Below the pieces are notes generated by a model. The model did not search any database. It had not been told where the DNA came from and saw only the letters and a program-made list of their open reading frames with translations. A stretch of 64,000 bases of DNA from Marvania coccoides (Eukaryota; Chlorophyta; Trebouxiophyceae; Chlorellales; Chlorellaceae), in NCBI GenBank assembly GCA_963854735.1, contig OY978097.1:1612001-1676000 (forward strand), in the 5' to 3' direction. A program made the position numbers and the translations under genes. Of the stretch, positions 1 to 64,000 are shown one piece after another; position 1 is the stretch's first letter; every line of letters begins with the position of its first letter.

Positions 1-776
1 CATCCATTGGGGAAGGGCCCTGGGGCGGCGCTGCTGGCAGAGGAGCTGCCTCCAGCGGCACAGAAGCAGCTGCTATCTCACTTTCCACCACAGCCACCAG
101 CTCAGCCCCAGCAGCATCAACCACCACTGCTGCTGAACACGGCCCACCAGCGTCAGCCCCAGCCTCCTCGATTCTTTCCTCTTCTCTTTCTTCCTCCATT
201 GGAAAGTCATCGTCTTGGGTGGGGTCAAACAGCCGCATCGTGGCAGCCAGAGCTTGGCTGCACGCCCGAACCTGCGCGCGTGAGATGTAGGCGGTAGACC
301 CAGGGGTCCGCCCCGCTGTCGGCGGCGGCGCTTCGGCGCCAGCAGCAGCCGCAACGAAAGGAGGCGCAGCCGTCGGCAAACCATCCTGCAGCTGCGCCTG
401 CACTACAACGAGCTCCTCTCCATATTCACCATCATTTCCAACAGCGAAAGCTCCGGCAACAACTGGAGGAGAGGCCTCCTCAGGCTGCGGAATCCGAGTG
501 GTACCCTCTGCTGCAGCAGGCGGCACAGGAAGCGCGGATCGAGGTCTGCGCAGCCCAGGGACGTGCACCGCCGCAGCTGGCCTCGCCGCCAGCTTCGCCA
601 CTGTAGGAAGGGGCAAAGAAGCGGCGTTGCTGCTGCCGTCAGGATTTGAAGCGTCGGCAACAGGGCTGCCACCCAACGTACCCATGGCCATGCAGCCATC
701 GTCGGTGAAGCGCTCAGGAGCAGGGTCGTGCTCTTCTTCGTCGTCCCAGCTGCCGTCTACCTGAGGAATAAAGCGG

Positions 777-853
<77 letters not shown>

Positions 854-2911
854 ACTCTCCCCTTCTTCCATCACTTCGTCATACTGCTGGTGATGCCGCT
901 GCTGCTGCTGGTGATGGTGGTGGTTTTGATCCTCGCCCTGCTGCTGATCTGCAGCTGCTGGCATGGAGCACTCCAGGATGTCTTCACATTCCCGCTGAGT
1001 CGCTGCCAAAAACTGCCGCTCGCGCTCCTCTTGGACGCGGCGGAGCGCGTCGTACTGCGTCGCTAGAGGGAAATCACCCTGAGAGTCTGCTCCAGCTTTG
1101 TTTCCCTGAGAAATTTCGCTCTGAGTGGCAGCAGCGGGGGTCGCTTGCATTGCCAGCGCCAACAGCAGGTCCTCATCGTCGATGCCGTGCCTGCCCAGCT
1201 CCTCCTCGGCCTCCGTTACATCCCCGCCTTGGCTGGCAGCTGCCTGCATTATAAGCACGAAGACTGAAAAAGAGTGAAACTCAACCAAATGAAAATTCAC
1301 GAGAATACTCTCCGTACCTCTGCCTGTGCGTGCTGAAGGCTGGCCAGCTCTATTTGCGTCGCGGCTACCACCGCTTCGTCTACAAACCTGCGGTACTCCT
1401 CTCTTTCTTCAGCACTGTCTGCTCCCTCCGCTGCCCCACCCTGGGGTCCGCCAGGCATCCCAGAAACTAGAAGCGCATCATTCGCGGCCTGAGTACCGCG
1501 AAGAAGCTGCTGTTGCTGCTGGCTAGGGCGCTGCAAACTGACTCCCCCGGCTGCGCCACCGCCGCTGCCACGTCCTTCTTCGTCTTCATCTGCCCACCGC
1601 TGCTTCATCTCCTCCTCCGCCCGCAAAAACTGCTCTCGGTAGGCGTAGACAGCGGGACCCAGTGGCTGTGGGGAGCGGGGAACGTCTGCCGGCGGCGACG
1701 GCACTGCCCCGCCACACCTCCGCCTCTCCTCTTCCCACATGGGTGCCAGCGACTCCACCATGCGCACGTCAGGCCCAGCAGACGCTAGTGAGGTCCGAAT
1801 CAGCTCTCGCTTGTTCAGAACGTCCTCCACGCAGGCGTCCAGCTCGATATCGCACGTTGTTTGCCGCTTGTGCGTCCCAGCGCTGCTGCCGATGCTGGTG
1901 CCCCACCGCATGCTGAGCGGCGTGCCTTCGGCCGTCCACACCCGATTGCCCAGATCCCTACCCCCGGCGCCGAAGGAAGGCCGCGTGGCGGGCGTCGCCG
2001 TGGCCTCGCTGTCCTCTAAAATCGGGCGCTGAGCCCACCCAGGGCGAGCCCTCAGCGCAGCGCCGTCTGCAGGGAGCGGCGCGCGAAACAGCGCCTTCCC
2101 CAGCATCAGAAACCCCATGCCCTGCAGGTTGAGATCAATTTTGAGCTGCAGAAGGAAGGGCACGTGGCTCTCGTGCGGCTGAAACTTGCGGTTGAGCACC
2201 GCCCCTGCTCGAAGCAATGCCGCCGCTTTGGCGACGTCTCGAGGGTCGAACACCAGGATTTTGATCCAGGGCTGCTCCTCGGGATGGTACCCGTAGTAGG
2301 GTGTGCCGCGCACGAGGGTGGCTGCCAGCACTCGCTGCCGAGCGTGATGGGCCGCCCCTGCGGCAGGGGCCTCTGCTGCTGCTGCTCCCCGTGGGTTGTT
2401 GCCGCCCCCCGCGGCGCCCAGAGACAGCGCGGCGTTGAGGGACAGCGCCAAACGGCGCGCGTATGCCCGCGCTGCACTCATCAAACCAGTCTAAAGCGTT
2501 AGTTGGCATGGACGGAAACTATTCAAAACTAACAAAAATAAAAAGAAATTGGCAAAATTCGGGCTCACCGTCATCTGGATCTTGAGGGAGATCGCTGTGG
2601 TAGGGGATGTAAAAGTAGGGGAAGGCTCTGTGGAGGTGGCAGCAGGCCTTTTGGCCTCCGGGGGTGGCTCCAAAGATTCTCACTACCGGCACCTTTTGGA
2701 TCGCCGTTCCCTCCAGCTCGGACCAACACACGTCGAGTTCGGGGAAGGGAGGAGCCATATAGTGGTCCAACGCGACGATCCGCACGGAAACAGGCTCTGG
2801 AGGGGTTGGGGCCGTGGCGGTAGACAGCGGGCGTTGGGCTTCTCCTGCTTGCGCAGACTGCCTGTAGTAGGAGCCTCTCGACCCCGTGGGCCGCTCCGGT
2901 TCCCTCGTCAT
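1..2911 (-). CDS. REV3: DNA polymerase zeta catalytic subunit, N-terminal part (cut by window edge)
   Basis: Exons (minus strand) 2911-2569, 2471-1318 and 1243-1; the last stays open to the edge, so the polymerase domain lies outside. Exon 1 encodes the REV3 N-terminal signature (SVRIVALDHYMAPP, then a CCHLHRAFPYFYIPY block) after a leader of about 38 residues. Exon 2 holds the conserved GTPYYGYHPEE and QPHESHVPFLLQ blocks of B-family polymerase N-terminal domains. Exon 3 is low complexity, with a His/Gln-rich stretch and 25 consecutive Gln (about residues 630-654). REV3 is the catalytic subunit of translesion polymerase zeta in the nucleus. Intron donors are G/GTGAGC and GAG/GTACGG. The start is the ATG at 2911. 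It is head-to-head with the SET-domain gene. Confidence 0.9.
779..853. repeat. (CTG)25 trinucleotide microsatellite inside REV3 exon 3
   Basis: Twenty-five perfect CTG units on the plus strand, read as 25 CAG glutamine codons in REV3 on the minus strand. No CAA interruptions are present. Further CTG-rich patches lie at 890-960, in a His/Gln-rich part of the same exon. Confidence 0.95.
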
Positions 2912-3601
2912 TCATTCAGCAGTGCGAGCACACCATGGCAAGCTTTCGAACTGCCCTTTCAGCTGCTTGTGATCATAATAATGAGAATGAAGTATAATTC
3001 CTGTCGTTTTCACGCACCGCGGCGTTCCTGCTTCATATCTAACAGGAGTTAAACATTTTTTAATGACGTAACTCCGAAAATGAGCGAATGAGATTTGGGA
3101 CTTCACAAAATGAAGGACCCCAAGAAATGCGTGCTGCCCATTTTTTCACTTTTTCCACCGCCGCTCGCTTGAGAGAAAACTGAGCTTCAAACGCTGCTGA
3201 TAAACATCATAAACCAGATTAAACACCACCGCATCGTCTTCTCTTTCAACGCAACGCGGGGAGAGAGCCCGCGAACCCTGTTTTATCAAAATTTTAAAAT
3301 AATTCGATTTTCTTCCAAAAACTTTGCGCTCGGCACGGATCAAACTCCTACTTCGAGCTAAACTAAAGTGAGTGATGTTCAATCACTGCGAGGCCGGCTG
3401 CTGTCCTTCAACGACAGCGCCAGCCACTCGCGAAGTGAACACGAAGGCTCGTTCTTTCCCCGTTGTTCGTTCTCGCTCGCCCCCGCAGTTGTGTGGGGCC
3501 TGTTTCCGCAAGCCAAACGGCATACTAATTAGGTTCTGCCTTCGAATTTGCAGCACCCAGCCACGGTGCGACATGACGACCGTTTGAAGATTGAAATCGA
3601 G
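2912..3601. promoter_or_regulatory. Divergent promoter region REV3 / SET-domain gene
   Basis: Between the REV3 ATG (2911, minus) and the SET-gene ATG (3602, plus). AT-rich in its left half; no convincing ORF. Must hold both promoters and 5' UTRs; I recognise no specific element. Confidence 0.55.
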
Positions 3602-6600
3602 ATGGCTGCAGAACAAGAGGTGAGTCGCCCGTGCTCCCTGCAGCACTATCCGATCGCGTTCTGCACTCATTAGCGCGCACCACAACCTGCAGCTCGCTCA
3701 TTTTGCCCTCTGTTTTGATGCTTTTTTCCATAGGGTGACGGCGGTGCCGTCAGCGCAGCCGCTGCAGCAGTGGAGGCCCCCTACGAGGAGGTCTGCGCCA
3801 CGGTGGAGGCGCCTGCCTTTGTGGCGGATGCGTCCGCCGTCAAGGTGGTCTGGGCCAAGGTCGGAAGCCACCCCTACTGGCCGGTGAGTTCAGCAGCTCT
3901 TCAAAACCCTTTCGACAGATATTTCTTTTGATATTAGTTGTTACTTTCCCAATAGTATAGTACAACTGCTCTTTCTCTTCCTCTTCAACTTTTATAACCT
4001 TCTTACCCTGACACTAAAACAGATTTGTGTAACGCCTCACCCCCCCTCCCTGTCACCTCTGATTTTTTTCCCCCTTCTTTCTTCTCAGGCGCAAGTGCTG
4101 ACCCGCAAGGCGGTGAACGCCCGGCCCGCCCTCCAGAAGACCTCGCGCTCCAAGGCGGCGGTGGTACCCGTCATGTTTTTTGGGGACAACAATTCCCTGG
4201 GCTGGCTGCCTGAGAAAATGGTGCTGAGCTGGGCAGAAGGCGTGCAAAACGGCTGCCACAAAAAATCGTCGGCGAGAATGAAGGTGGGGGTGCGGGAGGT
4301 CGCCGCATTCCTGGCGCAGGAGGAACCCCGCGTGTCCCCCGCCCTGTGGTGGTGTTCACCCCCCGGCCCTGGCGGCGAAGTTGTGGCGATCCATCCCAAC
4401 CGGCACCCGCTGCCGTTTGCGCCGACCACTGCTGGAGTGGCGGCCGACGAGCCCGCGTCGCCTGGGGGACAGTCTGGCATGCGGTGGAGCGCGCGCGACG
4501 TGCTGAAGCCCTTCGTCAACCGTCTGCGCCGGCTGTTTCCGATGCTGGCTGCGCAGCCAGTGCCGGGCGCCACCAACGAGCTGTTCGACTGGGTGCGCGC
4601 CTACTTCGCTGCGGACCTCAACTTGGACCAGCCCCTCAAGGGCAAGACCCCTGCAGACCTGCTGGCGCAGATGTTCAGCCACCGGTCCGGGGGTCGGATC
4701 ACATCTGCCCAAGCCGCGCAGTTTGTGTCCTCCCAGCACGCCGACGAGCAAGGGCTGGCGGCGCTGGGGGTGGACCTGGTCGCATGGGAGGCTTCCCTGC
4801 CTCAAATCGACCCTGCGAAGATCCCGGTCAGCCGCCGCCCGCCGCCGGCGCTGGCGGGGCTGTCTGGGTGGACAGACCCCTCAGCGCCCACGCTGCAGGT
4901 GGTGAACGGGCGGCTGGTGATCCCTGCGCGTGTGCGCGCGGGGAAGACAGTCAGCGCTGGCGCTGCCGCTTCTCACACCGCTTTGTACGCTGACGAAGAC
5001 GACGGCGGGGCAGAGGGCGAGGCAGCCTCGGCGGCGCCGCGCGCGGGCATGGACGACCCCCCCAGCTACATACACGTCAAACAGAACGTGTGGGTGTCGC
5101 GTCCCCGGCCAAAGTAAGCTAGTTTTAGTTTGTCTGTTCGAAATAAAGTTGATTTCTACTTTGTTTACTTCTAAAACTGATTCCTTCATTTTATCTTTGA
5201 CTGCGTAGGCGGTTCTCCAAGGATGAGATCTCAGTGTGCAACTGCCGCCCCCCCCCCCTGCCGATGGACTTTTTCAGCCCTGTTGACGCCAACGCTGCAG
5301 CAGCAGCACAGCAGGAGCCCGTCGCGATGGAGGTGGACGCTGGTGCAGCAGAGGTCAATGCGGAGACGCAGCAGGACGACGCAGATGACGATGCTGCCAT
5401 CGTACGCCGCATGGTGCAAGCAATTTTTGCACCATACATCGTAGCACAACAGCAGGCGCAGCCGGCTGCTGTCCTAGCACCAGGTGACGCGGTCGGAGCT
5501 GCACCCGCGCAGCTGCCTCCTCTTCCCCCGCCGCAGCAGCCGGCAGCGGCAGCGGCGGCAATGCAGCGTCCTGGTTCCCGCCGCGGTGGCGCCTCTGCTG
5601 GGCCCTCCCGCCCCGGCTCCCGCATGCAGTCCGCCAACAGCGGGTCCTTGGACCAGGGCGGAGCAGCGAGCGCAAGCGCTGGCGGTCCCGCTGTTCCCTC
5701 TGGCGCCTCTCTGCCACGGGATGGCTGCCAAGAGGGCTGCCTCAACCGGCTGTCCTTCATCCACTGCGACCCCCGCACCTGTCCCTGCGGCGAGCGCTGT
5801 TCCAACCGTCCTTTCTTCCAGCTGGAACAGCCCAACATGGAGGTGTTCCTCACCGTAGACAAGGGGTGGGGGGTGCGCGCCAAGGAGTTCGTCCCCAGGG
5901 GCAAGTTTGTGGTGGAATATGCTGGCGAGGTGAGCCAGATATTGACCCAGTGATTTTATTACATAATAATCTCGATATTTAGTTTTAGTTTTTAGTCCCC
6001 CCCCCCCCCCCCCCCCCCCCCCCAAAAATGCGGGTTTACTTACAATTTCTACGTTTTTCTTTCTTCTTCTGTAGGTGGTGGACGACTACGAGATGAAGGT
6101 GCGCATGGAGGCCGCCCGCCGCGCCAACGAGCCCCACTTTTACATGATGGAGATGAGCACCGGTCTCATCATCGACGCCCGCCCCAAGGGCAACGTCGCC
6201 CGCCTGCTCAACTCCTCCTGCGACCCCAACTGCGAGACGCAGAAGTGGCACGACGCCGCCACGGGCGAGGTCCGCGTCGGCATCTTCACCCTGCGGGACG
6301 TTGCTCCGGGCGAGGAGTTGGTGTACGATTACCACTTCCAGCAGCTTTTTGGGGAGGGCGGCGGTGAGAACGGGGAGTACCAGTGCCGGTGCGGCGCTGC
6401 CAACTGCCGGGGCACGATGGACGCCAAGGTGGATCGCGCTGCAGACTGCGGGCGGCGCATTGAGATCTGGTGGCCGCAGGACGATTGCTACTACGCTGGG
6501 CGGGTCACCGGGTACTCCTCTGTCACCGGCAAGCACAACATCGTGTACGACGACGGGGAGAGCGAGAAACTGGACCTGAAGGTGGAGGAATACCGCTGGC

Positions 6601-9600
6601 TGGTCGAGGAAGAGAGCCCGGTGGAGGCGATTGCTGCAGTGATCGAAAATGTGGTGGCAGCCACGGTGACGGCGTGCGAACCGCAGCAGCCCGTTGCTGC
6701 CGAGCCCCAGCAGCCGCAGCGGCGGCAGAGGCCTCAGGCGCCTGCGGTGACGTTGGAGGGGATTGCAGCGGCAATGGAGGCCCCTATGGTGGAGCCAGCA
6801 GCGGCGGATGACCTTGAGTCTGCGGACTCGCTGCCACCCGCACCCATGGCCCCTGAGCCGCCCTCTGCGCTGCCCCCCGTGCTGCCCAAACTGTCTGCGC
6901 TGGCACCGCCGATGGCGGCGCCGGCACAGAAGAGAGGCCGCGGCCGGCCACCTGGCAGCGTCAGGAAGCTCCCCGCGGTGCCACACATGGCTGTGCCTGC
7001 CGCTGCGATGCCTGCGGCGGCTGTTCCTGCAGTTGCGGTTCCGATGCCTTCTGTTGTTGGGCTTCCTGAGGAGATGGAGGCGTTGGCGAGGCAGCTGCTG
7101 CTGGAGGGCGCGTGCCCAGGGGAGCTCCCGCCGCTGCACGCTCTGCGCGCTGTGCTGGAGCCTGCTCTCTCTTCCGCTCTTGACCACGTGGAGTTGGCCT
7201 CAGCGAGCTTGCTGCGGAACCCTCCTGCAGCAGCACCAGCAGCGGTGCCGGAAGGCGATGTTGAAATGAGCCCAGCTGGCGAGGAGGCTGTAGCGCCTGC
7301 AGAGGCGTTGGTGGAGGAGAAGAAGGCGGAAGAACAGGCTGCAGCGGCCATGGACTTGCCTGCGCCTGGTGAGGCTCCTCAGGATGCAGAGAAGAAGAAG
7401 AAGGAAGAGGAGGGAGCCCCCAACAACGTGCTGCAGCCGCTGGAGAACGGCTGCCACACAGCTGCGGAGTCTGCAGAGCAGCGGCAGGCGGCAGAGAGCT
7501 GTCCGCCGCCGCCCCAGGCAGAAGCAGAGCAGGGCAAACCCGCTGATGCCCTTGCTGCGTTTGCTGCTGGCCCCAACAGCCCACCCAAGGCGGAGACAGT
7601 AGTGGTTCCGTCCTCTGCCACGAGCAGCCTGCTCAACGGCAGCCCAGCTGCTCTGGCACCGCAGCCGCCGCTGCAGCTGCCGCTGCTGCGCTCGCTGCAG
7701 GAGGTGATGCAGACCGCGGCCCCCGCCGTAGCTACCGCCCACTGCGCCTCCCTCCGCCTACGCCTGTCGGAGCTGAGGGCGTATTTGGAGCGACACGCGC
7801 CGGCAGCTGCCGCAGCCGCAAACAAACACATCGTGGACAACCCTGGGGCACAGGCGGTGGCTGGGCGGCTGCATGGAAATGGAATGGGCAAGGGCCCCGG
7901 GCGGCCTCGCCGCAATCCGGCGGCAGCTAATACTGCCGCCTCCCCGAAGGCCTCCCGCCAGGCGCAAGCTGCTGCCGCCGCTGCTGCTGCGGTCCCCACC
8001 TCCGTGAGCGGCCGTGGCCGCAAGCGCCAGCGCAAGATTTACGGCGAAGACTTCCTGATGGAAGATTCAGACCAAGAGGGAGGGGCAGGAGCAGCGGGAC
8101 GCGCTGCTGTTGCATGCGGTGCCCCGGCTGCCGCAATTGCCGCCATGGCAGCTGCTGCAGCAGCTACTCCAGTTGAAGCTGCTGCGCCGCCTGCTGTGTC
8201 CCAGCCCTCTGCAGCCCCTCAGGAGGCCGTGAAAGTGGAGGCGGAGGCTCCCAATGGGGTTGCCGTCGCCGGCAGTCCCACTGCTGCGGAAGCCCTGCCA
8301 CCTGCCGCTGCAGCTGTGCATGTTGAGCAGGTGCAGCAGCTCCCGCCGCCGTCTCCCACTGCGGCTGTGGCAGAGGCCCCAGCTCCCACTCCCGCTCCAG
8401 CTCCCGCTACGGTGGCCGCCCCCATTGCCGCCCCTGTGCATGGGCGCCGAGGCAGCGGCGCGGGCCCCCGTCGCGGTGGCCCCACTCCCAGCTCCACCGG
8501 CCTCCCCGCCCGCACCATTCTGGTGGCCAAGCGCCTCACCAACAGCGACGTGAGCAAGGGTCGCATCCTGCTGCCCCGCGCCGCCGTCGAGGCGAACCTG
8601 TCGTTTGCTATCGGCCGCGCCCACTCTCTGGTGGCCAAGGACCACATGGGCCAGGCGTGGGAGTTCACTCTGCAGTCCTGGGCCAACGGCATGGAGAGCC
8701 GTCGAGTGTACGTGCTTGAGCACGCTGGAGAGTACATCAGGCACCACGTGCTCAAGCTGGAAGACGTCATCGGCATCTCATGCACGCAGGCAAGTTTTTA
8801 CAGCAGTTTGTAATCCTCATTAGTAGCTAGCATTTATTTTAATATCTTTAAAAAAATTTCTTCCACACGCAGGAGGGCGAATTCCTGGTGGAGTACAACA
8901 CCGAGGAGGTGTGCAGCGCTGCGGAGACGCAGCAGGCGGCGCGCGCCACCACCGCCTCCCCGCAGATCCACCATGCGCCTGCTGGCGGTGCTTCCGGAAC
9001 CAACCCGCTCATTCAGCACAACGCCGGACGCTGCACCCGCAGCGAGTACTGCAACAAGCCCGCTGGGCACCCCGGCTTCTGCATGCGCACGCCCGGAGGG
9101 GCGCTCAAACGGCAGACCGCCGCCGCGCAGGCCCGCGCCACTGCTGCTGCCGCCGCCGCTGCAACAGCCGCAGCGGAGGCACAGGGGCACTCCACTGGGC
9201 ACTTGGCCACCCTGGGCAAGCGCATGCCGTCGTTTGACGAAGGCGCGCGGCAGAAACGCTCCCGTCGGCCACCCCGCAAGACTTCGTCGTATCACCTCAG
9301 TACCGAGGAAGACGAGGCGTCGTACTCGGAGCTGGACGATGACGAAGATGACGACGAATTCGATAGCGGGGCGGCGCAGGCTGCGATGGGAGGAATAGAC
9401 GCAGAGAGGGCCGCGCTGGGCGGCCACGCGTGGGGCAATTGCGGCATGGGCAGCGCCGCTCCTGGAGCTGGGCTGCCTTTCGGCGGTGCCGGGGCGGTTG
9501 ACCCCAGCGGCGCGCTCGGCGTGTACGCATCTTCCACGCACGCCGTCGCTGTGGGGCCTGGCCCTGCGGTGATGGCGGCGGCGCACCGCTCAACGCCCCC

Positions 9601-10225
9601 CCCTGAGATGGGGCCCTCGGTGCCGCCCATCTTCGTGATGGCGGCCGACGCAGATGCCCCGCCGCCCATGGCTCCAGGCATGCGCTCCCCGCTGCGCCCC
9701 TCCTTCATCGCCCGCCAGAACTCCTCTCAGCCAACTCGGTCGGTGAGCCACTGCTCCGTGGCGTCAGGAGACTCCGCTCCGCCACCGCAGCATGCGCAGC
9801 AGGCCCCGCCTGCCGTGCTGTCTGGCGTGCCCATCGAGATGGCAGGAGGCGGAGCCAGCCAGCAAGTTTCGCAGCAACAGCAGCAGGTGTCGAACCAGCA
9901 GCAGCAGTCGCACTCACAAGGCACGGCCCCCAGCGGCGGTGCACCCCAGCAGCAGCTGCCCGGCCAAGCCAAGCAAGCGTTTCCTTCGCTGCCTCGCCCG
10001 GTGGCTGCCCCGCAGCTGCCTGCCGTGCAGCCCCCCTCTGGCGGCGCCTTCATGCTGCCCCCGCTGCAGGCGTCCATGCCTGTGCCTCCCCTCAGCGTGC
10101 CGCTGTTTGGAGGGGCACCGCCGCTCAACGCGCCTGGAGTTGCCCTGCCAGGGCAGCCGCTGCAGGAAGCTAACGACCAAACTGATTTTGACTGCATGAG
10201 TTTTCTTAACGGGGAGGGCAAATAA
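3602..10225 (+). CDS. PWWP - AWS - SET - postSET - Tudor-like - AT-hook - B3 histone methyltransferase
   Basis: Exons 3602-3619, 3734-3883, 4089-5113, 5209-5929, 6075-8789 and 8873-10225 give 1993 aa. Domains in order: PWWP (about 40-130, core SHPYWPA); AWS zinc cluster starting near 407 (VCNCRPP), interrupted by about 155 Ala/Gln/Pro-rich residues, resuming with CQEGCLNR...CPCGERCSN; SET (about 605-735; GWGVRAKE, VEYAGE, NSSCDPNC, LVYDYHF); postSET (CRCGAANCRG); a Tudor-like segment (about 766-812); AT-hook-like motifs RGRGRPPG (about 924) and PGRPRR (about 1243); a B3 domain (about 1450-1560; RILLPRAAVEANLSF, YVLEHAGEYI); and a small CxxxxxC motif ending NKPAGHPGFC (about 1600). AWS-SET proteins usually methylate H3K36. 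The usual NHSC signature reads NSSC. The last intron is GC-AG (CAG/GCAAGT). AATAAA-like signals follow the stop. Confidence 0.88.
5997..6023. repeat. 27-bp poly-C run in SET-gene intron
   Basis: Homopolymer of 27 C inside the intron 5930-6074, on the sense strand, about 50 bp before the acceptor. Its exact length may be affected by sequencing slippage. Confidence 0.9.
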
Positions 10226-10876
10226 AATAATAAAACTATAAAATAAACCAATTCCTCTCTAGAATATTTTTTTCAAAGCAGATACGATGAATTAAAAAAA
10301 AAATGTCCTTCACTCCGATTTTTCATTTAGCCCCCCCCCCCCCCCACACACACACACAAACACACGCACACGACTGCATTTTTACTTCGTGTTTTCCCTT
10401 CCCTTTTCTTCTTTCTTTTTTCCTTCTTTTTTCCATTCATCTTTGTCAGCTCAACTTTGTTTTTTGATGAAGTCAGCGTTATTTCCCTTCTTTTTCTTTA
10501 TTGGTTGAGAGTGCCTTTCTGAAGCAGGGGCGCCTGCAACCTCTTATGCCATTCATTCATTCATTTTTAAGGTTACCTGTTTTCTTGTTCAACCAATATT
10601 CAATGCGTGCTCCCCCATAATTGGTGTAATTCTTACAGTGTACAGTTCTGTGTGCAAGAGAGATAGAAATCACCACAAAAAGTTTTCGGAATTTCTTTAG
10701 CGAGGGAGTAAAAATGGAGGTACTAGGTGAAGTACGTTGTCAGTCAACTGCCATAGCGGGCTCATAAAGCCAGTGCATGGGTTATAATATGAAAACAGGT
10801 ACTACGTGTCATTTAACTACAAAACTACACTTTCCCCTAAATTCTAAGTTAGAAAAATCGTTGAAATGGGGGCTAT
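10226..10876. other. Convergent 3' spacer SET gene / VPS24
   Basis: AT-rich spacer with AATAAA-like motifs just after the SET-gene stop, a run of 15 C (10331-10345) followed by a CA-rich dinucleotide tract to about 10370, then T-rich sequence. No ORF that I can support. Confidence 0.6.
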
Positions 10877-11624
10877 CTACGCTGCCCGCAGCCCCGCCAG
10901 CCTCTCCATCAGCTCGTCGTCCTCTTCCTCCGTCGCCACCGCCGCCGCAGGCGTCGCCATGCCTGGCACTTTTGTACTGGGCACCGCTGACATTTGGCTG
11001 AGCGTCTCTCCGGTGATCTCCATAAGCACCTGGTCCACAGCCTCCTCTGCCGCCTCCTCCACGCCGTCGGTGTCCACCGCCGATGAGATGGCGTCGTCCA
11101 TCATCTCTTGGATGAACCCAGCCTTGGCCATCTCCCTCGCCATGTCTTTCATGTTGGCCTGCATCTGCGGTACCTTTATCAGGCTGTTCATCGTCTTCAT
11201 CATCTCGGAGGAGGACTTGATGGTGCCCGCGGCGCGTGACATGGCCAGCATCTGCGTCATTTCGTTGCTCAGGCACATCATGTTGGCCTTGTTGGCGGCA
11301 ATGCGGGCCACGGCGCCACGCAGCCGCACAACCTCACGTGCGAGTAGCTGCACGAAGCAGACAGTAACAATGCCGTGAAATTAGATGGAAAGGTCGGGTT
11401 TTCCTCCAAAGATTAGGATCAGAAAGCAGTCCTACCTTTGCTGAGGCCATGTCGTTGCGTTTGGCCGCTTCCTTGATCGCCGCCGCTGCCTTTTTCTGCT
11501 CCAGCAAGAGGTCATTTTGTTCTCGGTCGGCAGAGCGGATTTCAGCACGGATGGACGCCTTCCACTTGCGAACCATCTCCTTGGGGTCCTCCTTTTTGAA
11601 TGGGTTCCATGATCCTTTGAACAT
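10877..11624 (-). CDS. VPS24: ESCRT-III subunit VPS24/CHMP3
   Basis: Exons 11624-11436 and 11347-10877 give 219 aa, close to the family's usual 220-225. The basic N-terminal helix (WKASIRAEIRSADREQ) and the block MMKTMNSLIKVPQMQANM followed by KEM-type helices match Snf7-family VPS24. The acidic C-terminus ends in a MIT-interacting motif of the MIM1 type (DDELMERLAGLR), which binds the Vps4 ATPase. It should act in membrane scission at endosomes and related sites. The start is the ATG at 11624 (MFKGSWNPF); the frame extends upstream only through a GTG. Donor AAG/GTAGGA, acceptor TGCAG. It is divergent from the F-box gene. Confidence 0.9.
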
Positions 11625-12108
11625 CGTTGCCCCCACTCGCCAGCGGGTGGGAGGGGTGCGGTTGGGGGGCTGGGGTGGGGGGGAAGGGGGGGACGAGGGG
11701 TGGGGGAAGAGAGTGACGCCACGGCCGCCAAATCCGCCAAAATAAATTCAGAAGAGCGTCTTAGGGCTAAGCTGCTCTACCGCGGGTTTCAAGCTCGCCC
11801 TTTTAATCGCAGCTGTTTGAAAAAAAAAGTTTGAGAAACAGAATTGATTTTTATTTAGGAGGACAAATGGCTGTCTGTCATATTTGTATGATTATTAATA
11901 TTGCCAGTGTTATACAAAAAGGAAGAAAATAGAAAATCAAATGAAACCAGAGCTGGTTGAGGGACCAATTTTGGGCTGGATTTTTTTGAAACCAATTTTC
12001 GTCATATTAACATTTAATTTTTATTTGTGCTGGCCGTGAGAAGATTTCTAAATATCAAATACATGCCATAGCTTCTTCACACAGTTGAATAATAATAAAA
12101 TAAGAGGC
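11625..12108. promoter_or_regulatory. Divergent promoter VPS24 / F-box gene, with G-rich block
   Basis: Positions 11645-11706 on the plus strand consist almost only of G runs of 3-7 separated by 1-4 bases, just upstream of the VPS24 ATG. This is a strong G-quadruplex candidate on the VPS24 template strand, or a C-rich 5' UTR in sense. The rest (11760-12108) is AT-rich. Confidence 0.6.
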
Positions 12109-13137
12109 ATGACAAGACTGGACTCACTTCCCGACCCAGCAATTCGCACCATTTTCGCCCACCTAGGCCTCCGCGATGCTCTTAGCCTCTGCCGCGCATG
12201 CAAGCAGCTCGCCGACATCGGCAAGCCCTCGCTCTGCCGCAGCATCGCTTGCGCACGTTGCGGCGGCGAGGTGTGTGCCGTCGCTGCCGCCGCGGTGGCG
12301 GGCGACGCCACCGTCTCCCGCGTGTTCTCGGTCTATCTGGACGACGGCAGCGCAATGTGCGTCGGGGAGCCCGACTCGCTGTCTCCCAACGTCATATTTG
12401 AAGGCGAGCGGGACTGCACCAGCCGAGCACTCTCCCACCAGTTCGCCTCCCGCTTCGGTGCTGAAAACCTCGGCCTGCGGCAGCGCGTGGTGCGCTGCCG
12501 GCAGTGTGGTTTGTACTTGGGCGCGCAAATGGCGCAAGTGAAGTCGTTTCGAGCTGGCCACGACCTTGATATCGCATCCTGGCGGCTGGGCATCGTTCTG
12601 GGCGAAGTTTTCATGGTTAGAAAGTACCTGACGGTGAACCCTCCAGCACACACCCAAGAACCGAGGCTACCGGGGCCTACCTGGCGAGATAGAGTGCCAT
12701 CCCACGTATTTGTGTGCGGCGTGAATTTGCCAGACGCAAAGCAGCCGTGCGGGCAGCCGTTGTTCACCGACGGGGACGTGCTGTCGAAGGACCACGGGTG
12801 GTCGCTGCATACCCCCAGCACAGCCTCAAATTCGAACGAAGAACCGGGGGCCGAAAGCGAAGGAGCCATCACGGACGCGTGGTATGTGAACCATGCAGCA
12901 GCAAACAGCGTAGTGGACGGGAAGCCCCGCGAAATGGAGCTCGCGCAGGGGAATATGGAGGTGCAGGACACCAGCTGCGGCAGATGCGGCAGTTTGTTGG
13001 GGTGGAAGTTTCTTCGGTGCATGGAGGGCGGGAAGAACGAAAATTTCTGCGGGCGCAGAGGGTTTGTGCGAAACAGGTTGCGGGAGGTTGAGGGGGTGGA
13101 TGAGCGGTGGATGAAGCAGCTTCTTTGGGCGCCGTGA
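12109..13137 (+). CDS. F-box protein with two zinc-ribbon (Yippee/CULT-like) modules
   Basis: Single exon, 342 aa, from the ATG at 12109; the frame upstream only offers TTG. Residues 1-45 look like an F-box (LDSLPDPAIRTIFAHLGLRD then ALSLCRACKQLAD). Two CxxC-based segments follow: CARCGGEVC with CRQCGLYLG, then CGVN...CGQPLF with CGRCGSLLGWKF. The LGWKF motif after the second CxxC is typical of beta-tent folds (Yippee, Mis18, the cereblon CULT domain), and AWYVNHAAAN sits where Yippee proteins have their aromatic strand. By family logic it would be a substrate receptor of an SCF ubiquitin ligase, with the zinc folds as ligand-binding part. I know no named orthologue, and the specific function is unknown. 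Confidence 0.75.
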   Translation: MTRLDSLPDPAIRTIFAHLGLRDALSLCRACKQLADIGKPSLCRSIACARCGGEVCAVAAAAVAGDATVSRVFSVYLDDGSAMCVGEPDSLSPNVIFEGERDCTSRALSHQFASRFGAENLGLRQRVVRCRQCGLYLGAQMAQVKSFRAGHDLDIASWRLGIVLGEVFMVRKYLTVNPPAHTQEPRLPGPTWRDRVPSHVFVCGVNLPDAKQPCGQPLFTDGDVLSKDHGWSLHTPSTASNSNEEPGAESEGAITDAWYVNHAAANSVVDGKPREMELAQGNMEVQDTSCGRCGSLLGWKFLRCMEGGKNENFCGRRGFVRNRLREVEGVDERWMKQLLWAP

Positions 13138-13240
13138 CTTTTTCAAAGATTGTTGTTTCTTTTCATATTTTATTTACAATCATCAAAAGCAACAGCAAAC
13201 TTTGTCCTTCAAAGCTCTTCAATTTCAAAAACAGCTAAAT

Positions 13241-13263
13241 GGGGGTGGGGGGGGTGGGGGGGG
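13241..13263. repeat. G-rich run in convergent spacer
   Basis: Near-homopolymeric G (runs of 5, 8 and 8 interrupted by single T) between the 3' ends of the F-box gene (ends 13137) and the hemerythrin-like gene (ends 13343). G-quadruplex candidate at a site where two transcription units converge. Confidence 0.7.
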
Positions 13264-13342
13264 ATTGAACTAATGATTCGTTTCTTCTTCTACTTTTTTA
13301 TTCTAGCAGCAGTGAGATCAAAATTCTAGAGCCCCTGCTAGC

Positions 13343-14152
13343 TTAGGCGGCGGCCACCAGGTTAACGTTGGCCTTGGCCTCGTCCACGCGCAGCTGGGCT
13401 TGAATCAGCTCATCCTCGCTGAACTTCTTGGTGCTCTCCACCAGGATCTGCTGCTCGGCAGTGGACGCCTCGTCACACCTATATTCATAAACGAGGAAAG
13501 AAAACATTCATTTATTTATTTATTACGCCCTTCCTGGCAAGAAGCAAATCAAACAAAAAAATCGTGCAAGAAGTTTCAAACTTATTAATTGTGGTATGCC
13601 TCTAAGAGAGATTTAATGAAACATAAACTTAGATTTAATAAAAATTAAAAATGTTCAGAAACCCTTTGCTATTACTACAATACAAATCATCACTCACAGA
13701 CTGACAAACTGCTTCATGAGTTTCACAAACTCATCGTTGTCAAGGTGCTTCTTGGTCTTGTCGATGTCGTTGGCCAGCTGCTCCAGGCTCTCCGTCATCT
13801 GGGTCATCTTCTGGGCATCCTCCTCGGTTACGTTGGAGAGTTCCTTCATCATCGGCAGCAGGACCTCCTTGACGGCAGCTGTGTGCATCTTGGAGCACGC
13901 CCAGATGCTGTGGGTCACGCGCTCGCCGTGGGGGCTGTCGAAGTCTTGAGAGCAGGCGTCAAAGAGCTTCAGGAGAGCCTGAAATGAAGGAGAAAAGGAA
14001 GAAAGTAGGCACCGGAATTTATTTTTGGGTTTTGTGGGGGAAACTGAGGTCACCTTCATGTTGGAGGCGTCCACCAAGAAGCTGGTGTACATTGTGAGGG
14101 GGTAGCGTTTCATGAGCTCTGTGTTTGCCATGGACTGGACCTCGGTCGCCAT
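13343..14152 (-). CDS. Hemerythrin-like paralogue with degenerate metal ligands
   Basis: Exons 14152-14054, 13978-13698 and 13478-13343 give 171 aa, all helical. I did not recognise it alone, but it aligns by eye along its length with the HHE protein encoded head-to-head at 14432-15300. For example SIWACSKMHTAAVKEVLLPMM matches SIAISIRLHSQGEMDSLYPFM, and the C-terminal helices share spacing and length. Of the ligand positions only the His of the second helix (H65) remains. The first-helix His, the HxxxE glutamate (Val here) and the last-helix HxxxE are gone. It probably keeps the four-helix fold without a diiron site. Function unknown. Acceptor of exon 3 is ATATAG and donor 2 is CT/GTGAGT. 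Confidence 0.7.
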
Positions 14153-14431
14153 TTTGAGAGATTTGGAAACGCCGGTGTTGAGCTGAGGGCCTTGGTTTAC
14201 CCCTTGGAGCGTGCAGAAGAGAAATATTTTGCAATCAAAATAAAATTTCCTGAATATAAGCAAAAACATGCGGCATCTGTAGCTTCTCTCTCTGCAGCTT
14301 CCTTTCTTTCTCCTTGTCAAAGAGCTATCAGCCTCTCTTCCCCAGCAAAAGCACATTTTTCGCTATTGAATTTTTGCAAATTCCGCATTGGACGCGTTTT
14401 AAGTGCCTTTCGATCCTTCTGGCAGTTGACA
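14153..14431. promoter_or_regulatory. Divergent promoter of the hemerythrin-like pair
   Basis: 279 bp between the two start codons, the shortest divergent spacer in the window. Pyrimidine-rich with several TTTCTTTC/CTCTCTC patches; no further element recognised. Confidence 0.55.
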
Positions 14432-15300
14432 ATGGCTGCCTCTCCCGCCGAGACTGTGAAACTGCACCACGCCATGAAAACCAAGGTCTGTTCTCTATAG
14501 TGACCCATTTACAGAAGTATTAACAAAGGGAATTAATATTTCAAAAGTGCATCACACCCATCAGAGCACCCCTCCCCCCCCCCCCCCCCCCCAACACAAA
14601 AAAAACGGACGTAAGTTCCTCCGCCACAAAATGCAGGAGCTGCCTTCTCCCACCATCATGGATTTCCTGCTCTGCGACCACCGGGAGACAATCATCCTGA
14701 TTGGCCACTTTGAGAAGGTGGTTGGCATTAAATTTGGTGATTTATGCCGCACTCGAATACCTAGAAAAAATGTTGTTTCTCTTCATTTTTGTTTTTGTTT
14801 GTTTGTGATTGGGCAGGCCTACCAAGCTGGCGACAAGCTTCTGATGGAGAAGCTCGCCGATTCCATCGCCATCAGCATCCGCCTGCACTCCCAGGGCGAG
14901 ATGGATTCCCTGTGTAAGTCATGTGAAAGTGCTCTAAATTTCGCCCTTTTAAAGTTCTTCTCCCCCCCTTTTCCTCTTGACGTAATTTGCAGACCCTTTC
15001 ATGGAGAAGACGCTCGGCAAGAAGGCCAGCCACGTCGACCAGTGCCTCAACGAACACCGCACCGTGGAGTCGGAGGTAATGAAGGCGTTGGAGATGCGCA
15101 AGCAGGGCGGGGACGAGCTGGAGAGCGCCATTCAGGACATTCTCCGCGACTTCAAGGCTCACCTGCTGAACGAGGAGAACGAGTTTGTGGTGACGCTGCT
15201 GGACAGCGGGAACTGCAAGGAGGCGGACCTCAAGGCGGTGTGCAACGACTTCGTCAAAGCCAAGATGGTGGCGCCGCTGGACCCCCAGAAGGAGCCTTGA
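14432..15300 (+). CDS. Hemerythrin HHE-domain protein
   Basis: Exons 14432-14485, 14637-14717, 14817-14913 and 14993-15300 give 179 aa. The four-helix HHE pattern is complete: CDH (H33), RLHSQGE then LYP (H69 and E73), NEH (H99), and FKAHLLNEENEF (H134 and E138). Such domains bind a diiron centre and O2, or act as iron/redox sensors (bacterial hemerythrins, FBXL5). There is no signal peptide or clear transit peptide, so it is likely cytosolic. Intron 1 carries a run of 19 C at 14574-14592. It shares a promoter with its degenerate paralogue, which suggests an inverted duplication. Diiron binding is inferred from the motifs only. Confidence 0.82.
14574..14592. repeat. 19-bp poly-C run in HHE-gene intron 1
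   Basis: Sense-strand homopolymer inside intron 14486-14636, about 44 bp before the acceptor, similar to the C run in the SET-gene intron. Confidence 0.85.
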
Positions 15301-15886
15301 GTTTTTGTTGTGCAGCGAAACGCCAGAATTTGAAAAGAAGTAGTTCTTCTTTTTGGAAAGAAGAAAGATTTGTAGCCTAACCATAGCCTCAATGCATGCA
15401 TGTTGAATTTTCCCAAAGTCTTTTGCTGTAAAAATGTGGTGCATTAGCTTCAGATCTCAAGTTTGCCGTTCTGCCGGTTGCACATTCAGAAGGGTTAGAG
15501 GGAAGAATTACTGCTGTGAACTCTCTTCGTATGCTGTACTAACGATGTATTCTCACGCTGCTTCTGCTTTCCCCTCATGCCTCAACGCGCATTCATTAGA
15601 TTGATTTGTTTACACCGCGTGAACATTCATGCAGCGCACCTAGCAAAGAGCTGCAAATTGTAACACCAAAATGTAGAGGAAAGAAAAGGAAAAAAGAAAT
15701 GGAAACGCAGCGCCCAGTCAAGGGCGCCCTATTATATCTATTTGTAGGTTCATTGAAACTGCTGTCTATCATGTATCCATCCGGCCATTCTTCATCTGTC
15801 AAAGAATAGACAAGTAGAGAGGACAAGCTATAGCATTCCTCCACAGAGAAAGAAAGAAAGAACTGCACTGCACTGCTACTGCGTCT
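15301..15886. other. Convergent 3' spacer HHE gene / SDHA
   Basis: AT-rich spacer, no supported ORF. Contains an AAAGAAAGAAAG tract just downstream of the SDHA stop codon. Confidence 0.55.
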
Positions 15887-18009
<2,123 letters not shown>

Positions 18010-18327
18010 CCTAACCGCCTCGCCGCCGTGAAACCGAAACGGTTATTCGCCAACTAGTGTCTTGTGATTTTAGTTATGCGATCAAAAGTGCAGACGATGC
18101 AGAAGAGAGTATTAATAATCAAGCACTCATGCGCCCAGAATAAGTGTTTTGTTGTCGCCAAGCTCTCCGAGAGCTATTAAAAATATTAAATATTACATAT
18201 ACGTCAGTGGAACCCAGCGCCGCAAAAAATGGCAGTGATTTTTTAATATTTTGTAATTTTGACCTATTTTTGCACCACGCGGAAACAAAAGGCATCAAAT
18301 TCCCCCATCTCCTCCCACCTGGGAGAA
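18010..18327. promoter_or_regulatory. Divergent promoter SDHA / PP2C
   Basis: 318 bp, AT-rich in the middle (runs such as TTAAAAATATTAAATATTAC). No specific site recognised. Confidence 0.5.
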
Positions 18328-19766
18328 ATGGGATGTACCTCCTCCAAACTGGTGGCGGCAGAGTCGCCGGAAGCTGTTTCCGACCACTTAAAAGCTCTCA
18401 AACCTGGTCTTCTTCCAAACTCGTCTTCGCTTAATCGGCTGTCAATAGCCGGAGACTTTGATCAATATGAAAGTATGAACCGAGGGAACAAGGTCTATGA
18501 CAACGACAGCGCCACAAGTAACATTGAGGGCCCCCATCTCTCCATTTATTACGCCTTCCACTCCCAGAGGTGAGTTTCTTGCGCCGTGTTCTCTTACCCA
18601 TATCATCGATCCGCCGTTCAAGGGCCGTTGTGCCGCCAAATGCGGCCCCACCAGGTCTTTTTGGGCCCCATTAGTTTACGACCGCTCACACACGTATTGC
18701 TTTTGTATCCTGCGTTCTGCAGAGGCTACTACCCTGACCAGCCCAAGAAGGCCAACCAGGATGCCGTGTTCTCTTCCGAAAACATCAATAGCACCCCTGG
18801 GCAGCACCTTGTGGGGGTATTGGATGGCCACGGAGAGACGGGAGCCGACTGCTCAATGTTTGCCAAAGCAATGGTGAGACAGAGAGAGAAAATGGGCGAC
18901 CCAAGTATCACTGCCCCATTTTGGGGCGTGCTCCTGCTTCTTCTATGCTCTATCCGTACATTTCTCATCATTATGACCATTTAAATATAAACATTTTGAC
19001 TCACGTCTCCCCCCACCAAAAAACTCTCTTTTCGCAGCTTCCTGGCTTGATAGCTGGCGACAAGGAGCTGCGCTCCAACCCTGCGGCGGTACTGCAGCGC
19101 GCCCTGACGACGGTCAACGAGAAGCTGCACGCCTCGGCCATTGACGACTCCCTCAGCGGCTCCACCGCCTGCCTGGCACTGCTGCAGGACTGCTCGCTGT
19201 GCGTGGCCAACGTGGGGGACTCGCGCGCGGTCATCGCGCACCTCCCGCCCGGCGCCGGCCACCCCACGGCGGTGGAGCTGACGCAGGACCAGACGCCCTT
19301 CCGCGAGGATGAGTGCGAGCGGGTGCAGCGCGCGGGGGCGCGCATCATGACCCTGGATCAAATGGAGGGGGTGAAGCCGCGGGATGTGCGGTGTTGGACC
19401 AGCGAGGCGGAGTGCGACGGCGACCCGCCGCGGCTGTGGGCTCAAACCGGGACATACCCGGGAACTGCCTTCACCCGCAGCATCGGAGACAGCATGGCGG
19501 AGGCCATCGGGGTGGTGGCAGAGCCGGAGGTGACAGAGCTGCAGCTGAACCCAGAGTACCCTTTCTTGGTGGTGGCCACGGACGGCATCTGGGAGTTCAT
19601 GTCATCGCAGCGCGTTGTGGACATTGTGGCTGCTTCTGAGGGGCCCGAGGAGGCCGTGGTAACCCTCGTTTCCACCGCATACGAGAACTGGTTGCGGCGA
19701 GAGCGTCGCACAGACGACATATCGGTTGTGATTTTGTTCTTCTCGTACCCGAAGCGCAAAAATTAA
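18328..19766 (+). CDS. PP2C-family Ser/Thr phosphatase, probably lipid-anchored
   Basis: Exons 18328-18569, 18723-18873 and 19038-19766 give 373 aa. PP2C motifs appear in order: NQDAVF, VLDGHGETG, CVANVGDSRAV, FTRSIGD, VVATDGIWEFMS and DDISVVI, covering the metal-binding Asp of DGHG, ATDG and DDIS. The N-terminus MGCTSSK is a classic N-myristoylation site with a following Cys for palmitoylation, which suggests membrane attachment. It dephosphorylates Ser/Thr in a Mg/Mn-dependent way; the substrate is unknown. Splice sites: AG/GTGAGT, ATG/GTGAGA, acceptors TTCTGCAG and TTCGCAG. Resembles the plant Gly-2-myristoylated PP2C group. Confidence 0.9.
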
Positions 19767-20066
19767 TTAAACATGTTTTTTATATTATCTCGCATAAAAC
19801 GTCACAATGACAAAAAAACGACGGAACCATAGATAATTGTTATTTCCTCTCGCACAAGAGCTTGAAAGCCCCGTTTTTACTCCCCCCCCCCTTGTAGTAC
19901 ACAACCTCCGTTTACATTTTTCTAAAGTAGCAAGTATTTCCCTGTTCATTTTTTTAAAATCGTTTGTCGTTGTTTATAATTTATTCGTTCATTTTTCGTT
20001 TTCCCGCATACATGCGCTGTAAATCAAATAATAGGAGAGTACATCAAATTTAAAGGGGGGGAAGTA
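19767..20066. other. Convergent 3' spacer PP2C / TFIIB
   Basis: 300 bp, strongly AT-rich, with one run of 10 C (19882-19891). No ORF. Confidence 0.5.
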
Positions 20067-20103
20067 TCATGGCGCCGGCTGCTGTTTTTGCTGCTGCTGC
20101 TGT

Positions 20104-20138
<35 letters not shown>

Positions 20139-21250
20139 GGCAGGCTTCTCCAGCGACGGCAGCTTCGCGATCTCTTCGGGCTTGGCGAACCCGCCGGCCG
20201 CGGCGATGAGGGCAGGGAGGTAGGGGTAAGTCTCCCGATACAGCCCCCGAATTGTGTTTTCCGCCACGCCGCACACCTTGCAGATGTCTTCCAGCGAGGG
20301 CCGCTTGGAGGCGCGCGGCAAGTTAGACATGATGAACATGACTGTGCCTGCGATTGTGCTGGGGGACTTGCCGTGCCACAGCTCGTGCGCCGCGACGGCG
20401 GCATCGCCCTCCTGCGGCAGCATCGCCCGCGACAGCGCCACCGCGCCCATCATGTCGGGGTTGCTGAAACCCAGCATCGACATGAACCGCCGCAGGAAGT
20501 TCTCTGGATGGATGGCCTCCACCTCCGATCGAAACGCCCCGGTTTCCTTCAACCTCAGATCCGCAACGATGGCCTTGTACATGCGCCCAATGTCCTTGAC
20601 CTTGGCCTGCGGCACGAACGCGCAAATCTCCTTGAATGTGCGCGCCGAGCCAGTCTGGCGGCAGGCCAGGAACACCACCGCCGCCACCACCGCCTGCTGA
20701 GACTTTGCTTTCACCGACTTCGACTTCTCCGAGGCCTCCTTGAAGTACTCGTTGGCCTGGTGCTTGACCACGTCGGGCAGCCGCATGGAGGAGCACACCC
20801 GGCCGATCTCCCGGAAGGCGGCAATCAGCGCTCTGTCGGGACCCATTTCAGTCCTCGCTTGCATGCGCTGCAGGTTGGATGCTAGCCCCTTGTCGATGCC
20901 CTTGCCGCCGGAGATGATGGTGGACAGCCCGCCGTCGCTGAGCAGCGCGTTGACGGGGCCCCCCACGCGGTTGGGGTCTGCCCCGTCCTTTTCTTTGTCG
21001 GTGAACGTCCGCCACTCGGAGCGCTCGTCGATGAGGTGGGACTCCGCCACGCGGCCGCAGCTCTGCAAGAGTGAATATTACGACTAATGAGCGGGCGGTT
21101 CAGATGCTTAAAAAGGCAGCCAGGAATAAAAACACTTGCCCTGCAAATCAGATCACCAGAGGCGTGGTCCTCCACGAAGTCTGACTCGCCGCAATCCAGG
21201 CACCGCTGCTCATACTTCATGCGCAGGGCGACATTGAACTGGTCCCCCAT
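20067..21250 (-). CDS. TFIIB: Transcription initiation factor IIB with polyglutamine tail
   Basis: Exons 21250-21140 and 21062-20067 give 368 aa. The N-terminal zinc ribbon is CLDCG then ICRSCGRV, followed by the B-finger-like HLIDERSEWRTF. Two cyclin-fold repeats follow (AVVAAVVFLACRQTG and the second repeat ending KVCGVAENTIRGLYRETYP). The protein ends with 17 consecutive Gln (about 346-362) coded by mixed CAG/CAA, then KQQPAP. TFIIB bridges TBP and RNA polymerase II. The intron is GC-AG: AGG/GCAAGT; it is required because CxxC of the ribbon is built across the junction. Animal and plant TFIIB lack such a tail as far as I know. Confidence 0.93.
20079..20141. repeat. CTG/TTG repeat coding the TFIIB polyQ tail
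   Basis: Imperfect CTG array on the plus strand with TTG interruptions at regular spacing, reading as CAG with CAA breaks in TFIIB. The interruptions should make it more stable than the pure array in REV3. Confidence 0.85.
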
Positions 21251-21765
21251 TTTCGTCGCCTTTTTGGGCGGTGATGAAAATGATTGTTTCTAGATGTTGT
21301 TGTTTTTACTGAGCAGCAAGGTGCAAGGAGTTTTATGTGGATATATATTTTTAGATATTAAAATTATGCAAAAACAAGCAGCATCGCCGCTATTGCTCAT
21401 TTTGGGTTCTCGCGCCCAAAGCTTTCGGGAGCATCGCAAGAGCAGCGAGCTGATTCATCGTCCTTGGTCATGTAGAAAAATAGATTTATTTTCAAGAGTG
21501 TCTTATAGATTGAATTTGAGGTTGGCTCTTCAAAATGCACTAATCAGACGAAACAAATTTTATAACCGATTTCATGAAGTTTCGTCAAAAAGCTATTGTT
21601 TCAACGCACCATTTCTTGTTTTTCTGGCAATTTAAATAAACATATATCCATCTGATTTATCTAGAGAGGCTGTCCTCAAACTGTCTCTTTTTTTCGCCCC
21701 GTTGGAGATCAGATTAAATTCAAAAATCACATCACACTTTGCACTCGTGTTTTTGCACCCCAAAA
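21251..21765. promoter_or_regulatory. Divergent promoter TFIIB / F-box-LRR gene
   Basis: 515 bp, AT-rich. A small frame in 21294-21635 has no recognisable product and is treated as chance. Confidence 0.5.
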
Positions 21766-23583
21766 ATGCAGCTGCGTCAGCGGCAGGCATCCGATGCTGC
21801 ACGCGCAGCATCGCCTTCTGATGACGAACTCGATGCTCACTCCGGCCCCCCTTCAGGCTCTGAAAGCTCCGCCTCCGAAACTTCTTCATCGGACAGCGCA
21901 TCCAGCGGCGAGGAGTGGGGAGTCGCTTCTAGCCGTCGGGTGGCCGTCAAGAAAAAATCCGAGCGTCGGCGTGGACCCTTCCGCCCTGACCTCCTCGAGT
22001 TGGTGTTCAACGAGCTGGGCCGCACCGACGCTTTTGACGCAAAAAGCCTTGCAGCCCTGCGCCTCACCTGCAAGTCTTTTAAAGCTTTGGTGGACGGCGA
22101 AGGCCTGAAAAACGTCACGCTGAAGAAAAAGAAACAAATGGATCTGCTGCTGGCGTCCCCTGACGCCGTCCAGAGGATGGAAACGCTGACATTGCGTGGG
22201 AAATTTAACATGGAGGTGGCCGATGCCATGCGGCTGATGGAACTGAGCCCTTTGCGCCTGAAAAAAATCTCGTTTGCGAGCGCTGGCCTCGCGTTCGACG
22301 TTCTGGCGTTCCACAGCTTTCCGGAACTCACCTCGCTGGAGCTGCACAATGTTTCAGAAAACAGCAAGGCACTGAAACTCCTAGGGAAGAAGCACCGCTG
22401 GCCGCTGCGTGAGCTTTCTTTATCGAGCAAATGCGATATATCTGCGCTGGATTTAGCGGCCACGCTCGCCCGTTTTCCAGAGCTGAAAAAACTGTCGCTG
22501 CACGGGGTGAGCTTGCGCAGGGACCCCGCTCCCCGCGACGCCTTCTCTGCCGAGTTGTATTCAGAGCTGGAATTTTTGCGCCTCACTGAAATGCCCGGTA
22601 TCAGACGCACGGGTCTTTTTGACACCGCCACGCTCCCTGCGCTGTGCCACCTGGATCTTGGGTTTTCCAGGGGATATTGGGATCATGTTCCCAATGATGT
22701 CCCGCTTTGGGACACTTTTGTCAACACCTTGGCCACGGCGCCTTGGCTATCGCAACTCGAAGACCTGCGGCTGAGGAATCATTGCAGCCTGCGTTCAGCT
22801 CCAAACATCGCGCCGCTGCTGAGAGCTCTCAGCAACGTCACCACACTGACCAAGCTGACGCTGGGAAATTGGAGCACTGGGCTCGCTTTCTTTGAGTCCA
22901 TCGACTGCCCTTCCGTGGTATGTCTCGAGATTGAGATTCAAAGGGATTGGGAGTTCAGTTCCATCACGCCATCGCTTCTCCGCAACCTTTCAAATGCCTT
23001 GCTGCCGGCTTTAAAAAGCCTTATCATCGCCGGCCTTGGTGATCCTCGGACGCGAGGCTACGACACCAACCGCTTTCCTAAATGGGAGACCCTAGAGGAG
23101 ATGGACGGCGCGCTCTTCCCTCGCCTTCGTAGCCTCGCCATTAGCGGCATCGTCGTGAAGCCTGCTGTGGTAGAAAGACTGGCTGTGCACGTGCTGCCAA
23201 CCCTGGAAGAGTTTTCTTTCGCAAATCACCCACGCGGCGAAGTATTTACTGCGCAGAAATTTATCGCTGCGCTGGAGGAGGGCGCGCCCGAAGGCGCAGA
23301 GTTTGCGTCTCTGCGCAAACTGGAGTTTGGGCGCGGATTTGCCCTCGTAGACTTTCTCCCAGCGGCCCCCCGTTTTTCCAACCTCCAGCATCTTAGTGTA
23401 GACTCATTTCATAATGCACCAAACTACCCCCTGGCAGAGCTGGAAAAATTCGTCTCCGATGCCGCTGACATGGACGCGTGGCCCAACCTTCAGCTGCTCT
23501 GCATGCATGGCGACACCCGCCTCTCCATTGCATTGAGATATATGGCCCAGGTGTGGCCGGATGCAAAAATCTCTGCCGTGTAA
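21766..23583 (+). CDS. F-box/leucine-rich-repeat protein
   Basis: Single exon, 605 aa, from the ATG at 21766 (the frame upstream has only TTG). Residues 1-65 are Ser/Asp/Glu-rich and end in a basic patch (KKKSERRRG). A degenerate F-box follows (RPDLLELVFNELGR then SLAALRLTCKSFKALVD), then irregular leucine-rich repeats to the C-terminus (for example FPELTSLELHNV, FPELKKLSLHGV, FSNLQHLSVDSF). The design is that of an SCF substrate receptor; the substrate is not predictable. Codon use is less GC-biased than in neighbours, as expected for a fast-evolving receptor. Divergent from TFIIB. Confidence 0.78.
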   Translation: MQLRQRQASDAARAASPSDDELDAHSGPPSGSESSASETSSSDSASSGEEWGVASSRRVAVKKKSERRRGPFRPDLLELVFNELGRTDAFDAKSLAALRLTCKSFKALVDGEGLKNVTLKKKKQMDLLLASPDAVQRMETLTLRGKFNMEVADAMRLMELSPLRLKKISFASAGLAFDVLAFHSFPELTSLELHNVSENSKALKLLGKKHRWPLRELSLSSKCDISALDLAATLARFPELKKLSLHGVSLRRDPAPRDAFSAELYSELEFLRLTEMPGIRRTGLFDTATLPALCHLDLGFSRGYWDHVPNDVPLWDTFVNTLATAPWLSQLEDLRLRNHCSLRSAPNIAPLLRALSNVTTLTKLTLGNWSTGLAFFESIDCPSVVCLEIEIQRDWEFSSITPSLLRNLSNALLPALKSLIIAGLGDPRTRGYDTNRFPKWETLEEMDGALFPRLRSLAISGIVVKPAVVERLAVHVLPTLEEFSFANHPRGEVFTAQKFIAALEEGAPEGAEFASLRKLEFGRGFALVDFLPAAPRFSNLQHLSVDSFHNAPNYPLAELEKFVSDAADMDAWPNLQLLCMHGDTRLSIALRYMAQVWPDAKISAV

Positions 23584-23728
23584 AATGCCCTGATGCACAG
23601 AGAGCGGCGGTAGGACGGACCTGGGAATTTTCAATTTTTTCATATCAATTGCATTAAATAGTTAACGAAGACATTTCTTTTCAATGATAAAAAAATGCGA
23701 GCTTTTGTTTTGCATGCTTTCTTTCTAT

Positions 23729-23752
23729 AGCTGGATAGGCAACGGTCCAGCT
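23729..23752. repeat. Copy 1 of a dispersed 24-bp near-palindromic motif
   Basis: Starts AGCTGGA and ends TCCAGCT, a perfect 7-bp inverted repeat around TAGGCAACGG. A second copy at about 25229-25252 shares the AGCTG, ATAGGCAA, GG and CCAGCT parts, and the flanks (T-rich before, GCTTTG/TATTTG after) are also alike. Confidence 0.5.
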
Positions 23753-23910
23753 TCGCTTTGCCGACTAAGTATTACGTAACGTGCGTATTTTCATTTTGCT
23801 TTAATGAAATGGTGTAATGCTCGCTGAAAATGCCTTTGTTTCTGAATAGAGGGAATTACTCAAGGGCGCCGAAGTGTGTAACTTGCAACAAATATGTCTT
23901 TTCCAACTTA

Positions 23911-23946
23911 ATGGGTTTAATGGGTTTAATGGGTTTAATGGGTTTA
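23911..23946. repeat. Tandem repeat, 4 x 9 bp
   Basis: Four exact copies of ATGGGTTTA. The unit contains GGGTTTA, a circular form of the plant-type telomere unit TTTAGGG, plus AT. Confidence 0.9.
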
Positions 23947-24291
23947 CATCTGGTTGTTACGTCTCCTACAGAAGGTGCTCTTATAGAGACTGCCGTACCG
24001 CTATTTCTGAGGCCTGCCAACTAAGTTCCATATGTATAGTGCAACTTGGGAGCTGTCTGTTCTTTATAATGACACTTGTGGCAAACGTTCGTTATTTGTT
24101 GGTTGACCAACAAATATAGCAAGGGTGGGTTGTCCATGGAAAAAAAAATGTAAAATTGAAATTGTAGGCCATATATTATAATATGCAGTGAATGGACACA
24201 ATCTGCGCGCCACAATCATAGCACCCGAGCCCAGTTGCTGGGCTGGCAGTGCAGGAAAAGAGGGGACGAATCGAATAATGTACCCATGCTC

Positions 24292-24308
24292 CTCTCTCTC
24301 TCTCTCTC
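24292..24308. repeat. CT dinucleotide microsatellite
   Basis: Seventeen bases of perfect CT alternation within the gene-poor stretch. Confidence 0.85.
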
Positions 24309-25228
24309 GATTACAGCCCATAGCAATTCAAAAAACACCCTGATGCCTTCACCTCCAAATCAAAATATAATAACTAAGAGACAAAAATCAAACTACTCGA
24401 TCAAATCGAATCTTCGTCGTGGGACACGTCCTCGGTCACCTCGCCGTACGATACTTGTACCAGGGGTCTCAGCCGAAGATCCAGCCCCGGGTAAGGCTGT
24501 CGCTGCTCCGTGTTTAGCAGCTGTCTCAGATCCATTAGCAGCTGAGAAATAAGACTGGGCTTAATTATCCTCGGTGCTTATCGGGCATATGAATTAGCAG
24601 CAGCGGCGGCGGCGGCCGCAGGGGTGACAGGCGGCCCAACGCCTGTTGCCCGATACCGATGCTCCAAGAGCTGCTTTGTAGGCCTCTGGCTGGCACCCGA
24701 GCTTCATCGACGGGCCACAGTCTTGTTGCTGAACTGACTCTGGCCACGCCTCTTTTGCCGCTGCCGCTGTTTCGGCTGGCAGGCTTGGTGGCGTTGGTGC
24801 TAGAGCTGGCGTTCTTGCCCAGATAGGACTGGATACTTGTTTTATAATTTTCCAGAAAGATATTAGGCATTTATGAGTTGTTTAGCGCACCAAATTTGGG
24901 ACTTGTTTCCACCGACGTTGGTCGCGAGATGCCCACCGCAGAACGGTTGCCTGCATGCCGGGGGCGCTCTTGTCTCTGGAAATATCGTTCGTCGGCAGCT
25001 GAGTCTTACAGGACTCAGTTGGACTATGCTGCCCTCATCTTCAAGGCCAGTGTAAAATTCTTGAGAATTTTGTTCATCACGCCAGGGTCATAATTTTAGT
25101 GCAAAGCTGCGGGATAGCTCTCCCCTAACTAGCGTACAGACATTTTTTCTCATACCGTTCATGGTCCATCAGTATGTCTTCAGAAAAATCTGCTATCCCG
25201 GCCGCCTCTTGTTTTCTTGTTTCTCGCA

Positions 25229-25252
25229 GCTGAATAGGCAAAGGCCCAGCTG
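25229..25252. repeat. Copy 2 of the dispersed near-palindromic motif
   Basis: Begins AGCTGAATAGGCAAAGG and ends CCCAGCT; it keeps a 5-bp terminal inverted repeat (AGCTG/CAGCT). Related to the copy at 23729 about 1.5 kb away. Confidence 0.45.
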
Positions 25253-25749
25253 CTATTTGTGTCATACTTTAGCGCAAAAATGTAGAAGTTTAGGTGAAAA
25301 TGGCAGAGAGGAAAAGCTTTATTGTAGATACACACTATGACGAGACGGGGCGGCAGAAAATCTCTAAAAGGTAGGATGCCCCTGCAAAAGAACCAATAAG
25401 GCGTACGATGACGCTTAAGAAGTAGATCATAGCATATTATCAAAAATAGAAACGCTGGCTCCGCAAAGCTGGCAGGACCCACAGATGTTGACTTGGTGAA
25501 AAAATGATATCGATTCAGCAAGATTCAATGCTGTTCAGACCTTTATCGTTCAATGCGAAACTGGAGATCATTAAAAAAAATTGTAATGGCTGTCTGCAGC
25601 ACGCAGATAGCAACGGGGAAGGCGAAAACTTTTCGACCGTCGATCGGACAGAACGGCAAAAAAAATTATTCGATTTTCATTAATATTAACAAAATACAAA
25701 ATAATCATAAGCATATTTTCACGGGGAAAGAAGCTCTCAAACCATAAAG

Positions 25750-26828
25750 ATGGGGGACTACGAGGAGCAGCAAGAGATGGAAATTGAGGCATTAGAATCG
25801 ATTTTAATGGACGATTTACAAGGTGGGGACACATGGCATGTATCTTCTGTATCTATTATTTCGGTATTAATATTCGGCTTTCGCTCTTGTTACGAAATTC
25901 ACTCGGAACTGATCATTCAATTTTTCCACAGAGGAGGACGATGTCCCCAGCGGCTGGAAACCGACTTCAAAAGTGTACCGAGTAGAAATCGCGCCTCAAA
26001 TCGATGGCGACACTCAAAGTAAGCCCACACGATTCAGTATTTTTATTTTCCTCCTCCGCCCGTCACCACACTCTCTCCTCATTCTTTTCTGTTACGTCAC
26101 AGCAGTCCTGGCAGAGGTGGTTTTCTCCCACACCCCCGCCTACCCCGACGAGCCTCCGCTGGTGAAGGCCCGCAGCGTGCGCGGCCTGGGAGACGGCGAC
26201 GTTGATGCGCTGCAAGCAGTTGTGGCCGCCCAGGTGGAGGAGAACCTGGGCATGCCCATGATCTACCAGCTCATCACCGCCGCGCAGGAGTGGATGACCG
26301 ACAAGGGCACGGCCATGGCGGAGCCCACGATCGACCCCGAGGCCGAAAGGAAGCGGGCGCTGGAGGCGGAGGAGGCAAGAATTGCGGAGATGAGGGCGCA
26401 CGGCACGGCCGTGACGCCCGAAACCTTTGCAGAGTGGAAGGTCAAGTATGACGCGGAGGTGGCGCTGGCGAAAGCGTCGCTGCAGGACGGTGCTGCGGTG
26501 GCCAGCAAGGGGAAGATGAGCGGGAGGGCCTTCTTCCAGTCAATGGAGGCACAGCACATCGAGCTGGAGGAGCCGGACCTGGACGACGACGATGAGGACG
26601 GCGAAGGGTCGCGTAGCACGTGGAGTGGGGAGGACCCCACAGACTACTTTGGTGAGAGGCTTGAAATTCATTCAGCGGTTTCCCCTGCAAGTCATCCGTC
26701 TGTTTTTTTGGTTCCTAACCAACCTTCCCTTCCTTTTTCGGGCAATTGCAGGCAAGGAGCTGCTGGAGGCAAGCGACAGCGACGATGACGTGCTCGATGC
26801 GATTTTGGCTGGAGCTGAAAATACTTGA
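25750..26828 (+). CDS. RWDD1: RWD domain protein, RWDD1/DFRP2 family
   Basis: Exons 25750-25822, 25932-26018, 26103-26651 and 26752-26828 give 261 aa. The N-terminal RWD domain opens with the classic EEQQEMEIEALESIL helix and includes the YPDEPP motif (AYPDEPPLVKARSV). The second half is charged and helical, with the GTAVTPETFAEWKVKYDAE segment typical of the DFRP region and an acidic end. RWDD1 (Gir2 in yeast) stabilises DRG2-type GTPases and contacts the Gcn1 translation-stress system. All splice joins fall in phase 1. Tail-to-tail with ENSA (258 bp). Confidence 0.9.
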
Positions 26829-27085
26829 TGAATGATTGTGTTAAAGGTCGGGTGAACTATTTATTGAGAATGAACGCCCAGGGCAATGCTGGAGTGTATC
26901 GTTTGCACGTCATTTCAGGGCAACATGTACAAATAGTATAAAAATAGGTAAAAAATCAAGAGGGCGTAGGTAAAACAGATAAAGATAAAGTGTCGGTCAT
27001 GGGGGAGGGGGGACTTCACGTCGGGAAAAGCAATGAAGGGATGTACAAATGAAAGTATGTATTTGGGATTGGATGTTTGAGGGGG

Positions 27086-27620
27086 TCACCGAGAGTCGCC
27101 AAGCTGAGAGTTGCGGCGCGGGAGGGGCTGCGAGGGTTCTAACTTGGGTTGCAGCTTGGGCCCCGCCGCCGACTGGCCCTGCTGCTTGCCCATCTGCCAA
27201 TCTGCCGAGTCAAAGTACCTGCGAGTGATGGGGGCAATGTGAAGCGGTAAAAAGAGGCAGATTTGCTACAATTTGGCACGCGTTAAACACGATAAATTAG
27301 AAATGAAAGGCAGATCTGGGGATGGGATCGGGCAGCCAGCCAAAACAAACTCGTTGAGCCAACCCCTTTCCGCGGTAACGATTATGAGTGACACGTACTT
27401 GTGGTCTTTGGGAACCAGCTTTTTCTTCGGCAGTAGCCCTCCATATTTCGCTTTCAACAGCTGCTCTTGTAAAAGCTCGGTACTGTTTTGAGCCTGCATC
27501 ACGCGGAATCTGCTGTTAGTTGACGTTCAGAAAACGTGCATGGGCCATTCGGCAGGCTTGTTCATCTGCATAACGCACCTTCGGCACCACGGGTGCAGTA
27601 GATTGGATTTGGTCGTTCAT
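27086..27620 (-). CDS. ENSA: Endosulfine (ENSA/ARPP-19/Igo family), PP2A-B55 inhibitor
   Basis: Exons 27620-27579, 27493-27399 and 27218-27086 give only 89 aa. The core KAKYGGLLPKKK, then KDHKYFDSADWQMGKQ, is the plant-type endosulfine core. FDSADW corresponds to animal FDSGDY, with the target Ser at about residue 50. Once phosphorylated there by Greatwall (animals) or Rim15 (yeast), these proteins inhibit PP2A-B55. The FDSADW codons are joined across the last intron (AA/GTACGTG, acceptor CTCGCAG). Flanks are disordered and the C-terminus holds a PRRNS basic site that could be phosphorylated. It is head-to-head with an IRE/Greatwall-like kinase gene, 338 bp between ATGs. Too small and split for simple ORF calling. 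Confidence 0.9.
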
Positions 27621-27958
27621 CTCGGCGTCCAGGAAGCCTGCCCTCTTCAAACCCGAGAATGCGAGTGTCTGGGGGTTTGCAAAAATATTTAGAATCCGCA
27701 AAACTTGTAATAAATAGCGACACAAAACACCGAACCACCCCATTCGTTCTTTCTTCCTCTTCAGCAATTTTACATAGCCCCCCAAAACAGGTTAATTTCG
27801 CTTGTCGGAAATACACATTACACAAACTACATATGCAGATGGCTGCACAGGCTACAGAGCCTGCTGTAGTACAACAATGTAAACATGTTTGTGTTGCTAA
27901 TTAGTTAGAGAGAGAAAAGCTCTGAGTTGCGTCCTGGTCGTAGCTGTCGTAGCGAACA
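27621..27958. promoter_or_regulatory. Shared promoter between ENSA and the IRE/Greatwall-like kinase
   Basis: 338 bp between the two start codons, AT-rich, carrying both transcription starts. No motif recognised, but the arrangement allows co-regulation of a kinase and its predicted substrate. Confidence 0.6.
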
Positions 27959-30900
27959 ATGGGAAGATTGAACGACTCTGCAGAGGAAATCCAACACGGC
28001 GAGGAGCCAGGCTCAACGCCGGGTGGGCCACAAGATCGCCCATCTCCGTTTGAGAGCACCTCAGTGAGGACCTTTTAACTACGGACACGCATTTTCTCTT
28101 AATCTCCTTTCAACAACTTAATTTCACCTCTATTTCTCACCGCTGCCTCCTCTAAATTTTCTAAAATTCCCACCCGCCCACAGGCTGTGACACCCATCAC
28201 CCCATACGTGCCCCCCATCTCGCTGAAATGCGCGGGTCGGGCAAAGTCTCCCCTGCGACGGGAGTGCCACACCGACGCCCCTCATTTTCACCACAGAGTG
28301 CCGTCTCTGTTTCCACGCCCAGACGAACAGCCCAGAATGCGACCGGTCACGGGGGGACCGAGCCTTCCGCCGGTACGCCACCATGTGTCATTTCCAGTGC
28401 CTCATTATCGCTTAATCCGCAAAATTCTGTGTTTTTTTGTGCAACTGACGCAAACCTTTCTTTATTGCTTGTTTCTTCCCCAGGACTCCAGCCCTGGGGC
28501 GCCCTCCCCCGCCACCATTTGCAAGACCAAGTTGGAAAAGTCGTTCCGGGTGGCCAAGCTGCAGGTGAATCGCGATTTGGGCGCGTTTTTGGCGGAGATG
28601 AGGGCAGAGGCGGTACAATCCGATGCAGAGCAGGCCGAGGAGGCACGGGCGCGAGAGCACGTGGCGACCACGGCGCAGCGGTGTCTGGATGAAGACATGG
28701 AGACGTTCAAAGAGAGCATCAAAGCGGAGGTGGACGCCCTGGAGGAGCTCCGCCGCAGCACAAAGTGGCGCCCCGCCAAGCAGCTCTACACCCGCCTGCT
28801 GTTCATTCTCACGCGCTGCAGCCGACTGCTGCTCAGCGAAGACAGCAGCCCTGGCGCGCTGAACGCGGCGGCGGTGGGCCAGGGGGTGGCGGTGGGCCAG
28901 GGGGGGGGTCGCACCGCCGGCAAACCGACAAAAGCGCTGGAGAGCAGGCTGGGGGTGTCTGGGAGAGCAGCAGCAGCTGTTCCCCGGTTGAGGGGCACAG
29001 AGGAGCGTGCCGCAGACATGCGCAGGGCTGGACCTTCTCCCAGGTCGCGCCTGAGCGGCGTGGGGGGGTCTCCATTGGCCAGAGCAGTGACGGCATCGTC
29101 CCGCAGCCTTTTGGATGCAATGCAGCGGCTGCAGCTGGGGGGAGCGGCGGGAGCAGGACCCTCAGTACTCAGTCCTACTCCCGAGTCCCCCCCGTTGCCT
29201 TCCTCCCAGCTGCAACAACAGCAGCAGCAGCTTTCTCCGGCAGGGCAGCGCGGCGTGTCTCCACGCATTCTCTCGCCGCTGGGACGCACCGTGGTAACCG
29301 CGCTGGAGGCGCAGCTCGACTCCGCGGCTCCCGACAGCCCGCCCACCGCAGACATCGCGTCTTCTCCCAGGGAACTGCTGCCGACGGCGCCCGCCGCCCC
29401 GCCATCGCACGGCACCCCGCTGGAGCTGCGCAAATGGCGACAACCACCCGCCGTGGTGGTGCCAACATCAGCGCCAACAATACTGCAAGCGGAAGGCAGC
29501 ACTCTCACAGACACAGACACCAATGCATCTGATTTGGACGCCTCTATGAGTTGTGACTCTCCCGCTGACAGCGCGGCGGTCACGCCCCGCGTGGGGCAAC
29601 CCCTTGCCGCCCCCTCCCCCGCATCACGCCCGCCGCTGCACCCTGGTCTCGCCAGGCGGCTGACGGTGGCTGTGGGGTCGTCGGAGAGCAGTCCCTGCGG
29701 CTCCCCGCTCGCCAGCATCGCCAGCGGCGCTGTGTGCCCGGTGTGCAGCGAACGGGTGCGGGAGAAGGTATTGGAGGAGCACAGTGCGACATGCACGTGG
29801 TTGGAGGGCGTGTGCCGCCCAGAAACAGACGTTGACATCGTTTTGACGCGGCTGAGCGCTGCAGCGGAGGAACACATGGCGGTGCAGCAGGAGCAGCAGC
29901 AGTCTAGACCCACTGCTGGGGGATTGCCAAGTGAGGAAGTGGAGGGAGTGGTGGCCGCGTGCCGCCAGGCGGCTTCCCTGCAGCCAGACGGCAGTCGGCA
30001 ACCGGCCGAGCGCTGTGAGGCGGTGGCCAATGCGCTGGCCACGGCGCTGGCAGCCCGCCCCTCCGACGCGGTGGCTGAAGCCTTCATCATGCGCGCGCTC
30101 ATGTTGGTGCGTCGAAAGGCGGCAGAGCTCGCTGGCGGAGGCGGTTTAAGCTCTTCCGCTCGAGGAGTCGGCGGAGGAGATGCATCCGTGTCTGGCGCAT
30201 CTTCCCTTGCTGTGCCTCCCCTCCATCACGCAGCCATGTGCATCGACGACTTTGAGATCCTCAAGCCCATCAGTCGCGGGGCCTTTGGGCGGGTGTACCT
30301 GGCGCGCAAGCGCTCCTGCGGCGATCTCTTTGCCGTAAAGGTGATGCGCAAGGCTGATCTGGTGCGAAAAAACATGGTGCAGTCGGCGCGCAACGAGCGC
30401 AACATCCTGGCCATGGCCTCCAACCCGTTTGTGGTGCGGTTCTTTTACTCTTTCACCTCTCGCGACAACCTTTACATCGTCATGGAGTACGCCCCTGGCG
30501 GCGACCTGGCGTCGCTGCTGCGCGCGCTGGGCGCGCTGGAGGAGGACACCGCGCGGCAGTACGTGGCGGAGGCCGCGCTGGCGTTGGAGTACTGCCATGC
30601 GCAGGGCATTATTCACCGCGACTTCAAGCCTGACAACGTTTTAATTTCAGCAGACGGCCACGTCAAGCTCACCGACTTTGGGCTGTCGTGCTTTGGCGTG
30701 ATCGACCGCACCGACCCCCACCCGCGCGCCATGGGCTACGACTCGGGCTCACTACCATCCTCCCCCAACGGCAAGCTGCTGCGAGCCAGCGGTGGGGCCG
30801 TGTCAGCCCCTGAACTGTTGCAGAGCCCCGCCAGCAAGGCCGACCTGCGGGCTGCCGCCGCCTCGCTCGCTTCCCCGCGCCTCATGCCGTCCCCCCGGCT

Positions 30901-32131
30901 GATGGCGGGTGGCGACGATGGGCGGCGGGCGGTGGGCACGCCTGACTACCTGGCGCCGGAGCTGCTGCTGGGGACTGGGCACGGGCTGGACGCCGACTGG
31001 TGGAGCCTGGGGGTGGTGCTGTTTGAGGCGGTCGCGGGGGTGCCTCCCTTCTCCGCTGGCTCCCCCGAGGAGATCTTCCAGAACATTCTCGAGCGCAGCA
31101 TCGCGTGGCCGCCCCCTGGCACGCTGTCGCCCGAGCTGGTGGACCTGCTGGACCGGCTGCTGCAGCCCAACCCGGAGGCGCGGCTGGGGCACCGCGGCGC
31201 GTGGGAGGTGAAGATGCATCCCTGGTTCGAGGGGGTGGATTGGACGGGGCTGGCTCGGCAGAAGGCAGCCTTTGTGCCAGAGCCCAGTGACGAGACCGAC
31301 ACCTCCTACTTCCTCTCCTCCAAAGAGGTATCGCAAATGTCGCTGGCGTTGGACCTGGAGAGCGCGCGCAGCACGGCTGCGGGGGGGGTGCCATGGCAAG
31401 AAGGCGGCGGCGGGTGGATTGGCAGCTCCAGGGGCGGCTCCAGGACGGGCTCAGCGATGCAGAGCCCCGCGGCGCCCTCGAGACAAGCCTCATCCCGCCG
31501 CAGAGCGTTGAAAAAGCGGTCGTTGAAGCGGCTGTTGGCCTCCTCGGCCGAGGACGCTTCCACCGCCACCGGCTGCAGCAGCCGGGCGTCGATATCGCTG
31601 CCAGACGGCGACTCCCTCACCTCCTCCCAGCACATGGGTGGCCAAAACAGCAACGCCGTGGCGCACGCCACCGTAGCTGCCGCCGCCGAGGCGCTGCGGC
31701 GGCACCAGGCCGCCAGAGAGGGAGACGAAGAGGATGAAAGCAGCGATGGCGGGGGAGAAGGAAGCGATGGCGGGTCGATGTCGGAAAGAGGCTCTCCTGA
31801 CGACGCAAGCGAGAGGTCTGAGGAGGATGCTGGGGACGTAATGCCAGGAGCAGAGGGAGCGGAAGGCGGGGCTTCTTATCGGCACTTTTACGGCACCCCC
31901 AGGTACAATGTGGAGAGCGTGGGGGTGCTGACGGCAGGCAGCACCCTGTTGGGGCTGGAAACAGAGAACGTTGAAGAGGATGAGGACGTGTGGGAAGAGT
32001 TTAATCGGCCGCCTGACATCGATGCCCTGCGCTCAATGTCTGCGGCGTCCAGCCCGCAGCGCATGCCCATTGGCGCTGCAGAATTCCGAAGAGGGGGGAG
32101 CCTGCCCCCGCCGCCTGAACAAACGACATGA
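27959..32131 (+). CDS. AGC kinase of the IRE / MAST / Greatwall-Rim15 class
   Basis: Exons 27959-28063, 28184-28372 and 28484-32131 give 1313 aa. An N-terminal helical domain specific to plant IRE kinases appears around 105-215 ([12 protein letters not shown], then [15 protein letters not shown]). A C2H2-like finger near 515 reads [20 protein letters not shown]. The kinase domain spans about 683-1020: [30 protein letters not shown] (Phe for the usual Leu), DFGLS, and GTPDYLAPE after an insert of about 85 residues in the activation segment. That insert is the hallmark of IRE/MAST/Greatwall kinases. Long Ser/Pro-rich linkers with polyQ flank it. In other eukaryotes this class phosphorylates endosulfines, encoded by the adjacent divergent gene. 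Exon 1 and its ATG (27959) are inferred from in-phase splice sites TCA/GTGAGG and CCG/GTACGC. Confidence 0.88.
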
Positions 32132-32409
32132 ATGACGATTTATATTTTGAATAATAACTATTCGTACTTACTTCTTTCAGATTTTTTCTTTCTTAGTAAT
32201 AGTTAATACTGTAATTGGTTTGTGCTGTTTTTCCTTTGCTGCACGATTTTCTTGCTGTTTTGTTTGCATTTTATTTTTCTGCACCTGATTGATTACATTC
32301 ACCGAACGATCTACCGCTCCAAAGTCTAAATTTTGAAATGGGAGGAGGGGGAATTCTTTGAAGTTCTATCTATTGATTTAACAGAAGGGAGAAGGGCACA
32401 AAAAAGTAA

Positions 32410-33741
32410 TCAGCCGTCTCCCATATCCTCAGTGGTGTCTCTGCTCTTGCGAAGCTTCCGCTGAGCCCGCGGCTGCTGCGGCGGCGGCGGCGGTGCTTCT
32501 TCTCCTTGGGATGTCTCCATGACATCGACGCCGTCCTCTCCTTCTCCACCTTCTTCTTCCCACTCAAACGTCGTATTAGAAACACGAACACCGCCTCCAC
32601 CACTGCTTCGAGGAGTTTCCGCTGCTCTGCTGCTCCCAGCAGGCGCCTCCGCTGCTTTGCTTTGTCGCGGCTGAAACGCCACGCCGCCTCCACCCTGCGG
32701 CGCCCTCCACCTATCCAGTTCCGCAGGAGCTGCTCCTACCCCCCGGGTGAGCTGCGGGGGGCCATCCTCTTCCCCTGCCGCCTCCTGGTGCTGCCGCGGA
32801 GCTGCCCTGGCAGCAGCATCTTGCACCGCTGCCTGCCCACCGCTGTTACTGCCGCCGTTGCCGTCTTCCTCGCCCCTCAGCTGCCCCACGCCGCCACCCA
32901 CGATGAGTGGCTGCTCCAGCTCGTACCGGGTGTACCGCTGAGGGTTGGCCACGTGGTCAGGTACCGCTGCAGTCTCACTGCTACGACTCCGGTTGTACTG
33001 CCCACTCTGGTGCGCTGCCCACGAGCCGGAGGCGGAGGGACCGCCTTGGTTGTTCACTTTGGACACAAAGTTGGGGCGGCGGTGCGGTGGCACCCAAGGT
33101 TTTGCCGGCTCTGGCACTCCCGTGAATGAAACCCGCTTCTTGATGCCTTGGGGGCGGCTGTTGCCGCCGCGCCGAAACGACGACTTGAGGTTGGCAGCGG
33201 AGGCAGAGCGGGGGGTGGTAGACTGCCCTGCTGCTGCTGCGTCTGCTGTGCCAGCGTCCTCCTCCATGGCAGACGCCGCCTCTTCTTCATCCTCCTCCTC
33301 TTCAGCTGCAAGGGGCTGCGGGAGGCGAATTGGGTGACCAAGCGCCTGTCGGAACGCAATTTGCTGGTCATAGACGTTGTCCTCCAGCACCTCGGTGTCC
33401 AGGCTGGGCCTGTCGTCCCGGCCTGACCGCCCCACTGCAGCTTCATCGGCAATATCAACTTCAGCTTCGCGGTCGATGGCGCTGCAGAAGCGGCTGCTGG
33501 GGAGGAAGCCCGAGGCGTCGGGGCGGTCCTCTTCCACGAGGTCCATTGCCATGCCTGGCGCGACCTCTCGCCGTAAACGCTCCTCGTACTCGTTGTTGTC
33601 CTCAGAGTCCTCGTGGTCGGCTGCTGGGCCGCCGCTACGGAAGATGTGCTGCGTTGCAGGCATCCAGGGGGCCTGGTTTTGGCTCGCGTCGGCGCCAAGG
33701 CTGCCAAAAACCGTGTTCAAACGGGCTTGCAAACGGGACAT
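32410..33741 (-). CDS. TSSC4: TSSC4-like U5 snRNP assembly factor
   Basis: Single exon, 443 aa, mostly disordered. The N-terminal RLNTVFGSLG helix and two downstream motifs, KPWVPPHRRPN and VPDHVANPQRYTRYEL, match the TSSC4 family, whose human member chaperones U5 snRNP and U4/U6.U5 tri-snRNP assembly. Acidic stretches (EEEEDEEEA) and Gly/Ala-rich linkers separate them; the C-terminus is basic (RAQRKLRKSRD). It should act in nucleus or cytoplasm with PRP8 and BRR2. Assignment rests on these short motifs. Confidence 0.7.
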   Translation of the reverse strand: MSRLQARLNTVFGSLGADASQNQAPWMPATQHIFRSGGPAADHEDSEDNNEYEERLRREVAPGMAMDLVEEDRPDASGFLPSSRFCSAIDREAEVDIADEAAVGRSGRDDRPSLDTEVLEDNVYDQQIAFRQALGHPIRLPQPLAAEEEEDEEEAASAMEEDAGTADAAAAGQSTTPRSASAANLKSSFRRGGNSRPQGIKKRVSFTGVPEPAKPWVPPHRRPNFVSKVNNQGGPSASGSWAAHQSGQYNRSRSSETAAVPDHVANPQRYTRYELEQPLIVGGGVGQLRGEEDGNGGSNSGGQAAVQDAAARAAPRQHQEAAGEEDGPPQLTRGVGAAPAELDRWRAPQGGGGVAFQPRQSKAAEAPAGSSRAAETPRSSGGGGVRVSNTTFEWEEEGGEGEDGVDVMETSQGEEAPPPPPQQPRAQRKLRKSRDTTEDMGDG

Positions 33742-34437
33742 CGTGGGGATAAATTATAATGGTCTAGGTTTGATACAGTTGTTGGTGAAAAAATAAAATT
33801 TTGGACAGTCGACACGAGTGAAAAGTAATCGAACCAGCGAGGTGGCCCACGAAAATAAAAATGGTGATTTTTTTATTACACTGTTCAAGCCGCGCAGCGC
33901 TGTGTGCCTTGGCCCAAACTGAAATGCTATATGGCAGGGCTTTCGCAGAAAAAAATGTTTCGAATTAAAATTGAACTGTGCAGGGCCATGCTTTCATTTT
34001 TTCATTTTTTCATTTTTTCATTTTGGTCTGTGCACATGCACCATGGTGGGCAACCCTTCCAAACTAAACTCATAAGACTTTAAGAATTTTATGTACTAGT
34101 AAATATGTGACCATTCTTGATCATCATGTGCAGGCCTTCTCCAAGCGGTGCCAGGGAAGGGGGAGGGCTACTGACGAGGGACACCGTTTTTTCCCTTCTT
34201 TTGCAACCGCCAATTGGCGGTGGTAAAGAGCCTTCAAATTCACGTTTAATAAAAGTGAATGAAGAAAAAGATAAACCATAGGAATTCCATAGGAATTCTG
34301 AATTTAGAGAGGCCACCATGCTTCTCAAGCAATGCACAGGGCCGTCCTCTTCACAATCCTCTTGCTACACGTATATTTACACTGGCGATTATCTGTAATA
34401 TTAACATCTCAACATAGCTGCAACGCTCAGTCTACCA
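33742..34437. other. Spacer TSSC4 / TPR gene with short tandem repeats
   Basis: AT-rich; holds an 8-bp tandem array (about 33992-34024) and an 11-bp duplication around 34276-34298 (CCATAGGAATT twice). No supported ORF. Contains the TSSC4 promoter and the TPR gene's 3' flank. Confidence 0.55.
33992..34024. repeat. Tandem repeat of TTTCATTT, about 4 units
   Basis: Four consecutive 8-bp units of T-rich sequence on the plus strand, in the spacer upstream of TSSC4. Confidence 0.8.
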
Positions 34438-35121
34438 TCACGCACTCTTTGTTGCCGCTGCTGCCGCTCCGCTTGCGCTTGACGCCTTGGTCTGCCGCAC
34501 CAGCTTCTGCATCACCCGCACCTTCTCCTGGGCCTGCTTGTTGGAGCCGTCCCCTCGCTCTGCCGCTTCTCGGTACGCAGCCATGGCCTGCAACAAATAT
34601 AAAAGCGCATGATTTTTTCGGTTGATACTGTCGCCCAATATTGACATAAATAAAATATGTCAATAACTACTCATAAAAAAGCTCCTTTCTGTTCTCCTAT
34701 ATTTTTTCCCTTACCTCTTCCAGCCTGCCCATAGCCTCCAGCGCTGCTCCTTTGCGAAAGTATCCCTTGTCCCATTCAGGACGCAGCCGCACGCACTCCT
34801 CAGCGTCGGAAAGCGCTTTAGGCAGCTTGTGCAGCTTTTCCAATGCCGCGCTCCTGTTGGAGTACAGCGCTGCGGACGTGGGATCTTGCGCCAGCGCCTT
34901 TGTGTACGCTGCCGCCGCCTGCAAAAACAATAATACAGAAAGCAGTTCTTTTAAATTAGAAATGCTTCTACAGGCAGATGGAATTGAAAACTATGTTACG
35001 CATGAACTAAACTTGCCTTTAAATAGTTGCCTTGGCGGTAGTGCTCATTGCCCTGCTCCCTACAGCTGGGAGGGGCGGCGGCTGTGCTGGCCGTGGTGGC
35101 TGGCGGGGTCGCCTCGCTCAT
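34438..35121 (-). CDS. Small three-TPR co-chaperone-like protein
   Basis: Exons 35121-35017, 34918-34715 and 34587-34438 give 152 aa. TPR helices read GNEHYRQGNYLKAAAAYTKAL, then ALYSNRSAALEKL, KALSDAEECVRLRP, and GYFRKGAALEAMGRLEEAMAAY, as in STI1/Hop, TTC4 or Toc64-type TPR clamps. A short Ala/Ser-rich tail with a basic patch follows. The pattern NxxY...N is that of Hsp70/Hsp90-binding clamps, so a co-chaperone role is likely. Intron 1 is GC-AG (AAG/GCAAGT); this joint restores the exact Y-x2-A-x3-Y TPR spacing. The start is the ATG at 35121; the frame further upstream has only GTG. Confidence 0.82.
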
Positions 35122-35517
35122 TTTGCTTGGGTGCAGCGAATGTGATGGGCGGTACGAGAGACACGCCTTCTCTTCTCTCGGCAAACTCACAAAACAACCT
35201 TTTCCAAGCTTGATTGAAAGTCTGATTGAATTTTAAGTTAAGTTCGCCAAAACCAGAAGAGCTACGAGGATACCAGGAACAAGATCGAGCCTTTTCCAGT
35301 TCGAGATAAAAATTGAAAGGTGATTTAAATGCGCCTGCTCGACAAAGTTTGCAAGTCAAAGGCAAAAAAATTCAAAAATAATTGGTTCACGAAGAAACAC
35401 GAAGAAAATTCGCAGTTTGATCATCGCTTTACAATGATTATTGCAGTCTTATTTGTGTAGAGTCCCGCAGGCCTTTGTCCAGCTCCTCAACTCCAACTGA
35501 AAAAATGGCCAAGCCCG
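35122..35517. promoter_or_regulatory. Divergent promoter TPR gene / POLD2
   Basis: 396 bp, AT-rich. Near the POLD2 side lies an earlier ATG (35505) in a strong AAAAATGG context that is out of frame with POLD2. Confidence 0.5.
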
Positions 35518-37030
35518 ATGACGTTGAAGGGCCTGGAGAGCGGCGAGTATCCAATTTTACTAGTTCAATACCTGCTCCATCCACTTAATTGCCTGCCAAA
35601 CTCCCATGTTTCATGCCTCCCTCTTAAGATCACACATCTTTCGAAACTAATTTTGCTGCAGGGGCACCACAAAATACGATGAGCTGCTGGCTGGGCCGCT
35701 GAACAAGGACGCCGGCGCTGCGGTGCCCACCCTGGACCGCGCCACCTGCGCCTACACCTCCCACGACGCCCGCTTTGCTCTGAAAGGCCGCGACTACGAC
35801 CGCCAGTACGCCCAGCTCTATTTCTATCGCCTGGTGCAGATGCGGCCGCTGCTGACGGCTGCAGCGGCCACAGCCTGGCCGGGGGTCCCCCTGGTGCACG
35901 TGCTCGACATACCAGAGGAAGGAGAGGTGGCGGTGGCGGGGACTCTCTACAAGGAAATGTCGCTCAAGCCCAGCATCCTGGACGAGTACACCAAAGAGCG
36001 CGCGGTCAAGGAGCAGCTGGGGCGCACCCGGTTCACCAGCCCTGATGACCGTCTGGTGCTGGAGGACGAGGGGGCGAGAGTCACTTTGACTGGTGCCGGC
36101 ATTCAGCCTGGAGCGCTGGTATCAGGCGTGGTGGCGGCGGTACGCGGCAGCGTGCTGCCTAATGGTGACTTCGACGTAAAGGATGTGTGTTTCGCGGGGA
36201 TGCCGGCGCAGGCGCCGCTGCCGGCGGGGGTAGAAGGCGACAAATACGCGGCTCTGCTGTCGGGACTGGCGCTGGGCGGCGAGGCCGCGGGGGGGCTGCT
36301 GCAGCTGCAAATGGTGGCGGATTACTGCTGCGGGGCGCTGGGAGGGGCGGAGGAGCAGGCCACAGCCTCGAAAATAGCTCGCCTCGTGATTGCCGGGGGG
36401 CTCCTCAAGGGCAGCTCGGATTTGTCGCAGCCCACGGCTTACGCCGGCCTGCGGCAACAGGCGACCGCGCTTGGGCCCGTGCAGGAGGCGGACGTGCGTC
36501 TCACCGAACTGGCAGCCTCCCTCCCAGTCGACGTCATGCCTGGCGCCGCCGATCCAGCCAACTACTCCCTCCCGCAGCAGCCGCTGCACCGCTGCCTGTT
36601 CCCCGGCGCCGCGGGGTTCGCCACCTTCACCCGAAGCCCCAACCCGCACTGCTTCGAGCTGGACGGCGTGCGTTTCCTGGGCACCTCGGGCCAAAACGTG
36701 GACGACATCGTCCGCCACTCTGACATCGATGACCGTGTGGAAATCATGGCGAAGCTGCTGACGTGGCGGCACCTCATCCCCACCGCGCCAGACACCCTGG
36801 CGTCCTACCCCTACCAAGACGACGACCCCTTCATTCTGGAGGCAGCGCCGCATGTGCTGTTTGCCGGCAACCAGCCTGCGTTTGCGACGGGGGTGGTGAA
36901 GGGGGAGGGGGGCCAGGAGGTGCGGGTGGTGGCCGTGCCCGAGTTTGAAGCCACGGGGACGATGGTGCTGGTGAATCTGCGGACGCTGGCGGTGCATCCG
37001 GTGCAGTTTGAGTGCGCCATGGAGACTTGA
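35518..37030 (+). CDS. POLD2: DNA polymerase delta small (B) subunit
   Basis: Exons 35518-35546 and 35662-37030 give 465 aa (human 469). The body matches POLD2: DYDRQYAQLYFYRLVQMRP, SPDDRLVLEDE, the inactive phosphoesterase core and FLGTSGQNVDDIVRH near the C-terminus. It links the catalytic subunit to the rest of the replicative polymerase delta. The splice GA/GTATCC to TGCAG/GGGC is in phase only with the ATG at 35518. The earlier ATG at 35505 would read into a stop soon after the same splice, so exon 1 is the least certain part. RAD21 follows on the same strand. Confidence 0.88.
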
Positions 37031-37394
37031 CGGGATTATTATTATTTTTGAAATAAAAGTATAATGTAAGAGAGTTATTAAGCGTTAGGCAGGGGAGAGG
37101 ATGCATGGGTGGGTGGGCACGTGGACTGCCAACAACGCCGACGAAACTGCACTGTTGACTGTGACAAGGGGGGAAAGCATCTCAGGCATTTCTTGGTGGG
37201 TTTTGAAAATATTTCCTCGCTGATAACGACCGCATGGGCGCACGGAGACGTGCATTTAATTTGTGTGACGCCCGTAAATTATTTATTCGCACCGGGGTGA
37301 CTTGGGGCGTGCCACCAGTCGAGATTAATCCCATTGTGGCGTTTATTTATTTATTTTTGATGCGCTAGCCAGGAACGACTAATCATATAGAAAT
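37031..37394. other. Spacer POLD2 / RAD21
   Basis: 364 bp with an AATAAA signal (GAAATAAAAG) soon after the POLD2 stop; the rest must contain the RAD21 promoter. No ORF. Confidence 0.5.
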
Positions 37395-39408
37395 ATGTTT
37401 TACAGCTCGCAGCTGTTGTCGCGCAAGACAGCGCTGGGCATCTGCTGGCTGGCCTCCCACTTGGAGAGCAAACGATTGAAACGCGCACAGGTTGGTTCTT
37501 CAAGCCCAAAGATCCAGTCTTTCACCCCGCAACTCATCCATTTGTGTGTATCTATCTCAGGTATTCGAAGTGAGCATTGCCCAGTCATGCGACAGCATCA
37601 TCAACCCCGAGGCCCCGCTGGCGCTGCGCCTGTCGGGACAGCTCCTGCTGGGCGTGGTGCGCATCTACCAGCGCAAGCTCGCCTTCCTAGAGACCGACGC
37701 CAAGAACGCCATCGACGGACTGCAGCGCAAGGACGGCGGCAGCCACAACGTTGACCTGCCTGATGGCGGCACCGCCCCGGAGGTCGCCATCACGCTGCCA
37801 GACGCCGACACGGGGCTGTTTGCAGGGGCGGAGCTGTTTCCCTCATTTGCGATGGCTGATCCAGGCGCAGCAGCCGGCGGAGAGGGTGCCAGCAGCCTGG
37901 CAGCGCGGCTGGCGGGTCCTGGCACCACTGCCGACTCGTTGACCTACGCTGACGACATCTCCGACGTGCTGGGGTCCTCCCGTTGGACCGCCAGCGAGGA
38001 GCGCTTCGATCTGGTGGGCGGGGACGACATCGATCGTCGATTTTCCGCAGAATTAGAGCGGCTGCGCTCGGCGGCGGCGGTGGAGGCCCCCCGCGACGCC
38101 GCGACCGATCTGTTCTTCGACGCGCCCGTGGACGACAGCTACGGCCCCGGCGGCATGGACGAGATCATGGAGCCCCCCGCAGACGACCTGTTTGTGATGC
38201 CGGAGCGCCGCGAAGATGCTGGCCCCACGCCTGGGTCGATTGGAGGGGCCTCGCTGCCCGGCGCTGCCGGCTTTGGGTTCACCCCGCCCAGCCTGGGCCT
38301 CAGCGACGCGCTGCCGGACCTGGGAGGGGGCCCTGGGTCCGCCCCCACCACCCGGCGAGAGAAGGCCACGCCTGGCTCCTCTGGGCGCGCCAAGCAGCGC
38401 AAGAAGAAGAAGATCCAGATCGACGTGGCGCACGACGGGAGCGCCGCCACCCAGCTCCCCTCGGACGAGATCCGCAGGCTGCTGAACAACCGGGCGCCGC
38501 TGCTGAAGCGGCGGGGGCTGGGGGACGCGGCTGCCGCGCCGCCCGGACCCCCCCCGCGCCCCTTCGACGTGCGCTCACAGAGCGAAGCGGCTCGAGACAG
38601 CTACCTATACCGTCCTGCGTGCACCGACCGCCTGGATCCGCAGCTGCTGGCAGTGTTCAACCGAGCGCTGGGCGTCAGCGACGACACCGGCAGGCCCGCA
38701 AAGGGGCGCAAAGCCGCTGCAGCGGTGGCGGAAGCGCCTGCCGCGGCGACGCCTGCCGAGCAGCCGTTTGTGGCGTCTCCTGGAGGCGGCGGTGCTGTGC
38801 CGTCGTTTGGCCTGCCTGGTCCCAGTCCTGCAGGCACCTGGGGTGGGAGCGACGGGGGTGGCGGGTACTTTGACGACGGCGGCAGCGGAGGAGGGTACTT
38901 CCCCGAGCCAGACCTCATCGAAACGACGCAGCCTGGGGGCGAAGAGGGAGCGGGGGCTGCGGCAGACGAGCGCCGGCTGTCCACCGGCCGAGGCGGCAGC
39001 GTGCCGGCGCTGGTGCTGGCTCCCGTGGAGGGCGGGCGGCGCATGTCGCTGGGAGACCTGCAGGAGGAGGAAGAGGAGGCTCGGCAGGGCGGCGGCGATG
39101 GACTGACTGCCGACGGCTTCACCGCCCGCACCAAGCTCGTGATGGAGCACCTGGCATCCAGGTTCGCCGCGGGGCCTTCCCCTGGGGACAAGCGCAGGCG
39201 CTCTGGCGGTACTGAGGGTGGTGCCATCGCCAGTGTGTCGCTGGATGGGTTGGTTGTGGGGCGGCCGCGCCTCGAGGCGTGCCGCTGGTTCTTCGAGGCG
39301 CTGGTGCTGCGCAACAAGGGGTACGTGGACCTGCACCAGACGGAGCCCTACGGCGAGATCTCGATCACCCCCATGGCCAAGCTGCGCGAGGCGGCAGCGA
39401 TTGAGTGA
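37395..39408 (+). CDS. RAD21: Cohesin kleisin subunit (RAD21/SCC1 family)
   Basis: Exons 37395-37490 and 37561-39408 give 647 aa. The N-terminal SMC3-binding domain is characteristic: MFYSSQLLSRKTALGICWLA, then HLESKRLKRAQ joined across the intron to VFEVSIAQS, and the LRLSGQLLLGVVRIYQRK helix. The C-terminal winged helix that closes the ring on SMC1 is also clear (ACRWFFEALVLRNKGYVDL then EPYGEISI). The long middle is acidic and disordered, where separase and SCC3 sites would lie. It could be RAD21 or its meiotic paralogue REC8; the MFYS start favours RAD21/SYN type. Confidence 0.9.
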
Positions 39409-39945
39409 TTACCAGAGAGAAGTACTGTATTCGTTTGCTTTATTTTGGGCGCTGCTTCTTTGGGGACTAGGGTATTGGCGAAAGAAGAAAAATGACTGAT
39501 GATAAGGGGTGAAGGCTTAGGTTTGACGGCGTTGCCGACATTTATATATTTATTTGACTGCTTACTGCTTTGATCCGTACTGCGTTGATGACTGACTGAT
39601 TCGTGAAGGAAATCTAGTATTTATCAGGACGTATTTGTGTACTCATTAAAAGAATTACTAAAGGGAGAGCGGCAAGTGTCGGTAAATAAGAAATTGAAAT
39701 TTGCTGGACTCCGAGGTGCGCGAGACCCCACGTCAGATCAAACATAGACCCACTCTACAGGAACCTGTCAATAAGGCCAAGTTAAACCTAATATCAACAA
39801 CAGTGTGCAAATTTCCTCGCACCAGGGTCAGAAGAAAGTTGAGGGGCAAAAATTTGGCGCGCGGATTGGGCCCATATCACACTCTCTCTCCAGCAAAAAA
39901 GCCGCATTTCTTCTCTGAATTTTGAGCAGAAACGTCGTCGCAATC
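39409..39945. other. Spacer RAD21 / LHCB5
   Basis: 537 bp, AT-rich with TATA-like stretches around 39540-39552. Holds the RAD21 3' end and the LHCB5 promoter; no ORF supported. Confidence 0.5.
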
Positions 39946-41170
39946 ATGAAGGTGCAGGCTCTGTTCGGCAAGTCCACCAAGTCGGGTCCGGCCAAGACCG
40001 CCAAGAAGGCATCTGCCCCCGCGAAGAAGACTTCATCTGGAGGCAAGGGAGGATGGCTGGGATCCAACAGCCAGAGCCTCGGCCTGGACAAGTGGTAAGA
40101 AGCAATGCAGAGCGGCGAGACGCCCCAAACTTTTCTTGATCTTCACATCGAAGCCTAGCCTTATCTTCCCGGCGATCGCACTCTTTCCGACCCGCGATGG
40201 CCCTTTTCTCACCTTTGCTCCCTTCTTTGCACTCAGGTACGGCCCTGACCGCAAGCTCTTCCTGCCCGGAGGCCTGCTGGAGCGCTCCGACGTGCCCGCC
40301 TACCTCAACGGCACCCTCCCCGGAGAGTGAGTGAAGATTTGAAACCTGCGTTTGGCATCTCTAATTCTGCATCGATTCAGCGGTTTTGGGGCCCGCACTC
40401 GTCAAACTCTAGATTTGCCCACACAAAAAATCTCCGCCTTATCGGCGAGCCTTGGGGCCTCTTTTCTCAGCAGCTTAGCAGCCATCAACCAATAATCAAA
40501 CCTGCAAACCCTTCTCACCCTCCGCCCCTCACCTCCCCCCGCTTGCAGCTACGGCTATGACCCCCTGGGTCTGGGAGCCGATGGCGGCGTGGACAAGTAC
40601 CGCCCCGCTGAGCTGCTGCACGCCCGCTGGGCCATGCTTGCCGCCGCCGGCGCCATCATCCCCGAGGGCCTGGCCGCCAACGGCGCCGACGTCAAGGGCG
40701 CCGTCTGGTGGGAGACCGGCGCCGCCATGCTGGACGGCAACACCCTCAACTACTTTGCCGTGCCCTGGGCCAACGTGTCCAACCCCCTGCCCCTGTTCCC
40801 CGTCCTCGCCATCAACGTGGCGCTGATGGCCGCCGTGGAGGGCTTCCGCAAGGCCGGAACCGGCCCCGCCGGATTCTCCCCCGGCATTGGCAAGTTCGAT
40901 GCTGGCGTGTTCGACGGCGTGGACCCCATGTACCCCGGAGGCCCCTTTGACCCCCTGGGCCTGGCTGACGACCCCGAGGTGCTGGCGGAGCTCAAGGTGA
41001 AGGAGATCAAGAACGGCCGCCTCGCCATGGTGTCCATGCTCGCGTTTGGCGTCCAGGCGCTGGTCACCAAGGCCGGACCCTTCGCCAACCTGCAGGCGCA
41101 TCTGTCCGACCCCTTCGGAAACAACCTGCTCACTGTGGTTGGCTCGGCGGAGCGCACGCCGACACTCTGA
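39946..41170 (+). CDS. LHCB5: Chlorophyll a/b-binding protein CP26 (minor PSII antenna)
   Basis: Exons 39946-40094, 40237-40326 and 40549-41170 give 286 aa. Diagnostic LHCB5 features: [23 protein letters not shown], the first helix [26 protein letters not shown], and the third helix [19 protein letters not shown] followed by [11 protein letters not shown]. The E-x4-H/N-x-R chlorophyll-binding pairs are intact. The Lys/Ala/Ser-rich N-terminus (about 45 residues) is a chloroplast transit peptide. It sits between LHCII trimers and the PSII core. A TAATAAAC signal near 41279 probably ends the transcript. Base use is strongly C-biased at third positions, as in highly expressed algal genes. Confidence 0.95.
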
Positions 41171-42301
41171 TCGACGTATGACAACGACGACAATTTGGCA
41201 GCTGCTTCATGGATGTAGAGAGAGATATTCCTGTGCTTTTTTTTTTTCGCTTGCTAGCGTAGTATATAATCGAGATTTAATAAACAATACATATATGTAA
41301 AAACGCGTTGGCGGTGGAAATATTGGAGTCGATCGGCAGCAGAGGAGGAATTATTATTGAGCTGACCCTGAAGCGGTGAAATCCAGTGTACTGATACTAA
41401 TTTTCCAGGATAGGGGGCTACTTTCTGAGCTGCGGTGGAAAACTTGACGAAAGAGATACTTTCATATGAGATATGCGGTAAAGCGAGCAAATTGGTTGCC
41501 CACGTTCTTGCACCTTTTTGTTCAGCAGAGTATGTGCCCTTCCTCAGTAAGGCTGCTGCGTCCATGCAGCAGCCGCAGGCAGTGCGAGCCAATCGACAGA
41601 AACGGGGCTCAACTGGTATTCTGTAATGGGGCTTTAATGATATGGCCAAGAAAAACATTAGCAGGCTTTAAGGGTTTTAATATTTGAGTGGTCACCGTGC
41701 AGTTATTATTGCCGCCGCCTTCCCAGAATTCATTCGAAAGGTGGGGGCTTAAGCTGGAGACGTGGCGTGGGCGGTACCGTCCAGGCCACTTTCCTAGTCT
41801 CTAGGAGTAACTCATCTCAGCTGTTCATCTAGATAGATTTGCACAGTGCTATTTTAAATCAAAATGAGACAGTCACACACTACATTCCAAAAAGAAGGGG
41901 CCATGCAATTTGCTTCATTATCAAAAGCAGCATCACCCTCCGCAACACATAAAAAGAAGAACTGCTCATTCCAAAAAAACAAAAAGGAAAACAAAAAAAA
42001 TACGCAAGGAGGGAAAGTGACAAGTCTACTGTTCATGCAAAAGTGAGAGCATAAGAAAGGGGGAAAAGGAATCACAGATAGAACGAGGGGGGAAACGGGG
42101 GGTGGCAAATCTAAGCATACACCAAGCAAGCAAAACATTAAAAAATATATTCATTCTTCCTTCCAGCCCGAATTGGCGGGTACAATGCTAAGAGAATAAT
42201 TCTTATTATTATTTCATATTATTTGTATTTTCATATGCCCAATACACACCATCTATACTTGTAAGAGGGGCCAAACCGTTGCGTCCTCAGTATTCATAGC
42301 A
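41171..42301. other. Convergent spacer LHCB5 / hydrogenase
   Basis: 1.1 kb without a supported gene. A-rich around 41940-42000. Contains a perfect 9-bp stem hairpin at 41551-41574. A frame of 134 codons on the minus strand (41254-41658) has no recognisable product and spans the hairpin. Confidence 0.6.
41551..41574. other. Perfect hairpin, 9-bp stem and 6-nt loop
   Basis: GGCTGCTGC, loop GTCCAT, GCAGCAGCC. It lies between two convergent genes and is GC-rich in an AT-rich background. Could be an RNA structure or a pause site; no further complementarity extends it. Confidence 0.5.
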
Positions 42302-45011
42302 CTAGTGCTGCTGTTTGTTGGCAGCAGCTGTGCTGCCGTCCTCTTCGTGCGAAGGCGGCACCCCCGCCGCCGCCGCGCGCTCCGCAACGCTGTACGCCGG
42401 CACTGTGGTGTGGCTGCGGTCTGTGTAGGTGGTGTGCAGCAGCTCGTGGCTTAGCTCCCCACCAGGCGCCTTCAGGTAGTTGTCGTAGAGCTGCTTAATC
42501 TCCGGGTTCTCGTGGCTCTTGCGCAGCACCGACCGTTCGTCCAGGGTGTAGATGGCGCCCATGCGCTTCAAAATGGCGCTAGGATCCTTGGTCTTGGGCT
42601 GTCCACCGCCGCCCACGCACCCCCCAGGGCACGCCATGACCTCGATAAAATCGTACTGCGGGGCGGTGCCCTCTGCCATGGCCTGCAGCAGATGGCGCGC
42701 GTTGCCCACGCCGGAGGCCACCGCCACGCGGATCTCGCGGCCAGCCACGCCGGCAGGGGCGGTGGCAGGCAGCTTCACGGTGGCTTCCTTCACGCCCCGC
42801 AGCCCGCGAATTTCGTCCACTTCCAGCTTGGGCAGCGGCTGCCCCGAGGCCACCTCGTAGGCGGTGCGAAGCGCGGCCTCCATGACGCCGCCGGTGGCGC
42901 CAAAGATAACTGCCGCCCCGGTGGACGCCCCCATTGGGGAATCAAAGTCGGAATCTGTCAGCGAGGCAACGGGGACGTTTTTCAAGCGCAGGATGTGGCC
43001 CAGCTCGCGTGTGGTGAGCACGTAGTCGACGTCGCGGGGCTCCCCCGGGCGGAGCAGCTCCTCGCGCTCCGCTTCGTGCTTCTTGGCGGTGCACGGCATG
43101 AAGGACACCAGGCACATGTCTTCTGGCGCGACACCCAGCTTGGTGGCGAAATAGCGTTTGGCGACGGCACCCATCATCCCCTGCGGCGACTTGCAGCTCG
43201 ACATGTTCGGGATGAGCTCGGGGAAGCTTTTTTCTACCAGAGTGATCCACGCTGGGCAGCAGGAGGTGAACATTGGCAGCGGGCCAGGGCCGTGGTGACC
43301 GTGGGCGGCGTCTTCTCCTCCGATGTGTTCGGCAGCAGCAGCTGTGGTCTCTTCGGAAGCGGGCGTGTCCAGCCCCCAGGCGTGGGTCAGCCGCTGCAGC
43401 AGCTCTGTGCCCTCCTCCATGATGGTCAGATCGGCGGCGAAGTCGACATCCAGCACATAGTCGAAGCCCAGTGCGCGCTACATTGGAGGAGGCAAAAAAA
43501 TACAATTAGGGGCCTGTTAAATTGCAAATCATTTCCCACATGTCTCTGCTTTTCCCCGCCGGAAATTAAAATGCACTTTCTACAAAATAAAATAAAAGAT
43601 CTCACCTGCGCGGCGACCATCTGGCCGACAGTCATGGCCCCAGCAGCCATGCCCACCTCCTCTCCCAGCGCCACCCGCACAGCGGGGGCGGTCACTGCCA
43701 CCATCACCTTCCGCTTGGACTCCAGCTCGTCCACCACCGCACGCCACTCAGAGCGCTCCCGGATGGCACCCACAGGGCACACGCTGGCGCACTGCCCACA
43801 CTCGATGCATTTCGACAGCTCCAGGGCGTCTGAAATGATGGCGGGGTGGCGCTCCCGCCCCCGCCCCTCCCACCCCAGCACATTCATCTCCTGCACCAGC
43901 CCGCAGGCCGTCACGCACCGTCCGCACCGCAGGCACTTTTCCAGGTCGATGTCCAGCGCGGGGGTGGTGGGGGCAGCTGTGTCTGGCGACATGTGCAGCG
44001 CCTCAAAGTCAGACTGGACCTCCTCGTCCCACTCGTGGCTATAGTGCCGCAGCTGCGGCAGCGCGTCGCCCACGTTGTACCGGCGCAGCAGGTCCTGGAA
44101 CTCGCAGCGGCCGTTGACGTCGCAGGTCATGCAGTCCTGAGGAAATTTTTATTGATTGATTGCGGGGATAATTTAATACTTGAATTGAAAACACAACACT
44201 CATAAAGTCAGATGACACGCTGTAATAACTCCTCCTAGCTATATCTCTTATACAGCCCACTCACCAGGGGGTGGTCAGCGCGCAACAGGGCCAGCGTGCC
44301 TGTCACGCTCTCACGGACTTTCTTTGTGTCTGTCGCCACCTTGACGCCCTCAGACACGGGCGTAGCGCATGCAGGCACCAGTTTGCCATTCTGCTCCACC
44401 AGACAGAGGCGGCAGGTGCCAGGGGTGGTTGGCAGGCGGCTGCAAGAGAGGAGGAAATATCGACAGTTGGTGTTCTTAACTTGATACTAGTCGAAAGAGT
44501 GCGGAAAATAATAGGAATGGCCGTAATAATACTCACGGGTGTGTGCACAACGTGGGGATGCTGATTCCCAGTGCTGATGCAGCGTGCAGAATTGAGGTTC
44601 CCTGCAAATAAAGGAAACCAAACTTGTAATGCCGTTGTATTGTTCGCTGTAATTATAAAAACCAAGCAAGCTCATCATAAGGTTTTCAGACGATGTTTGC
44701 AATTCGCTCTTCCACGGCTCTCTAAATTTCCCCTTCTCACTGACCTCAGGGACCTCAATTTCTCGGGCGTTGATATTGGCCTTGACCTTCTTCACGCCGG
44801 CTGCGTACTCCTCGGCCGTTTGGGCCACGGTGGGCACCGGGTAGGAAAGGCCGGCGGGGGAGCGGATGCCGCGGGTGGAGGACAGGCGAACGCTGTGGCC
44901 GCTGGACCAAGCCGCCGAGATGACGCCTACAGCATGCCAAGCACACTTGAATATCGACCCATCGGCGAGCGCATGGGCGCCCAAGCCGGTCAGAGAGTTA
45001 AGAGGAAGCAT
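42302..45011 (-). CDS. HYDA: [FeFe]-hydrogenase with full set of accessory Fe-S domains
   Basis: Exons 45011-44745, 44601-44537, 44439-44265, 44136-43606 and 43477-42302 give 737 aa. After a targeting leader of about 60-65 residues (Arg/Ser-rich, RLSSTRG; organelle uncertain) come: a [2Fe-2S] domain as in NuoG (Cys spacing 11, 2, 11: LCTHP, TCRLC, ACATPV); a His-Cys [4Fe-4S] motif (HPLDCMTCDVNGRC); a double [4Fe-4S] ferredoxin unit (CLRCGRCVTAC and CIECGQCASVCP); then the H-cluster domain with TSCCPAW, MPCTAKKHEA and MACPGGCVGGGGQP. All cluster cysteines are present, so it should be active in H2 production under anoxia. The order equals clostridial CpI, whereas Chlamydomonas HydA1/2 have only the H domain. 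Exon 1 could be shorter if an AG near 44930 is an acceptor. Confidence 0.93.
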
Positions 45012-45797
45012 GCACTGTTCTCTGAAGCCCTCGTACGGGCGCGTTTTGGGGTTCCCAGCAGCGAATTAATGTTGGATGTTTCTGAATGTGAGGTCTGGTA
45101 GTGTCGCTCGCACTGTATTGCGAAATTGAGTAAACTAGAATATTGTAAAGCTTTGAACCGTATTTTTTATGAAAGGTTTGAGACGTTATGAGCTTTTTTA
45201 CGAGAGCGACGGGGGTTCTGGACGCACAGTTTGAATGTATTTTATCTGTCATTATTTATGGAAAAATGAAAGTTAAATAGTCCACTGGTTTATAACTATA
45301 TTTTAGCTTTCGTACCGTATGCATACCGTGCTGTGCTTTGTATCAAGCGGGGATCTTTTCTCCTTTCTCAGGATCCGCCACCGCCGGCTGAAGGGTAACT
45401 CCGCTGCCGATGAACAATAGCATGGATGGGAAGCTTGGCTTCATAAAGCATGAGTACAACTGATCAATTAGTTAGTGCTCCTCTCCCTTTCTACTAGTCG
45501 TTCCTTTGTTCTCCTCTGAATTTTTGCGCAGCCGTCAACATTTTTATGAAGGTTACCATTCGTTGCTGAGCGTGCCAGTCTTACCGACGGATGCCTTATT
45601 CCTTCTTTGGGCAGCACTGCAGAAACATGAATTTTTGTTTTTTAAACCGCCGGCGCCCAAACCCAGAAGGGCGCAAGCGCTCTGCCCTCTCACCCAAAAT
45701 TCACCTCAAGCTCTATTACCTCAAAATTCGATACGTTGTAAATTAAATTTGCAGTAGTTCATCTCAGGACGTCGTCCACGACTCCAGAGAATCCAAA
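45012..45797. promoter_or_regulatory. Divergent promoter hydrogenase / copper amine oxidase
   Basis: 786 bp, the longest head-to-head spacer here. Small frames at 45506-45757 lack recognisable content. I see no obvious copper-response GTAC cluster strong enough to call. Confidence 0.5.
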
Positions 45798-48701
45798 ATG
45801 ACGACAAGTGAGTGACGATTAAAAATATCTAGGGCATGGGCATGCAGGCAGCAGGCATCGATGAACGAGCCACGCTCTGTCGAATCGGGTGTACTCGAAT
45901 TGTATCGAAATTAATCGCCACGCGAATTTATACGCCCTTGCAATAATTGACCTCTCAAGAAAAATTGGTGGCAACTCGATTTTTATTTACTTGTCAAAAT
46001 AACGACAGCGAGCTGCAAGACTAAACAAACTGCTGCCATTTTAATGCAGCTGCCCATCCGCTTGACCCCCTTACGCCCGAGGAGATCACCCTCGCTGCCA
46101 CCGCTTGCAATAATGCCGCCGAGGCCAAGGGCATCGCGACGCTGCGGTTCAACACCATCACGCTGAAAGAGCCCGCAAAAAAGGCAGTGTTGGCCTACGA
46201 CGCAGCCCCCTCTGCTGCCACCCTCCCGCCCCGGCAGGCCTTCTGCATCCTCCTCGCTGTGGGCTCCCCTGGGGCCATCGAGACGGTAGTGACGCTGGGC
46301 AGCGATAACGGCACCGTCGCCTCGGTGGACTCGTGGGTGGTGAAGGAGGGCGTCAACGCTCTGGCCACCCCTGACGACTGCTTCGACGCTGAGGCCATAG
46401 TGAAAGCAGACACTGGGGTGAAGGCGCTGCTGGCGGACAAGTACGGCATTACTGATTTGGAGATGGTAGTGTGCGACCCGTGGTCGGTGCACCTGCCGCC
46501 TTGCGGCGGTCGGCTCATTCAGACGTTTATGTACCTGAGGGTGGGGCATGCGATGGACAATGCCTATGCGGTAAGCTTTTTTAGCATTTTTTTAATATGC
46601 TTGAACGCAGTACTCAATCTTTGAAGGGAAGGAATGAAGAGGGGTAGAATCTTGGGATGGAAATACAGCGTAGTGCTTATTTATAAATTCCCAGGACCAT
46701 CCCGTCGCCTTTGCACGGTCTCCCAAGGGCAGATCGAGTACCATAATATCTGGCCTGGTTCTTATTTTGTATCCTGAAAATTTATTTATTTTTTCCCTTT
46801 TCTTTTGCAGCACCCCATCGACTTTGTGCCCATCGTCGATCTGGACCACCAGAAGGTGGTGCGCATCGACAAGCCGTTTGGCGACAGCCCCCCGCCCGTC
46901 CCAGCTCAGGTAAACTGCTTGCCTTTTCAATCTTTCCAAATAAATGACCCAACCAAGCAAACCTTTTTTTTTCCAACCAAACTTTGTTGTCTCGTCTACT
47001 ACGAATGCAGAAAATCAATTACCACCAGGACCTGTGCGAGCAGCCCATCCGCACCGACATTAAGCCGCTTAACGTGGTGCAGCCCGAGGGGCCCTCGTGG
47101 ACGGTGGATGGCAACCTGGTGGAGTGGCAAAAGTGGAGGATCAGGCTGTCGTTCAACTACCGAGAGGGGCTGGTGCTCAACACGGTGTCGTACAACGACG
47201 GCGGGGTGCAGCGCCCGGTCATGCACCGCGCCTCGCTAGTGGAGATGGCGGTGCCGTACGCAGCGCCGCAGGAGCCCTTCACGCGAAAATGCGCCTTTGA
47301 CGTCGGGGATTACGGTGCGTGGTATATTGTAGCATATTGCGCTTGAGTTTAATATTTAAACGTGCTGTTTAATAATTGAAAACCCCGCATCTTCAAAATG
47401 ACATCTAGTTAGTTTAACAGGGCATATGAATTAGTTTAAATTATTTGATTTTTTTCGTTTCCTCCCGCAGGTCTGGGCAACTGCGCCACCTCCCTGGCGC
47501 TGGGCTGCGACTGCCTGGGCAACATCCACTACTTTGACGCCGTGCTGAACAACTCGAAGGGCGAGCCGGTGGTGCTGCCCAAGACGATCTGCATGCACGA
47601 AGAGGACACCGGCTTGCTGTGGAAGCACGTGGAGTACCGCAACGGACACAACGAGTCACGCCGCTCGCGCCGCCTGGTGCTGTCGTTTGTCAGCACCGTG
47701 GTCAACTACGAGTACGCCTTGTGAGTGGCTGCCGCTGTTATTAATATTAAATAAAACCCTTTGTGTTTGCATTTCTCTTCACTATTTTCCACACTAAACA
47801 AGCGTACCTTTTGGGTGTGCAGCTACTGGTACTTCTACCAGGATGGCTCCATTGGCTACGACATCAAGCTGACCGGAGAGCTGTAAGTGTACCGTGCCTA
47901 CAGTCCAGCTGATGTTGGCTTAAATTAAATTGTCGCTTTTCTACATACTGCAGGTCAACCAACCCTCTGGCCCCCGAGGAGCTGGCGGCGGGTAAGAGCA
48001 TCTACTCCACCATGGTGGCGGAGGGCGTGTCCGCGCAGTTCCACCAGCACATGTTCAACATGCGCGTGGATTTCTCGGTGGACGACCCCGAGGGCGGCAA
48101 GGGGCTGGTCGTGTCTGAGGTCGAGGTTGAAGCGGTGCCCGAGGGCCCAGAAAACCCTGCTGGCAACGCCTTCATAGTGAAAAACACACCCCTGCTGACA
48201 GAAAGCGAGGCCCAGAGGGTGGCAGACCCCCTGAAAGGCCGCTACTGGAAGGTTTCGAACCCTGCGTCCCTGCATCCCGCCACCAAGGGCCCGGTGGCGT
48301 TCAAGGTGGTGCTGCCCCCTGGGCCACTCATGCTGGCAGGCCCCAACAGCATGCTCACCAAGCGCGGCAAGTTCGCGACCAAGTCGCTGTGGGTGACCCC
48401 CCACAGCGACGAGGAGCGCTGGCCGGCCGGGGAGTACACCATCCAGAGTGAGGGCGGGGAGGGGCTGGAGAAGTGGACGGCTGATGACCGGAGTCTGGTG
48501 GATGCTGATCCTGTGATGTGGCTCACGTTTGGAGTCACGCACGTTGTGCGGGTGGAGGATTTCCCGGTGATGCCGTGTGAGGTCGTGTCGCTGCACTTCA
48601 AGCCCTTCAACTTCTTCGGAGGCAACCCCGGCCTGGACATCCCTGCCGCCCCAAACGCCGCGTCCACGCTGGCTGGGAACACCACCTGCTGCAAGAACTG
48701 A
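45798..48701 (+). CDS. Copper amine oxidase
   Basis: Seven exons: 45798-45807, 46050-46570, 46811-46909, 47011-47314, 47471-47720, 47823-47882 and 47954-48701; 663 aa. The first exon codes only three residues plus one base and is fixed by phase. Active-site features are complete: catalytic base in FDVGDYGLG (about D307), topaquinone precursor in VVNYEY (about Y391), copper ligands in FHQHMF (about H445, H447) and the third His in VTHVVRVEDFPVMP (about H611). It oxidises primary amines to aldehydes with H2O2 and NH3 release. There is no obvious signal peptide and no SKL-type ending, so location is open. The most intron-rich gene in the window. Confidence 0.94.
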
Positions 48702-49093
48702 GCGCAGCACCAGGGGCGGAAATGGAGCGGAGACGTCAAAATGATTCATGCGCGCAACTTAACATTACTACGAGCTAATAGTGATAAATGTTTATTTTTT
48801 TTGCTTTCTTCTTTTCTCAGACTTAATATTTGTTCGCTGGCTTTGAGACACCCAGAGGTGCTTTGACTCTGTGCCGCGGCCCTCTGCCTTGCCTATTATA
48901 TAAACTATTTTTTTCTTGTCAACGCACCACAACCCGGGTACTCTTTTTTCATATGGGTACTCTTTATATTAAAAAATAATAATAGACTAATAACAATAGA
49001 AGTAAAGTGTTGTTTTTGTAAACAAAGGCTAAATTAAATGCATTTGATGCTGTCGGGTCACTATTAAATAAAGTACACGGGTGCAGCTTGCTG
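48702..49093. other. Convergent spacer amine oxidase / glycosylase
   Basis: 392 bp, AT-rich, with T-rich and ATATAA-like patches. No ORF. Confidence 0.5.
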
Positions 49094-50245
49094 CTAATCT
49101 TTCAATGGTTGTGTGTTTTCTTCCTTCACAGCTACCTCCTCCTCCTTGACCTCAAGTTCCTCCTCGATTTTCACAGCTACCCTCCTCTTGCTGTCCCCCT
49201 CTTTCTCTTTCTCTTCTACTGCCACCGCCTTTTTCCTTTTCCCCGGCGCCGCTCCACTGCGTATACTGCCTGCTGCTGCTGCCGCCGCCGCTCTTCCTTT
49301 GCCGCCTTTGAACGCCGCCAGAGGGCAGTCGTTGCTGCCCCTCCTACTCTTGCTGCAGCTCCCACACGTTTTGCCATGTTCCACCTAGAAAGAGATGATA
49401 GAAGAAGGAAATAAAAATTAAAAACAAAACCCAGACCACTCTTTTCCCTGTGCAAATCAACAGCTTACCAATAGAACGTGCAACTCAAACTTGACATCAC
49501 CAGGCACACGCGCGTTCAGGTGCTCGTAGGCTTGCTCCCGAGAAGCGCTCTGAGGCAGCCACCCCATGGCTTTAGAGATGTGCAGAACGTGAGTGTCCAC
49601 TGGAAAATCTTCCCTGTGCAAACAAAACATCAGCACGCAACTGATGGTTTTGGGGCCCATGCCTTTAAATCGCCTCAGAAAGGTCTTCACAGCTTCGGTG
49701 GGCTCGTTTCGAAGGAACTCCAGGCAGCACTCCCCCCGCTCCTCCTGCAGCACCGCCAGCAGCGCCTTCATGCGCTCGCATTTGATGACTGCCAGCCCCC
49801 CCACGCGAATGGCGTCCTCGATATCGGCGTCTGGCGCTGCCAGCACTTGCTGCCAGGTAGGGAACCGTTGTTTGAGCGTTTTGAATGCTCTAATTGACGT
49901 GACGTCAGTGGTGTTTTGGCTGAGCAGCGTGCGCATCAGGCTGTCGAGAACCAGCACTTGGCCGCCGCAGCCCTGCTCCAGGGGGTCCACCACGCGGTCA
50001 GGACGGCCATGCAGCTCTGCCAAGGCGTCGGTGACTTCCTGTGCGTGACATGAACAGTGAAGGAGTTTTAGGCATTGGCGTCACGTGTATCGAGAAGGTG
50101 ATTAAATACAGCTAACAATGCTGATAATCATAAATAATCTGGTTCATATTCTACTTCTATAGTGAGTTTCGATCACTTCATTCTAACTCGCCCTGCATTC
50201 CTCGGCTGAGGGCTTTACCCACTTGGGGAATGGCCCAGTGTTCAT
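49094..50245 (-). CDS. HhH-GPD DNA glycosylase, endonuclease III-related (plant type)
   Basis: Exons 50245-50192, 50038-49469 and 49384-49094 give 304 aa. The helix-hairpin-helix FKGMGPKTISCVLMF carries the catalytic Lys, and FPVDTHVLHISKAMGW carries the catalytic Asp. LLSQNTTD and AIRVGGLA also match a plant glycosylase family. After HGKTCGSC and NDCPL comes a Lys/Glu-rich tail of about 75 residues with a nuclear-signal-like PGKRKK. The Cys pattern C-x2-C-x9-C has three Cys, not the four of bacterial endonuclease III, so the [4Fe-4S] cluster may be altered or absent. Exon 1 (MNTGPFPKWVKPSAEECR) was found by frame matching; its intron is GC-AG (AGG/GCGAGT). Base-excision repair role inferred. 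Confidence 0.85.
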
Positions 50246-50593
50246 ATTTTCTCGCTTAAATTAATGAAATAGAGACTGAGAAGAACGAGCATTTTTCAAA
50301 AATAAAATAATGGCTCATGAGCTTGATCAAGACCCGCATCTATAGGGGCGTGTATTTATATCTAATTGAAACAAAGCTCGCAAGCACATAGCAAGTATAA
50401 ACTGCGCGCTCCTCCGGAAAAGTCTGAAGTCGATTTTAACTTTATTAAATCTTTTGTTGGTGAGCAGGTAAAAGTCGATTCGCCGAGAAAACAAGCTACA
50501 AAATTACAAGAAATGCCATAGATTTGTTCAGCTGCAAGAGAACGCCCTCTAAATTTGATTTTGCGACTTTTCAAGAATCACGGAGGCGTCGAC
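50246..50593. promoter_or_regulatory. Divergent promoter glycosylase / AEC transporter
   Basis: 348 bp, AT-rich; no element recognised. Confidence 0.5.
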
Positions 50594-52050
50594 ATGGCGT
50601 GGGAGTAAGTCAAGCAGCGCTTTTGCTGTCCTCCTTACCAGCAAACTAGACACAAGCACTGCCTCTGCCATTTTTCTCTTCAGATATCAGGACCTTCTCA
50701 ACCAGAACCTTCAAATTCTGCTCGTTTTGGCCTTCGGCGCTGCATCGGTGGCAGTTGGTACGTTCCGTCCAGATAGAGACCTTCGGACCTTCAACACCTT
50801 TGTTTTTGCCATCCTGCTGCCTGCATCAGTCATCCAGGGGATGGGGATCCGCAGCGACCTCAGGGATGGCGACACGTGGAGGTTTGTGGGAGGCTTCCTC
50901 ATGCTGCGTGCGATCTGCCTCGCAGCTGCTTGGTACGTCTAACGAAGAAAGAAGCCCGCGTTGTTGCTTAAAAATAAAATAAAAACATAACAAGCATAAA
51001 ACAATAGCCCTACTTTTTTTAAACCTTTTTTTAATGATTTACGAAGGTTGCTGTTTGGAGTGGGCCTCCGCAGAGGCATTGGGGAAGTCACCGCCAGCTG
51101 GATGTTCCTCAGCTGGGTGTCTACGGTCATTCTGGGCGTGCCGTTGGTGCGAGCTGCGCTGGGACCTGCCTACGTCGGCCTGCCGGTGGTTGCCGCAATC
51201 TCGTCCTACATTTTTCAGCTGCCGCTCATGCTCATTTTGTTCAGCATTCACGCTGGGCAGAAATCCGCTGAAGATCTGCCAGCGGTGGCGACGGTAACAC
51301 TACCGGAAGCGGTTTCCTCCCCGAATGGAGCTGCAGGAGTGCAGCAGCCACCAGGCAGTCGTCGAGCTCGCCTCACCCGAGCTCAGGCACGGCAAATTGG
51401 GCGGCAGCTGGTGTTCAACCCCATTTTGGTGGCCATTGCGATTGGTTTTATCCTGTCGATAACAACGCTGGGCCCTCGGTACCTCTACCCAGGTAGCATA
51501 AAAAACAAAATTTTAATTATAAAACATTTCCGTCATTTCTTTTAATATTTTCTATGCAGGCAATCCGCCCGCCCAGCCCAACTGCGACTACGCGCCTGGT
51601 GCTGGGTTCATCTACATGTTTCTCTCGTCGCTGGCAGCCTGCACGGAGCCCGTGGCCCTGTTTGCCATGGGAATTTTCTTGGTCGGAAAAAATCCGCTGT
51701 CGATAGGGTGGTGGAAAGCAGCGCTGTACATGTTACTAAAATGCATCGTGGTTCCGCTGCTGATGGTGGGCTGCGCCTTCGCGGTGGGGCTGGAAGGAGC
51801 CACGGCGCGAGTGTCGGTCTTGCTAGCAGCGCTGCCTATCAGCGCTGCTTCCTTCACGTTGTGTGACAAATACGGGGCGTGCCCAGAGGCGGCTGTAGCC
51901 AACATTTTCTTCGGAAATTTGCTGGTGCTGCCAACCACCATTGGGTGGATGGCGGTGATGGATGGTTTGAGTTTGTTTGAAGCGTCGAAAAGTGCCACGC
52001 CTGACGTCTGTGCAGCCCGACCACCGCCGCCTGTGCAGCCGAGCGGGTGA
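50594..52050 (+). CDS. AEC-family (PIN/PILS-related) membrane transporter
   Basis: Exons 50594-50604, 50684-50932, 51047-51492 and 51560-52050 give 398 aa. About five N-terminal hydrophobic helices, a hydrophilic loop (about 205-250) with Arg-rich RRARLTRAQARQIG, then about five C-terminal helices. This is the 5+loop+5 plan of the auxin efflux carrier superfamily. NTFVFAILLPASVI and the LPISAASFTLCDKYG segment resemble conserved AEC crossing regions. The substrate cannot be read from sequence; auxin or another organic anion is possible. The 11-bp first exon is fixed by phase (GA/GTAAGT). Ends tail-to-tail with AHA1. Confidence 0.82.
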
Positions 52051-52326
52051 TGGTGATAGATGGTGGCGTTAATGTGGACTGGCGGTTTTTATCTCCCTCT
52101 CTACTAATGCAATAACACAATTTTTTCAACTTGCATTTTATTGTTGTGTAGAAACTTTGCACGTTGTTGTTGTTTTCTTGATGTGGTTGCACAGGAAACA
52201 ATACATTAATGAACATACTACGACAAGCATTTTCTTCCAGTTTTTTCGCCCATGCGAGTACACCGCCGCCCCTGCCTCCGTGTTCCAGTCGATGGTGACG
52301 TCGTATATTGACTTGGCAAGCGGGCG

Positions 52327-53367
52327 TCAAGCTCCGTACCCAAACACCCTCCGCATTCGCAGCAGAACCTGCTCCTTCCACCCCGCTTCCGTCATGCGCA
52401 CAACGTCGTGCTGCCCAAACCGATCGGTGTCAGGAATGCCGCTCTGGTGCAGCTTCAGCGTCACCGCTCCCTTGTTCTTTTCCTCGAGCTCAATTTTCAC
52501 CAAGCTGGTGGCGCCCTCCGGCCAGCTGCTGAAGCGCCAGTCCATGAGGATGTGGTTGGGCGGCTGCAGCTCGCGGAAAGTGCCCTGGATGCTGCCGCCA
52601 AACATCGAAAAGGCGCCGCCGGGACGAGCATCCACCTCTGCTGCGCTGCCAGTGAACGCTCTCACCTTGCCAGCGTCGGTAAAGCACTGGAATAGGTCGC
52701 TGCTGGAGCAGTAGTACTGCTCAGTGATCTGAATCGAGCTCCCGCTGGTTTTCTTCTTCGTTTCTGGCTTCGCCGTTGCCACCAGCGCTGGTTTGTCTGA
52801 TGGTTTGTCTACCGCAGCAGCCGCAGCAGGCTCTTCTGCCTCCCCTTCGCCGTCCGCTGCCGCGCCGCTCTTCATCACCGGCCCTCCGGCCTGCATCTCC
52901 GTCACAAACTGCGCCACCGCCTTGTACACCCTCGGGCGGCCGTGCTGCACGATCAGGCTGCGCATCTTCTCGCCCGCCGCGCCGCCGCTGGAGCACGTCA
53001 CCTGCACCTCCGGGTCCTCGTCGTAGTTCTCTTCGCTGATGTAGGGCGCCTTGACCTCGCCGCTGGCTTGATTGCCCTCAGCATCGGTCCCCGTCCACTT
53101 GATGGCTAGGTCCAGCTCGTACGCTGGGATGATTTTGCCCTTCCGCTGGTTCACTATGGCGTCGCCCGTCAGGGTGACGTCGTCAGCGGTCTTTACGACG
53201 GTGCCGTCCCTTTCCACCAGCGTCTGCGACGCTAGCAGCTCCTTCAGTCGGTCTTTGCTCCACGGCAGCACGTTATTCTCCACCCAGTGCCAGCCGTTGA
53301 CATTGCGGCCAGACTGTCCCAGGTCCTGCACCTTCCACCGCTCGTCGCCCTCGCCCCACTTGGCCAT
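52327..53367 (-). CDS. AHA1: Activator of Hsp90 ATPase (AHA1)
   Basis: Single exon, 346 aa. The N-terminal Aha1_N domain has the signature NVNGWHWVENN and the helix KLKELL-type segment DRLKELLASQ. An Ala/Glu/Lys linker (about 165-210) leads to the C-terminal AHSA1 (SRPBCC) domain with GGAFSMFGGSIQGTFREL, ILMDWRFSSWPEGATS and the final helix GWKEQVLLRMRRVFGYG. The protein binds the Hsp90 middle domain and stimulates ATP hydrolysis. Head-to-head with the glutaredoxin gene. Confidence 0.95.
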   Translation of the reverse strand: MAKWGEGDERWKVQDLGQSGRNVNGWHWVENNVLPWSKDRLKELLASQTLVERDGTVVKTADDVTLTGDAIVNQRKGKIIPAYELDLAIKWTGTDAEGNQASGEVKAPYISEENYDEDPEVQVTCSSGGAAGEKMRSLIVQHGRPRVYKAVAQFVTEMQAGGPVMKSGAAADGEGEAEEPAAAAAVDKPSDKPALVATAKPETKKKTSGSSIQITEQYYCSSSDLFQCFTDAGKVRAFTGSAAEVDARPGGAFSMFGGSIQGTFRELQPPNHILMDWRFSSWPEGATSLVKIELEEKNKGAVTLKLHQSGIPDTDRFGQHDVVRMTEAGWKEQVLLRMRRVFGYGA

Positions 53368-53821
53368 GAGAGGTTGTGTTTTTCTTGAGGGAAAAGTTGG
53401 AACACCGGCGGCAAAAAAAACAGGTTCCCAGCTTCAGGGAGAGACAAGAGCTGCGTGGTCTGCTAAATGTAAATGAAGGAAAGAAGTCAGCGCAAGAAAT
53501 GGGACAAGAGAAGAGTCAGACAACCAAACACAGCCACATTGTTGTCATCAGATTAAAATATTAGTTCCTGACCTGCAGGCGGATTCTCTTCGCTTGGCGC
53601 GGGGAAAGTGGGGTTGCGTCGTCTTGCTCGATGTAAATATATATAAAACAGCTAGCCCTGCCAGCGCATTCCGGCAAAAACGCTTCGAGAATGCCTGCTG
53701 TGACCTGCTTCGATTCAAGCCCAACAACACTCGATTTAAGCACCCTCCCCCCCCCCCCCTCCCCCCCATAAGCGCTAAGTCAAATACGTTTCACACGAGG
53801 TCATCAATATCAACGCCCACA
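53368..53821. promoter_or_regulatory. Divergent promoter AHA1 / glutaredoxin
   Basis: 454 bp. Just upstream of the glutaredoxin ATG lies a C-rich tract (53743-53767: C13, T, C7), probably in the 5' UTR. Confidence 0.55.
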
Positions 53822-54452
53822 ATGCAGCTGCAGCGCTCCACCCTCAAGGCCACAACTTTGTTTGGTGGTAGCCGTGCCAGCCGGACTGCAGCTCACCGTC
53901 GCGCCAGCGCGGTTGTTGTACGCGCTGATCTGAATGACCTGATCAACACGGTGAGACTTGTGGATGGAAATTTTGAATTTCAAAGCTGTCTTAAAATAAA
54001 CCCGCCACCGTCGGGTGTCTCAATCCCCGCATCCCTCGCTTTGTGTGCAGCTTACCGTCGCCATTCAAAAATCTCCTCTCGCGCAGGGCAAGGCCGCTCT
54101 CGCCAAGCTGCAGGCGGGCGACTACGATGTGGCTGCCACCAAGGCCAAGGTGGACAGCGCCATAAACTCCAACCCCGTCATGATGTTCTCCTTCTCCACT
54201 TGCCCGTTCTGCGTCAAGGCCAAGAAAATTCTGGATGATGCCGGCGTCAAATATGCGGTTTATGAGCTCAACCAGTTGCCCGACGGCTACGCTATGCGTG
54301 CTGAGCTGGCAGAGCGCACCGGGCGCACCTCCATGCCCAATATTTTCATTGGCGGCACTGGGATCGGTGGCTGCAACGACGGCCCTGGCATTCTGACTCT
54401 GCAGAAGAATGGTGAGCTGATGCCCATGCTGCAAAAGGCCGGAGCGCTGTGA
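53822..54452 (+). CDS. Chloroplast-targeted class I glutaredoxin
   Basis: Exons 53822-53950 and 54051-54452 give 176 aa. The first 35 or so residues are Arg/Ser/Ala-rich and end ASAVVVRAD, a typical transit peptide. The thioredoxin-fold core has the active site TCPFCVKAKKIL, then SMPNIFIGG (cis-Pro) and IGGCNDGPGIL with the GG glutathione motif. A dithiol CPFC site points to reduction of mixed disulfides with glutathione. The presequence and mature part are split by an intron (ACG/GTGAGA, GTGCAG acceptor). About 45 residues between the leader and the core are predicted helical. Confidence 0.92.
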
Positions 54453-54815
54453 AAATAAAAAGAGGGGCATACGCAATTTTGGAATAGGTTAGCTGGAAAT
54501 GAATATTCTATGAAAAATAAACCACAGTCCATTTAATAACTTTCTTTCCTTCAGCACTCTGAAGGCTCGTGTAAATTGTAAAATGTTACACAAACTGAAT
54601 ATGAAAAAAGCAAACAGAAATCAAATAGAGCAGCAGCTGCAGCTGAAAAGGAAAAAAAAACAGTATTTTGAATAAGTTCATATTTAGAATATGCCATATC
54701 ATGTGTGGGGTGCGGGGGTCGTAATTAATGATGATTTTCAACTCGATAGTATGAGGCAATATTCAGGCCACAATAAGTAGCAGCGGCCTCCGCCACCAGC
54801 TCTCCAGCGCAATAT
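54453..54815. other. Convergent spacer glutaredoxin / PYRR
   Basis: 363 bp, AT-rich, with duplicated copies of the PYRR 3' end near 54756-54804. Confidence 0.55.
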
Positions 54816-54825
54816 TCAGGCCACA
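54756..54825. repeat. Direct repeat around the PYRR stop codon
   Basis: A 17-bp sequence starting GCAATATTCAGGCC occurs at 54756-54772 and again at 54809-54825, the second copy spanning the PYRR stop. Between them, 54777-54804 resembles PYRR coding sequence at about 54878-54906 (CTCCGCCACCAGCTC shared). It looks like a local duplication of the gene's last codons into the 3' flank. Confidence 0.7.
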
Positions 54826-56984
54826 GCATGCGCTGCGCTGCCCTCCTCCTCCGACTCTAAGGGGCCTGCGGCCTGAGCAGCAGCTGCCTCCGCCACCAGC
54901 TCCTCTCGCACCCGCATCAGCAGCTTGCCCAGCATGTTGTGCCCGCTGCCGTCCACGCCCCGCCCCCAAAAGTAGTCGTGTGGCGCGGTCTCCACGATCA
55001 CAGCCCCCGCTGGCGCCGTCTCCAGCAGCATCGCTCGGGGGCCCTCGTGGGCGGCAAACTTCGCGCGCAGCGCAGCGTGCATGGCCGCCGTTTTGGCGCA
55101 CCCCCAGTCCTCCCGCAGCAGTTCCGGCCGGGTGCGCTCGTGGAGGCGCCCCAGCTTCGCGGCAGCTTCCGGGCTGGGCGCCTGCGCGATTTTCTCGACC
55201 AACGCCTCTGCCTCGGGATGTGCCACCCCCGCAAACTTTTGGGCCTGGTAGTAGTGCTCGGTGGAGGGCCACACACATTGGATTGGCTCCCCCTTCATGG
55301 CAGCGGCAGCGGCGGAAGGGTGGAAAGACTCTAGACGGAGGTGAGTCATGGGCCCTGCTGGCATGGCCACAGGGTGCGGAGAGAAGTTGCTGAAGCAGCC
55401 GTTGCGGTCCCACGCCTTGTAAAAGCCCGCAAAGTGGGGGAAGGGCTGGGCGGCGGGGGCAATGACCGTCGCGGCGGCGGCGCTCGCAGCGCCGCCAGCA
55501 GTGGAAGCGCTGGGCGGCCTGGCGCCGTTCGACTCGGCGGTAGGGAGCGGATCTCGGAGCTTGAGCTCTGCTGCTAGCGCCCTGGGTCCCCCAGACGCTG
55601 GTAAGAAGCCAGTAAGCAGCAGATCAGTTCCCGTCTGTCGCCACTGCGGCTGCTGCACTGCCAGCGCCTGTGTCATCTCAACAAACCCCAGCTCGCCCAC
55701 GGGGGTCGGCGCGCGGTTCCCCCCGATGATTTTGGGAGCCACAAACGCCAGCACTTTGTGCACAGCGCTGTCAGCAATGGCGGGAGCAGCCAGCGTCCCT
55801 CCACACTCCCACAGCAGGCTCAAAAACCCTCGCTGGCGGCAGTAATCCGCCACAACGCCAGGTGTCAGGAAGTCAAACTCCAGCACCTCCACCCCGCGCG
55901 CCCGCAGCGCCTTCTGGAACTCTCGGCGGGCGCCCCGCTGCGTGGCAACGATCGTCGGCGCCACTGCGACGTCCCACAGCGCCGCGTTCTCCGGCAGGTC
56001 CAGCGTGCGCGACATGACAATGCGCATGGGCTGGTGCCCGCCCTCCCGCCGCGTCGTCAGCCGCGGGTTGTCTCTCCTCACCGTCTGGCCGCCCACTATC
56101 ACAGCGTCGCTGCGAGCGCGGGTGGCAAACACCTCCTGCCGCGAATCCGCGCAGCTCACCCAGGCGCTGTGCCCCGAGCTCGCCGCGATCTTGCCGTCCA
56201 GCGTCATCGCGTACTTCAGCACCCCCATGGGGCGCCCGACAGCAGCCACATGCAACAGCGGCTCGTTGGCAGCCAGCACCGCGGAGTCCCCTGCCTCCAA
56301 GGCTGCGGCGGAAGCGGAGCACGGGGACTCCCCCAGCACCGCGACCGCTACGCCCGCAGCGCGCAAAGCATCGATGGCGGTGCCTCTCTGAGCGGGGAGG
56401 GGGTGGCGGAGGCCGATAACAACCCGTCGCACCCCCGAAAGCAGCAGCGCCTGCACGCCCGCGGCGTCACCGTGGCAGTCGCCTGTTTCCAGGTTCAAAT
56501 AGGCGGTGCCGCCTGCTGCAGCGGCGGCGGCGGCGCGGGCGGCGGCGACTTCCGGTGATTCTGTGCCCTGCGCCCACAAGGAGGCCTCGGCGACGCGAAA
56601 CCCCGAGGGGGACACGAGGATACATGCGGCATTGGGGTGGGGCTGTGTTTCGGCGCAGGAGGCTTGCGAGAGGGCGGCAGCTTGTGAGAGAAAATCAATG
56701 TCGGTGGCTGCGGGGAAATGATGAGAGTTAGATTCAGTTGTAAAAGGCACCAGATTGGTCGCCATAATAATTTAAACTCGCCAGTGATCACGCTGTCTGG
56801 AATTTCTCCGATTATGTCGACAGCAGCCTGCAAAAGATATTAAAAAAAATGTGGACATGTGGGTACAAAACAATTCCTCCCTGCCGAGATTTCGGGGCTT
56901 GAATCCACTCACGTGTGCCCTGACATCGCTTTCCCTCCTCCTGGGACCAGTTGAACACTGGGCAGCCTCTCTTGTTTGAGACAT
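54816..56984 (-). CDS. PYRR: PYRR-type pyrimidine reductase of riboflavin synthesis with C-terminal NADAR domain
   Basis: Exons 56984-56913, 56827-56782 and 56707-54816 give 669 aa. Part 1 (about 42-180) is a RibD deaminase fold without its zinc site: the HAE position reads PEV, and the LEPC position reads LETG. Part 2 (about 200-410) is the reductase (LKYAMTLDGKIAA, VGGQTVRRDNPRLTTR). Part 3 (about 460-630) is a NADAR/COG3236 domain (CFSNFSPHP, WPSTEHYYQAQKF, DYFWGRG). This trio is the plant plastid PYRR; the NADAR part is linked to disposal of reactive riboflavin intermediates. Exons 1-2 were added by frame matching; their last intron is GC-AG (CTG/GCGAGT). A single-exon model starting at 56765 would translate intron sequence. 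Confidence 0.88.
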
Positions 56985-57357
56985 TTTGGGAGACGAAACA
57001 GCGAGGTGTCCAACTCCCGAAACTTCCGCGTTTAATGCACGACGTTTGATGATGTGACCATTAACAACCACAGTGTGCGCAATGCCCGGCTTTTGGCTGA
57101 GCATTGCGCCCTTCATAAATTTCACCAAAAATTCGAGAAATGTGTGTTGGTATCGCGTCGCGGGCTGTGTCTGGCTTCAGTTGCGTGTTCTTAAACAAAT
57201 TATGAAATGCAAACTAAAAACATAGTGCAATAAAAGGGTAAAAGAGGCGCCTTTCTCTCTCTGAGCAGCTGGCTCACCACATGGCTTGGGCAGGCAACAT
57301 AAGAGAAGGCGCAACGCAGCAGACAATGCTGCATGCATAAAGCACCCATTCCCACGC
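56985..57357. other. Spacer importin-9 / PYRR
   Basis: 373 bp between two minus-strand genes; holds the IPO9 3' end and the PYRR promoter. No ORF supported. Confidence 0.5.
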
Positions 57358-60300
57358 TCACTGGCCCCCCCAGATGCGCTGTACGGCTGCAACCTGCGTC
57401 GGCGTGAGCTCAGCCGCTGCCGCCTGCATCAGAGCCGGAGACGCCTGCGCCACCCCTTTGAAGGTCTCCGCCACGAAAGCCCCCACGTCCAGAGTGCTCA
57501 GCTGGTCGCCCTCCCGCCTCGCCTTCTCAAGCTTGTCCACATGGCCCAGCACTTCGTCTTCCTCGGAGAACGTGTCGTCGACAAAGTTGTTCAGCATGCC
57601 AAAACCTGCAGAAATAATGGAGGGAGAGTGAAAACTAAATACTAAAATCATGTATTAAATTCCCGAGATTGCAAAGTGGTTAAACAGCAGCACAGAATAC
57701 ACGCACTACAAGAACTAAAATAATAAAACATCAACGACTCACTGTCCCATTGCCCACCCATCATTCCTCCCAGCCCTAAAGCGTCTTCTTCCCCACCGAA
57801 CCCTCCTTCCTCGTCGTCGTCCTCCTCCTCATCGTCATCATCGTCCTGGGCCCACTCCTCCTCGTCATCCTCTTCCTTTCCGCCCTCCTTTTGAGTGAAA
57901 TCTTCGATGTACGCGTCCGACAGCAGCATGACCAGCTTCACGCGCAGCGGCACCTGTGGTAGATTGTAGGAAACTAGCAGTGAAATTTTTGGTGAAGAAA
58001 CAGAAGAACCAATCTGAAAGTTCACCGACAGTAATAATTGCTACTCCGCTCACCTGACTCCACTGCTCCGCCTGACTCACAGCCCTGGCTCTGGTGCGAA
58101 TGCCGCTCCCCGTGTCCACCCGCTTCCCCCGCACCATCACCCCGTCCAGCGCGGGGTGGGGGCACGCCAGCAGCGCCGCCAGCGCGGCCACCGATGCGCG
58201 AATGTCGTAAGGAGTGCGCAGCTCCACGTGCCGCTCCACCCACTTTTGCATGGCTATCTGGAGGGCGGAGGCACCGCCCCCCGCGTCAGTTTTGCTGAGA
58301 AGGTCCGCCAGCTGGGCGGCATCAGTGTGCGCGATGTAGGCAAGGACGCCCAAAAGGGACTGGACAGTCTGAGGGTACTCGGCTGTGCCCAGTTTGCAGG
58401 CCACCGCGGCCAAAAGGTCGCCCAGATGCGGAGACTGCAAAATAGAATAAAATGAAATTGTGATAAGTAGAAGTGGTAAATAAATCGTTCAAAGATTTAA
58501 AAAAACACTCGCCACCAGCGGGGCTGCGGCTCTGAGGAGCTCCAATACGAGGCCGCCAACGTTGCGGCAGGTCTCGTCCTTGGCCTCTGGTCGCAGCACG
58601 TGCAGCGCCCCCCTGCACAGCGTCTCAGCAGCTGCCGCCGGCTCTTGTCCCGGCAGAATCCATCCCAGCGAGGCGCCGCCTCCCACCTGCACAGAGGTGC
58701 GTAGCAGCGCAGTGGCTGCCGCCGCCACGTCCTCGTCGTCTGTGGAAGCCAATAGGCGCAGCGTGGGCCCCCCGATCGCGCTCACCACCAGCTGCGCTGC
58801 TTCGGGGCTTGCCGGCTGCAGCAGCAGCGTCAGCACGTCCAAACAGCTCGACACCAGCACCGTCTGGTGGGTCTCTGGGCGGGAGATCACGTCGCACAGC
58901 GTGGGCATCGCCAGCTGGTGCAGGGCAGGGAGGCAGCCCGGGGTTGAGGCCAGCGCTCGCAGCAGGTCCTCTGCGTCTTCCCCCACCAACGGATCCACCA
59001 CGTTCTCCACCCAGACTTTAAGGGCAGAGGGAATCAGGTGTGGCGCCCAGCGGGCTGCCCCTTCTGGGTCCACCTTAACCACTGAAGTCAAAGTCTCTAG
59101 GACAAGGTGCGCGGACTCGTCGGTGGCAGAAGAAAGCAAGGAAGAAAGTCCCGACAGCGTCTGTTCGGACACCGCCTTCAGGTCCTCCGGGGTGGCCAGC
59201 CTGCACAGCCTGTGCACCGCCAGGCAGGCCCCGGCTTGGAGCGGTGGGGGGTGGGCAGATGCGAGGATAGAGGCGGCTGCGCGCAACGCCGCAGAGCGCA
59301 CGTCTGGCGGCAGCACGCTGGACCAGCGCGACAGCAGCCACATCGCGCGCGCCGCCACAAACGGTGGGGCATTGGCCCCTGGCGCCAAATCTTCCGTCAG
59401 CACCGCCCCTGCAATTCGCTGCGGATTCAACGCGTCCGGCGCTGGCTTGCCTTTGAGAAGCAGCGCGGTGACGTGATCAGCCACTGCGCCGGTGGCCATC
59501 AGCGTGGCCTCCCGCAGCCGCCACCACCCCTCGTTTCCTGCCTGCCGCGCCGCCGCCGCCTCAGCGGCCCGCCGCGCCACGCCCTCTGCAACCGCCTCCA
59601 GCCCCTTTGCGCCTGCTACGTCCACAATCTCGTCCAAGAGCAGCTCCCCCGAGGCGCGCGTGCCCCAGATCTCTTCCGCTTCTCCCAGGTAAGCATTCAC
59701 GTCTGCTGCCCACAGCTCTGTGCTTTCTTCCGACGCTTGCATGAACCCTATGCAGTAGTAGACCAGTAGGGGGAGGCCTGGGATCAGCGCGGGTAGCAGC
59801 CTGCGGCACCCCAGAACGCTCAGCAGCGCCTCAAACAGCTGCGATACGAGATCAGGGAAATCAACAGCTTCCATGGTGGGGTCATCGCTGGAGGAGGCGC
59901 CCTCCCCCTCCCCGTGCACCACCAGCTGGTCATACAGCGGCTGCCACGACAGCAGCATGTCTCGGCAGGCGGAGAGCGCGGGAGCAAGGTGCGGCGCAGC
60001 GTGCTTTGAGAACGACGACACAGCGCGAACGATGCACCCCAGGGCCTCGTACTTGACCCCCCAGTTGGAGGAGTCGTCTGTGGTGGGGGTGGACAGCGCG
60101 ACAGCGATGGCGTGCATCCAGGGCCCCATGGCAGCAGCCACGAGAGCCCTGGTGGATGGCGACTCTCGAAAAGTGACCTCAAACGCGGTGAGCGAGGTTT
60201 TGAAGATCATGAAAGCTTGGCGGCGGAGGGGGGGCGGGGTGGCGTCGCTCTGGGCCAGGCGGAGCAGCTCTGGGAACACCACTGGAGCCATTTCGACAAC

Positions 60301-60798
60301 CTGCGTCTCCGCCAAGTCCTCTGCCAGCAGCGCCAGGCAGCGCGCTGCACCGGCCACCAGCGCGGGATTCCCCGCCGCCGATATGGCGCCTATCAGGCCC
60401 GGCAGCAACTCCGGCCAGTCCCTGGGGCAGTCGCTTTTGCCGATCTCTGCCACACCCACGCCCACCGCTGTCTGAATGCCGTTGACGGGGTCGGACAGGC
60501 TGGCGGGGAGCGCCGCCCGCACCTGCGCCTTTTCGGCGGCTGACACCTGGGGGATGCCAGCGTCTTCGTCTTCGTCTGTCCAGTATTTCTGGATGTGGCG
60601 GCGGAGAACCACGGCCGCCAGCTGGCGCACTGCAGGGTCTGCAGGGGACTGCACCACGGCTATGAGGCCCAGGCAGAACCCCTCCCGCCTGCTGCAGTCG
60701 CCCAGGTAGGTCTCAGCTTGGTGGCGGAGGGCGGCGTCGGGGCTGAGCGCCGCCAGCAAGCATTGGATGAGTTCGTTGCTGCCGGCAGCAGCAGTCAT
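57358..60798 (-). CDS. IPO9: Importin-9-like karyopherin beta
   Basis: Exons 60798-58513, 58434-58054, 57953-57743 and 57605-57358 give 1041 aa, matching the usual size. The N-terminal importin-beta domain is clear (LRHQAETYLGDCS, VRQLAAVVLRRHIQKYW), then HEAT repeats throughout (EIGKSDCPRDWPELLP, NWGVKYEALGCIVRAVSSF). Near the C-terminus is the acidic loop typical of importin-9 (GGKEEDDEEEWAQDDDDDEE). It imports core histones, actin and ribosomal proteins in a Ran-dependent way. The first intron can be read as GC-AG (GTG/GCGAGT) or, one codon earlier, as a weak GT donor (CTG/GTGGCG); both keep the frame. Confidence 0.87.
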
Positions 60799-61099
60799 GC
60801 TTGCGGGTTTTAGAGGTCGCCTATGCCCGATTTTATGCTATTTTAGGGAGCGCGGGTTCATTTGAGACTGACAAAATTTTAAACTGTATGACATGATTAA
60901 AATGAAAATAGCTGGAAAAAAACAGAGGGTTGGCGCCCGCTTCAGCAAGCCAAAGTCTCGAGTAAGTAGCACAAATCGTATTTAAGCACTGCGTGCCAAG
61001 GGAGAGCGAACGATTTTAAAACTTGCAAATCCACCTTCTGGCGTGGATAACCCTCCTGCATTGCGCATATTAATATTTTACAATAAGCATCTAGACATC
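60799..61099. promoter_or_regulatory. Divergent promoter importin-9 / Toc64
   Basis: 301 bp, AT-rich; no element recognised. Confidence 0.5.
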
Positions 61100-63698
61100 A
61101 TGATGGCAGACAAGACTGCGGAAGAACCGCCAGCAGCCATACAGTCAACAAATATTGATGTTAAAAACAATAATAATGCAGTTAATGAGGAGGAGTTTCA
61201 AGAGGAGAACGACATGGAAACGGATGTATATGTAGCAAACGACACCATCTGCGCAGCGCCACCTGCCCCAGCTGCAGAGACCTCATCCCAAATAGATCAA
61301 GTGGACATCACAAGCAAATCCTCTGGAGCTGTAGGCTGGTTGTTAGTCGGGGGTGCCGTGGGGGCCGGTCTCTTGTTATTGAGACGGATGTTCAAGCGAT
61401 CCAATACCGCCCCTGTGTCCTCCAAGCACCTTTTTCAGGATGTTTTTTCGCTGGATCCGCCGTCACTGGCACTTCTGCCATCCTCCTCCTCATCCACCAT
61501 CCTGGCCGACCGAACATTCGTAGTATCCGACAGGTATGCACACTTTACCCTTTCCAAGGCATTCAATTGCTGAAACCCGCGTTCTCTCTGCCTCTCCGCC
61601 CCTTCCTCCGACTCTGTTTAATAAAAGGTGTGTATTGGTTTGCAGGCTGGACGTGCTGGACGTGCGCACCAAGTTTGGCTGCACGGAGTGGCAAGCGACT
61701 CAGAAGCCCTGCACTGTGTCTGCTCAGATTGTGGACCAGTTGCTGCAGGCGGGCGCAAAAGTAATAGCAACAGTGCCGTCATGGCCCCTAGGACTCAGGT
61801 AGGGGGCGCCTCTAAATGTATTAAATTTCGATTAATTTGGCATTTTCATAATTTTCATACCCACCGCTTTTGGATTTTAACCACCTTCAATAAAAAAATA
61901 CATGCGTTTATTAATACTATTTTTATATTAATAATTAATAATAATAATTAATACTATTTTTATATTCCCCCACCCACCACTTTTCCTTCCGCAGACCGTC
62001 TGTCCCCCTACCTAACGGCGCGCAAATCGCGAATCCAGCTGGCAGGGGCCACTACCACGGCGGAGGCGAGTATGGCGCTGCCATTGCCGCCGCTTCTGGC
62101 GCCGCTGATCTCTGCGTGGCTGTGGACGAGGTGGGGTCCACCCTCATCCCTGGCGCATGCTGTGGGGCATATGTGTACCGCCCCACCTCAGGTGTACTGC
62201 AAATGCAAGGCATCGCCACAGGCTCCGCCACGCTGGGCACCACCTGCCTCCTCTCTAGCGATCCCCAGCTGCTGGCAAAGGTCGGAATGGCGCTGGAGGT
62301 ACCTGGCGGCGGTACTGGAGCCTCGGGGGTGGTGTCTCAGTACCTGGTGGCCGAGGATTTGTTTGCGCTGTGCGGCGAGGAGGTGCAGCGTGCTGCGCCC
62401 GCCGTGGTGGCTGCAGTGAAGCGTTGGGCGGGGCCGGAGCACGCCCAGGGGCTGTCTCTATGCAACTGGCTGTACGCGCGCATCCCTGCGCTCGCGCCCT
62501 TTATGCCGCGCACCGACGGCGGCAGCAGCGGAGGCGGTGGCGTGTGCAGCCAGGACGTGCTGGAAGCAATGGCGGCAGCGGTGGACGCGATTCAGAGGTG
62601 GGAGTGGCTGCGCTCGCCGTACGGCAAGTGGGCAGCGTCCAAACTTACCAGCAGCAGCGGCGGTGCCGGTTTTGCCATCGGGGGAGAAGATGGCGTTCCG
62701 GAGGAGGCTTTTGAGGCGGTGAGAGACGCCAAGGAAGTGAGCGAAACGCGGTATCGCTCCGCGATTAGAGTGGCAGAGGAGCTGTCAAACGGCATGCGGG
62801 CAGCACTGCAGCAGGGGTACGTCTTTGTGGTGCCTACAGCGCCTGGCCCCGCCCCGCGCGCGCGCTCCAAGGGCGCGAAACCCGCGGTGGACGAGTTCCG
62901 ACGACGGTGCGAGCAGTTTGCTGCGCTTTCTTCCTTGGCAGGGGTCCCTCAGGTGGCGATGCCGCTGCCGATGAAGGGAGGCCTGCCGGTGTCGATCTCC
63001 ATGGTCACGCTGCAGCGGCGGGACCTGGTGCTGCTGAAGGCGGCCGCCAAGCTGGGTCCGATGCTGGCGACGGCGATGGAGGAAGAGGAAAGGGCGGCAG
63101 CGGCAAAACCTGCGGCACCGCCGCCACCACCGAGGCCTGAGACTAGCTCCAGTGAGGACCGCAACGCGGCGATGGCGGAAGCAGCCAAAGAGGAGGGCAA
63201 TGCGGCCTTCAAGGCTGGGCGATACGACGAAGCCGTCAAGCGATACAGCGAGGCAAGTTTGTATGGTTATTGCGTTGTTAGATGTTATATTTTACATTTG
63301 GAGGGGGGTGGGGTGGGGTACTTGTGAGAATGTTGCGTCAATTAAATATTGAGACTTATTTCATTACAACACAGGCGATTCGCTGCGACCCTGGCAAGGC
63401 TGTGTACTTCTCCAACCGAGCCATGGCGTATCTCAAACAGGGGCGCTACTCTGCGGCAGAAGCCGACTGCGACGCGGCCCTCGAGGTGGACCCCGTGATG
63501 GTGAAAGCCCTGCTGCGCCGGGGGTCGGCGCGGCTGGCGCAGGGCGGCATTGCAGCGGCGAGGGCGGACTTTCAGCAAGTGCTGGAGATTGAGCCACGCA
63601 ACCGGCAGGCCAAGGAGGAGCTGAGCAGGCTGAACGCGTCGTTTGACGAGGATATTGCAGGCAGCAGCTCCACTGCCTTCAATTTTGGCACAACGTGA
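61100..63698 (+). CDS. TOC64: Toc64/OEP64-like chloroplast import receptor (inactive amidase plus TPR)
   Basis: Exons 61100-61533, 61646-61798, 61995-63252 and 63375-63698 give 722 aa. An acidic N-terminal tail precedes one transmembrane helix (about 75-100, AVGWLLVGGAVGAGLLLL then RRMFKR). The middle is an amidase-signature domain with its nucleophile motif replaced: the usual GGSSSGS region reads GGGEYGA; DEVGSTLIPGACCG still follows. Three C-terminal TPRs (EEGNAAFKAGRYDEAVKRYSEAI, YFSNRAMAYLKQGRY, VKALLRRGSARLAQGG) form the Hsp70/Hsp90 clamp. It should dock chaperone-bound preproteins at the outer envelope. The intron splitting the first TPR is GC-AG (GAG/GCAAGT). The long acidic region before the helix is unusual, since plant Toc64 starts near its anchor. 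Confidence 0.87.
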
Positions 63699-63877
63699 AG
63701 TGAAACTCCCACGAAAATAAAAATTTGTTTTTTCTAGGTTGTTCCTCTTTAACTAACGGAGAGTTTAATGCCCGAAAATGCCTTAAAATCACCAGATTAC
63801 ACATTTTTACACCTAGATTTTTAGAACACATTGATCATTCATGCTATTTTCAACAACAGCCGCCCCCTTCCTTTCGT

Positions 63878-64000
63878 TCACTCGGGCACCTCGAGCACCG
63901 CGTAGTTTGTGCCGCTGCCAAAGCCCAGCAGCGCAGTGTTCGCTTGCCCCTTCTTTTTACCTTTCTTACCACCAGCAACCGTCTGCGCCCAACCCGGGCC
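63878..64000 (-). CDS. Unidentified gene, last 40 codons (cut by window edge)
   Basis: Open minus-strand frame from the edge to TGA at 63880-63878. It reads a Lys/Gly-rich patch (GGKKGKKKG) followed by LLGFGSGTNYAVLEVPE and stop. Coding is suggested by GC-rich composition ending at the stop and by the sharp AT-rich change downstream. I cannot name the family from 40 residues. Confidence 0.5.
   Translation of the reverse strand, partial: GPGWAQTVAGGKKGKKKGQANTALLGFGSGTNYAVLEVPE

What the first reader, a model, noticed from the sequence alone, without database searches (positions are those of the whole stretch)
27086..32131. Endosulfine and an IRE/Greatwall-class kinase encoded head-to-head: a linked kinase-substrate module
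The minus-strand gene 27620-27086 encodes an 89-aa endosulfine with the Greatwall target FDSADW. The plus-strand gene 27959-32131 encodes an IRE/MAST/Greatwall-class kinase with the class-defining activation-segment insert. Their ATGs are 338 bp apart. In animals (MASTL-ENSA/ARPP19) and yeast (Rim15-Igo1/2) these families form the switch that inhibits PP2A-B55 in mitosis or quiescence. Physical linkage with a shared promoter would give stoichiometric co-expression, and I know of no description of such linkage in algae.
Basis: partly seen in the sequence, partly recalled or inferred. Interest (0 to 1): 0.85.

Follow-up and report, generated by a model that had tools for sequence, protein, structure and literature searches.

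The report
Greatwall-type kinase gene beside its substrate
In this green alga the gene for a cell-cycle/quiescence switch kinase lies head-to-head with the gene for its presumed target protein, and records of several distantly related green algae also place the two genes next to or near each other, which points to a still unproven green version of a switch known from animals and yeast.

Summary
Both genes are real. On the minus strand (27620-27086) a three-exon gene encodes an 89-aa endosulfine (PF04667, E 2e-12) with the KYFDSADW site. On the plus strand (27959-32131) a three-exon gene encodes a 1313-aa IRE/MAST-class AGC kinase; its best solved relative is Greatwall (303 bits, next family 243). 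The ATGs are 338 bp apart. In the 22.5-Mb genome one endosulfine and one B55-type PP2A subunit were found, and no second IRE-class kinase among those inspected.

Conservation, from gene numbers and contig lengths in protein records of 12 other green algae with both proteins listed: consecutive numbers in 3, 2-3 apart in 2, 11 apart in 1, same contig in 3, different contigs in 2, undecidable in 1. Published work finds only 252 conserved adjacent pairs among 5,232 orthologues between two trebouxiophytes.

Best reading: the green Greatwall-endosulfine-PP2A/B55 switch kept as a linked, probably co-regulated pair. Kinase activity on this endosulfine, the shared promoter and orientation in relatives are inferred. 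Slow decay of old synteny is the main rival.

The parts
27579..27620 (-). endosulfine exon 1 (start codon at 27620)
   Evidence: splice model and translation
27399..27493 (-). endosulfine exon 2 (conserved QEQLLKAKYGGLLPKKKL block)
27086..27218 (-). endosulfine exon 3 (phosphosite motif, C-terminal RRNS motif, stop)
   Evidence: own-genome matches
27206..27208 (-). codon of Ser50 in KYFDSADW, the presumed Greatwall-class phosphosite (equivalent to ENSA S67 / ARPP19 S62)
   Evidence: alignments; position worked out by hand from the model
27621..27958 (.). 338-bp divergent intergenic region, candidate bidirectional promoter (44.7% GC)
   Evidence: promoter function inferred only
27959..28063 (+). 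IRE/MAST-class kinase exon 1
28184..28372 (+). kinase exon 2
28484..32131 (+). kinase exon 3 (most of the protein)
28511..28864 (+). conserved N-terminal region (TKLEKSF...[13 protein letters not shown]); possibly the area likened to DUF1908 in plant IRE kinases
   Evidence: alignment A2, (columns here nearly invariant in 20 rows); exact [10 protein letters not shown] in 9 of 20 relatives; likeness to DUF1908 in plant IREs from PMC12024977 passages; equivalence of this stretch inferred
29735..29794 (+). C2HC-type finger [20 protein letters not shown]
   Evidence: pattern present in 18 of 20 relatives; Pfam zf-C2HC_2 match below cut-off
30239..31312 (+). AGC kinase catalytic domain
30674..30961 (+). 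DFG-to-APE activation segment with the class-defining insert

Best explanation
The pair encodes the upstream half of the green-algal Greatwall-endosulfine-PP2A/B55 switch. The IRE/MAST-class kinase phosphorylates Ser50 in the FDSADW motif of the small endosulfine; phospho-endosulfine then occupies and inhibits PP2A-B55, so that CDK- or stress-dependent phosphorylations persist at mitosis or on entry into quiescence. The genes sit head-to-head over 338 bp, probably driven by a shared bidirectional promoter that keeps kinase and substrate expressed together, and selection on that arrangement has slowed its break-up in core chlorophytes. Shown here: gene identities and layout; one endosulfine and one B55 found; no second IRE-class kinase among those inspected; linkage in several other algae from gene numbers and contig lengths. 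Inferred: phosphorylation, PP2A inhibition, shared promoter, selection.
For: Endosulfine with FDSADW; of the 126 endosulfine rows listed have FDSAD, 1 FDSGD, 1 FDSKA and 5 no FDS (one search found 1692 in all and listed 120). A profile of 12 green-algal and unnamed metagenome endosulfines has ARPP19 of PDB chain 8ttb_D as its only match up to E 1 (E 8e-4), with KYFDS aligned to KYFDX (that this entry is a PP2A-B55 complex is recalled). Kinase: Greatwall is the best PDB match, 303 bits against 243 for CBK1; relatives are named IREH1, IRE3, IRE4 and AGC-MAST and group with it apart from four own-genome AGC kinases. One endosulfine in the genome; next kinase match 180 bits against 815 for itself. 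B55 at C2:1677148-1678356, pieces 52% and 59% identical to the human query. Linkage: Parachlorella N2152v2_006130/006131, Trebouxia ABBQ32_001154/001155, EukProt scaffold20.g7617/g7618, Haematococcus QJQ45_017100/017098, Gonium GPECTOR_4g630/4g627, Symbiochloris WJX73_009617/009606 and same-contig pairs in Micractinium, Chlorella vulgaris and Myrmecia. Animal MAST3 (on ARPP-16) and Mast2 (on ENSA S67) phosphorylate endosulfines, so the activity is wider than MASTL (passages of PMC12024977 and PMC12732324).
Against: No biochemical or expression data. A 2025 review passage says plants lack Greatwall homologues and that functional homology of plant MAST kinases is undetermined (PMC11829769). The genes are on different contigs in Pedinophyceae sp. 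YPF-701 and in Apatococcus fuscideae (short contigs there); they are 11 numbers apart in Symbiochloris and 3 in Gonium. In C. reinhardtii the gene numbers on either side of the endosulfine are AMYB1 and an SMC gene. Gene numbers are not always positional (Myrmecia, a second Haematococcus endosulfine). Orientation and distance in relatives were not readable. Chromosome-scale synteny is kept between some chlorophytes, so 'same contig' alone is weak.
Confidence: 0.65

Rival explanations
1. Inertia: the two genes were neighbours in an ancestral chlorophyte and have simply not been separated yet, because divergent neighbours with overlapping promoters are costly to split and chlorophyte chromosomes keep their gene content. 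No selection for kinase-substrate co-expression.
For: Conserved synteny with shuffled order is documented for Coccomyxa and Chlorella (252 conserved adjacent pairs among 5,232 orthologues; passages of PMC3446292). In this genome a beta-amylase and an SMC match, of the families that flank the endosulfine in C. reinhardtii, also lie on contig C1 and about 15 kb from each other.
Against: Those two matches lie about 430 kb from the endosulfine here, while the kinase is next to it (orthology not tested; both families have further matches on other contigs). Consecutive or near numbers recur in Parachlorella, Trebouxia, Gonium and Haematococcus, which I recall as different orders and two classes. A rate near 5% of orthologues makes repeated retention uncommon, though a genome will still hold some such pairs by chance.
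Confidence: 0.28
2. The IRE-class kinase mainly acts on other substrates (for example cytoskeletal proteins) and the endosulfine is phosphorylated by another kinase; the neighbourhood is incidental.
For: IREH1 co-localises with centrosomes when expressed in animal cells, and plant IRE kinases are tied to root-hair growth (passages of PMC12024977 and PMC12732324). No test of a green IRE kinase on an endosulfine was seen in the listings (searches list 20 of 1,373 and 20 of 1,696 papers).
Against: MASTL, MAST3 and Mast2 phosphorylate endosulfines at the same site, Rim15 and Igo1/2 are paired likewise in yeast, and no other kinase of this class was seen among the own-genome matches inspected.
Confidence: 0.15
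3. Chance adjacency in this one genome.
For: A compact genome has many divergent pairs, and a reader looking for known partners will find some.
Against: Consecutive gene numbers in three other algae.
Confidence: 0.02

Closest known systems
MASTL/Greatwall - ENSA/ARPP19 - PP2A-B55 (animals)
   Same: Endosulfine with the FDS[AG]D site; kinase catalytic domain closest to Greatwall among solved structures; B55 present.
   Different: Kinase is undivided IRE type with 93 residues from DFG to APE instead of the very long split domain of MASTL (length recalled); motif is FDSADW, not FDSGDY (recalled); genes are linked (in human they lie on different chromosomes, recalled).
Rim15 - Igo1/2 - PP2A-Cdc55 (yeasts)
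   Same: Same kinase lineage and substrate family, used for quiescence and gametogenesis (passages of PMC5618240).
   Different: Yeast genes are unlinked and Rim15 has extra regulatory domains (both recalled).
IRE / IREH1 / IRE3 / IRE4 kinases of land plants
   Same: Same family by sequence: C2HC finger, AGC domain with activation-segment insert, no PDZ domain found by Pfam.
   Different: Longer activation segment (93 residues against 52-56 in the three land-plant IREs measured; the streptophyte alga Spirogloea has 94); linked to the endosulfine gene; no paper seen shows a plant IRE acting on endosulfine.
[quoted passage not shown]
   Same: Divergent neighbours under 1 kb apart (definition in abstracts listed).
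   Different: Here the partners are a kinase and its presumed direct substrate.

Membership tests
Endosulfine/ARPP19 (PF04667) | Profile match above the curated cut-off | tested here: met
   47.3 bits against 29.8
Endosulfine/ARPP19 (PF04667) | FDS[AG]D phosphosite motif | tested here: met
   KYFDSADW
Endosulfine/ARPP19 (PF04667) | Phosphorylated at that Ser and then inhibits PP2A-B55 | not testable with these tools
   needs biochemistry
IRE/MAST lineage of AGC kinases | AGC catalytic domain with activation-segment insert between DFG and APE | tested here: met
   93 residues; catalytic Lys, HRD and DFG present in the protein. The catalytic loop reads HRDFKPDN, while all 20 relatives have HRDL, HRDV or HRDM
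IRE/MAST lineage of AGC kinases | Groups with named IRE/MAST kinases to the exclusion of other AGC kinases of the same genome | tested here: met
   quick tree, 24 IRE-type rows apart from 4 own AGC kinases, SH-aLRT 98; the outgroup branches are long and the tool warns of this; ten rows went in untrimmed (columns under 60% filled dropped)
IRE/MAST lineage of AGC kinases | C2HC finger of plant IREs, no PDZ | tested here: met
   finger pattern, 18 of 20 relatives, (Pfam finger match below cut-off); no PDZ match up to E 10
IRE/MAST lineage of AGC kinases | N-terminal DUF1908-like helical domain | tested here: inconclusive
   conserved region in the alignment, exact core motif in 9 of 20 relatives; PF26031, precomputed for most relatives, was not reported for the window, P0026 or P0031 by the local Pfam copy, although P0026 and P0031 carry it; no structure was predicted
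MASTL/Greatwall proper | Kinase domain split by a very long (hundreds of residues) insert | tested here: not met
   93 residues from DFG to APE
MASTL/Greatwall proper | Phosphorylates endosulfine at the FDS[AG]D site | not testable with these tools
   needs a kinase assay
Conserved co-regulated bidirectional pair | Adjacency kept in distant relatives | tested here: met
   indirect: consecutive gene numbers in 3 of 12 other taxa with both proteins listed, near or same-contig in 6 more, different contigs in 2, undecided in 1
Conserved co-regulated bidirectional pair | Head-to-head orientation kept in relatives | not testable with these tools
   no algal contigs could be fetched; strands are not shown in the protein tables
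Conserved co-regulated bidirectional pair | Correlated expression | not testable with these tools
   no expression data at hand

The most novel reading that the evidence does not exclude
The IRE kinases are the Greatwall of the green lineage, and core chlorophytes have kept kinase and substrate as one co-regulated locus since before Trebouxiophyceae and Chlorophyceae separated: a eukaryotic, operon-like kinase-substrate unit for the PP2A-B55 switch.
Probability: 0.5. Interest if true: 0.82.

Novelty: new variant of a known kind. Interest (0 to 1): 0.7.

Why it matters
A 2025 review passage says plants lack Greatwall homologues and that it is undetermined whether their MAST kinases do its work. 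Conserved linkage is independent genomic evidence that the IRE kinase is the endosulfine kinase, and it points to algae with single-copy partners as organisms in which the question can be settled by a knockout and a kinase assay. Deeply kept kinase-substrate linkage would also be unusual for eukaryotes (my judgement, not searched).

Tried and rejected
No scan of metagenome contigs was made because its stated cap was 0. So orientation and distance in relatives stay unknown.

Finding the kinase's gene number in C. reinhardtii through papers: led to numbers next to the endosulfine (g307100 ABC1/COQ8-type kinase, g307150 beta-amylase, g307250 SMC); the papers all hold numbers beginning g3075 and were not opened. 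The ABC1/COQ8 kinase is annotated as another family and I did not take it for the IRE kinase.

A mention of Greatwall in a Coccomyxa genome paper proved to be the species name greatwallensis in a reference. A paper describing the linkage was not seen in the listings; these cover open-licence PMC papers only, some lists are capped, and most listed papers were not opened.

First-pass DFG-to-APE lengths were wrong where an APE or DFG lies elsewhere and were replaced; two of its 21 rows (Prototheca, Coccomyxa) had no DFG pattern match there and have no length. Proline-directed sites in the insert, as a parallel to Greatwall's CDK sites, were not used: 4 in the window, 0 in Gonium, C. schloesseri, Pedinophyceae and the three land-plant rows.

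Rows bearing on linkage that I could not use: Nannochloris (endosulfine from strain 2526B, kinase from strain 2437B); EukProt rows gene30770-35809 (kinase) and gene18589-25101, gene1640-33031 (endosulfines), whose naming scheme and species I do not know and whose numbers are not close. Only the best 120 of 2,786 kinases and of 1,692 endosulfines were listed, so taxa below these ranks were not examined.
Full report
What is there. The window is part of a 22.46-Mb, 15-contig genome (C1:1612001-1676000) of a green alga; the closest named relative of both proteins is Nannochloris sp. 'desiccata' (endosulfine 70%; kinase 70% over the searched region; 88% over 339 tree columns). The endosulfine gene splices cleanly to 89 aa and passes the Pfam cut-off. 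The kinase gene splices to 1313 aa. The start codons are 338 bp apart.

The kinase. Its catalytic domain matches human Greatwall best among solved structures, 303 bits, then CBK1 at 243, STK38 at 242 and PKA at 218 or less. Of the 120 homologues listed, those with an organism name are green algae or land plants, several named IREH1, IRE3, IRE4 or AGC-MAST; many others are unnamed metagenome proteins. A quick tree sets 24 IRE-type rows apart from four other AGC kinases of the same genome; long outgroup branches and ten untrimmed rows are caveats. The protein has the N-terminal conserved region and the C2HC finger seen in relatives and no PDZ match. The activation segment has 93 residues from DFG to APE, against 52-56 in three land-plant IREs, 94 in Spirogloea and 83-304 in the 14 chlorophyte relatives measured. 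It is thus an IRE/MAST-lineage kinase, of the undivided kind that a review places before the split of animal MAST and MASTL (passages of PMC12024977), not MASTL proper. In the own genome the next match scores 180 bits against 815. I inspected loci L003-L012 of the 126 matches; by eye they look like PDK1, NDR, PKA/PKG and other kinases. The remaining, weaker matches were not inspected, and the tool scores only the best candidates.

The endosulfine. KYFDSADW is intact. In an alignment of 12 proteins F, D, S and the C-terminal RR.S are invariant. A profile of these has ARPP19 of PDB entry 8ttb as its only hit up to E 1, while the single sequence finds none at E 1e-3. The gene is single in the genome by family and by protein search. 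The third component, B55, is present at C2:1677148-1678356; the PP2A catalytic and scaffold subunits were not searched.

Is the linkage conserved? The listed protein records hold both genes for 12 other taxa. Consecutive gene numbers: Parachlorella kessleri (006130/006131, both on a 4,246,843-base contig), Trebouxia sp. C0010 (001154/001155, both 2,746,166), EukProt scaffold20 (g7617/g7618). Two or three numbers apart: Haematococcus lacustris (017100/017098, both 6,605,496) and Gonium pectorale (4g630/4g627, both 3,985,136). Eleven apart: Symbiochloris irregularis (both 1,085,900). Different contigs: Pedinophyceae sp. YPF-701 (1,336,373 and 1,606,737) and Apatococcus fuscideae (21,511 and 84,905, too short to judge). 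Undecidable: Nannochloris (two strains).

How unusual is that? Coccomyxa and Chlorella variabilis share only 252 conserved adjacent pairs among 5,232 orthologues, with gene content better kept than order, and only weak synteny between Trebouxiophyceae and Chlorophyceae (passages of PMC3446292). So same-contig linkage is weak evidence, adjacency is stronger. A partial internal control: in C. reinhardtii the endosulfine is CHLRE_06g307200 and the neighbouring numbers are beta-amylase AMYB1 (g307150) and an SMC gene (g307250). Here a beta-amylase match and an SMC match lie on the window's contig, at 1.189 Mb and 1.205-1.209 Mb, about 430 kb from the endosulfine at 1.639 Mb. Both families have further matches (beta-amylase also on C10; SMC on six other contigs), and I did not test orthology. 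If these are the orthologues, they separated from the endosulfine while the kinase is next to it; their own closeness, about 15 kb, also shows that other old linkages persist. By number the kinase is probably not the immediate neighbour in C. reinhardtii, as it is not in Gonium.

Mechanism. In animals MASTL, and also MAST3 and Mast2, phosphorylate endosulfines at the same serine; in yeast Rim15 acts through Igo1/2, and phospho-endosulfine inhibits PP2A-B55 in mitosis or quiescence (passages of PMC5618240). The most likely mechanism here is the same, with the gene pair probably co-expressed from the divergent 338-bp region. The kinase-substrate step and co-expression are inferences. A 2025 review passage states that functional homology of plant MAST kinases with Greatwall is undetermined, which is why the linkage is informative. 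The presence of endosulfine across plants is, as I recall, already published (Labandera and colleagues, 2015; not seen here).

Verdict. The components are known families, so it is a new variant of a known kind. Retention by slow decay of ancestral synteny is the serious rival and cannot be excluded with the data at hand.

Noticed in passing
window 42305-44148 (-): [FeFe]-hydrogenase large-subunit domain plus upstream ferredoxin-type 4Fe-4S domains in overlapping frames (Pfam Fe_hyd_lg_C, Fe_hyd_SSU, Fer4): probably an intron-split algal hydrogenase with an N-terminal iron-sulfur domain.
   Followed up: partly
window 25913-26785 (+): RWD-domain protein with a DFRP_C/Tma46 match, convergent with the endosulfine gene.
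   Followed up: no
window 37480-39405 (+): Rad21/Rec8-type cohesin kleisin (both Pfam ends), about 5 kb beyond the kinase gene.
   Followed up: no
window 6075-8810, 15890-17590, 20070-21077, 40496-41167, 52330-53433: SET-domain protein, succinate dehydrogenase flavoprotein, TFIIB, chlorophyll a/b-binding protein and Aha1-type Hsp90 activator.
   Followed up: no
window 28373-28483 (+): Kinase intron 2 is 111 bp, a multiple of three, and stays open in frame, so retention would add 37 residues.
   Followed up: no
window 30239-31312 (+), catalytic loop: The kinase reads HRDFKPDN where all 20 relatives compared have HRDL, HRDV or HRDM; effect on activity unknown.
   Followed up: no
own genome C1:1188867-1209166: A beta-amylase and an SMC match lie about 15 kb apart on the window's contig; in C. 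reinhardtii members of these families carry the numbers on either side of the endosulfine.
   Followed up: partly
endosulfine C-terminus, window 27086-27218: A basophilic RR.S motif is invariant in 12 aligned endosulfines, and R[RK].S occurs in 95 of 126 listed rows, at the place of the PKA site of animal ENSA (recalled).
   Followed up: no
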